This document shows positions 1 to 64,000 of a stretch of 64,000 nucleotides of DNA, in pieces. The notes beneath the pieces were generated by a model. The model was not told the origin of the DNA. It did not search any database and saw nothing but the letters and a program-made list of their open reading frames with translations. The translations under genes were made by a program, and so were the position numbers. Numbering within the stretch: the first letter of the stretch is position 1; the number at the start of each line of letters is the position of its first letter. The DNA is from Paramacrobiotus metropolitanus (taxonomy: Eukaryota > Tardigrada > Eutardigrada > Parachela > Macrobiotidae): contig NW_026570226.1 in assembly GCF_019649055.1 (NCBI RefSeq), forward strand, positions 2,666,001 to 2,730,000, written 5' to 3'.

Positions 1-1390
1 ATCCCGTGTTTTTCTACCTTCGACGGCTGCGTTTGCGCAAGTCTGTACAAATGCGACAGGACCAATCTCGAAGGAGCGGTAAACAGAGCGCACACTTTGA
101 CCATTAAACGCAGTAGCTTAGAAACTAGACTTTTGTGGTGCCCTTATCGTGTTATTTCGTAGACGAGCATGCGCAGTCCATTGATGCGTCATTGATTCAT
201 CCATAGAAACAACAGTTAAAGCCGGAAACCAACGCTTTTTTACAATCCGTTAGCGTTCTGCTGTGCTGGACCACAGCCGGCATAGGGCATCCGTCGACTC
301 CTTTCTTCAGCATTTGGCAGAACCCTGTAGGGATGTCCTGGATCTGCACGGTGTATGACATGCAGCAGATAACCGATCTCATAATTTTCGCCTTGTCTTT
401 ACCGGATCTTCTTGGGATAATACTGTAAAATCTGGGCGCCGTCGCAGAGTAACCTACTCGTCTAATGAGACAGAAAAGCATTGCAACCAGCTGTAGTCAG
501 TGGCAACTTCACAGAGAGAAGAGCCTCGTATTCCTTTCGGCAAAGCAGAATAGCTGCTAAACTGTCTACAACAGTCAATTGAACATCTTTATACGGAATG
601 TGGACAAGTAAAGCAACAAACGGAATCTAAAGATACACGTTACCGAGGAATCTGTCCGTCGTCTCTTGTAAAACTTCAGTGGACATTTTTATGGTTTTGC
701 CTACAATCCAATTTTTACATATGTAACAATAAAAATTAATACTGCAACGCTGCTGCTGCTGGAGAATTTCAACTCGAGTTGGTTATGCAGCACTCGAGTT
801 TTAACAATTATTGAGCGTAACAGACTAATATCTGTTTATTCATGTTGGCACCCAGCTCCTTTATCATACTTCGACCTTGAAGGCGGAGTTGTTACTCCGA
901 AGTTTAGTCAATCTGACTGTTTTACTGAGTATACAGATATAAGATACTACGATTGCAATGTTAACGATACTTGAATTACTCTTCATCAAGGCAAACTACC
1001 AAAACCACGTTAATTCTCACACGAATGAGGAATTTACCTGTGCAAGCTGAAAAAAATGTGAGGTCACCAATGTAGCCATGAAAAAGGTTTAGTAGAGAAA
1101 AAAATAACAGCGCGGATCATAAGCATAGTTTAATAATTCGGTAATGTGTATAGATCGTTCTGTTCGGTAAGATGAAGGGCACTGAACCATAATTAGAAAT
1201 TAATGGTCCGCTTCCGCTACATCTACAGACTACAGTAGAGTGCGCACACCCGTGCAAATTAGGTTGCGTCAGCAATTGAGGAAATACCAGTATTACGGGG
1301 AGATTCATTGTTGGACCACACCGAAAACACGCTGTTGAACTTAAAGCGATCGTTACGAGTGGGGTTTTGGATGACGTATTAGTAGACACT
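1..1390. other. Intergenic, 3' side of GR-A
   Basis: AT-rich sequence downstream of the GR-A stop codon. The short open frames here show no recognisable domain, no splice-phase support and no similarity to the neighbouring receptor exons. I see no gene. Confidence 0.6.
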
Positions 1391-2939
1391 TTAGCTGAAA
1401 TGCACGGTATGCAACATTTCCGCTATGTTGTCTGTGGAGTTGCAAGTTTGTGAACATCCAGAATCGCTTCGATCGTACGAGAGCAACAGATAGGTTAAAT
1501 ATAGCCCCAGCAGCTGCAAAGCAAAAACAGTTTTTGCATAACCATGCCAAGACCTCATTATTCCGAAGGTACGAGTACATGCTGTCTTACGGTTATAACA
1601 GTCTGCCGGTTGAGCCGAGCACACGAACCCAAACTCATCATCGGAGGATTGTTCTGCATATTATTTAGAAACAGCTGATGATGATCTTGATACTGGGGTC
1701 CTTCCACTAACGCTTTGTCTAAAAGAATCCGATGGAAAGCCGCTGTAAATTCGTCCACCTAAACGAACAGGTGTTCTGAACACGATTCTTTATTAGTGAT
1801 AATGGCTGTTATCATTAACGATTAGATAATTACTAATAATATCAAGCTTTTTGAGTTTAATAAAATTCATAGTCAATTTTAAAAAGCTGATACGCTTATA
1901 GTAAAACATGTGGTAGAAATATAGGTACGAATAACAGCAAATCAATAATGGAAAACAGTATCAACTGCTCTGTTTAAAAACTAACAATGCCTGTACGTAG
2001 ACATTGCAAAATTTTGTGTAGATAGGCTACCTTGTCGCTCAGATAAACGAAGCACATTGTCCTTAACGCAACCTGCAGAAACTTCAAGAAAACCACACTA
2101 CCCGCGTTGGCAAAACCAGCGCCTTCGAAGAAGTTTGCGGTGTTGTATACGAGTGACACGATATCATGAATGTAATAGGTAAGTAAACCGATTCCCATCA
2201 ATCCGTCCGTTTCCTCGACAATGATGCTCGTCGTCCGGTGATAGCGAAGACATTCCTTACGCCGCGCTAATTTCCGGTCCGGTTTCTGTTCAGTGCTGGT
2301 GGCCTTTAGTTCTTCGGTTATTTGGGCAAAAGCAGCGCCACACAGCAAAGCGATAATCGCGGTGTACACCAGCGCGCACAAAATCCCCACTTCAAAAACC
2401 TCCCCGGCAACGTCCATGATCGTCACAACAATGCTAACTATTCGCTTGTCAACGGAAATGGCACTGGCTATATTGGATACGTTCTGGTTACCCATGTTAC
2501 TGGCGCCGACTGCTCTGTAAATGAATGCCGACTGTAGGCTGACCACCATGATGCATAAAGCAAAGGCTGCAGCACAGATGCGATTTTCGGTGTTTTTCTT
2601 AATGAGCCGTTGGAATAAAGGTTCTGATTGGCGGACCAACGCGGCGACTTTACGGAAACGTCTGTTGAGAATGCACGCGAGGAAAGGTACATCAATGTCC
2701 GTGAAGCAGTGGCACGCAGAAGAGACCAGTTCGGCAACAGAGCCATTCTGATACTGGATTTTGTGGGCGATTGAAATTACGGCAAGAATAACGGAACTGG
2801 ACCATAAAATAGCCGCCCATGACATCCACAATATAATTAGAAAGAGGGGCCATTTTCGGCTGCAAGTTATTTCGTTAGGATATGACACCGTAGTCAAGCA
2901 CAAAGCTACTTCTAAGAATTTTAATACCGACTGCAACAT
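1391..2939 (-). CDS. Gustatory-receptor-like chemoreceptor GR-A (7tm_7)
   Basis: Predicted seven-helix chemoreceptor of the plasma membrane; ligand unknown. Exons are 2031-2939, 1591-1758 and 1391-1513, giving 399 residues. Both introns are phase 0: donor GTAGCC after SDK, acceptor TTTAG before VDEF; donor GTAAGA after NRQTVIT, acceptor CTTTGCAG before LLGLYLTY. The ATG at 2939 aligns with the starts of GR-B and GR-C. Exon 1 carries six hydrophobic segments, for example LFLIILWMSWAAILW near residue 33. Exon 2 holds the conserved GSCARLNRQTV block. Exon 3 is the last helix, LYLTYLLLSYDR, in the place of the TYhhhhhQF motif of arthropod gustatory receptors. Late phase-0 introns just before the last helix are also typical of that family. 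The Gln-Phe of the motif is replaced by Tyr-Asp. The gene is intact. Confidence 0.85.
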
Positions 2940-3494
2940 TTTGGTGAACGAAGGAGCTCCAACAAGTTTGGCTGCATACTGTAGCGCTCATGGTGGGGAG
3001 AAAATTGTTGTTCACCAGTTCAAGTAAAATGTGTGTCTTTGTGCAAACAACAAATGATCTGGATCATCATGTTTTGGTGTGCACGATCGAGTACACGATC
3101 AGTTTGCAAATGCCCCTTTGGGATGGGACCAGAACAGAGCGCCAACGCTTTGTCAGTAATTATTGATGTCTGTAATTTGTCTTTCATTTATTTGTTAGCA
3201 GAAATTACATGCACAGTTTAAAGGTCACCACGCGATCACATAGCAGTTCATATGCCAAATCAGAAAATTTTCCCATGTGATGACGAATTCAAGGAAACAC
3301 TATTTTGAAAAATCTGTTAATCTGCGTCATGCTCGACTCTTTCGGAGCAATGTTGTGATTCTACTAATTTTTGTCTTCCGCTTTGAGAGGACCATTTCAG
3401 TTGCGGCAGAACGTTAAACCATTAATTAACTGAATGAAATAAAAAACTGCCGGAATTATTAGCAGATTTACACAATATAGTCACATGCACCGGC

Positions 3495-3600
3495 AACAGC
3501 CAGCAAGATCTGTTTACGAATGTGAAAGATAGAGCTCCATGGGATGTGTCGGTTCTGTCTTACGACAGCAACATAAAATTTTATATGTCAGATACAAATA
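3495..3600 (-). pseudogene. Relic of a GR last exon
   Basis: Read on the minus strand, this stretch matches the last exon of the neighbouring receptors. It has a LYLTY-like block at about 3583-3597 and then, out of frame, CTGTCGTAAGACAGAACCGA, which aligns with the codons for LLSYDRTD but contains a stop. The downstream part matches GR-B best. There is no exon 1 or 2 with it. It directly abuts the frameshifted tail of GPCR1, so a deletion or unequal crossover probably joined the two. Confidence 0.65.
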
Positions 3601-3605
3601 ATTTC

Positions 3606-4946
3606 CTAACATCTGGAACCCATCTGAAGCATTAATTTTGGATGCAGTATGCCTTGCATTTGACTCACAATTCCGAGCCAGAAAGAAATGGAGTTGTCCA
3701 AGTACATAGAAAAGGAATAAGACACAACTGCGCAGCCCCAGCAGATAAAGACGCTGATGGTCATCGCGGTAAACAAGACGAAGGTGTATTTTTCAGACTT
3801 TTCGGTTGTTGTGTTTCTGCCAACAGCGGGTGAATCCGCTGGCTGTGTACCGGGTTCTGCAAGAGTGGACAACCTCAAACTTAAACAAGAAGCTACCGCT
3901 CGTGAAGCTTAAAAAATACCCTAAAAGTAAATCTGAAACTTTATTACTTTTATGAGTGCAGGTGAGTATTACTCCGCGCAAATTATCAATCGATGCGGCG
4001 CAGTAAATTGCCTGTAAAGCATTTCAAATACCCTAAAACAGTAACAAATTGTAACAAATGCAGTCGAGACTTTACGTTTCGCCTTGCTCTCTATCGGTAA
4101 CGACTGATGAGCGAACCAGCATAAATCAAAAAAATAGGCAACAAATGCAGCTGAGTTTTACAGTTAATGCAACTGACGCTTTCATTCGCTTTTGATATTA
4201 ATATGAGAGTGTTCAAGTAAGCGCAAAAAAATTTTATTCGTTGTACCGGTGGGCATAACTCTGTTGGTGCGCATAGTCGCCAGTTTCTTTGAGCGTCTCC
4301 GCCGAAACACCACAACGATAGGAAACAAACCCAGCATCACGAGAAGGGTGACGATAGTCACCGCTTGTCCCACGTAATAATAAACTTTCTGCGAAGATGA
4401 CAGCTCAAAATTAATCTGGCATCCGCTCTCGGTTTCCGGCAGTCGGTAAGCTAGCGCGTCCACCACGACAACTGGGAAGCCCACAATATGCGCCGCAGTC
4501 CAGGCGATGGCGTTAATGATCAAGGCCAGGCGTGTGGTGTGGATGCGTCGGTACGTCACCGGGAAGATTATGGCACAGAAGCGATTTATGGCAATAGACG
4601 TGTGAATGAACTCAATAACAATGGGCAACGTCCAAAATGCGTACAGGTACAACGTGCATAACATGGAACCCAAACACCATATTTCGTACACCTGATAAAC
4701 AGCATCTAATGGTCCGAAGAGTATACCCAAATTAAAATTACAGAACAACAACGAGAAAATGTAGATATGAAAGTTTCTACAAAGGCGAAAGTTGAATATG
4801 TACACTGCCAGAATTAAAGCATTCAAAAAAATCAATAAAGAGGTAACTGATATTGATGCTACAGCAGTCATTGAGAATCTGGCGGGATTATCCAACGTGC
4901 TACAGACATTTTTCGTTGCATAGGTTATTGAACTATTATCTGCCAT
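3606..4946 (-). CDS. Rhodopsin-like GPCR 1 (orphan, altered tail)
   Basis: Predicted class A seven-helix receptor, ligand unknown. Exons 4247-4946 and 3606-3856 join at phase 1 (donor GTACAA, acceptor CTCTTGCAG) to give 316 residues. Helices 1-5 are in exon 1 and 6-7 in exon 2. The N-terminus has the MADNSS glycosylation-type start shared with GPCR4. At the end of helix 3, INRFCAIIF stands where DRY is usual, keeping the Arg. Helix 6 has ICWGC, so the CWxP proline is lost. The helix 7 NPxxY position reads HPKLM, while its paralogs read DPIIF. About eight codons later the reading frame is shifted by +1 relative to the paralogs: the expected PDLRQL-like tail is present in another frame. The protein ends early with a changed C-terminus but keeps all seven helices. 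GPCR4 is the closest relative in this window. Confidence 0.75.
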
Positions 4947-4984
4947 TGTGCAACTTGCTTTAGACGTAAGATCTCCCAGGCAAT

Positions 4985-5100
4985 CGAAACCTCAGGAGAT
5001 AAATACCAGCACAACCAAATTTAGAACCATATTGATGTAAAAATAAGCAGCAACGGGATACCACCGAACGTCCAAGTTATGCGATCGGCGCCCGCCTGGC
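4985..5100 (-). pseudogene. Relic of a GPCR first exon (GPCR2/3 type)
   Basis: On the minus strand, two frames around here translate to ITWTFGGIPLLLIF and LNLVVLVFIS. These align with the TWTFDGITLL and LNGVVLVFY blocks of the start and first helix of GPCR2 and GPCR3. The pieces are in different frames and end in a stop, and no later helices follow. The relic sits just upstream of the GPCR1 start codon, and its 5' flank resembles those of GPCR2 and GPCR3. It is a truncated fifth receptor of that subfamily. Confidence 0.7.
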
Positions 5101-7014
5101 ACAGCTTAGCACAACGAGCATTTGGCTACTATCGTACAATCCCACGCTTTTTCTGTAAAGGATTAATTCAACAGAAAGATCTTTGGGGTTTCATCCTAAA
5201 TATGATGTGACGCCGGCTTAATTAGGGGAAAATGCTGGGACTCGGGTAACCAATCACATTCGAAGTAACAACGCATTCTGACTTGACTTCTTCTCCTCGA
5301 TGACTTTTTATTAAGCAGTTTCAGTGGAATATTTATTTTTTATTACTAATTATCGGTATTAGCCCCCACTCATAGGCGCAATATGCCATAAGCTTATTAT
5401 GTATTTATTGAAGGAAGGGCGCGACTGTTCGTACAGACTCATATAACACGCAGCAATGCCACTGAAAAGAATGAAAATCAAACAATAATTATTACTGATT
5501 CATTTCGCCGAATGCAAACTCTGCGTGTCCTGCTTCTCTGTATTTTTGCACAAGATGGAGATAGTAGCTGCTTCTGCATGTCAGGTCATTGTTAATTCAA
5601 GATTCCAGAAATAGAGTCCTGCAGTATTCCAAGGGATGTTTAAAACTTTCACTATATAATGCATATCATAGTCATGGCCTAAACCCTATGGAGACTTTGC
5701 GTTACCCGTGACTTAGTGCCCGAGAAATTTATCCAGGGTGCCTAAAAGAATGCAAATTTTGCTTACATGAGCGATAAGGTAATGCCATTCCGTTTGCTCG
5801 AAACGGAAAAATCTTTGTTACAGACACAAACTGTGCGAGTCCTTAAGCGGTTCGTAGACATCAGTAGAACGAAGACCTATTCGAAAGGAACCATGGGTAC
5901 CTGCTCGAGTGCCTACAAGATGCCGAATAGGCGTGCTCTTATGACCCTAGTCTCGTGTATCCGTGCCGATAGTGGAGAGAATCGTAATGCATGTCCGTTC
6001 CATTTAACAGATTCTGGCTGCGGTAGTACGTAGCCAACTCCCGTCATTTCAGTGCACGTTATCATCTAAATTTATAACATAATTTTATTACGGTACAGCG
6101 TTTTCATATTTGCACAGCATATTTAGGTAAATTTCGAATTTGCATATTAACGATTCGTGAGTATAGTGTACAGATAAGTCGTTCTGTTCATGAGAACGAA
6201 AAGCCCTAAATTCAAATTTAAAAAATGCGTGATCAGCTTCAAATCTCAAAGCCATGGTCCGAGTTTAGCTAAGTTGTAAGATAGTCATCATTTCCAAAGA
6301 CGTTTTCTCAGCAGCTGATCTTCCAAAAAGCAAAGAAGGGTTTATTAGGACTGAGTAGCACAAATTCCGCTGATTTACAGTAGTATAAAGCTGGAAAAAT
6401 TGCTGTGGACGAAGAAGTAAAAGGAAAACGCACCGAATGCTAAAGCAGTTAAAAAATTACCATAATTATATCAAATTTCGAATAAAATTACGGTATAATT
6501 ACCGCCGTGACCACTGACCATGGCAGCAACAGTATCATCGGTTCAAGCAAAAAGCTGAAACGGCGAAATAATAGTAACAGTATAATGGCATCCGGTATAG
6601 CGGCGTCTTTGCCGCTTTACCCAGGAGTATCGCACAAATTTCGAAAGGAAATGAAATGCTGAAATGTTATATGGAACCGTTGCTGCAGTTCAAAGGCATA
6701 AAAAGAGAATAGTAATTTTAATAATTATCAACACTATTTGTCCGAGGCGTTAGTATCCCTCGTTAGAGATAAAGAATATACTGGTGGAATCGGGCGATTT
6801 TTTGTCGCCCAAAGACAGTAATAAATTCACCATTCTTCTTAGTATTACAGCGCTCTCAAATTTTAGTGGCTGAATCAGATGGTATGAAAACTGCAGAAGT
6901 GCTGCTCAAAAATATTCGGAGGATAGCATGGTCTAATGTCACGACCACTGTAACAGCGCCTGCATATTTCCGGCCGGCTCTAATAAAAATATTTTTTATT
7001 ACGTAAACAGGTTT
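5101..7014. other. Intergenic with duplicated 5' flank block
   Basis: No supportable gene. The part at about 5290-5365 is similar to 8462-8545 and 11397-11470, which lie at the same distance upstream of GPCR2 and GPCR3. It is therefore the old 5' flank of the relic receptor at 5.0 kb. The open frame at 5767-6033 (plus) has no recognisable features. Confidence 0.55.
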
Positions 7015-8138
7015 TTACGATTTAACAGTGAGGCCCCGAAAAATTAACTGACGAAGTTCCGACAACGACAGTGCGAAGATTATGGGATCGACTATGGGCT
7101 GCATTTCACTCAGAGTAAAAATCCAGAACATGACCGAGGGATCGAGTACAGTTGCTATCACAGGCAAGAGGACAACGGCAGGTACCCAGCAGATTAAGAT
7201 GCTGATGGTCAGTATGGTCAGCAATACAAAGGCGCTGCTTTCCGGCTTTGCCTGCTGGTAATTGGATTGCGTCACTGATGCAGCGAGCGGTGGCAACTGG
7301 CTATCTGCAAAGGTCAACACAGTAGAAACTAAATGCCGCAGAGACGGTGACAAACATCTCATTTCGCGATTCATTTTTGGATAATTATGCTAGTACTGTA
7401 ATAGCAATGACGAAGATTTTTCGTTTCTATGGTTTTTCACCTGCATTCAGCGTGTTGGGCCGAATCTTCCGCAGTTTTTGCAGACGTTTCCGCCGGATAT
7501 AAAATGTACCCGGATATTGAGCCAGCACCATAAACACGACCACGAATGACAGAGCTTGATCAAAGTATAGCCCAGCGCGCATCTGCGGTACCCTAAAGTT
7601 CAGCCGGCAGCCTTGTATTGATTCCGGTCGTCTGTAGAGTATCCCATCCACAACGACCGTCGGTACAATAACCAAATTCGCTGCGATGCAGCAAATACCA
7701 CATACAACACGGGCAACACGCGGGTTGTGGCGTTGGCGATATTGCACCGGAAATATTACTGCGCAACAGCGACTAATAGCGACAGCTGTGTGCAAGAAAT
7801 ACTGGCAATGCGGGAGGACATTCCCGAAGTAAATACGAATAGTGCACCAATGTGAACCCCAGCACCATGCAGCAAACAAGCGGTTAATCATATTGAGAGG
7901 CCCAAAGCAAACAGGATACAGAAAAATTACAGCTCGAAAGCACAAAGACGTAAACATGGAAATCCTTCAGCAGACGACGGTTAGTGAGATAAAACACTAG
8001 CACCACTCCATTCAGCGCAAAAATTAGGAATAGAACCACTAGCAGGGTGATCCCATCGAAGGTCCAGGTTAACGGATTGGAAGCGCATGCATCAGCAATA
8101 TTTTTCGGAATTGAGCTGTTGTTCGCCATCCCACTCAT
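7015..8138 (-). pseudogene. Rhodopsin-like GPCR 2, frameshifted
   Basis: Class A receptor gene with exons 7441-8138 and 7015-7304, joined at phase 1 (donor GTGAAA, acceptor GACCTTTGCAG) exactly as in GPCR3. The start MSGMANNSS and first helix are in one frame. Helices 2-5, from YPVCFGPLN onward, are in another. The shift is a single extra base at about 7920-7927, in a T-run where GPCR3 has one base fewer. Total exon length is 988 nt, one more than a multiple of three. Downstream, the receptor is otherwise well kept: ISRCCAVIF at helix 3, ICWVPAVV at helix 6 and DPIIF at helix 7. The loss is therefore recent, an allele or a sequencing error. Without repair the product stops after about 84 residues. 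Confidence 0.75.
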
Positions 8139-9815
8139 GATGGCGAGGTAGTACCGCTCTTGCAGAGCGGAATTCCGTTAGAACAGGTACAAATGTTGCC
8201 AGTGGATAGCAAGTGTTGCTTGTGGAACGGAAGCAACACGCAGTACCAAGTTATCAGAATGCGCCCGTCTCTCGGTTCTGCGAGCGGATTTCCACAAAGT
8301 GTGCATTTCTTAAACTCATTCAGAATTCCATATTTTTTGGGGACATAAATTTTTAGTTTCTGTCACCAGTGGTGCGTTACGGCGGTTTTCTTTTAAGACT
8401 ATAACAGTCAAATTAGAAAACAGAATCAGCCGTAGTGGAAACCGTTGCGTCAGTTTCGTCACCTTGGTGACATTTGATAAGTAATTTCAGAAGAAAAATC
8501 ATTTCCTTTTATTAATTATCGCGGCACTACGTGGCAACTGGACCTAAAAATCGAGTGCTAAATATTTCCCAGTCTATAGATGCAGCGTGCCATATAGATG
8601 CAGCGATTGTTACCTGACGGAATGTGCGCACACATTGCAACTGAAAGAAGAAGAAACAAATAATTAATAACTGGAATTCGAGACATTTACGGATTGCGAT
8701 CACCTTTAAAATTCAATATTCCAAGTGTTGCGAGGAACATGAGCTGTGCAACAAACAGCAGAGAGGTCAAATTTGATAACATCCAAATCACCAATTCGCT
8801 GCAACCTTCTTTGTGTTATAGCGCTCGTTTCCAGTTTTATACGAGTTCAGTCAAAATTACACCACCTAGGTAACGTCCCTGTGCTTTCTTGGATTTTTAA
8901 CTACAGAGTAAAAGAGTAAATACCGGTATATTGGCATTTGTTGCCAAACGCTTCACCGCAGAAAACATGGCGATCAAAAACTTCCGTCTTATTTCTCAGG
9001 GTCCGCAAAATCGATCCTTGAGCTATTACTGTATTAACGGACTTAACAACTGTGACTGGATGATACTTGGATAATGATAAAGCACATAAGTTGACGCTTA
9101 GAACTTTAGAAATGTTTTATAAAAGTGTAAATGTCGATAATTACAGAGTGCGTTAGTTGTGTGGGCTACACTGAACCGGCTACAGATGCCATTTCTCAAG
9201 GAACGGAACACTTTTTTGAGCGCGCTTTTCAATGGTGCAATAACATTTGCTGCACCAGGCTTTTACGATCTAGTGCCTTCTTCTTTGACGTAATGATACA
9301 GGGAGAGCCCGCATTCAAAAATAACTGATAATTATATTGGTGTCCGGTTTCCTATTCAGAATCAGATTTTTGGGTCGTTTTCAGTGTGCAACTCCATTTT
9401 GATTTTATCTTCTTTACAAAACTGTCATGTCTCATTTGTGGCATTATGGCTGAAATCTTTATTTCACCTGCTCTTCTTAAAATCATAAATGAATATCAAA
9501 TTTTCTACGTGCATGAATTTTAAAGAACAATATCGTTAAGCATATGAAAGCACGTAACAAGACTTAAAAGAGCATGTAAAACTTATAAAAGACGACCAGT
9601 TGTCACAACTCGTGAACCTATTAGGCAGGGTGGTGCTCGCTTATAGCGCCGCTCGTTAACACGATACAAGTACTAGACTTCGAGTACTGATAAAAAAGCG
9701 AAAACATTACCCGTGTTGTAAAAATTGCAGGTGATTCTGTACGTGTACTGTAGCAGTAAAAACCGTTCATGAAAAGCAATGTAAAAGTGAAAATGTAAGT
9801 GTAGTAATCTACAGT
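8139..9815. other. Intergenic, GPCR2 5' flank
   Basis: No gene found. Blocks at about 8260-8320, 8462-8560 and 8626-8724 resemble 11200-11265, 11397-11490 and 11560-11660. They mark the 5' part of a tandemly duplicated unit that carries GPCR2 and GPCR3. Confidence 0.55.
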
Positions 9816-11093
9816 TCAACTTTGTGGCCGCCGACAGATTAAGTGACGAAGATCCGGCAGTGACAAAGCAAAGATTATAGGATCGACAATGGACTGCGCG
9901 TCATTTAATGCAAAGATCCAAAACAGGACCATGGGATCTTCTATATCTGCTACGATAGGGAAGAGGACAACGCTGGGTGTCCAGCAAATAAAAATACTGG
10001 CGGTCAACGTAGTCAGCAGTAAAAAGGCGTTGCGATCCGGCTTTGCCTGTTGATTATTCGATTGTGCCAATGAATCGTGAAGTGATGGCACTTGACTATC
10101 TGCAAAGCTCAACTCTAAATTATCTGGTTACGGGAGAAACTAAACGAAACCGGTTGCTTTTCGCGAATAAATATTAGTTGCTACTTTTAATGTTCCAGCA
10201 TATGAGTATAGGAGTACACAACCGTTCCTTGTTACAAAATTTGCGTTTGCGTGCAAAATATTTTGCCCCATATAATTTTTAAGGAGCTCCTCAGTTATTT
10301 AAGTAATTATTAAGTAAATTATTGACCTCACAGTCCTCACTGAATTATTTTATTCAATACGTCCATAGAAATTTTTTTTACCGTTACTCCGTGAGTTTGG
10401 ATTCGAATGACGAATTTGCCGCAGCTTTTGCAAGCGCCTTCGACGCATGAAAAGAACGACCGGATACTGAGCCAGCACAAGGACCACAGCAATGAATGAC
10501 ACAGTTTGAATAAAATACAACCAATCGACCTCCGTAGACACACTAAAGTTCATCTTGCAGCCTTTTTTCGTTTCCGGCCGCCTGTACAGGAGCGCATCGA
10601 CGACACCTAACGGTACCACAATCAAATGCGCAGCTATTCCGCAAAGGCTGCAAATAACTATGGCCATCCTTGTATTATGGCGTTGGCGATACTGCACCGG
10701 AAATATCAGCGCACAAAAGCGGCTGACAGCGATAGCTGTATGGATGAAATACTGGCACTGTGGAAGGACATTCACGAGATAAATACGCAGGGTGCACCAG
10801 GTCGAACCCCAGCACCACACTGCGAATATATTTTTTATCACATTGAGAGGTCCTAAACATGCTGCATACAAAAAATTGCAGCTCAAAAGCGCAAAGACGT
10901 AAACATGAAACCCCCTAACCAGGCGAGAATTAATGAGGTAGACAACCAGCACAACTCCATTCAGCGCAAAAACTGGGATATAAATACACAATAACGCGAT
11001 TCCATCAAATGTCCAGATGACCGGATTGGCGTTCCCATTACATACGTGCGCACTTTGGTTTGAAACTGTGCTGTTATTCATTATGCCACTCAA
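9816..11093 (-). CDS. Rhodopsin-like GPCR 3 (orphan)
   Basis: Intact class A receptor of 331 residues. Exons 10382-11093 and 9816-10099 join at phase 1 (donor GTAAAA, acceptor GAGCTTTGCAG). The N-terminus has several Asn-x-Ser/Thr sites. Helix 1 has LNGVVLVVY, with the usual helix 1 Asn. Helix 3 ends VSRFCALIF (Arg of DRY kept). The second extracellular loop has a conserved GCKMNF block. Helix 5 is followed by a basic RRRRLQKLRQ loop. Helix 6 has ICWTPSVV, a full CWxP. Helix 7 has DPIIF in place of NPxxY, then the SLPDLRHLICRR tail. It is the best preserved member of its subfamily here and a useful reference for the damaged GPCR2. Ligand unknown; a peptide or chemosensory role is only inference. 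Confidence 0.82.
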
Positions 11094-13471
11094 TACATAT
11101 ACGCAGTACCGCTTTCGCAGAGCAAAATTCCTTCAATAAAATCAAGAATAAACCAAAGCGTTATCGATAAATGGAGACGATATTCTCAATAGAATGCGAT
11201 TTTTACTGGGTTTTCGAGTGGCTTTGCCGCAAACTGTTCCTTTCTTACGATCCCGCATTTTGTTCAAGATTATTCAATCAGCAGAAAATCTTTTGAAGTT
11301 CATCGTGAATCCCCCCTTTTATTTCAAAAATATACCAGGCGGACAACAAATCACAAATGTGTCACGTGCATATCACAGCTTCCTCAGTCCGGTGACCTTC
11401 TAATGAGCAGTTTTAGCAGAAAAATCATTTCCTTTATTAGTTATCGGTACAGATATGAACTGGACCTGAATGTCGAGAGGTGATGCTGAAATCAATACGT
11501 GCAACCAGCCATACGCTTGTTGTTCGAAGGAAGTGCAGCGCGGTTGAGTGCGCTTAAAGGCCAAAGCCATGCAACAATGCAGCTTAACGGAAATAAACAT
11601 TTAATAATTTAATTTCGAGACATTTTCAAATTGCGACCACCCTTGGTTGCCCATCAATATTCAAAATGATGCCTTAAACATGAACCGTACAATAACCACA
11701 CACGGCTTTAATTTTATAATTATACCGTTATCCTCATTCAAATCCTGAGTATAGGAAAACCATCAAATTGCTTTATTGCTTTCGTGCGCTGAGGCGTACT
11801 TTTGAGCTTTATTATATCTGCTAGTTCAGAGGAATCGTGCCGCTTGAATAAACGCTCCTTTAATTCCTTGGAATTCTAATTCCCGAGTGGACTACTTTGG
11901 AAATAATGGTCAAACGATGCCGAAAACGTGACGCTTAAAAGCATCCGTTCGATTTCTTTAACGTCCGGCTGCTGCGCCAGATACTTTTACATCCAAGCTC
12001 GTAATCACAGATTGCTAAAACAGGTATCCCCGGTATGCTAAAACAGAATCCCGGTGAAATGCAACTCTGGACGCGCACCAGCTGTTGGTGTGCAATCTTC
12101 GGTTACCTACTCGCAGAAAACCTCCTCTCAGTTTACGTCAGGCAATATAAAAAGGAAAAAGACAATTATAGAGAGAGACAGGTAAAGAAAATTGACTGCA
12201 CTGAAACATGTGCGAGAAGAAATTTTCCCTAGCTGCTTTAGAACATCGAAAACCAGAAAGCTAATCTGCCTGGCCCGTGCCGGCATACATGCGGTGGTGC
12301 AGCAGTAGGCTTAACAGAAGCAGATATCAACTCAGAAGTAGCCTTTGGATCGTTAATAAATGCGAATGTCGATGTGAATGTAGCTTTTCAGCTTTTGCAT
12401 GTATTTAGTCTGCCACTATGCCGGCATGCAGTATGGATCGTAATAAAAGAAATATCTATAATGGTCTGATTGGTCTCACTTTGGCCACATACTGCACGTC
12501 AAAATCGTGGATCAAGACAGGCTCCGTGAATACATCACCAATGACTTTAATGGTATTTGGGGGAAAACGTATCGATGACGCACGTAACCGACGCAGCGGA
12601 TTCGACAGGAATGGGAGTATCCACAATCCACAAATTTAGTTACTGTATCTACGTAAGCCTTTAGGTCGGGCAGGAGAAATCACGGTTGTGAGCCTGCCCT
12701 TTACCGAATTTGCCGGGCGAGCGAGTGCTGTATTCCTCAAGAATATCAGAGAATTCCGGTAGCTGCACGGTTTAAATTAAATTAACTGTTTCTTTTACCC
12801 CTTCCGCTTTTTTTATTTCACAAAATACGGATACAGCTGAGAATCAAAAACAGTCCTTATCACAACAAAAAAAGTTCATTTTTACGCTGCCGCTCCTATA
12901 AATAAACTGTACGATCCATTTGTGGATCCATTGTGTTGGTTGCCAAGTAAATGACATAGTCCTGTGTTTTAACTCTATACGTTGCATTGCAACGTTGCAA
13001 CGGTTGCAACAAAAGTGTTTTTAAAGTCAAGAATAAAATTAATATTAATTAATATTAAAAATGGTATACCGGTGCTTAATACCGGTATTCTGCGCACCGG
13101 CATTATGCACCGTTACACTAGCAATTCAAAGACTTTTAGCATAACTGTGATTACGTGTTTCTCAGTTGCCGGAATAAATGCAGACTTACGTACATGAAAA
13201 GCAATTGGTACAACTGTCATAAATCATGATCACTACTCACTAGCTTGGCCTTTCTAATGAAATTTTTAACCAGACACCTTGCGTTATACGACAATTGAGC
13301 CATCTTAAGTACGTTTAAAAAATGCCAAGGAGTTTCTGCAGCAGACTATTTTGTCCTTTTCTGGGTTCTCGGGCACTCAGTGCACCTCCCGCCCAGCGAA
13401 TTAAATTCGTCTATCGAGGGTGCAATAGTGTGCTTGGTTAAAGCGCGGCATAATTTCAAGCGTATCCAGTT

Positions 13472-13522
13472 ACGGTACTGTACAATCGTGGGCAGGAACC
13501 ACGGTACTGTACAATCGTGGGC
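13472..13522. repeat. Short direct repeat, two copies
   Basis: A 22-bp unit beginning ACGGTACTGT occurs at 13472-13493 and again at 13501-13522, 29 bp apart. No coding context. Confidence 0.8.
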
Positions 13523-14043
13523 TCACGTTCGTAAAACCCCGTATCGGACAGACAGGATGCAGCTTGTGAAAACGAAGATTCTGCGTATATAAAAGAACAC
13601 CGAGACAAAAGTGAATGCAGTAAGAGCGAGGGTCCTTAAATTACTTACGCAGCGAACCAGGGAGGTAGAGATCCGAAAAATGTGACAAGTCTATAAATCG
13701 TGGTTTTCTGCGAAAGTAACTTATGGACGCCCCATCTCGAGGTGAGCAAATTCGCAGGGTAGGATATTCGCAGGGTATACCACACCCGCAAACATAATAA
13801 AATTGAACCAATACCTATTATCAATTTGAACAGTAATTCACTCATTTTAGAAATGGTACCGTACCTGTTTCCGCGACGACTTAATATCGTATCTGCCACG
13901 GCGATACGATATTACTCGTAATATTCTTTTCAGGACATTCAGCATTCAATAGTAAGTCTGTAAATGTGCCAGATTTCCAGAATCGGCGCTCATGTAGCGC
14001 TCAAAAGATAACTGTGAGCCATTTCGACCGTCAAAAAAGTTAA

Positions 14044-14071
14044 CAAACCTTTTTGCCGGCAAAAAGGTTTG
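14044..14071. repeat. 28-bp perfect palindrome
   Basis: A perfect palindrome centred on GCCGGC, with arms CAAACCTTTTT and AAAAAGGTTTG. A related half, AACCTTTCTGCCGGC, follows about 30 bp later. It could be a transposon end, a protein-binding site or a foldback; nothing nearby decides. Confidence 0.85.
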
Positions 14072-15387
14072 ATTCGTAAGCCGTGAGCCAATCAACCTTT
14101 CTGCCGGCTATACCCGTGCAATAACAGTACCAGTCAAAATAATTTCTTTTGTGGATGGCACATCGCTAGTTTTGTTTGGTGGTGCTTGATTAAAGTTTGT
14201 GACCGTGTGGCGACGATGTTTGGTTATTGCCTCATTGGAACAAATTTAAGTGAGCTTCGTACACGATTTCATCGTTGATAACTGCCAAAGAAACGTATTA
14301 TGCATAGAAAAACGAAAGGATTTGTTTCGAAAGTACTTCGTAATCATCAATCCACTCTAGCAAACAACAACATCTCATCCAAGAGAATTATTTTACTACA
14401 AATATTTTACTTTGGCTGCAAATACCGCGCACAACAAAACATGACTTTTCAACCAGTATACTGCATCTACGAGAACGCGATTGGCTGAATTCGATTTACA
14501 GCAGTTTGTCATGTGATATAGGGTACGGATAAGAAACGAATCTGACAAACCGTTTCCGTCTAAGACGGTGCCGCCCCTTCATGCCTTGTATTTTTATTGC
14601 TACAACGCAGATTCTCCTACCAGCATAACGTTTGGCTGCAAGTACGTCAACCTGCAACTTAGAGCATTCATTTTTTATGTGCAACAAAACAAGCATTTCA
14701 TTATTAGATTGCACACACTCTTTTAGTCCAACGACTGGGCAAGCAGCATTCATTTTTTATATGCACAAGCAACAAAATCATTACGAAATGGGAATGCGAA
14801 TGTCAGGGAGCTATTATCTGTTATAATTCGGTACTGACACAATAATACGAATAGTTTACGCGAGCAGGAGAGTTTCCATTTGAAGATTCCCTTAGATATT
14901 CGAAGCAGCAAGCTTACGCCAAACCGAATTAAAGGTTATCTGATGACCGTTTACAAACCGAGTCGAGACACCTGAAGGTCTAGAATTATTTCTCGTATGA
15001 TAAGCGAATTCTGGCACACCGGGAAGATTTTGACACGCTGTATACATCTAAGAAGCCAGGTGACTACCGACAGGACTACAAGGTGTTTACAGCCTGTATA
15101 CAAATGTCTACTGTGACTTCAAGAAGAGAAAAAACGATTCACTTTTTTCTTTGGTACGAAACGTGCCACAGGTGCTCGTTACCGAGATTTAAAACTTTAT
15201 ATACCCGAGTTAAACGCACCCATAGGGATCCGAAGGCGCAAAATATGTACCTGGGAAGTTTTAGATTTGCTTAATTGATACTAAAACCGAGTAGAGAGAG
15301 ATGCACCACTGAAACATCTTGTACGATCTATACGAGTACTAATTCTTCGCCGAATCAGCGAATGCCGTTAATTAAAGTTTAACATTC

Positions 15388-16765
15388 TCACGCAACGCAG
15401 GCAGCCGGACAAGTGCTGTTTATGAATTTGCAAGGCAGAAATCCTCCAGACGCGTCCGTTCTCTCGTACGACAACAGCATATACGTTAGATACAATCCTA
15501 GCAACTACAACCAAGATGAACCATTACTTTCCACATAACAATATGCAAAAAGATTGCGCATTTCGTAAGCGATATGGGCGCTTTGTTAACTAGGAGAGCA
15601 TGGTCGACGTGTCTTCTTACGGTCATCACGGTTTGTCGGTTCAAGCGCGCACATGATCCGAGAGTCATAACGGACGGATTGTTTTGCATGTTGTTTAGCA
15701 AGAGCAGATAATACTGCTTCCGATTTTGGATCTCTTCCTTTTGCTGAAACCGGTTAAAAGTCGAGACAAAAGCGTCTACCTACGAACAACATTATATGCA
15801 GTAACTGTGCGATTGTGCTGTGTCAGATTTATTACCTTGTCGCTTAAGTACAAAAAGCACATGGTTCGTAGCGCTACTTGAGTAAACTTCAACACAGACA
15901 GAGCTCCCGAATCCAGGAAGGCTTGACCTTGAAAGAAGTTTGCTGTGCTGTATACCAACGATACAATATCGTGTATGTAATAAATCAAGAGAAACGATCC
16001 CATCAGTTCATCCACTTCTTGTACGGTTTGGCCGATTAAGTGATACTCGTTGAGATATTTGTTGATAGGAGCCGCTTTCGATTGCGGGTCAGTGAAACGG
16101 TCAATGATCTTCAAGTGCGCGGTAATCTTGCCAACACAGATACCACAGATAAACGCTACGAGGGCGATGTAGGCTAAAGCAACCAAAAGTCCCACTGTGT
16201 AAAACTCCGCAGCCCATTCGGTAAACACCAGGAAAGCATAAGTGCAGCGTTGATCGATAGCGAAGAACTGAAAAACATCGACAGCAATCTGCTCAGCGAT
16301 GCCGCCGACTCGAGCTTCCTTGTACACGCATATGCACTGCAGGGCACCGATCAGGACCAACAACACGACAGCAACCGTGCAGATTGCGTACTCAGAGTTT
16401 CGGCTGATGAAGCGTTGGAATAACGCCTCTGATTGCTGCACTAGGGCTAACACCTGCCGGAAACGTGGGAGTATTATGAACGCCAGGAACGGTATACTGG
16501 CGAATGTGAAGGTCTCACACGCGGACGACAGCATTTGTGGTACGGTGCCGTTCTGATGGTTAATTTTATAAATGATGGTCACAATCGCGAGAATAACAGA
16601 ACTGGACCATATTAGCAGCGCCCAGGCTATCCACAAAATAACTGAGGCACGAAGCGGTCGGGAACGAAAGTTCTCTTTGGGATAGCATGCGGTAGTAGTG
16701 TACAAAATACCATTCATACATTTCCATAAAATCGGCAAAAGTCTAGTCTTTTCCGATGACTCCAT
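15388..16765 (-). CDS. Gustatory-receptor-like chemoreceptor GR-B (7tm_7)
   Basis: Intact three-exon receptor of 401 residues. Exons are 15836-16765, 15621-15779 and 15388-15504, with both introns phase 0 (donors GTAATA and GTAAGA; acceptors TTCGTAG and TTGTAG). Exon 1 encodes six hydrophobic segments, with the conserved block YYIHDIVSLVYSTANFFQG late in the exon. Exon 2 carries TLGSCARLNRQTVMT. Exon 3 carries the last helix, LYLTYMLLSYERTD, then a short Cys-containing tail. Identity with GR-A and GR-C is high along the whole length. It follows GPCR4 in the same orientation, as GR-A follows GPCR1. The likely role is contact chemosensation at the neuron surface; the ligand cannot be read from sequence. 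Confidence 0.85.
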
Positions 16766-17929
16766 TATTTTTAAGTAATTTTTACTATTTGATCAAATGA
16801 TATTTTTGTACGTGCTTCCATTACGTATCCTGAAGCGAGCGATCGGCAAGTGTCAATCTGTTAGGGAATGTGTGAGAGCTGGTCAGATACTGGTTCAAAA
16901 TTGCATGGAAAGGGAGGTTTTTAACTAAGGAGTTTCGAAAAGCGGTTTGCGTACATGAAATTTTAGTGCACTAGAAACCCAAGCACTAAAACGCGCCACC
17001 AAGGGGAAGTGATCGCGCAGAGATATGCAAGATAGGCAGAACTGAGTGTAAACTAAAGCAGGATGCCCTTTCCCACGAGACGGGCGACATAGTCAGTCTT
17101 GACACCGACAAAGTTCTGATGTCTTTGTGGAACATCTCTTCTCCCACCGGAATATTACGTCGTCAGGTTGCAACATAGGAATTAACCCGAGTTTTAGAAA
17201 AAAGCGTTTGAGTGCGGTTCAGTTGGTGGTTGTATTCCACACTAATTATTGTAGAAACCAGGATGCCAGTGATTTAATTTTTATGGACGAACTACTATTA
17301 TTATTACTTGGTATTGGTTAAGGCAATATTTTTCCGCTTTGATAATATAGAATTTTAAAAAAATGTGGCATGCTGGCGAATTAGAAGGTCTCACGAACGA
17401 AAGTCAATGTTAAAACGAAATGTCGGTGGGTTCATTAAGACTTCAGACCTGAGCGTATAAAAATGTTTTGTCTATCGTTATTGTCATGCAACAAGTGATG
17501 ACACAAACTTTTCCCATAAATGTTCTTAGCTACCGGACGAGTTATCCGTTCGATGAAATCTTAGTGCATTCACAGGACTGCGCGTTGCTTTCATCCAGGC
17601 GGCCATCGTACATGCATTCATTGATCGTCAGACATTTGTATTCGTGGATGAGTGCGGATTGTACATATGCGTGAATTTCCCGTACATTGCACCCGGTGGC
17701 TCAGTTTTCAACAGCGTGTGCAATAATTGCGTTGTAAGATGACCAAGCAGATGCTGGAAATTCCAAACGAGAGTGTATCGCAGAATATACCTGTGACTTC
17801 CGAGTCCAACTTTGGAGAGCAAATTGTGAAGCAGATGGCAAGCAAACGGATCAAAGGCCGGGTACACTGCGCTCCAGTCGGAAGCTGGGACCGGCGGAAA
17901 CTCCAAATAAGCGTGACATATGTGGGACT
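16766..17929. other. Intergenic between GR-B and GPCR4
   Basis: No supportable gene. Open frames at 17628-17906 (minus) and 17727-18029 (plus) are in or antisense to the end of GPCR4 and show no domain. Confidence 0.55.
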
Positions 17930-19396
17930 CTACCGTCTTTTAAACACCAGCTGGCGCAAATCTGGTAATGACAAGGTGAAGATAATAGGATCCAGGATGG
18001 ATTGCACCAAGGCAAGCATCCCGAAATAGAAAAGTATCATGTAGTTTTCGATGAACGGATAGAAGGGATAAGACACAACCGCGCAACTCCAGCAAATAAA
18101 GATGCTGATGGTCAATATGGTCAACAAGAGAAAGGTATTGTTTTCAGATTTTTCAGTTGTGTTGCTTCTGGTGACAGTGGACGACAAATCTGCTGACTGT
18201 GCATTAGGCCCTGCAACATTGAACGCGCTAAAATTTATACAAAGTCAGTAACCACAAAACTAATTACTTATTTTATTGTGTATATAATAGCTTCATTTTG
18301 ATTTCGCGGGATCTCCGCTAGCAGCACGGGTGCCTATGCCATCGGTACTTGACAACTGGAAGGGTCCATTGTTAAAACTAGAACAGTACCCGCAAAATTT
18401 ATTTAGTATGGAAAAGGCCTGAAAACGTGCTGCTCTAAGGCACTGTGATAATACTCCTTATTACTTGTGTTTATTTTAAATCTGTATAGCCACGCCTTTT
18501 GAGCATATGCAGATAAAATTATTTTTTTTAGGCAAGCCAGGATAGTACTCTACCTTTCTACAAACAGTCTTAATTTTTTGAATTAAACCCGGAAAATACG
18601 CCCTGGTTAGTACGCTTAAATTCGTTACTGTGTAGTATGTGCTGATAATTATTAGTATGTTTAATGTGAAAAGGTTTGAATCCGTATTACCAGGAGGAGC
18701 AACTCTGCTAGTGCGCATAGCCGCCAGTTTCTTCGCGCGCCTTCGCCAAACAACCACAACAACAGGAAACAAACCAAGTATTACAAACAGAGTGGCCAAA
18801 TTTACCGCTGCTGCCACGTATACATAAACTTGCTGCGACGACGGAGTGAAATTAATCTGGCATCCCCCTTTGGTTTCCGGCAGGCGGTAGACCACCGCGT
18901 CCACCACAACAACCGGGAAGGATACGACATGCGCCGCAGTCCAGGAGATGGCGTTGATTAGCACGGCGACGCGGGTCGTGTGAATGTGCCGGTATTGCAC
19001 CAGGAAGATTATGGCACAGAAGCGGTTGATGGCGATGGCTGTGTGGATAAACACCGGGACGAGTGGCAGTGTCCATTGTGCGTACATGTACACGTTGCAC
19101 CAATGAAAACCCAAGCACCAGACTTTGGACAGGCGGAAAATGATTTCCAGTGGTGCGAAGAGTATAGCGAAATGAAAGTTGGCGAACAACAGTGAAACAA
19201 TGTAAACGTGAAAGTTTCGACAAACGCGGAAATTGATAATATATACTGCCAGGACGAAAGCGTTACCGGCAACTATTAAGGAGCAAACCGTAAGTGTTGT
19301 AACAGGAACCAGGGACCATCGAGCGGGATCAATGGAATTACTGAAAGAACTGCAGTCATTAACTGATGCGTTAGAAACTGAACTATTATTTGCCAT
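17930..19396 (-). CDS. Rhodopsin-like GPCR 4 (orphan)
   Basis: Intact class A receptor of 328 residues. Exons 18691-19396 and 17930-18210 join at phase 1 (donor GTAATA, acceptor TGTTGCAG). Reading through the donor would give a longer frame ending at 18476, but the paralogs and the helix 6-7 exon show the spliced form is right. The start is MANNSSVSN. Helix 3 ends INRFCAIIF. A GCQINF block lies in the second extracellular loop. WRRRAKKLAAMRT follows helix 5. Helix 6 is ICWSC (CWxP proline lost, as in GPCR1). Helix 7 is DPIIF, then SLPDLRQLVFKRR. It groups with GPCR1 by motif and start, and with GR-B forms a two-gene cassette resembling GPCR1 + GR-A. Confidence 0.82.
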
Positions 19397-21278
19397 TGTT
19401 GTCCTCTGGTTCAGGCAAATATTTGTATGGTGAATGAGCAGTTTTAACGCTGCTACGGTCGAGGTCGGTAAAAACCGACGTTACGGTCAACCTTTCGCTG
19501 CTACCCTCCAGTGCGAATTTTCAATGAAATCTTGTTGTAAATGAAATCCTCGGCCGTTCCGGAAATTACCTGGCTAGAAATCAGAAGTTGGTGAAATTGA
19601 ATGCAAACCGCCGCGGTTAGGCGGAGAACATTAACGAACGGCGCAGGTGTTGCGTAAGATCCAGCCATCTAAGCCGGAAACCAAGGTTTTATGCAGAAGG
19701 CTCCGTATCTACGTTTGGCTGTGTCCCAGTTAAGTGAATGGCTTTGCAACATATTAGGACGTTTCAATATCGCAGTAACTGCGGTGGCTGGCTCTGTGTT
19801 GTGTTCAAAATTACCATTTAATATCATTTTTTAAACTTGGTATACATGGAATACCACTCCGTGCACGGTAACATTCGATGCGGCGCACTAACTTATTTCT
19901 TACTAGTCTGCGTTTCAAACATAATTAATACACTTTGTACCCCTTCGGGTAGTGAGTACTAGAGGGGAATGGCTTTGCAACATTATCATATAACTTTAGA
20001 TAGCGCAATAGTTGCAGTGGTTGGCTCTACGCTTTGCTCCAAAATTAGTGAAAATTGTCATTCAATAATTTCAGTATAATTCCTTGGTACTTGGTACATG
20101 CACAGGTTGCGCTCGAAATTTGGCTTTACAAGAAAGCTAAACCAAGTTTCTTAAAAAATTCAGAAATTCTCGTGGCAAATACGTTCGTTGAATTTCTTGC
20201 GCTTATTTTGGAGTACCTATTTAATGTCATTTTTGCTAAAGCACATTCAGGAAATGGTGGCGAGCTAAATTTGCATAAGAGGACACGCAGACTGAATAGG
20301 AAAACTGCTACACTTAACGCGAAAGGTGACAACATTCAGTCGGTATCGACATGACCTATATGCACAATACGCAATCGTGTGCGGTCTGAATTTATAGTTT
20401 CACCAAACAGTCGAAATCCACAACAAAATTTGGAAGTGTATGCATACAATCTGAATGATTTTGTGTAGAAACTCCTTCGGAACGCTTCCTACGGAAGCCT
20501 TACGCAGGCGCGTGGATTGATTAAGAATAAATCCGAAAAAACCACAAAATACTACAGCCGTGCAAGAGAATTTCGGTGTGCTTAATGAAAATTTGAATTT
20601 CATTTATGCTAGTCAAATCGGAACAATGCGTTATCTGCGACTCTGCGTACGAGTTGCCCAGTTCTAACGTGGAATTTCTAGAATTTGGGATTGGCTGAGC
20701 AACTCTGATGTACAGCACGTTTTCTTGACCTGCATTCCTTTTCATTTCATATTCTCCTGCTCAGCCTGGACACTGCATTCTTGTCCTGGGAAACGAGCAA
20801 TCAAGTATTCCAGTTCAATAATGTTTTTCTGAGCGCAGATAGTATGGAGAGTGTGGTGAGTCATCCGCTAATGATTGTTGTTGGAATACCGACCGTCTAG
20901 CTTTGCGATACATCTCGTACTGATGTACAGCATCCCTTCACTACTCAAATGGGAATCCGACAGAGATTCGGCAACTGAACAGACAGGATTGAGGCTAACC
21001 TTTAGTGTCCTTTACTTTCCATCTTTTCCCCGTTAGAGGATAGACAGACGCAAAAGCTCAGAACAGACAGAATCATTCTGACCTTTCATTTAGAGAGTTC
21101 TGACCTTTCAGTTACACGCTGGATCCTATACTAATATAATATATAGACAGACTACGTCTGCCGTATGTTATATTAGGCTTGCCCGTTGCAACCGTGCAGC
21201 CCCTGCGTAATAATGCATACTGCTTAACTTGACATGATCCACTGGATTCTTGGGCTTATATTATCAGCTGTCATGGGC
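19397..21278. other. Intergenic between GPCR4 and GR-C
   Basis: No exon with splice-phase support. The open frame at 20055-20354 (plus) has no recognisable features and overlaps a direct repeat, listed separately. Short repeats of a TTCTGACCTTTCA motif occur near 21075-21105. Confidence 0.5.
19735..20100. repeat. Imperfect direct repeat, about 233-bp period
   Basis: A block starting GAATGGCTTTGCAACAT at about 19735 recurs at about 19968. Both copies share a GTGGTTGGCTCT/GTGGCTGGCTCT stretch and a TCAAAATTA/CCAAAATTA stretch in the same order. The copies have diverged and show no coding potential. Confidence 0.65.
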
Positions 21279-22679
21279 TCATTCGTGTGTCTCGTTTCCA
21301 TGCAGGGCAACCAGCCAGTCCAGCCTTCTGTTCACAGAATCGCAAGAAGTATCGGTTCTGTCGTACGACAGCAGTAGATACGTCAGGTACAATCCCAGCA
21401 GCTGCAAATAATAATCAAAATATATTGTCTTGAAGTTGTGCTTCTTTATGTGGGAAAGCAATTGCGGAAAGCTAAGTAATACTTAATAAAGCAAAACATG
21501 TCTTACGGTCATTACGGTTTGCCGGTTCAGACGAGCGCACGATCCGAGAGTCATAACGGGCGGGTTGTTCTGCATGTTGTTTAATACAAGCAGGTAGTAC
21601 TGCTTTCTTTCTTGTAGCTCCTCCTCCTGCAGCAGTTGGTTGAAAGCCGAACCGAAGGCATCCACCTAGATAAACGACCAACAATGGAAGACAGCACGGA
21701 GTACACATTTCCAATCTTTCATACTTATGTTTCATTTTAATGTGCTTAGTACCTTATCGCTTAGGTATAAGAAACACACAGTTCTCAACGCCACTTGGGT
21801 GAATTTTAGGAGCACTAAGCCACCTGAATCCAAAAAACGTTCGCCTTGGAAGAAGTTTGCTGTATTGTAGACTAAGGAAACGGTGTCATGAATATAATAA
21901 ATCAATAAGAAACTTCCCATAAGTTCATCGATTTCGTGTGCTATTTGACCAACATTTTGATAATCACGAAGACATTTGCTGACGCAAACGGATTGTTGCT
22001 TTTGATCAGTGGAATCAATGTGTTCCAGTTCTTTAGTAATTTCGTTAACACAAACGCCGCATATGAACGCTACTATGGCGATGTAAGCCAAAGCTGCCAA
22101 AAGACCTACTGTGTAAAATTCTCCTGCCACTTCAAGAAAAGCCAAGAAAACGTAGGTATAGCGCTGATTGATCGAAACATAAAGTAACAACTCGTTAGCA
22201 ATCTGTTCGGCCATGCCGCCTGCTCGGGATTCCTTGTAAGCGTATATACACTGTAGAACGGTGATCAGGCTCAGTAACATTATGAGAACCGCGCAAATGA
22301 AGTATTCGGTATTTCGACTGGTAAAGCGTTGGAATAACGCTTCGGATTGCCGTACTGTTGCCGATACTTTCCGGAAGCGAGGAATTAGAATGAACGCCAG
22401 AAAAGGTAGACTGGCGAACGTGAACGACTCACAAGCGGACGATATGATTTGGGGTACGGTGCCGTTTTGGTGATTGACCTTATAAAATGCTGCCATAATC
22501 GCGAGAACGACGGAACTTAACCATAATATAACCGCCCAGATAATCCACAGTATAATCGGAGCACGCAGCGGGCGTAGTGCGAATGTTTTGGCGGGGCAGG
22601 ATGTGGTCGTGGCGCACAAAATAACCTCCACAAACTGTAATAATCTTCGTAGAAGTTTAGCCTTTTCCGGTGCCTCCAT
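21279..22679 (-). CDS. Gustatory-receptor-like chemoreceptor GR-C (7tm_7)
   Basis: Intact three-exon receptor of 402 residues. Exons are 21753-22679, 21507-21665 and 21279-21401, both introns phase 0 (donors GTACTA and GTAAGA; acceptors TTATCTAG and TTATTTGCAG). The start MEAPEKAKLLRRLL aligns with the GR-B start. The six helices of exon 1, the GSCARLNRQTVMT block of exon 2 and the LYLTYLLLSYDRTD helix of exon 3 are all kept. The tail after the last helix (CDSVNRRLDW...) differs completely from GR-A and GR-B, so this end is under little constraint. It is the rightmost receptor of the cluster; no partner GPCR lies upstream of it in this window. Confidence 0.85.
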
Positions 22680-22756
22680 TTGGGAAAGATTTTAGTAGTT
22701 CGTTCAATTTAGGGATTGGCTTTTTTCTATTCACAATCAGCCACCGGGTAGTTACA

Positions 22757-23005
22757 TTACAGCCTTTTACTTAACTTTACGCTTGATGTACTTTCCAGGG
22801 TAGAATTAGTAAATTTCTTCTCTATGTTCGTGCGGGAAACCGAATACCGATAGTGGCGCAGAAGCAAACAAATAATACGGACCAATACGGCATCGGGAGC
22901 TTGATGTCCTAAGCAAGATTCACAATAATGCACGATTTGCAAATGATACAATAGCGTGTAACTTCCCACGGGAATAGCGGCCGACGTTCGCGCCATTCTG
23001 TTCAC
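22757..23005 (-). CDS. Possible exon, unknown product
   Basis: An 82-residue open frame starting with an AG|GTGAAC acceptor-like site at 23005 and ending before GR-C. Composition looks protein-like (SYTLLYHLQIVHYCESC), but no domain is recognised. Its phase does not fit the preceding candidate exon of the kinase pseudogene, so the link is doubtful. Confidence 0.25.
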   Translation of the reverse strand: MNRMARTSAAIPVGSYTLLYHLQIVHYCESCLGHQAPDAVLVRIICLLLRHYRYSVSRTNIEKKFTNSTLESTSSVKLSKRL

Positions 23006-25032
23006 CTAACATTCATGTATCGGAATTGTGAATCCCGTCTACCAGTAGTCGTTTATGCCAATGCGACCGCTTTTGCGAAGGTAGAAGTAAGAACAAATGA
23101 ACAAAAATTATCACACATTCATGCCCGTACGCACTGACATTTTCCAACAGAGCATTTGCATGCCAGAATGTAGATCGAGCAAGAAAACGCGCAAAAGAAG
23201 CTCAGAAGCGCGATGTTTTGACGGTAACTCAGCATTCTTGTCTTAAGCGATAAAGGCTTTTTGCACCGGTGCCTCATACGGTAAATTAGAACGGTGTATT
23301 TACGGCAGAAAAGCCAAGGTAAAGTTAAAAAACATAAAATAAAACAGGATAAGGCAAAGGGCGGCAAGTTTAAAGTGCCTGAACATTCCCCGACCCATCT
23401 TTTAGGCATTCAAACTTCAAAGTAGTCTACCACCATTGAGCGGCAAGCTCAACTAGATAACGTTCGAGCTGACTTTCAAGTGTGCGCTTCCTGTGAGAAA
23501 CCGTGTATGATTTTTCGATGAACGTTTCAGATGTCGGAATATAAGCGGTTGTCTTCACGCCTTCTTCCCAGTCTTCCAGCGTTACGATGGCCCAAATAGT
23601 TTGCTCCCAGAACTCAAGCTCGCGGCACACGGAATGCAGCGCATTCAGAGGAAATCTGCTAATGTTTGGATTAAACCAGGAAATCAACTGCAGTTTATGA
23701 GTAAGAAAGGAGTTGTTTTAAGCTGACCTTCGATTATTCTGGTGGGGTATAATCCGTGCTTGGACCAGAACGGTACTGGTAGAATCAAAAGTTGTATCGG
23801 GTAAACGCATCGGGTATCGGGTAGCATCGGGTAAACGCAAAAAACAGTCCAAATTCAACCGGCATGCAGCTACTTCGTCCATTTTTAGGTTTTGCAAATA
23901 TTCGCAGAGATTGTGCAGCTGCTGGCAGAGTGCGTCAAACCACAACATAATATGTTCCGGTCTTTGATCTTTAAGCCGATCGATTTCTGGAAAAAACTCT
24001 TTTTCAGCAAAACAGCCTTATAGGAGAATTTGACTTATGAATGCGATACCCTTTGACTTTGTAGTTCCCCAAAAACTGTACATGCGAGACGAATTACAAG
24101 AGTAAACACAAAATGCATGAGCGCCAATATGTAATCGCTGCATTCATTGCTCAAAAATTTGCTATAATTAAATCGTCTTGCGTATGTAAAAGGTAAATAA
24201 AATTCAAAACCTTTCTCCATTGCTTTTCATAGTGCTTTTAACCCTTTGCATCCAATGACGTTGCTCTGACATGAGCTCTTACTTGTCATCAAATGTACGA
24301 TATCCTCCCAAGTTGCAGCCACAGGAACACCTTTGAAAACAGCTGTTATAGTTCGTCTTTTCCTCATCCGCAGCTCGTTTTCTATTAAGTCGCAATAACT
24401 CACAACTGTTTTCATGAGGTTTCTCCCATAACACATTTCGGCAGCGTGTGATTTGTAGATGTCGCTGCTTGTCATCGTCTTGGACGAGTGCTAGACCATT
24501 TCCCTCTCCGATGATGGCTTGAGGGTACAACATGTTGCGATGGCGCGGTTGTTTTCCCAATTCAATGAATACCTCTACGAAAGTGATCATAGACTGATAA
24601 TCGTCTTCTGGAAACGCAATATCGATACCGCCCCAATGGCCTTTACCTAAAAAACAAACCAAGCATATTCATTTTCATGGCTTTTCCCTTTGAATGCATT
24701 ACAAATTAAAATATTAGTATACGGAAGTAACGTTCTTTTTGACATCGATTATCGATATATTTGTAGGAAAAGAGTAACGATAATTAAGGTTGTTTACAGT
24801 ACAAGTAAACAGGTGACGGTGTTTAGTCAATGGCCTATGTGGTACGTGGTTGTACCATGAGTACAGATGTATTGTTCTAACCACCGTATCGTGAGCGTAA
24901 CATAATCATAACTGCATATTTCGCTTTGCTTTACATAATATTATGTACAAGCTTGTTGATAAACTGAGCATTCAGTAAATACAGCGAACATTACGCGCGA
25001 AATTTGCGGGTTACGCTTAAATCCATACTACG

Positions 25033-25093
25033 GCGCGCCACACCACACAGTGTAAACACGTATTACGTGTTTACACTGTGTAGCGTGGCGCGC
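25033..25093. repeat. 61-bp near-perfect palindrome in a kinase intron
   Basis: Two arms of about 30 bp face each other around TATTACG: the left starts GCGCGCCACAC and ends GTGTAAACACG, and the right is its near-exact complement ending GTGGCGCGC, with about two mismatches. It lies inside the 1.2-kb intron 24647-25885 of the kinase pseudogene. Confidence 0.85.
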
Positions 25094-25731
25094 ATTGGAC
25101 TGGCTGGTGGCTTGGTGTACGCCAGATATTTTAATGAGAATAACTGTAACTGCCTGGCGGAATGTGGGTAGAAAACGGTCGGTGTAAGGGACATTTAACT
25201 GTAAAGCGCCGCTGCCCTACCTGTACCCGTACATGCAAGGTTTGTCGTCACGCTTGTACAGAACGATCTAAGGCTTTTACAGAACGGTAACCCTCGGTCG
25301 GGGGGTTTTTGCGTCAGAGAACCAGTACTGAGAAACAACGCGGAAGTGCAGTATCAGTCCTCGGAACATTTAACGATAAAGTATGAGAGACAACGAAGAT
25401 GTTTTTTTAGCTTCTAGATTGGCTGATCGGGAATGAGATGTGCCCGAGGTTGTTTTTCTTGACCGTTTTGCTGTGACTTGGATTTACAATAAGTGAAATA
25501 TGGCGATCTAGACGACCAATAAACGTTTAGATCTAGGCTTCCCGTTTCTGTCTACCTTTATAATTCATAAATGCGTTGGTGATGCGATTTTGCATACTAC
25601 AAATCTACTTATGAACCGCACGTTGAATCTGGCGATTCGAGTTAGAATGAAACTTGTTGTCCTTGTTTCCTAGTGTGACTAAAAGTTACTTACTCGTACA
25701 ACCAAAAAGACCTCTTAAAAAGCGGAATAAG

Positions 25732-25765
25732 CACTGCAATGAGTTTTCGAAAAACTCATGCAGTG
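25732..25765. repeat. Hairpin 1 of a tandem hairpin pair
   Basis: Arms CACTGCAATGAGTTTT and AAAACTCATGCAGTG pair with a single bulged base around a very short loop. It lies 10 bp from a second, unrelated hairpin in the same intron. Confidence 0.8.
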
Positions 25766-25774
25766 AATCTACAC

Positions 25775-25810
25775 AAACTGAAAACGTCTCATAAAAGACG
25801 TTTTCAGTTT
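25775..25810. repeat. Hairpin 2 of a tandem hairpin pair
   Basis: Perfect 15-bp arms, AAACTGAAAACGTCT and its complement, around a 6-nt loop CATAAA. It lies in the kinase intron just downstream of the GTAAGT donor at 25884-25885. Confidence 0.9.
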
Positions 25811-27547
25811 AAGAATATAGATAGGTAAGTAACCTGAAGGCGGTAGCCGCAAGCGTTTCTTGTGAAAAACAGGATACCCACTTACGAATGCCGCTTAATG
25901 CCGATTCAACCGGAATAACCTCCAGTCCCTGCGGAACATCGACAGCCGCACTGCAGGCAGCAGAGTAGAACGGTTTGGTGACATCGTCATCAAATATCTC
26001 TTTGAAGCTGTCTAACAGCTGCTCGGCTGCGGGGCGTCGTTCCGGATCTGGATGCCAACACTCCTCCGCCAGGATAGCCAGTGGATCGGACTTGGAGATT
26101 ATGGCGTGATGAGGGAATTTAGGGGTAGCCCCCGTGGCAACGGCGTAGGCAGCCATAGCGGTACCGTTCTCGTGGGTCCACAAATGAGTTTCCGCAAGCG
26201 CATTATTTTCGTCGGCTGTGGCTAGTAGCGTGATCTGCCCTTTATTAGCCAGCTGTAGAACCAAGCAGCCATAGCTCCAAATGTCCGACGGGGTGCTGAT
26301 CAAATAATCACCAGCTACACCTTGAATGACTTCGGGAGCCATGAACAGTGGTGTGCCACATGCCGATACATCTTCTTCCGTTTCTTGTGGGTTGTTCGAG
26401 GAAAGAAACATTCTGGATGAATCAAAGTCTCCCACCTTGACTACTTCGCATCCATTCTGGCAACTTAGGAAGACATTCTCCTTTAAGGTCACGGTGGATA
26501 ATCCCGTTGACATGCAAGAATTCCACGGCAGTTAAGATCTGGAAGGCGTACGAGTACAGGCGACTTTTATGCATGGTGCCGCTTTTTGCAATTCGCTGTA
26601 AGTTTCCTCCTGCAAAACAAACATTACACTACATAAACACTACACGTTTTTTAGGGAAGCGCGTGCTAGATATGAATTTTCAAAGAAAAAAACTCGCCGC
26701 ACAAACTGTTTCGCACTAGACCACACGAAAGCAACTTTTTAAAGCTGTTTGGGTATATACATACGAAACTGTTCGGAGAATGAAAAATGTACAGTAAAAA
26801 GAACACAAGACCGAAGTTTGTTTGGCATGCACTGACTTCCGTCAGCTGACGGATAAAGCACTTAAGCGTTTCTTATACAAAATAATACAGCGGAAGGGTT
26901 CGTAAATCGAATAGCAAGCGGTAATGCTCCGTAAGCCGAGCGTTCGCCTGGTGAGTTTAATTTTTTTTATCAATTTCTCGGTTTCTTATAACCTTTTTCT
27001 GTTAACATGCATGCAGATAAAAAAAAGGGTTTATCTTACGCTAGATTGCATTAGTTATGAAGGCTGTTTATGCGTTTGTTTGAGATATTTGTAATGTAAA
27101 GTGCAATTGCGTATACTCGTACTATAGTATAACGTACTGCATCGCAGTTAATTCGGAAGTAGTACCATCGCAATATTCCGTGTACATAGAAATGTGCAGA
27201 AGATCATTGGCCATCTTCCAGTCATATTCGTATATTTGCATGATGGATCGGTGTTCGGACGCCAGCAGCTGCATCCGTTCCAACATTTTCAGTATTCTGG
27301 ACGCTCTTCTCTGATTTGTGTAAATTGGCTTGCATTGTTTCAGCGCGCACGAACGCTGCCTTCCGTTCTTATCCTGGTAATCACTGATAGCCACCACCAC
27401 GCCACACGCTCCATTCCCGAGTAAATGTTCTACAGTATGGCGATTCCACGGTATGAGAACATCCTGTGGGAGCCATACTGGATGCACCATGACTTCAACC
27501 TTAAATGTGGACGCCACGAACTGTAACAGCGCTGGATATAGGAACAC

Positions 27548-30258
27548 TATCCATCGAAATATCTTCGTTCGTCAACTTCGGCGCCGCAGAAAATTTCCTA
27601 CCGTCAGCAACGCGTCAGCTAGAAAGTTTTATATAAAAATAATAAAATTATGGAGTTTGGCATCATGTGTTTGCATCTGCATAATTCTCAAAAGATATCG
27701 GCTTCCCGATCAGCATGCATTTTCAGAAAATAATCAACCGGTAGAAGAACTTACTTCGAAACAATCAACATCTGCTGGCAAATTAACGTTCTGCCTAAAA
27801 AAGCCCAAAAAGACAATGCTTTTTCGCCTTGCAGAACAAAAATCTGGAAATCTGCAACCGTATGGTTCTCGAAGTGTTTTAAGCGATGCGATGTCTGTTT
27901 ACAACAAGGCTACAACTACGCACAACTACACAAGCGTGCTTTTTATGTTTCTCCTTTTCTGAGTCACTCTCGAATCACAGTTATAAGCGAGTGTACTGAC
28001 TGCGAGCAGTTATCAGCAGCCAACTGCAAAAATACCGGTAGCATAAGCGTTTTTGCTAACATGTGGGTAAATGCCGGTGCACAGTACCCACAAGTTGCAA
28101 CTTTTTTAAAGCAGCAGAAGAATGTTATGTGGTTGCTCAGTCCATACTTCATAATTGTAACCCATATTGACATATATAATTTTTGGATTATGGTAAGCAA
28201 ACGCTGACACTTTTACCGGCAGTCTTACATTGTTAAGGGATTTGGCCTGGTACATAGTACCGAATTCGGGTGCAGACACGGGAATTTTCGCTGTCGCGCA
28301 CTCCCAAACACTTTCTTCCATATGCATTGCTTCATGACATTTTGTAGCCAAAGGATTTGTATACTTAGCCGTGAAATCCGTTTGCGCGCGCAACATCCGG
28401 TTCGGGAGTTATTAATGAAATAAAATTGCAAAAGTTTAAGCGCGCGGAGTTGTACCAAAAGTCTCATTATGCACCGATGCTTTTCAAATTTTGCACGAAA
28501 ACATACATTACTATGAAGATCGTTTTGGTACCGAACCAGCTTTCTACCATTTTTTTCAAATTTTAAAATGAATTTCAAAAATTTGAAAAAATAATTTAAA
28601 ATTTGAAAAAAATGGTATGTTGTACAGTTTATACATACATATTTACCATTCAATTAAAGTGTCTTTCAGTTAAAGTGTTAGTTCAATTCTTTCAATGTGT
28701 AAGGAAATACTTTTGTTGTAATTAATTCTGTTCTCATTTTAAATCTGATGAGTGTTATTGGCTTGCACTAATAAATAGATTAAAGTGTAATACTTGAGTA
28801 ATGTGTGGTTTCATTTAATTCTGAGTTGGCGTATTGCTCAAGTAGTCAGGATATGCCTCAGGATTAAGCAGATTAGGTAAAGTAATGTGCCTATCACTAT
28901 CAGTACTTACTGCCTATCAGTAATCAGTATTTAATGCCGCTCAGCATCAGTACTTAAACAGCTACTTACATGTACTATAAATCGCGACAAATTCTTTGTT
29001 TGATTGCATTTCCTGAGCTATAAAGCTCGCTTTGTACATACTGCAAATAAAATTTAATAATAATATCTCAAGTTAAGTGCAGAGGCTACTCCGCATACAG
29101 CTCACACCTTCTGCCAACCGTTGTTTTCCAATGCCGTTGCAAACGCAACATCTTAATTTAAGGGTAACATGTTGCATTCTTCGCTCGCGTGACAAAACAA
29201 AGGTCGGCCAACTGTTTTTGTCGTCGCAAAAACATTCTCTTTTACCATCCTTGCTGACCGCATGAAAACACCGTTCGATTGCCTGTGCCTTTGATTAATC
29301 GTTAAAAAATTATAACCATCGTCATATGCATGGACGGTTTTCCATTTGTCCGAGGCTTCAGTAGCATTCCTGCTTGTCCTAAACAATGACGACGAATTAC
29401 CATTATAGAATATAAAAGGCCCATTGAAATGTATCTTCTGTCTTTAAGGTTAACTGATATCCATCCATAACTTTGTTCAATACGTATTGATCACCATTAA
29501 AGGCTGTACTTCTATCTTTGTCATATATCAGACAATGCAGATTGCCCACAAGTATTTTCGGATATAATTATGTCAATGATGACGAATATTCTATTCAATT
29601 ATCAAGCTTGTTGCTTGAGCCTTAAAGCCGGCACTGCCAGCGATAATTTATCGTGGTCAGAAACTGTTCTAGCACGGATTTCCACTCGCAAGTTTTTCTA
29701 ACGTCTACAGAATATTTAGTGTGTCAACTTGAAAACATTTTTAATGGTTAGTCAACAGCGAATAACTGCAACCCCGGTTTCCACGGCAGATTTTAAAAAT
29801 TGTATTTCGGGTGATAGTAACAAAAGAATTTGGCGCGGCCAACATATAAGCAGCTCAGCCGCTGCTCGAGCGGCTACGCATGCGTTAGCTGTGGTGTTAA
29901 TCGCAGGCCGCTAGAGCCATAAAATTCCAAACTAGCGGCTGGCCTCTCACCGCCGTACGATTTTATGTGCAGTGCCCTGGACGGTTAGCAACTATGCTGG
30001 AAATAATGTAACTCTCCGACTGTGCGGTTGGCAAAGCGCCCAATCCACGTGCTCAAATGTGTAAAAGCTGCCGCAAAGACTGGCAGCGCTGGCTGGACGC
30101 GGGTTTGCAGTGCACATTATGAATTAGTGCACATTGTTCGGTTTTTGGAAATCTTAAAAAGTTAAAATTCCTGCCGCTCCAGCGATCTCACTTTTGTTTC
30201 TCTTTAACTTGGTCTTAAACATGATTATCATTTATAACGAGTTTTTCATTTTTGACAT
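27548..30258. other. Gene-poor stretch with weak minus-strand ORFs
   Basis: No gene with splice support. The open frame 28106-28396 (minus) reads protein-like in part (HEAMHMEESVWECATAK), and a GTAAAAG donor could end an exon after NNVRLP, but no domain or partner exon was found. AT-rich hairpins and CAGTA-rich simple sequence occur near 28.5 and 28.9 kb. Confidence 0.45.
28545..28617. repeat. 73-bp foldback with perfect 23-bp arms
   Basis: The left arm begins TACCATTTTTTTCAAATTTT and the right arm ends in its exact complement. The AT-rich loop of about 27 bp contains a further small inverted repeat (AATTTCAAAAATTTGAAA). It resembles a miniature foldback element. Confidence 0.85.
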
Positions 30259-30866
30259 AAATTTGCAATACGGTTCGGCACATGCGCGAAGGTGCATTGA
30301 TTGGTGACTGATTCCAAACTTAAGCGACGTCGCTTGTTCTCCTGGGTTGATGGATTTCGGGCGTTCTCGAGTTTTCTTCTCTGACTCACCCACAAAAACC
30401 CCGCCACAACCACGGCCACGGGATAGCTAGAAAGCTATGGAGGACAAGCAACGGCACGGAGAACGAGCCAGCTCCAACCAAAGCGAGGTCGCATGCATTA
30501 CACTTTACAGTAAGTCACTACAATTAGACCACAAGTTACTGTTCCAGTGTCGCGCGATCCCGAAATTTGCAATACGGTTCGGCACATGCGCGAAGGTGCA
30601 TTGATTGGTGACTGATTCCAAACTTAAGCGACGTCGCTTGTTCTCCTGGGTTGATGGATTTCGGGCGTTCTCGAGTTTTCTTCTCTGACTCACCCACAAA
30701 AACCCCGCCACAACCACGGCCACGGGATAGCTAGAAAGCTATGGAGGACAAGCAACGGCACGGAGAACGAGCCAGCTCCAACCAAAGCGAGGTCGCATGC
30801 ATTACACTTTACAGTAAGTCACTACAATTAGACCACAAGTTACTGTTCCAGTGTCGCGCGATCCCG
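30259..30866. repeat. 304-bp tandem duplication, two copies
   Basis: Copies at 30259-30562 and 30563-30866 look identical base for base by eye. Each contains an ATG-led frame (30437 and 30741) beginning MEDKQRHGERASSNQSE that runs into a strong GTAAGT donor after about 73 nt. It might be a duplicated first exon, but no downstream exon of matching phase was found. Confidence 0.9.
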
Positions 30867-31124
30867 AACGAGCCGTCCGAAGTGTTCCTAATTAGTCATT
30901 TTATCATCTTTGTAGCTGCTGAAAACGATTTCGTTTACTTGAACTTGCCACCAGTCGTTACTGTATCCTGAACTTCGCGGCACATGGAGGGGATCAAGAA
31001 TGAGCGAACTCGAGTTAAGCAAGGTATGTGATAAAAGCGGCTTAGCAGAATAATCCCTGTACTTGATTGATGCTTACAAGCTGACTGCACAACCGTTTTT
31101 CGCAGATCGCCGTGTTCGGAGTAC

Positions 31125-32312
31125 TTGATTTTCTGTTTATTTATTAATTATTTGTATTGTTTACATTCATCAGGTTCGTTTATTACTTTATCTGTTCATA
31201 TTTTAGTTACTTCATAATTTCGTTTCACTATTCATCTTTTTATTTTAGTGGTTAAATTATCTTGTTTATTTTTGATGTATTTATTTTTCTTTCATTTCGT
31301 GACTTCGTTTCACTGTATTCAATTTTAATTTCGTTTGTCTATTGTTTTTCATTTTATTTTTTAATGCTAAATGTAGAAAATTGCATTTTAAAAAATCGAA
31401 TTTTTTCACAGCGTTTTCCAGTGCGCTACACATAAAGGGTCGCGAAAATGAAACCCGCCTTTGGCGCTTGGAAGGACTACAACGTGAAAGTCTACGCCTA
31501 GAAGCACGATCTTCCTTGGTGAATTCCGGGTAATGCGAAATCGCGTTTGGTGAAGTTTTGAGAGCGCCCCGTTTTACGTTTGACATTGTTCTTTTTACGA
31601 TTAATTTGGTTTTGCGGATCCGCTTAAAGAGGTAAAGCATTTTTTGCGTTTTTGTTTTTCGTATTTTACGTGTGCGGTTTCGCCCGTACTGTGAGTGTGG
31701 ATTTCCACAATTCAATTTTGATTTTCTGTTTATTTATTAATTATTTGTATTGTTTACATTCATCAGGTTCGTTTATTACTTTATCTGTTCATATTTTAGT
31801 TACTTCATAATTTCGTTTCACTATTCATCTTTTTATTTTAGTGGTTAAATTATCTTGTTTATTTTTGATGTATTTATTTTTCTTTCATTTCGTGACTTCG
31901 TTTCACTGTATTCAATTTTAATTTCGTTTGTCTATTGTTTTTTCATTTTATTTTTTAATGCTAAATGTAGAAAATTGCATTTTTAAAAAATCGAATTTTT
32001 CACAGCGTTTTCCAGTGCGCTACACATAAAGGGTCGCGAAAATGAAACCCGCCTTTGGCGCTTGGAAGGACTACAACGTGAAAGTCTACGCCTAGAAGCA
32101 CGATCTTCCTTGGTGAATTCCGGGTAATGCGAAATCGCGTTTGGTGAAGTTTTGAGAGCGCCCCGTTTTACGTTTGACATTGTTCTTTTTACGATTAATT
32201 TGGTTTTGCGGATCCGCTTAAAGAGGTAAAGCATTTTTTGCGTTTTTGTTTTTCGTATTTTACGTGTGCGGTTTCGCCCGTACTGTGAGTGTGGATTTCC
32301 ACAATTCAATTT
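31125..32312. repeat. About 593-bp tandem duplication, two copies
   Basis: Copy 1 starts near 31125 and copy 2 near 31718. They are essentially identical apart from one-base length changes in T and A runs. The basic open frame present in both on the minus strand (from 31715 and from 32309) ends differently because of those indels, so it is probably not a gene. Confidence 0.9.
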
Positions 32313-32318
32313 TGATTT

Positions 32319-33845
32319 TTCCTTCAGTTTAGTGATGACAGCGGCGTTCGATGTTATTGTTATCAGTGTTGTCAGTATTTATTTTTCTGAATGTTTTTTG
32401 CACCGTATACTGTGTTAATTATTAAAGCTAGTAAGCTGTCATTGTATTTGCATTGTTGTTCACGTTTAAAAGCGGCGGAAGTACACGTAGTTCGCATCTG
32501 ATATTTATGGGATTATTTCCCACCTTATACCTCAGTAAGGTCTACCTTGCATTGGTCCACTACCCAAACAATAGTTCTCTGATACCCCGCTGATGTTTAC
32601 GTATGGCATGCCCCGCTAGTGGCCATTACCTCCACGTGTTGTGAATGACAAAAAAATAGTGTTCCAATTTCTGTTGTTGTTCTTACCGCACGTATATGTT
32701 GTTGAAAACGTTTTGTGGGAGCTGCACCAGTAATGTGCACAGACCAAGTCAGAAGGAAACAGATGTTGGTAAGCTACGAATCTTATCTCAAAAACGAGGC
32801 TTTTCTAAACCGGGAACGGCGTTTTCCAAGGTTTACACAGAACGGTAGAAGGCTTTCGCGGCGGCAAAGCAAAGGCGCGGGAAAGCTAAAAAAGCCAGCA
32901 TGAAACAGCAAAGGCAAGGGTAAGGATGGTCGACCCCAGAATATCTTCACGTACAATTCGAAGATGGTTGCATAGCGGTAAACAGTAAACATCACGTCAC
33001 TCCGATAAGTGGGGTCAGCATCTGATAAACATTGCACAAGCATACAAACTCAAAAAACAGGAAGCGGGCGCACCCAGCGAGCGGATGTTTGCAAACTGGT
33101 AGTGAGACAGTGCATTCCACTGAAGTCTAGTAATGCAGATTGGTGCCTCACAGTTTAGTGGATCACGGGTGTATCAGTATGTACAGATCTACTGTTTGAG
33201 CACAAACCCTGCTCAGAAAGCATCTTCCGAGCTAGCTAAATGATAAATACAGGCCGATTTTTGTTGAAAGAGTTTACATCAAGCTATCAAAGTGCGCTGT
33301 CAGTTGTTAAGGATCTTTATTGCATACGGTGATACGAACGTTGTAACTTGGAAACTTATCCAGAGACTACTTCACATACTCCCGGTACCCCTTTTTATTG
33401 ATCGGTAAGAAACCATGTATTCTCGTTTAATGTCGCGCTCGTACGGGGAAGGAGCTCAGTTTCCTTTTTTATTGAATTTGATTAGTTGAATACTTAAATA
33501 TGTAGTAGAATTGATATGCAGAATTTCAATTAGCGACTTTCGAATAATTTTTTTATAAAAACAAATATGTATGTGATATGTATTATATGTATTTTATATA
33601 ATTATATTCTTACCGCAGAATAAGATCTATTATACAAGCATACAGTGTTGCATAAGGAAATAATGTTATTTATGCTAAGGTTGTTGAATTACTGTGCATA
33701 TAATGTCATAGTAAACCCTAAAAGTATGCAACAAAAAACATTTTTAAATCTGGTATTATTGTGTTAATAAAAACAATTTTGACTACCAGAACATGCAACG
33801 ATCTATCTGTCTTTTAGCTTGAACGGCCATTTCAGGATTGAATCA
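32319..33845. other. Intergenic, upstream of the GTPase gene
   Basis: AT-rich, with no supportable gene. The short frames at 32715-32903 (plus) and 32783-33043 (minus) overlap each other and show no features. Confidence 0.5.
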
Positions 33846-36800
33846 ATGGATTCTAGCGCTCAACCGAGTCAACTCGTCGTGGTTCCCAACGCAGAAGGCG
33901 AAACATCGGCAGGTTAGGCGCACATTAATTATTAATACATTGTAATTTCAATATTCAATTCTTCGCAGTGCTGCTATTTTTAAACAGCTAGCGGTTGTGA
34001 CCTTTCTTGTTTATAAGCGGAATTTCAAGGTGTCGGCCATCTACAGTATTTACGCTTACGTTCGTCTAGCTTAAAAGATACGTGTAGCTTTATTATCCAC
34101 TATCCACATCCAGTAATAGTAACACGCTCTTAGCCTCCCAGAGTAGGCGCAGTAACTATGCATTAATAAAATGCTAAATTGCACGTTTTTAAAGGTGGCG
34201 GATGCTGCCGGCGACAAGCCCAGTTTTTTTTAAATTCAGATGGTCGAAATTTTTGTAATAGCCGGTCATCGAATAGGCACGGGACAAAAAGCAGAGATTA
34301 GCCGCATTGTTTCTACGAGTAGCGTAGGGACTAAAATGATACTAATTACTATACTCATACATTATTAATAATAATTGTAAGTACGGTTACCCGTGCTATT
34401 GGTACGAGTGTTATCACTGTTATTTATTGCAAATTGACTGTAATTTAGGGATTTCCATAATATTTTAGTAATTATTGATGAACTAAAAAGCTTAAAGCTT
34501 CAAATCTTCTAAAATAAGTTTAAAAAGCGGCTCACGTATGCGTATATCCAGTGAAATTATCCAGACAGCTCAACCGTCCGCCCCGAATTAACACTTTTGC
34601 GAACCGTCCTTTTCCTAATACACACTCCGGCAAATAAAGTGTGTGTTTGTTTACAGTACTAGGATGGGACAACCTGGAGATTGACGGAACGTTCCTGATG
34701 AAATTACCGTACCACAACTCTCTCATCACGGTATTCCAAAAAAACCTAACACTCCACGGGAAAACTGTTGTGCAGTACGTGTACACGCCACTTCTCCTGC
34801 TACAACCGGAAACTGCTCGAATCCAAACCCATCCGGGAACCGGAGCGCATATGGTGACGTTTGAAATCTTGCTGCGGGATCTGCGGGTTGAAAAGTACAT
34901 ACGCGATCAGCTGAAAACGGACATGAACGTAGATGTCGGTCTGGGCAGCGTCGTACCGGTACCGATCCGTAACATCCGTCTCAAGTCACTCGAACCATCG
35001 CCACTGTACACGGTGGACACGGCGTGGCGTAACAACGCATCCAGTCGCCGGACGGTGACGTTCCGCCTGTTTTGTACGGAGGCGGCCAACTGTGAAACAG
35101 TCCGCAAGTGCATTACCGAGGAACCGGACTGGCTGGTCGACAATCTTGTTGTGCAGTGCGATGTACAATCGCAGAAAAGTGTCCGGCGCACCATCAACGT
35201 TACCGCCGAACATGTACGTACAACCGGCTTAATCAGCAAACTGGAGCAGCAGTTTCCGGGACGTGATGTTATCTATATGAAGTCGGACGATGCCAAGCAG
35301 CTAGCACTGGATATCAAGACGAATATAGTGGCATCGGAAATTACAGACGGTGAATTTGTCAGTACCGATGCGTCATTAAGCCTCATGCCGCTGGTGGATT
35401 CGGTGTTGAGTCTGGAGAATGTCGACACAAAACAGTTCTCATCGGAAATGTGGAGTTCAACCTTCTGGCACGACGACAATGCTCGACCGGATAAAATTGC
35501 GCGGACGCTAAACGAAGTGTACGATAAAAGCGATAGCCAGACTAAAGCGTTAATGCGAAATGAACTGGCGGAAGCGTCCAAGTCGTTCGACAAAAATAAC
35601 GCGTCTAATGAAGCGCACTTTACCTTGAGCCAAAAAGATAGCGAAAAAACGACTTATGACAAAGAGGATGACTCCGCATCCAAATGGAATTTCAGTGCAG
35701 AAGCCAAGATATTGAAATTCGGCGGGAAAACAAGCATGGGTGGCGAGAGTAGCCATCAAGAAAAACTCGGCACAAGTCACTCGAAAGATGCAGACTTCGG
35801 GGGCTCGTTGCGTACAGCTAACGCCCATGCAGAAGAGCATAGTAAAGATGCGTCAAAAAGCAGCAGGAACGAAGACGACCGACTAAATAACCTCCTTAAA
35901 GAGGCAAAGGACGTTGCCCACTGGGAAGGGGAAAGATTCGTTCCCAAGCCAATGAATCTCAGCCGGCTTAACATGGCCAAATTAAAGTCATCCAACACTC
36001 TTCAAACTGCACAGATACAGGTAAAATGTCTTCTGCTGGGAAATTTTTTAAAAATTGTTTTATTACATATTTAAATTTAAATTACAGTATTAGCCACCAA
36101 TATGTAACCGGTTACCGGGGCGTTACTCGATAAACTGAATCGCAAAACACGCGTACATAAGGCGTGACAAACTGCAGTAAATAAGCTGTTTAGTCAAAAT
36201 GAGCAGTTCTCGAGAAAAGTCAAAGTACATAAGCAAATTTTATTTTAAAATTTGATGAGGGTTTCAGGGGTTCGTGTATACTCGTACCATCTCTTAAGAA
36301 TAATTCGTCTATGCGAAGACAGTATGTGGTATTTGCTAACAACGCGTTAACTAGAAATATGCATTGTGCGTTAATGACTGCATAAAACCAAGCTTTGCTC
36401 CACAATGCGTCGAATTATTTCGGATAGATGTTTTTCGAAAACTTGATAATGTTCATGTATCATGGCGATACTAAAGAGCGCCACCGAAAGGCAGACGGCC
36501 CAATAGTGCAACGTTTGATGGCTCGTAAACTCAATAGATTGCTATCGGAAAACGATTTTACTTCCTCGTGCTGTGAAATCAATATGGTGTAGCCCAGAAG
36601 AAAGAGCAAAAGTTTTACATCCTCTACGGGTAGTGCAAACATTTTCAGTAACAAAATAAATTTTTGAATTAGAGTTTTAGAGCGTTTCCAAAGTAAATCG
36701 AAGCAGCATATGATGCCAATGCAACGGTCAACCCAGACCGCGCGTGCGAACTGCATGCACTTTTAAATCTATTTAAAATATTTTATCGGCATTATAATTA

Positions 36801-39539
36801 TAAACGAGCACATAAAAAATCTTAAAATTATCTCTCTTCTGTGCTTTGGTTTGGTTTGGTCAATTTGGTTCTCCTCTTTATTTTATGTTTTGGACTTCTA
36901 TAATATTAAAAGCACTTAACACATTAACATATGGACTATGGAGTCTTTGAGCACTAAGGCATTGTGCAGATGGACGACTTGCGTTGTCGTGACATGGACC
37001 GGAAGTAGGCATGTAGCTTTTACGCCTTTTAGTTTAGCATTGTGAGGCAGGATGTATTTTACCCTTTATTTAGTCTTTTGGTATAATTATTACTAAATTT
37101 TATGAGGTTTAGGCAGCTGGTTAGCGATGGGGATGAGAGATCATTTACACGTCAGTTAAAGATTATAGCTGTCACTCGTGAGTCATAATCATAAAGTTGC
37201 TGTTCCGAAAGGCGCGAAGAAGTGCCATTCCGATTGCTTTTCAAATAAACTACGAACGCTAAAAACTGTAAATAAAAAATAAAATAGAATGAATAAGCTT
37301 ATTACTTCGTACAGCAATAGGTGGCTTCTCTGTCTGCGTTCGGGCAGCGAGGTGACCGGCTGGTCAAAATGTTCAGTAATAGCTGACCGGTTGTTCAGAA
37401 GATAGAAATATCGCAGTATTGTTTTGCTACCACCACTTTACTGACAAGACGTTTTTGGCATATACATAGATCACGCGCACTACAAACATTCTGGAGAGCA
37501 ACATCAACGTTCCGGATGCTGCAAATCCCAGCGGTATTGTTCAGCCGTCGTCGTCAGTGTCGGAGCAGGCAGAAGACATTCCGTCGGGGCAACCACGATA
37601 TCTGGACCAGATCATCCTATCCAGTGGACACATGACCCCTGGCAAGCCGGACATTTACGAAGTGAAATTAGAGAAATTTGCCGTTAATGCAGAACTGAAG
37701 CTGCAGCGATATCGTGCCGGAACCAAGCCACAACCGGCTGTTCTTAAAAAGGTCAAGGTTATGCTACTGGTAGGACCCACCGGATCTGGAAAGACCACCT
37801 ACATCAATGCCGTGTGTAACGTATTTTTTGGCGTGACGTTTCGCGATCGAGCGCGTCTGAAGCTGATTGTAGAGCACCGGAAACAGACCCAAAGCGTGAC
37901 AGACTGCGTTACCGCCTATGAATTGTACACCAATTACGATAGTCCTTGTCCATTTAACCTGGTTCTGATTGACACGCCGGGTTTCGGCCACACGGACGGC
38001 GTGGCCTCGGATGGCAAAATTACCGCGCAGTTAAGCGAACTATTTAGCAGCGACAACCCGATTTTCTGTGATATTCAGGATATTGATGCGGTCGGCATTG
38101 TGATGCAGAGTGGCGAAAAGCGCTTGACACCCACACAAATGTACGTCATTGACTGCGTTCTGTCTGTCTTTGGAAAGGACTTCGAAAAGAACATCATTCT
38201 GCTATGTACCCACGCGGATACCACTTCGAGCGAGCCGAATTTGCTGGCCGCCATGAATGAGTACAGAGTACCGTATGGGCGTTATTATAAACTGAACAAC
38301 TGCTCCTTATATGCCGATAACACCGGGGAAAATGGAGCCCGCAACAAACCGTATTGGGATGATACCCGCAGAAGCATCGTGCAGCTATTTGATTATCTTG
38401 GGCAGATTGAGCCGCAGAATAAAACCCTGACGCATAACGTCTTAAGGCAACGTAATGCGCTGGAGACGGCCGTGGCTTCTCTTAACAAGCAAGTACAGCA
38501 AGGCTTGGGCAAAATGGAAAAACTACGCAAAGAAAAGGTAGACGACTTCGAATTCGTTTCTGTTCTCTTTGGGCAGCAGTTACAAAGCATAACATAACTT
38601 GATGGCCTCGAGACACTGGCAGATTTAGAAATGTCCCGACTCCCATCTACGAAATATATTTATGTAAAAAATTAATTATTATTATTAAGGGAATGACCGG
38701 TACATACATGGGGCAGTGGTACCAATTTCGTATATATGCAAGGAAACTTTTGATTTCGCGCACTTCCAGACGATTTTTTACATCATTTCATACTTTCTAT
38801 AGCCAAATGATTTAATGAAACACACCGAAACAGGCAATATCAGTGATTTGTACTGACAACTGACAATGGTTGTTTTTTACAGAGTATAATTGAAGATAGT
38901 CAGGCACATATGGAGGTCAATGCGAACCACACCAGAACAGTACCGGATGTACGGCCAACTCGAGTACCTCTGATAGCTGGCGAATACGTTACCAACTGCA
39001 CTCGATGCCTAATTACGTGCCATCACATGTGCATCTACCCCAACAACGAGGACAAGGCAAAATGCTCGGCTATGAACCCCAGCGGAACGTGTAACAACTG
39101 CCAGTGCCACTGGAAAGTGCATGAGAATGCCGGTTATCGTCACCACTATGAAACAGTGCAAGTGGAAAAAACATTTGAGGACATTAAGGCACTGTACGAG
39201 AAAGCTTCGGGCACAAAGCTAACCGCTGAAGGTGTATTCCGCGCCGTGCGTCGGGATATGATTGACACCCGCAAGAATATCTTACAGTTACTGATTACAT
39301 GCAATAGATGCCATAACCAACTGTCAGAGATTGCTCTTCGCCCAAACCCCACGTCCACAGTGCAATACATCGAGGTCCTTATCAATTCGGAGAACCTAAA
39401 CCGACGTCCTGGTTTCGAGGAGCGCATTTCCACTCTGGAAGAGCTGAAACAGCTAGCTGCTAGAATCACAGATCTTGGAGCAGATCCCGAGAAAGTCCGA
39501 AAAGAAATAGAGGAGAGCCTTAATTTTGATTCATTGTAA
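33846..39539 (+). CDS. Large AIG1/septin-like GTPase with Cys-rich C-terminus
   Basis: Four exons, 33846-33912, 34657-36020, 37470-38537 and 38883-39539, give 1051 residues; phases 1, 0, 0 agree at every junction. Exon 1 encodes MDSSAQPSQLVVVPNAEGET. Residues 23-477 match no family I know; the end is Ser/Lys/Asp-rich and probably disordered. The GTPase domain is in exon 3: P-loop GPTGSGKTT near 579-587, DTPGFG near 645-650, THAD near 724-727, then a coiled-coil-like QGLGKMEKLRKEK. Exon 4 opens SIIEDSQAH and carries a Cys/His cluster (TNCTRC, TCHHMC, GTCNNCQC, near 869-915), likely zinc-binding, then a helical tail. The GTPase-plus-TNCxxC..TCHxxC order is known from uncharacterised animal proteins. 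The weakest junction is acceptor CATATACATAG at 37469, after a 1.45-kb intron. Likely cytosolic; substrate unknown. Confidence 0.75.
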
Positions 39540-40290
39540 CGTCGCCCTTGCACTTGGTTGGCCAGCCGCATAAGACTTCCGGCGAAAATTTATGACAGCA
39601 TAACCGCTTAAATAATCATTAAACGCATACTAGTACTGACATCGTGAATTATTTACTTTACAGGCTTTTTAACGTTTAACGTTTTTTAACGTTTTTTATC
39701 GTATTTCTACATATATGTTAGCGTAACGTTTTAGGCTTTTTTGAATATCCAAAGCGCACTTTCGGTGTTTCGGTATTTAGGCATTTGCTATGCAGTTCCT
39801 TATTGTGGATGATACAATGTGGCATGGTACCACTCGTATACTGTATCTTTATTAAATTTATTGGAAAAAGGGATTGCGTCTACGGGCTGCACTGGAAATG
39901 TGAAAAAATCATTTGTAATTTGTATAGATTTCAGTTGGCTACAACCATTTCACAGGAGCATTACGCTACTAAATGTTGTAACCATAATGTACGGCTAATA
40001 AATACTAATTTAGGTCTACGGGTAGTCGTTATTTTATACTGTGGTATAAGGAAAACCGTGAAATAAGTCTAACAATATAAGGTACGGCTTTTTAAATGAC
40101 CAAGACTTACATAATACTTACCTCTGTACCTAAAACTTACATCATGATACTATATAAAAAATATACTTTTACGTAATACTTTCAGTAATGAAATGGATAT
40201 CTCAGACCTTGGTACATTTTTTGAAGCTTAAATTGCACTAATGTGTGGTATAGCATTTTTGTAAGCGAGCCGGCAGTTAAAAAAAGCAAT
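39540..40290. other. Intergenic, 3' of the GTPase gene
   Basis: No gene. A short run of TAACGTTT-type repeats lies near 39670-39700. Confidence 0.55.
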
Positions 40291-40449
40291 GTCAGTAGCG
40301 CATCTAAATAATCCGTGTACCTGTTGCCGTGTGACGTTGCGGGTATACAACTACACAAGATGCTAACGTACCGCGCCAGATGTAGCGATATGCACTGCCA
40401 CAACGTCATACGGCAACAAACACAGGGATTATTTAGATGTGCTACTGAC
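40291..40449. mobile_element. 159-bp MITE-like foldback element
   Basis: Terminal inverted repeats of about 52 bp begin GTCAGTAGCG on the left and end GCTACTGAC on the right. The arms match at roughly six of every seven positions, with a unique centre of about 55 bp and no ORF. Length and structure fit a miniature inverted-repeat element. Only a possible 2-bp AT target duplication is visible. Confidence 0.75.
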
Positions 40450-40631
40450 ATCTCCTCTTATGCATTAAATCTCATACTGGCAAAAGAAATACCGTGCTGC
40501 CAATCAAAATTTAAAATTTTATTTGACCATAATCGCTGAGAATTTTTGTCTACATACTGCGTTTACTGTGCGGTCTGCACAGGTATACAAAAAAATTTGA
40601 TTTTACGCTGAGAATGGCACCGTTTAGACGT

Positions 40632-42038
40632 TCAGCTGACTGGTGGCAAAGGCCAGATATTCATCCATATCACAGCCTTGATCTGAATCCTTCGTCTTCC
40701 TTCCGTGCAGTACGATAAAAACATCCGTTCGTCCGCACTCCAGTCCGGTCGCACTCGCGATACCAGATACAGATCCGTGACGTTGGTAACAACCCGTTCT
40801 CCGGAAAAAACACCAGCAGAGAACACCCGGTAAGCCATGCGGTTCGGCAGGATCATGGAGCCGTTGAGGGCGAACCGGGAAGGAATATCCACGGAACAGC
40901 GGTACTGAGGAGTGCTGGTTGTGTTAGTTGTGTTGTTCGTGCCAATCAACGCCGATTTCTATTGGCATTACATATATGAAGTACAACTGAAATCGTTTGA
41001 TGCGAGCATGTGAATAAACTGTACATTAGCCGCCGTCCAGTCCATTTGTGAGGTTTCGTTATTCGTGGTCCAGGTTAATTTGGCGGCTACTTGGCCTTTC
41101 TGATACCGACACTGGATGCCGGTAGTGTTGCCTGCAGGTTCTCCGTCCTGATGGCAATCAGAAACAAATCAACAGTAATATCTATACACTAATTGAGAAA
41201 TTACACGTTGAGAAAAAAAATTACACGTTGAGAAAATTGAGAAATTTCACGTTCTTAAAACAGGAATAAGAGAGGAATATAGCTGTGGATGGTAACAAAT
41301 TATAAATACGAATATACACGTACATATGCTAGGCAAATTCAGTTAGTTTTACTCTACTGGGCTGACATACATGTACGTATACTCATGCAGATGTAGGTAC
41401 ACTAGCTTGCTCACCAGTCATTTGAGCTAGAATTCTACATATTACATGTACCTAGAATTATACCACAAGCTGATAGCACTGTACAACAGTTTTTAGATCG
41501 TACGCGGTACTTTAATCCGTCTATTGTACATGTACATATGGGTTAGTACATAAATACGTAATATTATAATTATAAATAGTGAACAGCAGATACCGGCCAT
41601 TGTACCACTTCATGTTTAATAACTGTGAAACAGTTTTATTAGATATAAAGTTTACACTTTACAATACACAATTTAGCCCGGCATTTAGTAGTTTGTCTCC
41701 GCTGGGTGTACTCTGCGTTATCAGGAATTATAATTTTGGTGTTTATACATACGTACTTCAGAAAAATCTATTCCAATCCATTGATTTGTTGTATTTCCCT
41801 GATGTTCACCAGTGAGAAGTATCCTTACAACACCTGGCGACATGGGGCTGATAGAGACCATCCCAGTGGCTGAGCATTCTGAAGTACCATTTGGCTGAAT
41901 ACATCCTCGTGGAATCCCTAAACACTGTATTCCGTCAAAACCGCATCGTTCTTCAAACGCATTGAATTCCACAGCCGTAATAATCCCAGCATATATCGCT
42001 ACACAGAATACAATAAGCCGTAATACATGGACACCCAT
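40632..42038 (-). CDS. Secreted DOMON-like protein
   Basis: Three exons, 41757-42038, 40972-41147 and 40632-40914, give 246 residues. The first junction is phase 0 (donor GTACGT). The second is phase 2 across a 57-nt intron (40915-40971) that contains a good ACTAAC branch site. A signal peptide is clear (MGVHVLRLIVFCVAIYAG, cut near residue 22). The mature part has CGFDGIQCLG, then CSATGMVSISPMSPGVVRI, WIGIDFSED and a later Cys (IQCRYQKG). This is the Cys spacing and beta-rich pattern of DOMON domains, as in ferric-chelate reductase 1 relatives. No cytochrome b561 helices follow, so it would be a soluble, free DOMON protein. Haem or sugar binding is inference. Many Asn-x-Thr sites suggest glycosylation. 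Family call moderate, gene model good. Confidence 0.65.
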
Positions 42039-42617
42039 CTCAGCGCTTGTTTACATCGATTTTGACAGATGGTGTAAAACGTACCGCGCAAATATGTACT
42101 CACATAAAAAGCATCGAGTAACGTACGTTCAACGCTGGTTTATATACACATGTATTGGTAAATTACCAAATATGTAAATTAATCCGCTATACAGTCATAT
42201 GATTCCTGGTTAGAAATAAGTGGTAGTGTGTAAATTAAATTTCGCTTTATTATTACGATGACCGTTCGTCTTTTTGTGCCTTTTGTTCGCTTTATGAGTG
42301 GCTTATATGACTGTTGCTGTAACAAAATTTATACTGCAGTTGTTTGGATGGTACCGGAAATTTATTGATCAGTCATCAGCGCATCAAATAACGGTATGAC
42401 ATCATTATATCAATCACAACGATCGTTAACCAAAATCTCACCATAATCAGAAATACTCAAACACTCAAACCGGGAAGTATATCATCTATCCGAGTAGTAT
42501 TATACAGGTTTTCTCTTCGTTTAACCAACGCTGCACAACGACCGAAAAAAGGGACAGGATTAGAACAGTTGCATTCCGCAGCATCTCTTCACACACGGAG
42601 CTGTATTTACGCCCAAT

Positions 42618-45268
42618 CTAAGATTTCTCTTCCAGCTTAATCAGCTCGACGATGCCTTCGTACATCTCCTTCACAGCATCGAATTCCGTCAATCCCATAC
42701 GGCGCTGTTGAGGGGAAAAAATGCAGCCGGGTGAATTTTTTGGCAGACGATGGTGTTATTAATAAGTTTGTTAATAGGCAGCTAAATTTAGAATTATGGT
42801 GCGATCGCAGCGGCTGTTGCCGCGTCAGCGTTCCACTGCTCTTGCTTATACTGACCTTGTTGGACACGTCATAGACGCCGCCGATGGATTCGCTGTGCTC
42901 GCCGGATGTGCCGCGCACTTGCAGATTATACTTGGCGGCAATCTTGTGGAATTCATCGAGATTCTTACTGATCTTGGGTAGCTTAATGTGGACGCTGGCA
43001 CGAATGGTGGTTCCTGTATAAAGCATACCATATAGTTGCGGATCTTTCCTTGTTGCTATATATTTTATTTATTCTCACCCAAATTGGTCGGACAGAAGGT
43101 CAAGTAGCCCAGACGTTCATCGCGGGAGAACGGCAACTTCTTCTCAATCTCGTTCACACCCTGTTCGATTAGCAGAATGGTTAGTATACGAGTACGAGCA
43201 TAATAAAAACAAGAAACTAAGCGGAAGTTATACCTGGATGAGGCGTTTGTAGACGGCCATGAGATCGCCTCCCTTCTGCATGCTAATGATGCGCAGATGA
43301 TCTTCTTCGTTAACCCACACCAGGAACGTCTTGTCCTTGTTGTGGTAGATACCGCGACCGGTCGGCCAGAAACGGTTAGCATTGGCAGCCTCCAAGAAAC
43401 TAGACGGAGCAATCAACCGTGTTAGCCACGTCATTTGCCGTGTGACCAAACGCGCGACTAAGAAAGATCTTTAATTTCAGATTTAACCGGCAAAAAAACT
43501 GCTATCTTTCTAAGAGGATTCCTCAAAATAATTTTTGTAGAAACTTTTTAGTTACCATTACCACGTATACCGAAGTTAGTTATCCGCCTGGTACAAAAGC
43601 AAGATTCACTCAAATTTTAAAGAAAACCGAAGCTTTTTATTTTCATACTGTATGAGTTGATTCTTTCTAATTTCGCTAATAAGTGCGAAGAATTTTATGC
43701 TGCACCTGTGTTTTTTAACACGAAGAGTAAAGTGCTACGGTACAATTCGCAGCGCGCTAAGCGCAGTAACAAAGAGCGGCTAAAACTGGCGGGCTGCTAT
43801 TAATTATTGTATCTGTATACGCGGTACTCCTCTACATACCGGTCGCCTTCCTTGAACAAGAAGTGATCATCGATCAGCTGCTTCTGTGTGTCCTTCGACA
43901 TGCCGGTCAGCGGATAGTATGTACCAGCCAGCTCACCCGGCAGCCCGTTCAGCGCATCCTTCACCTTTCCCTCCATGTCTTTGTATTGCTGCAAAACAAC
44001 ACAAAGCCGCGTATTATACCGTCTGTTTATTGGATAAATATCCCGTTGATTGTTCGGCCCAGCTGAGAAACGCTGACAGTTGTTGATCGATCTATCGATC
44101 CGTGTAGCTGGGAACGCCGCGCGAATGTTGGAAAGAATCACGTGCGAATAATGGACGGAAGAAGTGCGTTTTTACCTGCTCGGTGAGGAGCGGATTGAAT
44201 GGATAGCCCTGCAGCGATCGACCGCAGCGCACGCGGGTGGAGATAATGTACTTGCCCTCCGGATCCGGATTGGGGAAGTTGATCTTGTCCAGGCCCAGAT
44301 CCATCGGCGGATGTTTGGCGCCGCCCTTGATGTCGAAGCCAATGTGGTAGTCCTGTGTACAGGCACGACAGGGCGTTTTTCACAAATTTAATTGCTTTTC
44401 GTATAATCGATAGATTTCTGTCATCAGTTCTACTTACAGTTAGTGTCAATTTGTACGTTACAAACGGAATTAGGAAATTAACCGACCATCTTATCGCAGT
44501 TTTTCCAGCTACAGCCTTTACGAAACAATTTAAATATGTAGGAAAAGTAAAAACCTATATATAAATATGACTCAAGCTTAACTCAGGTAAATATAGTGGT
44601 GTGCTTATTTAATAGAAACGTCAAATACATACATATCATTATGTATTTTATTGTTAATGTTTCTGTTGGCTTTGACCTGCGCATTTTTTTGCGATAATTG
44701 TTATATCGGTTAGTAGTTGCATAAGGCGACGTACGTTGATGATGGGATAGAAGATCTCAGAAAAGGTGGTGTACGATTCCGCATCGGGAGCATAGATGCC
44801 GACTCCACTGTCGGTGTTAATCACACCTAAAAATTAAAATCATATTTCAAAAAATTAACCTTAGGCATTTAAATGTTTCAGCTGCAAGAAATTTTGCTGC
44901 TGGATAAATTCTCCTGTATACCAGCCTGTTTATACAATAACGACTTAAATTTATCCGGATAAATCTAAATAGTAAGACACTAAGACTGATGATATTAAAA
45001 ACCTGAAAAACATCCTGCGTTAAATTAATCACTGACGAGTGCCTAGTGCCTACTTAATTTGATCAGGATTAATTTAATTTAAAACGGGATGATCTGCCTC
45101 CATACCCGACTGGATGCAATCCCACAGGGAAGCACCCATCTTGGTCTTGGTGTTCTTCAGCTTGTTGACCACATCGGGCGTCAGGTATTTCTTCAACAGG
45201 GAGTGGCTCTTGTCATCCTTGCCCAGGATGCCGGGCGCCTCTTCCATTTTCTTCACGACATCGGCCAT
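42618..45268 (-). CDS. AK: Arginine kinase
   Basis: Phosphagen kinase: MgATP + L-arginine to ADP + phosphoarginine, the cytosolic energy buffer of ecdysozoan muscle and nerve. Eight exons, 45106-45268, 44735-44826, 44176-44352, 43840-43988, 43234-43399, 43079-43160, 42856-43013 and 42618-42704, give 357 residues, the usual monomer length. All phases agree, and every intron is GT-AG. The ATG at 45268 gives [10 protein letters not shown]. Diagnostic parts are the guanidino-specificity loop [13 protein letters not shown] in exon 2, [15 protein letters not shown] in exon 3, GTYYPLTGM in exon 4, [16 protein letters not shown] in exon 5 and the reactive Cys of [10 protein letters not shown] (residue 272) in exon 6. 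[10 protein letters not shown] in exon 7 is the mobile nucleotide-site loop. No defect is seen. Confidence 0.97.
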
Positions 45269-45426
45269 GGCTATAGTTGCAGTAGTGCTAATACCACGTC
45301 TCCAACGGCAAGAACGCGCGAAACAATGAACGGGGCGAAGCAGGATCGTGTCACCGGCACCGTACTATGTAGTGCTGCAGTTAACAACCGTTCTCGACTA
45401 ACGCCCGCGTCGGCTCCAGCGCCGGG

Positions 45427-45434
45427 CTTATATA
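45427..45434 (-). promoter_or_regulatory. TATA box of arginine kinase
   Basis: Minus-strand TATATAAG in a GC-rich context, about 160 nt upstream of the arginine kinase ATG. It would place the transcription start near 45400 and leave a 5' leader of about 130 nt. It is the only TATA box seen close upstream of that ATG. Confidence 0.6.
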
Positions 45435-46977
45435 GCGCCATGGTGCCGCATTCGGAATATATCGACGCTGGGCGGATGTGCAGTGCACCGTCAGTCGGGG
45501 AAAGGGTATTTTTATCGATCCTCTGCGTCTAGCGCGGTATGCTGCAATGGTTATGTAATCGTTGCAGCAGTCCAGGGATGTCTATTTTTTCTTTCCCGTA
45601 TAGCGCGCTCCACGCAAACGTTGAGCGTCTTCCGCTGTACTAACGATTTCTCCGTCGGTGAACGGACTCACATGCGATTAAGCCCAGATGATGGGGTATA
45701 TGTTTGCGATACACAGCTTTCTATTAGCATTGCGTGGGCGGATATACTGCACAACATTAACTAGAAGTTCACATACGAGCAGTCATTAGTTTGCTCTACG
45801 AACTGTTGCCTTCCGTCAAATATAATAATATCACACAATAAACTCTATACCATACAATTACCGATTACGATACGCATGTGGTTATTCTATCGGAATACAC
45901 ATTTTTATTGTAGATAATCTGATATGTACCATAATAATACTTTTAATAATTCTAGGCTTTCTAACAATTAATTTATCTATGTCTATAATACTAATTTTAA
46001 TTTACTCAAGTTTAATTTATTCGGTTAGCGTACTGGTTTATATACTATACATACAGATATATGCAATTGAACCTTGTGTACGTACGTACGAATGCCGGGA
46101 TATTTACATTTTACAGTAATTTTACAGAACAGAATTATCCGTTTTCGTGCACAGTACATGTATATCAAGGACATAAAAGCATTTACCTTTTTACGTAAAG
46201 GACAAAATGTATAACGATATATTCGAATTAATCTGTCCAGGTGAAGAGGAAATTTGTATTTGGTACATGTATTCGCATCGGTGCTTAAGATTTCCCTTAA
46301 TGTTTCATGTTATACAGAGCTACTGTAAAATTCCCGTGGTATATGGCCGCGATGTATAGCTCACGCAAGGAGCGAACTAACCATAAGTTTTCACCCTGCT
46401 GCAGTATTGTAAATTTTGATTATTTTTAATGAAAATACACGCGTATGTATACTTACACTAATGGTAAGGAGCAAAACTGGTAAAAATTTTATTTTGCATG
46501 GCTCCGATAATCGATAGTAACTTGATTTGAACACTGCCGGTGTCTGCATGCCATTGCCAGTACTTCTACTTTAGTCAAAGTAATTAAAACGTGCATTTAT
46601 GTGCAGCTCTAACATTTCTTTAATACGATTATTTCTCTAACTTTTCTTTAAAATTTCTGGCAATTAATCAGCAAATGAACGCAGTTCTTGAGTTTTTAGT
46701 AAGCACCAGACTTTTTTGTGTACAATACCGAAAAATAGCAGTATTAAAACCATAATAATTATATAAAATTTAATAGAACGTTTCTTACATAGGAGATAAA
46801 ATTAAACGACGTAAGATGAAGCACTTAAAATAAATTATAAAACTATGGCAAACACACAAACAGTTCAATAACGAAGCGAATGTGACTGCACATCCAAACG
46901 CCGGGTAAAAATGCGTAATCTAATGACACGTCATTATTGGCGTAGTCAGTAAATCTTTTCAGCACATAATGAACTTT
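45435..46977. other. Intergenic, arginine kinase to secreted gene 1
   Basis: Very AT-rich from about 45800. Apart from the promoter side of arginine kinase I see no gene, repeat family or RNA gene. Confidence 0.55.
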
Positions 46978-48989
46978 TTATATGCAGTTTTCGCAGGCGA
47001 TGGAGGCGACAAAGGTGCCGTTGGCGCGGACATTACATCCGTCGGCGTACTTTTGAAAGACATGCCAGTTGTACCAGTTCATCAGCCGGAAGACGGTGTA
47101 GTAGCCGGATTCCTGCTCCTCCGTCCACTCCGATCCGTAGTAGAACTTCACACCGGCCACGTTGGGTGCGATGTACCGCTGCAATATACACTCACTGTCT
47201 CATCGCTACCAACTAAAATGATCGCGCAAAATACGCACCAGAAATCCCGACAGCATTACGCGAATGGCGGAGAAGTGCAGGGCGTTACGGGACCAATGGA
47301 ATTCCGCGGTGTCATCGATAGCAGCCACGTATTTTTCTGTTTGTTGCCCGAACATATTAAATATTTTGTAGTACACAGATTTAATTATTCACATTGCACA
47401 TATTACTGCTTTACATATAACTCTATTTTTTAATAATTATTGCTTTAATTGATTAATAATTAATTTTTAGTGACGATAAAGATATTATGATATCTGATAC
47501 ATTATTTTCATTACAACGTCCGTTTTTATTTCGATTTTTTTCTTGCTTGAATTTTGCGAAAACTGCATCTTAAACCAGTGTAACGTAATTTACCGGATTC
47601 CAAATTAAAAAGTGCGCCTGAAATAGAAAAGCAATCGTTATTTCCAATTAGCTGTACCAATGGCCGTTTTGTTTTGTGGAGACGGAAACGCCGGTATTCC
47701 GTAACTTACGCATTTCTTTGTCGAATTCCCTATAACAATGATCGAAGCACTGTTAAATAATCACATTACAAAAATCACTAGAAGCAAGAAAATGATCTAT
47801 TGTAAAAAATAGTGATACCCCATAACAACTTGAATGACCAGTGTTGCCGGTTGGAAAGTCCAGAAGGTGTCCAAATCCACACTTAAATCTCCCAAACCGA
47901 GCATCTGCCCGGCATCCGGATTCCAGTAATCAAAGCTACATTACGTCGTTAAATATTAATTCACATTTCACACCACTACATGTATCCGGTAAATGGAAGA
48001 GATTATATATATAAAAATAAAATATTCTAAAAAAGTTAACTATCAAAATCAATTGGAAAGCCTTTCTGATGTATCACTTTGTGCTTTATTAGAAGACTGC
48101 ATTGTATGTCAGAGACCAAGGTTGCACAAACGCCTCTCTTCTACGATTGACGATACCTCCACCTAACTGCACAAGTACACAATGTGTTTTCAAGTCAATT
48201 AGACAACTTTCGAAAAAAATTCGAATTACAAGCATTAATATTACCGTGTATCCGAGAAATCAAACAAGTGTTATCTGTGACACACGAACAAGTTGGTATA
48301 GCGCGCGTACAAGTAATGCTTACTAGTTGCCAATTGTTTTCCCGATGATGATCAGCCCTTCTTTAACCGACGTTTGATTTAGCGCATGCGCGGCACGCAG
48401 TTTTGACCTTTCCCAGTCGGCAGCCATAAACTTTAGCTGGTCCAAAGACATTCCTAACCGTAAAACAAAATGCCAGTTGGTCGATTAAAATTTAATTATC
48501 GTACGCAATGGCATTAGTTTAAAGGTCATCAGTACAACTAATGCACATTATAGTTCCGGTAAAATATATAGCGAAATAACTAAAATTATGAAAATGTAGA
48601 GTGTAGACATCCTTTAGACCTTATGTACAAAAATACATTAAAAAATTAGAAAAAAAATTGATAGAAATAATTTTTTAAAAAATAGACATAAAAAATTAAT
48701 AGAAATAATTTTTCCAGACAAAAAAAACGCTGAACCGCTGACGAAAAAAATTTGAAGGCTTACCGGAAAATCCATCGAAGGATTTATTGGCCGTGGCGCT
48801 GTAGGGAAACGGTAGGAGGCGTGGATCCGCCGCTCCGGGAGCGGGCGTGGGTTTTGTCGGATGGACGTATATCGGCGGAAGATTCGTTCCAGCATTCGCT
48901 GCCCCAGTAATAAGCGGCTTATTATTCACATCCACGTCGGCCAACGCCGCTAACACCGGCAGAAAAACCACCACATTGCTGACGAACAT
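46978..48989 (-). CDS. Secreted protein of unknown family, paralog 1
   Basis: Seven exons, 48764-48989, 48324-48453, 47819-47935, 47710-47729, 47594-47617, 47239-47336 and 46978-47178, give 271 residues; phases 1, 2, 2, 1, 1, 0 agree throughout. The fourth exon is only 20 nt and the fifth 24 nt. MFVSNVVVFLPVLAALA is a signal peptide. A PTPAPGA stretch follows, then a helical, Trp- and Tyr-rich body (YFDYWNPDAG) and a C-terminal LMNWYNWHVFQKYADGC block. It aligns with the plus-strand gene starting at 49456 along the whole length: FSGMSL with ASGISY, WNP with WHP, and LMN-HVFQKY-C with FLN-HYVDYY-C. Function unknown. The two genes diverge from a shared region, so co-expression is likely. The final Cys-containing tail is CENCI. 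Confidence 0.75.
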
Positions 48990-49455
48990 GGTCGAATCAA
49001 ATCAGGTAAACTTGCCCACACCACGTCGAAATGTTGTGGCGTACCAAACACTCATCATGTATTTTATAGGCTGAGCAGAATTTATGTCACCGGTACACAG
49101 TAAACTCGCTTACCGATGTCAGAACATGCGAGCGGACGGTGTACAAAGGGGTGTAAATCAACACTCGCTGGGTGTAATCGTAGCGATATTACATACACAT
49201 AAAGCGGAAATATACCGATAATTAGTAATCAAATTTTTAGTGCGCTGCATGTTGAAATGTTAATTAATTTTTATTCTCACGATTATGCTGCAATGCACAA
49301 TTACGTATACCGTCCATCGAACGGAAACGCAGTTTTTCCGAATATGCATACCCAATATCAAGCCGATATAAACGTTCAGTTTCTCTCATTTTCCCCGTCA
49401 TTATTAAATTTTATTTTATTTTTTCCACCAGTACAATTTTTTACAAATAATAACC
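48990..49455. promoter_or_regulatory. Shared bidirectional promoter region
   Basis: 466 bp separate the two divergent start codons. CCTATAAAATA on the minus strand (49060-49070) lies about 75 nt upstream of the left gene's ATG. GATATAAACG on the plus strand (49365-49374) lies about 85 nt upstream of the right gene's ATG. Each gene thus has its own TATA-like box in a common intergenic space. Confidence 0.6.
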
Positions 49456-51336
49456 ATGTTTTCCTTCAGCCTTTTTTCCACATTTTCGATGTTTGTGCTG
49501 GCGACCGCCCAGACGACGGTCAACTGGAATAATCCCGCCCAACAGACCACCACCCACGACATCGCCATTCCCACGCCGGACCCCACTTGGCATCCGCTGT
49601 ACTCCCGCCCGACCCCGGCGCCGGGCGCGTTCGGACCGGAAGTGGTGCCCAATCAGGCGGTGCGCGGACAGAATTACACTCGCATCGAGGGCGCCAGCGG
49701 GATCTCCTATAAACTACTAAACACCGCGCAGAATACCTGGGTGCAGTTGATGCCCATCGCGGCCGGGAAGGCCTACGTTCCCATACACCAGGCGCCGGAA
49801 GTGTTTGCACGGACAGCTATCTGGTTGTAAGTCCACTTACAAGTAGTGCATTCGCTGGCACATAAATACTATTAAATTGCCGTGCATTACATTGATTACT
49901 TTAAAATTGATTAAATATATGTAAATATCATGTTGTATTACATTTACATTCCTAACATCCTTTCAATTTACATTGCTAAATTACGTGCATTTGGGTAAGA
50001 GCGACGTAAACTAAATCAATGAAAAGGCAAAAAAAAATAAATGATTACTTTTTCGTACGATTAATAGGATAGAAACTTTTCCAAAAATAATAATGAAAGT
50101 TAATGAAGGAAGCCGTTCCGGTGTATCGAGTTCTGCTTTATAGCACTGTGCGGTCGGATACCGTTTGTTCAAAAGCCACTTTACTACGATCTGCGATATC
50201 ACCATAGATCTGCCCAAACACAACCAGGTCCTAGTCATTTCAGCCCGATAACTATTTGAAATTTTCTACTGTAGAAAACGCTAACTGTAACCATTAGAAT
50301 GCCATATCCGAAAAATCAAACTGATCTAAAAGGTCACAAAAATTAAATGATTACTTTATTTAATATAATACAATACTGTAAAATACATAGATAGGATAAC
50401 AAATAAGTAAGCAGACCTTTTAATAAAATAATGTGATACATTTTTTAGATTGCTTTTATGGCATCCGGAGTACATGCCGGCGTACAATGTCAACGATGCC
50501 GAGGACGTATGGACTGACCGCGCCCTGGATCCGGTCATGTTCCAGCTCGGACAGTCAGTAGAAAAGATATTTTATTATTCCTGTTTAAAATTTTTCACTA
50601 GTAAACAAAATGAATACATCAGGATTGCTTTTACAGGGACATGAACTGGCAAATCAGTAAGTTTAGAACACATCAAGACGATGTACTCGCATATAAAAAC
50701 CGGTGGATGGCCTTTTCGTTGTGTTACAGCCAACCTGACCGTTTACGAGCCACAAAATAAAACCGGTACGTACCTCGGTACATGTAATTACCGGGTGTTG
50801 CTGTAATTAACATTAAACTGGATTTATTTCATGTTTAATTGTTTTGTGCATTCGATGAACAGCCAATCTAGAGCGGCTGCTGGACAATGCAGCGTTTGCC
50901 AAGTACGAGGAGTCTTTACGGCGTGGGCGAATGTATCACAACATGCCATATTTCATGGTAAAAAGAACTTCTAAAGTTCTAATACTATGTATAACAATTA
51001 TTTTGTAAGTGTATTATGTAATTAAAAAGAACGCGTATTGTTATTTATTTTTATTATTCATATGTCATCATTAAGAGTATTTGCAACCGAATTAGAAACA
51101 AATTTATATTTTTGCTTCTCTTGTAGTGGATGGTGGATGCGGAACTCGCCGCTCTGGAATACCTGATGGGCGACGCGCTGACCGACGAAGCCTACGACGC
51201 CTTCGAGCTGGTCTTCGAATTTCTCAATCTGAAGCAGTTCCACTACGTTGACTACTACAACAACCGCTGTCTGCGCCGTTCCCACCGGTCGGCCTTCTAC
51301 TACGCCGGTCAACCATTCGGTCACCTGCGTTCCTAA
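49456..51336 (+). CDS. Secreted protein of unknown family, paralog 2
   Basis: Six exons, 49456-49826, 50449-50553, 50637-50656, 50730-50765, 50863-50957 and 51127-51336, give 278 residues; phases 2, 2, 1, 1, 0 agree. The donor after exon 2 (GTCAGT) is the weakest site. Exon 3 is a 20-nt micro-exon in the same position and phase as in paralog 1. Exon 1 equals exons 1 and 2 of paralog 1 fused, so one intron was lost here or gained there. The signal peptide ends near VLATAQ. A Pro-rich stretch with RPTPAPGA follows, then an ASGISYKLL helix, LWHPEYMPAYNV, and the C-terminal EFLNLKQFHYVDYYNNRC block. The protein is acidic and aromatic-rich with few Cys. No known domain is recognised. A structural, matrix or secreted-enzyme role cannot be told apart. 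Confidence 0.75.
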
Positions 51337-51399
51337 ACAGATGAAGCGAACAACTCTTCCGCTCAACATTTATTTATCAATACCAAACATTTAACTGGC

Positions 51400-51405
51400 A
51401 ATAAA
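51400..51405 (+). terminator. Poly(A) signal AATAAA
   Basis: Canonical AATAAA 64 nt after the stop codon of the plus-strand secreted gene. About 550 bp separate this gene's stop from the convergent stop codon at 51890. Confidence 0.65.
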
Positions 51406-51889
51406 ACTGAACGCTTCTGTTGCGATTTCTGTCATTTATTATTTTACCATATTTACCTATAAAAATTGACATTAAAAAACCAACCCCTTTGCGATGATTT
51501 CAGCACTACAAAATCAAGGCTTCCCTCATTTTTAATGCACAAAAAACAATTTATGCCCAGAATTCCATTCCAGTATATTAGCCATCAATAAAAATAAATC
51601 TCCGAACACCGTAAAACAAAGAAATCCCAACAAAAACTCAACGCGAATCGGTTCTATATATCACGTTAAACAAATCGCCATCCGAAACAGAAATCTGTCC
51701 AGTATAACAGTCAACTTATCAATCGCCACTTGTGCACTAATCTATCTCCAAAATAAATTTGTTAATTTATAAGGCAGAAGAGGAACTATAATTTGCCGCA
51801 ACCGAGAATTAGTAAGGCCATTAATTTTCAAAAGGCTATCAAACAACAAAAACAACTAGAGTTTAAATACCACGGGCGTTCGTTCATTA

Positions 51890-54800
51890 TTACACCGCCG
51901 CCGTCGAGGTGGACGCCACGGGACCGCTCTGACGGCGCATCCAGTCGGACAGCATCTTCTCGATCTTCATGGCGTCGTTGAGGAGGACGAGCGGTTGTTT
52001 CGCGACCGCTGGCTTTTTGTCGGTTACCGCTTGCGAACTGTACATGTATACCGCCTGGTCCACCTGGAAATTATCATTAAAAACCAGTGAAAACATGGAA
52101 AAAAGGAGCACTTGCAATCCATCGTTAGGTATCACGAAAACTATTATTTAAAAAATTAACGAATCAATAAAACCAGTTACTTACTTGTATAATTCTTACG
52201 CAATAACAGCAGCAAATAAAATTCACAATTTTTACTGAAGAATAATTTTTAACAAACTTCCATGCTATCAAATTACTAACTGAAATTATGTAGTAATAAT
52301 TATGGAAAAGTAAGGAACCGCTTAATACCGCGATTAAAAACCTGAAAACAAAATGAACAATCAAGGCGTAACAGATATGAAAAAATCAACGGAGAATTCT
52401 ACTGCAACTAAGTACATATACTGTAAAATGTCGGCGACCGCTGAAACCGATTACGGCGTCAAATTTAGTAGCCCGCATTCTACGATGTTAACCTGCATTA
52501 TGTACATAATTTATTTCGACACGGATGCACATGTCAGATATGTATTATAACTGAAGAGAATAGAAGTCAAAAGCGATGAGCCACACAAAGTTATACCGTG
52601 ATATTTACAAAAAAAAAAATTTTAGAGAAAAGAAAACGTCTCAACGTGAAACAAAAAAGTGATAAAAAAATCAACAAAAACCTGTGTCGAGACGGTGATT
52701 AGCAAAACGCTTGTAAATTCACTCGCCGTACCTGTTCCTGCTGCCAGCGCTCATAGGCCGCCCCATCCAGCCCGGCCATCTCCTCGACATACGTCCGGAA
52801 CCACTCCACCATCTCCTTCCCCTTCCCGGCCTCCTTCTCCTTCTCTTTTCCCTTCCCTTTCTTCCCCTCCGCAGCAAACTCCCCCAACATCCGTTTGACC
52901 AGCCCCACAAACTCCGCCACCTCGGGGGTGGCCGGCTCTCCATCCCCTACCGCTGCCCGCTCCGGATCGAGGTTCTGGATCAAGCGGTACGTCGGGCGCT
53001 GCCGATCATATCCCCGGGTGTACGCCACCACCATCCCGGCCATACTGCGCACCTCCGGCCATTCCACACGCCCTCCGGCACCCAAATCCCGGAAGACCGC
53101 CACCAGGCGGTGGGCCAGCACCACCCAGGCGGGGTTCCGCGGGTCGGCACGCAGTTCCCGCGCCAATTCCAGGAGGAGCCGGTTCAGGAGGGGTTTCTTG
53201 GCGTTCTTGGTCAGGAAGACGTCCGGGTAGTAGGGGAGGATGTGGAAGAAGGGGAAACAGGTGGCGAGCAGCGGGATGCTGGGTTTGGTCTCCAGACGGG
53301 CGAGGACGGCGCTGATGATGGCCGGGACGTGGTGCTGGAGGGTGGGCGGGGTGTGGGGTGGCGCCCAGGGCGGCAGGAGGGCGGTGATGATCTGCAAGAC
53401 GGGATGCAGGGAGGGCAGCTGGTTGTTCTTCGTATAAAGCGGAGCGGTGGATAATAAGGTCAGGAAATAGTCAAACCTAAATAAATTACAATAATGTAAC
53501 CAGCGAAAGGCCCCATTATTATGCTAAATAATTTCTTTAATTTTACCATTAAAAGTACTCAGGAATTTGGTGCAGTTTTGTCGGCAAAAATAAAAATTTT
53601 TTAATATATTCTTTAGATTCCCTGAAGCTTCTCTTTTTATTGCTGGTTGTATTGATCGATCACATAAATTTTAAAATTTGAGAAAACAATGAAGAAAAAT
53701 TTCTGAAAGTTTTGATATTTTAATTGGGTGAAACGTTTCTTCAATTTTATGTTTTTTGTGGACAAAAATAAATTTCTGTACTGCTGCACAAATAATTTAC
53801 AGAATTTAAAATACAAAAACTTAGAAGGATAACAAATAATGGAGGCAAAAAGGGAAAAAAAGCCCATTCTTTAGGACAAGGAAGTTTTAGTAATACAAAT
53901 TTACCAAAAATATCGCGCATAAAATATATTTTTTAAAAATAGTGAAAGTGAATGAAAAGTTCTTCAATTTATTCGCATACATTTTCGGATGCCAGCCGAT
54001 GGGATTATCAATATATTCCAACGGCCCATCGGGTGTGGTCGTTTCCGGCCGCGGCTGCAGCAGATACAGCGACACGGTGCGCACAATATCCACGCGCAAA
54101 AGGGCCGCCAACTTCTGCAGAATCAGCGCCAGCTTCTCTTCATGCAGGCCGTCCTTAATGGCGACCGTGCAGGTCCACCACAGCACCGAGACGGCTTCGT
54201 AGGCCGCCGGCGCCGACATCTCGCAGTAGCGCCACAACCACAACCGGAAGTCAGCGTCCGCGTAGCCGATACTCGTCGACAGGCCGTAGCAGATGATGCA
54301 CTTCAGGCGGGTGAAATCCAAACGCACCTAACAGCATACAGCAATCACTAATCCCTGCAGACTTGCAGTTAGCACAATTATCACGGTCACCCCAAATGCT
54401 AAATTACGAATTTAAAAACAGAAAGAACAGAACAGGGTGCGATCATAAGAAATACAAAAGAAAAGTCATCGTAAACCAGTCAAAACTTCTGTACTTTGTT
54501 AAATCACATATCATTTGCCGAGCGCCTTCCCGTCAATGATAGCCGTTGTTCTACGAAAACTCGTTACCATTTAAAGTACCGACACTCTTATTAATGTCAA
54601 ACTTGTCAATGCACCGGCAAACATCAAATGCCAGATCTTATGAACGACGAAACGGCATAATGATAAAATTCGCAGACAGAACAATCTACATGTTAAAAAA
54701 TTCACAAACGGTTAGAAGCAATAAATTCCCACTCACTTCGGATAATAAACCAAATAAACTGAAAGAAATAACCCAACCGAAAACTTCTAAAAAATGCAAA

Positions 54801-57800
54801 ATATTTCGTCAAGTTGGCGACGAAAAGGCATACTCACCGGCATAAAAAATTTAAAAATCTTAAAAACTTCTGAAAAATACCGTAAAAGAAAATTCAACAA
54901 CTGGTATTTAAGATTAAAATACGCCGAAATCCGGGCTAACTACAAACACCGTTATCTGAATTATTAAATTCCGAAAATCTAAACGATCACCAAACCGGCA
55001 CCGGTTTCCACTTACCAGCGCTTCCCAGTTATTCCGTCGGCGGATCCACTCATCGCTGACAATGTCCGGCGCCGTGTGGAGATTATCGGGCCGCAGTCGG
55101 TTAACGATGGCCAGGTAGGCCCACAGACTGGCTAACGGCTGACCGGGAGCGGTGGCCGCACACATCGCCATGTGAACGTGTTTGTACAGATCAGAAGAGT
55201 ACAGAGCGTCGGGATTCAGGCTGCACAAGGTCTGCCGCACGATCTCCTTCAATCCGCGCGCCAGTTCCTTCTGAACGGCCGTACGGCAGCCGTCTCTCAC
55301 CGGCAATTCCGCTCGGCAGGAAAAACTCACCATTTCAGTGAATGTCTATCAAAAAATACCAAATCACTCTCTTACAAGAAAACGTATGGAGCAAACAATC
55401 GAAATGAAACAAATTCGCGTAACTTTCGAAACGAAATTTTGCCGGATATTCGATTTAATTCAGCAAGCCAGCAATTTTACCGATAATTTTAGTTCTATCG
55501 CCTATGAGTCAACCGATTTCAGTAACTCAGTTCCCTACCCTAACTAATAAATTTTAGTTTAAACTTCCCACTACCCAAATCTACAAACACATATTACATG
55601 AAGCTCGGAAATTTTCCAGAAAAGCAGCTCAGTAATTTTCCATTAATTTTTCCATTTGGTTCTAATCCGCAGGCATCTCTTCTATTATGCTTTTTATTCG
55701 CGCTTATTTTGTTTTATAAATACACTTTCCTATAAGTCTATAACTGATATGAAGCACGACTGCTAACCAGAATAGCCAATGAATCAGGAATAACTCCAGA
55801 GAGGACGGCGAGGGCGAATATTTTGGCACAATTAATCCAGGCGGATTCCCACAGCTGGATGTTGAGCGACGGTGAGGCCGGCTGGACCGTCGTCGAGATC
55901 AGAATGCTTTCAATCACAACACGCACGGACTTGAGCAAATTAACGAATACCACGGCGCCGCTGCCCTGCAGCGCCAACGCCACGCGTTCCTGCGACTTCA
56001 GACAGAACGTCAGGCAGTAGACGCAAGTGTCCAGCAGGACGTAAATGACACTGTCCGGCACTGTCAAAACACAGCGGAAATTGATTCAGATTTTATTTGA
56101 GTTTTTACTTTGTATTGCACTGACCAACGTTTTACGTGTAACAAGCACACATTCCTATTTTTAATTTTCCTGTTTAAAAGCATGCCTCTACGAGTAAAAT
56201 CGTAGAAGCGGGCCGCAATCACTGTATCTTAAAAACTAGTTTCTATTACTGAGAACAGAACTTACAGAAGTAACATTACGTATCGTTACTATTCAGTAAA
56301 TCAACCGCCTTGACAAGTTCGCAACTAACGCTATACTAACACGATACAGGTACAACTGTGCTCTAAAAACCATAAAAAACTTGAAAAATTACATTTAAAA
56401 TATTTTAATCAGCAATTCAATTCAATTCAAAAAGTCAATCAGAAAAATCATTTATTTGAACGCTTTTTCGTTGGCATTATTAAAGGCAAGCTCTATTAAG
56501 CCAAATGCAATACTCGACGAGAAGCCGTTGTTCTACGAAATTTCCTATTCCGCATACTGTGGGAAACGATCACGCAATTCGACAACTACTGACAACTAAA
56601 AGGACTCTAAATCGGCATTACAGTAGTTACAATAAAATTTTGAAATAAATTAACATTTAACGAAAATTTTAATATCAATTAAATCCAATTAACAGCGGTC
56701 AGTGCATGTTAAATGAGCAAAAATCAGGCTACAGACCAGAAAACGCACCATTAATACTCTGAATCTGCAGCGTCCCCAACTCCCTGACCACCCACTGGAA
56801 AAAGCGCGCCTTCACCGGCTCATGGCGGAACTCCTTGGCCAGCACCCCGGCACAGGTCAGCGCGCAGTACTGCACCATATCCTCCCGCTGCTGGTAGCAC
56901 GCCGCCAACTCCCCGAGGCACTCAATCAAAAACACTCCACGCTCCGGCTGACAAATCACCCCGTTGACCAAGATCTCAAACACCGGTCGCACCCGTTCCG
57001 CCTTCTCCATTAAATGCCGCAGTACCCCCTGACAACATTTCCCCGTTAACACATTCGCCGCGATCCCCGCGGTCACATCCGTCTGTACCAGGGACGCCAG
57101 CTGCGTCACCATCTCCGGTGTGTTGGCGTACGACTCCACGATCAGTTGATCGATGCAACGGACGGTCTCCATGGCGGTGGCCATCTTCTGCGCGGTGCGG
57201 AGGCTCTCCAGATTATCCCCGCTCCTGACTAACCCGTCAAAGAGGATTTTTGTGGAATTTTTTATCGATTTTTTCAGGAGGTACGCCCCGGTCAGTTCGT
57301 TGTGGAGGAGGGTGTCCAGGAGATCGGAGATGAGTTTGCGTATGCGCCAGACGGTGATGTCGCGCTGGTCTAACTCCAGAATGCGGGTGTGGATGTCGGC
57401 CAGCCAGGGGAGGAATTTGCATTGGTCCAGACAGGCAATGATGGCGGCGTGCGGATCGAGGAAAGACTGTATCGTAGGTTCACGCTGGAGGTTGCGATAG
57501 TCGGTGATTTTGGTCAGGAGCGTCTCCAGGGCACCGTAGATGCCATCCAAACGCGCTTTCATAATTGGACCTAGAAATTTCATCCATCTCATGACAACGG
57601 AATTATAAACGAAAAAAATCAATCTATTATATACAAAATAAAGGTATATGGCACTTCAAGGAATGCTGAAATTCTGCAAAACCCACTAACAATTACTACA
57701 AAAATGTTAACGACTTCTAAGAAAAAAAAACATAAACCAAATTAAAACCGCGAGATCCAAATAATACAGTAATAATTAAAAGAAAATTCATACTTCTACA

Positions 57801-60800
57801 GTTATCGAGTATGGTGCTCATGTGCTCCAGTTCAATAGCACGAAAACTGTAGAGAAGCGGCTCCTAAAGGGATTCGTTGGTAACCTATTCGAATAACCGC
57901 AAACTCTGACAAAAGGATATTAATGCTGAATAATTGCTGTTTACAACTTTTCCACTTTTTTACAAGTGTGTACTTTTGCTGTGTTAAAATGTTAGTGAAT
58001 TTTCTTCCTTCGGATAATAATTCAAAAAAAACCAGATTGTGCATTACTAATATTCAAACCATAGATTTTAACGTTATTAGTAAGTGAATCAAAATAAACA
58101 AATAGATAACTATTTCTGCCAATTAATCAACGTCTCAACCGAACTGCCTTACTGTTCCCCATTCGATCATACCGGCATTATTCCCGCCATTCTCTCCCTG
58201 CACCCAACGAATTTCCACGGCGGCTTCTACGCTCATCCGCAGCTCCCACAGTCCCACAAACGCACTGCGTCGCCCGCCGGCCACTTTCTTCATCCGCGGC
58301 TCCATTCGCATCAATACGTCTTTCGCCTTTCCCACCAACACCATCCACGCTTCCAACACATTCCCCGCCACACCACCGCACTCCAGCAGGGCGTCCACCA
58401 GCCCCGATGCTCCCATCCACTCCGGCACACCCTCCACCCGCAGCATCACGCTCAACAGCACCTCCAACGCCGTCGTCGGACTGCTTTTCGTCTCCGCCAG
58501 ATAGGACTTCATGGCGTTGACAAACTGGACACCCAGTTGCTCGGCAACCGGATCCGCCGGGGAGAACCAGTTGAAATACTCCACGGCGCACTGGAGGTGG
58601 GTTTGGAGATGGGAGAAGAGCGTGTCGTATTCTGACGAGAGATCGGCATCGGAGTTCAGGCGATCGAGGATTTCGATAAACGCCGCGGCACCCGACGCGA
58701 TTATTCCCGCGGGAACCGGCGTCGACGGGGTCAATTTCGATCGGACGGTGTGCAGCGGATCCAGGTTGAAATATCCGGATGAGATTTGCGGGAAGACATA
58801 CGTCTCCAGCGCGGACAACGGCGGAACCAGTAACTGAGGTTCGAAGGAGTTTTCCGCCTCGCCGACGTCCGAAACCGGGGAGAGCTCCCGGATCCGCTCC
58901 GTGAACAATTTCTCCGGTTCTTCTTCCTTTTTCTTCACGCTCCGCAATGGGATATGCTCGTCGGGTTCGAATAAGGGGCAGGAGGCCGCGCGGCGGCGAA
59001 TCGGTTTCATTTTCTTGCGGAACATTCGCACAGGCTCTTTCGGTGACGGGGATTTAATCGGTTGGACAATCGGCATCGGTTGGATCATCGGCTGGACTGA
59101 TTTGGGTGATGCTTCCTCGAATACGTCGCATTCCATGTCGCTTTCGGCATCCGGAGTGGGTGAGGCCGGGGAGACCAGGGGTTCCGGAAAAGTGCTAACA
59201 TCCGATAAAAGGCGATCGGTGTCCGGTTGGGCATCGGGTTCAGGGGGTTGGTCCACGGCGGTCACCGTCGGTCCGCTGTCGTCCACGCTGGAAGTTACCA
59301 GATCTTCCACGATATCCAACACTAAATTTGAATAATTCTTAATTTTTGTATTTTACAACAATATGAATTTCACGCCAATACGAGCATATATCAACAAGAC
59401 AATAACAGCTCCGATTGTTTTAACAAAGCTCGGTAGTTCTCGTTTATCAACCCATTAAACAGTACAAAGCTCCGGTGACTGCTTAGAAATAATGCAGAGA
59501 AGCAGTTAACTTTAGACTAAATAATTAATAATAATTTTAGACTTCATTAATCTGCAGCACAGATTCCACCATAGTAAAATTTCAGTTTTCTGCAGCTACC
59601 AAATTTTCAAGTTAATTTCACAATTTCTGTATGCTATAAATTATATGCACTTCCAAATTGTTTACTATTTTCTCCTGATTGTTGTTTAAATATTAACCAT
59701 TCTGAGAGAAATGCAGAAATTCGCATGCTTGAACAGTTGTACTGTAACATCGGCGTTGCTAATTGTAAAACAAATAAGGCAATATTTGCCATTGCCGGTA
59801 TTTTTCCGGTTATGTAAGATAAGGTATCGTGTTTCCAACGTTGCACAGCCGATTAAGGCTTGCAGTCACAATCGCCAACACGGAAAAGAAAAAAAATGTG
59901 AAAAGTAAATCGCTTCTGTCGACCATATTTTTGGCAATTTATTCGAAACTGGCCGATTTCTTCCAGCACGGCAGTATTGAATGCATCGGTTGCCATGTAA
60001 AAGTACTGACTACAATCTATGCAACCTCGCCTCACCTAACCGGTTTTCAAAAGACGCCTTACGTAATGGTTAATGTCAGAACAGCACGAACAGAAAACTG
60101 GAGTGGCTATTAATAATCCCCGCTTTATAGAAACCTGGAAACGCGGCCTAATTCAGTTAAAAATTACAGCAATTATTCTGTAAATTCCTGAAAGAGGCCA
60201 ACCAATTTCTTCCGCTACTTCTTCCGAAATACGAAACTAATTATAATTATCAGAGCCAATTTATGACGTACACGTAAAAGAAAACGAAAATATTTCGGGA
60301 AACAATGTCGAGAATAAAACTGAATAAAACAAACAAATAATAAATAATTAAATTCAGATAGAAAAAAGAATTAATCGTAAATATTCTGGTACACTCACAA
60401 GCTTAATTTTCTCAACTGAGTAGTAAAATGACTAAATATTAATAGAACTAAAATTCCTATAAAAATACCCAATTAAATGATAAATAAACAATAAGTAAAA
60501 CAAGTAAAAAACTTTAAATTAAAAAGGATAGGTTTCGAAAATATTTATAGTTAAAGCTTACCTTGATCCGGCGTTTCCGGTACTATCGGCACAGCATCCA
60601 CACTCGTCGGCGCAGCATCGTCTGAAACGATCGCCGGAACACTGCTTGTCACAACTGCCGGTGTGCTCGCAACACAATCAGCCGGTGATGTTTGCGCTGA
60701 GTCAGCTGTTTCGATAACCTGATCATCCTGGGAATCGGCGTCAATATACAGGACCCTTTCAACAGGATCCTCATCGTCCGTGTGCAGGCTCTCCGATGTG

Positions 60801-63281
60801 TTTCCCAGCGCAGAATCTACGGTTTAACGAGCAGCACATGAAACACCCGTCGTATTGAGTGATTAAATGCGCAAAACATGAACACATAAAACACAAATAA
60901 TGTGAAGAAAAATGTTTGAAATTCCATTAAAAAATGTCTAATGATTCAGCAAAAAACAGCGCCTTGTTCGCAGATAAAACTGCAAACAATTATTTTCCCT
61001 ATTTTTTTTCAAGATTTTATTCAAGACACTTGAGTAGGAGCTAAGACAAGGCTTTAATTACAGAACACGTATCTGTTATCAAATATTCTCTATAAAATGT
61101 GAACAAAATAATTAGATGGACCACCTGACACGAGATAAAAAAGAAATAAAAATAACAAAATGCGTGATATTAGTGAAAATAAATTCTGTATTAGCTGCAC
61201 TGCAGCAATTAAATCAGAATTTTACAATTTATAACAATTAACAAAAACAGAAGAAAATAAATTAGAAAATTCCCTAATTTTTTCTTACCGTTATCCACCG
61301 GACTGTTGGCATGAGATCGCTTCCTATCACCTTCCCAATTTCGATCACCCGTCCATCGTACGCCCTCATCCTCAGAAATCGGTTCCGTCTCGTGCTTCCT
61401 ACTCCCGGGGCGCTGATCCCGATCCCAGCGCGACAGCCGATGCGGCGTTGGATGCTCGGCCTTGATTTTCAGCGCTGCTGCTGGAGAATGATCTGGAAAA
61501 TCATCATATTCAAAAAAATCCACAGGCCGATCAGGAGGTCCAGATGGGTGGCGAGCAGGGCCGTCCAGTGGGCCGCCGGCGCCGGCGGCAGACTGTGCCG
61601 CAGTCCACGGATGAGGAGGAGGACGGGCACGAGCAGGACGAGCATGGCGGTAGTAGGGGTTGGGGTGGTTGTGCTGCGGCTGGTGGTGGTGAGGTCCCGG
61701 GTAGGGACGCCGCGGGGGGTGCTGGCGGCCGCCCGGGGAGTGGGGCGGGGTGGCCAGGAGGGCGCGGCGGGGCGCCGGGGGCGGGTGTCTGCGGGGATGA
61801 AAGGGACGGCGGTTTAGGGCACGACGCGCGGAAGGGTTATAACACTCGCGCTCCGCTATTTTTGCGATTTATCGGGCTAAACAATTTCTCGAACAAAACC
61901 AGAGTCTCCCACCGTTAGAATAATTTTTTTAAATTTTTATTTCTAGGAAAAATAGTAGATACATTAGAGACTTCCCTGCATTTCTAACGCTCCGTCCAAC
62001 CTTCGACTAACGAAGTAGATTTTAAAAACTGAAATAATACGTAAAATTCCGCAGCTATTTTTGCGGTTTATCGGGATAATCAATTTTCCACACAAAAGCC
62101 AAGTCTCGCCGCGGAAGAATAATTTTCACGAACTTTCGCGGGAAAATTCCAAAAACAGTAAAACGCAAATATTACGAACAGGAGAAGTTTCTCGAACGGT
62201 TCAAATTTCAACCAGCGAAACTTCTGACTAATGAATAAAATGCAAATTAATGAAGAAATGTAGAGTTTGGCAAAAAACGAACTGGCACGATAAATCTTTT
62301 CGAACAGGAAAAAATCTAAACGAAATATCTCAACAAAATTAATTTGCGGCTGCTGCGAACCCTGCGTTCGAAATTTCGTTGGCAACACTATATTTGCATA
62401 CGTGTAGCTGGTCGAGTAACGATGCAAACGGGAGTATCCCCAGCGTTCACTCATCGCAATCATCACATAGAAACCAAAATCTGCCGCATCATTTCGCGGG
62501 AAACTGCTCAAGAAACAAAATCAGGATTGGAAACCAAAACCACCTGTGCCTGCTTTGTTTACCAACAAACGCGCAGAACGGGCCACACGCGCGCAAATCC
62601 CTGTATGATGTAATAGCAACACAACGAGATGCACGGATAAATTTTCACAATGCGCAGTGTTACATCAGACGGTGCAGATTTTCGAGACGGATAACGACAA
62701 AACGCTGCGCGCGCGGTTACCAACCCGTTCAGACTACGTAATTTCATGCAGTCGGAACAGGGAAAAGTTGTCTAAAAACGTTTTTCACCAAAATAAAAAT
62801 CGAAAAATTGGCTGCTGCAGATTTTCGCTTTCAAAAGCAAAACAAACGTTTCTCTTCGTCTAAATCTTTAATCCTACTATCGGGGAAAATTAAGATTTTA
62901 TATTTCTAGAAAAAACAGAACATACCGCTGCTGAGTATTCCCGTTAAATCCGTTAAACCGCGTTCGCCTGCTGTTGCGGCGATGATCCAGCGGCTCCTTA
63001 CGGTGCACATTTTCCCGATAATTCCGATTAATCATCCGGGAATTCGGCTGCGAATTCTTCGGATAATCACTGTCCCGTCGAAAGGGACCCATGGCACGAC
63101 CAGGCGAAGAGCGGCGCGAAGAAGCGCGTGCAGGTCGTTGGTCGTGTTTGGCCTGCTGCTGCGGCTGTTGCTGCGATGATGAACGTGAAGATGATTCAGG
63201 CGATCGGCGCTGCTGCTGCTGCGGCGGCTGATCGCGGCGCGTGAAGGCAGACGAAGTACTGCGCCGATCGCGGTTGGCCAT
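51890..63281 (-). CDS. 1686-residue alpha-solenoid-like protein, unknown family
   Basis: Eleven exons: 62926-63281, 61289-61788, 60562-60816, 58153-59321, 57794-57863, 56749-57570, 55768-56060, 55016-55345, 53981-54327, 52732-53476 and 51890-52063. All ten junction phases (2,1,1,0,1,1,0,0,2,0) agree and the total, 5061 nt, is an exact reading frame. Residues 1-118 are Arg/Ser/Gln-rich (QPPQQQQRRS). 119-285 are Pro/His-rich, then acidic (DFFEYDDFPD). 286-530 are acidic and Ser-Pro-rich with a basic patch (FRKKMKPIRRRAA), so probably disordered and nuclear. From about 540 to the end it is helical with repeated Leu-rich pairs, like HEAT/ARM solenoids. A Lys/Glu-rich insert (KKGKGKEKEKE) lies near residue 1600. 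A nuclear scaffold is plausible. I do not recognise the family. Weakest sites are the GTTAGC donor after exon 7 and 70-nt exon 5. Confidence 0.7.
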
Positions 63282-64000
63282 TGTGCAATCGCTGGTAATC
63301 ACGAAGAATTCAGGTTTTCCTCATCGATTTTGCGAGATTTATAGCCACAGAACACTAATTACAAATGAGAAAAGTACGGTAGAAAAAAAGATACACATAC
63401 ACGGAGAGAAGCACGCAGCACAGTGTACAGTACAGCAAATGACAAGTCACAACTGCAGAGTCTCGGTTTACCCTCGTAGCGAATTTGGCCCGCATAGATC
63501 GTGATAAAAACCTGCCACTATCTGATTACTTTATGCCTCCAACCGATAGATTTGGCATTTTGTAATTTTCGGCTCACAGCTGATATCAATTGTGTATGTG
63601 TGTACACTGACGCATTTCTGAAATTTGTACGAAGCGGCTTTAAGTTTGCAATACACATAAGCTGGGCAAACAACCCGGGGACAGGTCCTGTTTTCCAGTT
63701 TTTGGTGTTTCACGCCATGGTGGGCCGGTGGGAGCAAATCCGACTGTTTATTAGTGGGTTCGCTCAATTCGATTTTACTAATACTGTACTTACTCAAATA
63801 CGAAAATCGTAATTAAATAATTATAAACTAATTGTAAACAAACAACTTCCAAATAAATCTTCTGAAAAATTAAATAACTGTCTACAGACACTGAACAGCG
63901 CAACTTCCGACGTAATATGTGGACGTCGTCACGTTGAACAGTAACCACAACAAAGATAAACATAAGCAGTATTTTGAAATATAGATTATTCTATGGAGCC
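63282..64000. other. 5' flank of the solenoid gene
   Basis: Presumed promoter and 5' leader of the minus-strand gene. No clear TATA box near the ATG. The open frames here (63501-63812 plus, 63531-63797 minus) are antisense to each other and unsupported. Confidence 0.45.

What the first reader, a model, noticed from the sequence alone, without database searches (positions are those of the whole stretch)
46978..51336. Divergent secreted paralogs sharing a 20-nt micro-exon
Two proteins of 271 and 278 residues, clearly homologous but without a recognisable domain, are transcribed head to head from 466 bp with a TATA-like box each. Both keep a micro-exon of exactly 20 nt, entered at phase 2 and left at phase 1, though its sequence has diverged. 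Conservation of the micro-exon and the promoter arrangement suggests an old, co-regulated gene pair and an undescribed secreted family.
Basis: partly seen in the sequence, partly recalled or inferred. Interest (0 to 1): 0.75.

Follow-up and report, generated by a model that had tools for sequence, protein, structure and literature searches.

The report
Secreted globin-derived gene pair, shared micro-exon
Two neighbouring genes that looked like an unknown secreted family are most likely very diverged relatives of the oxygen-binding globins, recognised by a gene layout, including a tiny 20-letter exon, that they share with ordinary globin genes of the same animal.

Summary
In detail: two intact genes (278 and 271 residues), head to head across 466 bp, about 21% identical, each with a 20-nt micro-exon entered at phase 2 and left at phase 1. 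Without homology the plus micro-exon is well supported (99.3% of model weight), the minus one only weakly (53.9%).

They are most likely a very diverged offshoot of the globins. No family search with the two proteins themselves shows this. The evidence: introns at globin positions B12.2 and G7.0; the same 20-nt exon (E13.2-E20.1) in two ordinary Pfam globin genes of this genome; three relatives on contig C5, two of them a second head-to-head pair. One relative's core has Globin as its only Pfam match (E 0.045, below cut-off); the five-gene profile matches globins (hhalign P 5e-5; 0 of 200 shuffles reach it). Two C5 copies have saturated synonymous but 2.9% nonsynonymous change, with 7 silent differences in the micro-exon codons, so there it is translated.

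Haem residues are eroded (Val at E7, Tyr/Leu at CD1, no F8 His in plus), so they do not pass as haem globins; their function is inferred. TATA boxes are at chance level and absent from the C5 pair.

The parts
49456..49826 (+). plus gene exon 1: hydrophobic N-terminus, Pro/Thr-rich arm, A and B helices up to B12.2
50449..50553 (+). plus gene exon 2 (105 nt): B12.2 to E13.2; Pro at C2, Tyr at CD1, Val at E7
50637..50656 (+). plus gene 20-nt micro-exon, phase 2 in, phase 1 out, E13.2 to E20.1
   Evidence: 99.3% of model weight
50730..50765 (+). plus gene exon 4 (36 nt), phase 1 to 1
50863..50957 (+). plus gene exon 5 (95 nt): F region up to G7.0, no His at F8; 65- and 86-nt starts scored slightly higher without homology
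51127..51336 (+). plus gene exon 6 with stop: G and H helices, Cys-Arg end
48764..48989 (-). minus gene exon 1: hydrophobic N-terminus and Pro/Thr-rich arm
48324..48453 (-). minus gene exon 2, after the extra phase-1 intron: A and B helices up to B12.2
47819..47935 (-). minus gene exon 3 (117 nt): B12.2 to E13.2; Pro at C2, Leu at CD1, Val at E7
47710..47729 (-). minus gene 20-nt micro-exon, phase 2 in, phase 1 out; a 40-nt exon is a close rival
47594..47617 (-). minus gene exon 5 (24 nt), phase 1 to 1
47239..47336 (-). minus gene exon 6 (98 nt): F region with His 186 and His 193, up to G7.0
46978..47178 (-). minus gene exon 7 with stop: G and H helices
48990..49455 (.). 466-bp stretch between the two ATGs, one TATAWA per strand (49367 +, 49068 -), not above chance

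Best explanation
The two genes are a head-to-head pair from a diverged, probably secreted branch of the globin family. Shown here: introns at the globin positions B12.2 and G7.0; a 20-nt helix-E micro-exon (E13.2 to E20.1) shared with two ordinary globin genes of the same genome; three relatives on C5 that link the pair to globins and repeat the head-to-head layout; strong purifying selection and translation of the micro-exon in two of those relatives. Inferred: the proteins enter the secretory route and keep a globin fold behind a Pro/Thr-rich arm, but no longer carry oxygen in the usual way. The plus protein has lost the proximal His and probably binds no haem; the minus protein keeps a His in the F region but has Val at E7 and Leu at CD1. 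The likeliest role is as paired extracellular globin-fold subunits, at least one haem-free. The micro-exon is obligatory, because skipping 20 nt shifts the frame.
For: Exon lengths from B12.2 to G7.0: plus 105|20|36|95, minus 117|20|24|98; C5 reverse 105|20|24|95, C5 forward and its copy 102|20|24|98; globin L007 114|20|18|74, globin L005 114|20|44|48. Phases are 2,2,1,1,0 in six of the seven, 2,2,1,0,0 in L005. A sequence-only alignment puts the E13.2 site in one column in plus, minus, L007 and L005. L007 and L005 score 79.9 and 79.3 bits for Pfam Globin. Intron-anchored globin windows: 0 of 4660 placements on 16 other coding stretches reach plus or minus, true placement first of 151 and of 143; shuffles 0 and 2 of 20000. 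C5 reverse core: Globin the only Pfam match, E 0.045. hhalign to 8 globins P 0.0011 with three cores, 5e-5 with five, 0 of 200 column shuffles each. C5 forward copies: 72.0 of 93.2 synonymous and 10.0 of 344.8 nonsynonymous sites differ; micro-exon codons 7 of 21 nt differ, no residue changed.
Against: Plus and minus have no Pfam match whole or as cores; the C5 forward protein has none either, and the C5 reverse protein none when whole, its core match being below the 22-bit cut-off. A plain globin HMM gave no score for plus and E 0.13 and 0.014 for the plus and minus cores; glocal alignment z is 0.8 and 1.4, with 26 and 17 of 150 shuffles as good; hhalign with the pair alone P 0.11. The E window alone is weak (plus rank 10 of 261, minus 36 of 254; minus B window 14 of 251). 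The C5 forward gene and its copy fail the anchored test (99 and 91 of 5000 shuffles, ranks 7 and 5 of 139). True globins score 43.8-95.0 where the pair scores -4.4 and -11.9. The globin idea came from looking at the sequences, so the anchored p-values are not prospective. No structure could be predicted.
Confidence: 0.75

Rival explanations
1. An unrelated secreted all-helical family whose intron layout matches globins by chance or convergence.
For: No significant family match of plus or minus and no significant plain-profile score.
Against: Five intron phases, the exact 20-nt exon and its column agree with a Pfam globin of the same genome, and profile support grows as relatives are added, though the pair was compared full-length and the larger sets as cores.
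Confidence: 0.12
2. Ordinary extracellular haem globins that bind and carry oxygen, only fast-evolving.
For: CD1 and E7 vary in working C. elegans globins (PMC2228317, passages); minus has His 186 or 193 in the F region; the C5 relatives have Phe at CD1.
Against: Plus has no His at F8 in any register tried, both have Val at E7 and neither has Phe at CD1.
Confidence: 0.09
3. Decaying genes on the way to loss.
For: High divergence (21% identity; end branches 1.54 and 1.96) and loss of haem residues.
Against: Both frames are open over six and seven exons with GT-AG introns, and landmark residues are kept. Strong constraint was measured only in the C5 forward copies, not in the window pair.
Confidence: 0.04

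Closest known systems
Globin family (Pfam PF00042), in particular the own-genome globins L007 (C6, about 250 kb away) and L005 (C22)
   Same: Introns B12.2 and G7.0, the 20-nt exon E13.2-E20.1, Pro at C2, Phe at G5, Gly 15 residues after G7.0; L007 also has a hydrophobic N-terminal stretch
   Different: Pair is not found by the Globin model, has a Pro/Thr-rich arm, 10-13 more residues between E13 and G6, and eroded haem residues
C. elegans globin family (PMC2228317, passages)
   Same: Divergent animal globins with N-terminal extensions and unusual CD1 and E7 residues
   Different: There all 33 keep F8 His and intron positions are not conserved; here F8 His is missing in plus and intron positions are kept
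Degenerate arthropod globins: Daphnia HbL with Tyr or Val at F8, Puriana HbL2, hexapod androglobin (PMC7457136, passages)
   Same: Loss of the proximal His or of all three haem-contact residues has been seen in animal globins
   Different: Found by similarity to known globins; no shared 20-nt exon or head-to-head pair was mentioned in the passages read
Kumaglobin of Ramazzottius varieornatus (title seen in the reference list of PMC12403961)
   Same: A tardigrade globin, relevant if the window is from a tardigrade
   Different: Six-coordinated haem protein by its title; its sequence was not compared here

Membership tests
Globin family, by descent | Introns at B12.2 and G7.0 (common in animal globins, not universal) | tested here: met
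   Split residue six before Pro C2 in both, phase 2; last intron phase 0 with Gly +15 and Thr +19. Own globins vary: Gly +15 also in L007 and L005 but not L004 or L001; Thr +19 in L007 and L004 only. L003 lacks G7.0.
Globin family, by descent | Match to the Pfam Globin model over its cut-off | tested here: not met
   Plus and minus: none at E<=10, whole or core. Relative C5 reverse: core only, 14.7 bits against 22. C5 forward: none.
Globin family, by descent | Profile similarity across the fold | tested here: inconclusive
   Pair alone P 0.11; with relatives P 0.0011 and 5e-5, hhalign probability 20% and 68%.
Globin family, by descent | Globin fold | not testable with these tools
Haem-binding globin | Proximal His at F8 | tested here: not met
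   Plus: none at -12, -11 or the aligned position. Minus: His 193 at -12, or His 186 by alignment; own globins have it at -11, so minus is open.
Haem-binding globin | Phe at CD1 and His or Gln at E7 | tested here: not met
   Tyr 136 and Leu 131 at CD1, Val 153 and Val 152 at E7, by intron register.
Haem-binding globin | Binds haem | not testable with these tools
   Needs protein and spectra.
Secreted protein | Cleavable signal peptide | tested here: inconclusive
   Hydrophobic N-terminal stretch in plus, minus and the three C5 proteins; no predictor run.

The most novel reading that the evidence does not exclude
A branch of secreted globin-fold proteins has given up haem in at least one member. 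Its members are made as obligate partners from head-to-head genes, and a 20-nt E-helix micro-exon, whose skipping always breaks the frame, acts as an on/off splice checkpoint of globin production.
Probability: 0.15. Interest if true: 0.72.

Novelty: new variant of a known kind. Interest (0 to 1): 0.52.

Why it matters
Globin introns are a classic case for intron evolution, and central introns in helices E and F are described as variable (PMC7457136). Here an intron pair 20 nt apart is kept in seven genes whose proteins can barely be aligned, so exon layout reveals kinship that domain searches miss. It also points to a secreted globin branch with an eroded haem pocket beside near-duplicates under very strong selection, which makes a haem-free extracellular globin role directly testable.

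Tried and rejected
Family and PDB-sequence searches with the two proteins gave nothing of note. The first globin-HMM script stopped because hmmsearch gave no score for the plus protein; glocal alignment was not significant. A weak genome match on C28 lies in what reads like a palmitoyltransferase gene (the name is recalled, not tested) and was dropped. Partners beside L007 and L005 were sought with tblastn in about 23 kb of flanks and not found; given the divergence this does not show absence. The TATA boxes were rejected as evidence.

That the head-to-head pair was duplicated as a block is plausible, not shown: C5 reverse matches plus best (28%), C5 forward matches minus best (21%), and F-exon lengths pair off as 95 and 98; but the best match of minus is plus, not C5 forward, and the tree leaves the branching inside the clade open and warns of long branches.

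Genome searches with plus and minus did not find each other, so further members may be missed.

Literature: listings seen; passages in PMC7457136, PMC2228317, PMC11191345, PMC6400237 and PMC12403961. These genes and a 20-nt globin micro-exon did not appear in what I saw; most subscription papers are not held.

Full report
OBSERVATION. The window is contig C6, 2,666,001-2,730,000, of a 169.8-Mb assembly in 533 contigs. The proteins are homologous (phmmer 2e-10 for one comparison; 0 of 2000 shuffles reach the whole-protein score). The five shared introns have phases 2,2,1,1,0, so the micro-exon is one part of a conserved layout.

MICRO-EXON AGAINST CHANCE. Scoring alternative GT-AG chains without homology, 99.3% of the weight for the plus gene contains a 20-nt exon. 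For the minus gene the micro-exon model is first of 321 but holds only 53.9%; a 40-nt-exon model is close behind, and in a stricter run the micro-exon model fell below the donor cut-off. Twenty nt is not a multiple of three, so skipping shifts the frame.

WHAT IT IS. The first shared intron lies six residues before a conserved Pro, and the last is phase 0 with Gly 15 and Thr 19 residues on, as at the globin positions B12.2 and G7.0 (positions as defined in PMC7457136). A Pfam Globin search of the genome gave 8 matches, which I read as 7 genes; the window pair is not among them. Two of the seven, L007 (same contig, about 250 kb away) and L005 (C22), have a 20-nt exon in helix E entered at phase 2 and left at phase 1. 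L007 has all five phases 2,2,1,1,0; L005 has 2,2,1,0,0. L001 and L004 have one uninterrupted 226-nt exon from B12.2 to G7.0, and L003 one exon from B12.2 to the stop; L002 shares the reading frame of L003; the C20 gene, read by eye only, has no intron at E13.2. L007 and L005 are clear globins (79.9 and 79.3 bits), and with the micro-exon their helix E aligns without a gap to a solved nerve haemoglobin. A sequence-only alignment puts the E13.2 site of plus, minus, L007 and L005 in one column.

BRIDGING GENES. The last exon of the plus protein found a relative on C5 (E 4e-4, 38% over 50 residues). Spliced, it has 105|20|24|95 from B12.2 to G7.0, the same phases following from the lengths; its first exon is a candidate only, and its B12.2 intron reads through open, so that splice is inferred. 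Head to head with it, 545 bp between ATGs, is a second gene with 102|20|24|98, and a further copy of that gene follows. The five genes separate from eight globins in a tree (97/98), with long branches. The C5 reverse core gives Globin as its only Pfam match, E 0.045 and below the cut-off; its full-length form gives none, and neither do the C5 forward protein or the plus and minus cores. hhalign to eight globins gives P 0.11 for the full-length pair, 0.0011 for three cores and 5e-5 for five cores, two of them near-identical; 0 of 200 column shuffles reach the score in each of the last two.

ANCHORED TEST. Globin-profile windows fixed at the three intron positions score -4.4 (plus) and -11.9 (minus). 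None of 4660 placements on 16 other coding stretches of the window reaches either (best -15.3), and the true placement is first of 151 and of 143. Shuffles reach the sum in 0 and 2 of 20000. The weight lies in the G-H window, first in both proteins; the E window is weak, rank 10 of 261 and 36 of 254. Eight true globins score 43.8-95.0 when left out, so the divergence is extreme. The C5 reverse gene also ranks first (of 218); the C5 forward gene and its copy do not (7 and 5 of 139; 99 and 91 of 5000 shuffles). The idea came from looking at the sequences; the micro-exons of L007 and L005 and the Pfam match of the C5 gene came afterwards and are the more independent support.

IS IT ALIVE. Between the two C5 forward copies, from B12.2 to the stop, 72.0 of 93.2 synonymous and 10.0 of 344.8 nonsynonymous sites differ; the seven micro-exon codons differ at 7 of 21 nt with no residue change. 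This shows translation of the micro-exon in those copies. Selection on the window pair itself was not measured.

HOW IT WORKS. Haem residues by intron register: CD1 Tyr and Leu, E7 Val and Val. F8 has no His in plus in any register tried, and His 193 or, by alignment, His 186 in minus. In C. elegans odd CD1 and E7 residues occur while F8 His is kept (PMC2228317, passages). So plus fails the haem-globin test and minus is open. The three C5 proteins have Phe at CD1. Secretion is inferred from hydrophobic N-termini. The role as paired extracellular globin-fold subunits is inference.

PROMOTER. TATAWA occurs once on each strand, but 37.7% of shuffles have at least one on each, and the C5 intergenic stretch has none.

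SOURCE. A paper reports a 170-Mbp genome for the tardigrade Paramacrobiotus metropolitanus (PMC11191345, passage), which fits the assembly size. That is a hint, not an identification.

KNOWN OR NEW. Central introns in globin helices E and F are known to vary (PMC7457136); E13.2 and E20.1 were not among the positions named in the passages I read. I file the pair as a globin-derived variant, not as a member of the working haem globins.

Noticed in passing
L013 + strand 4687-6295 and L019 236-1919 (C5): Two copies of the C5 forward gene are nearly identical in protein from B12.2 on, yet saturated at synonymous sites, an unusually strong constraint for so odd a globin relative.
   Followed up: partly
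micro-exon donors of the seven genes: The donor just after the 20-nt exon is GTAAGT in six of seven genes (L005 has GTATGG), perhaps compensating for the tiny exon.
   Followed up: no
L002 (C291) and L003 (C22): Two globin loci share the same 129-residue open frame except near its start: a recent duplicate or two haplotypes.
   Followed up: no
window 31284-31733 and 31986-32378, minus strand: Two nearly identical open frames about 700 bp apart, a local duplication.
   Followed up: no
window about 4000-19500, minus strand: A row of similar single-exon seven-helix receptor-like open frames (family recalled, not tested).
   Followed up: no
window 45077-45364, minus strand: Open frame that looks like the start of an arginine kinase gene next to the pair (recalled, not tested).
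   Followed up: no
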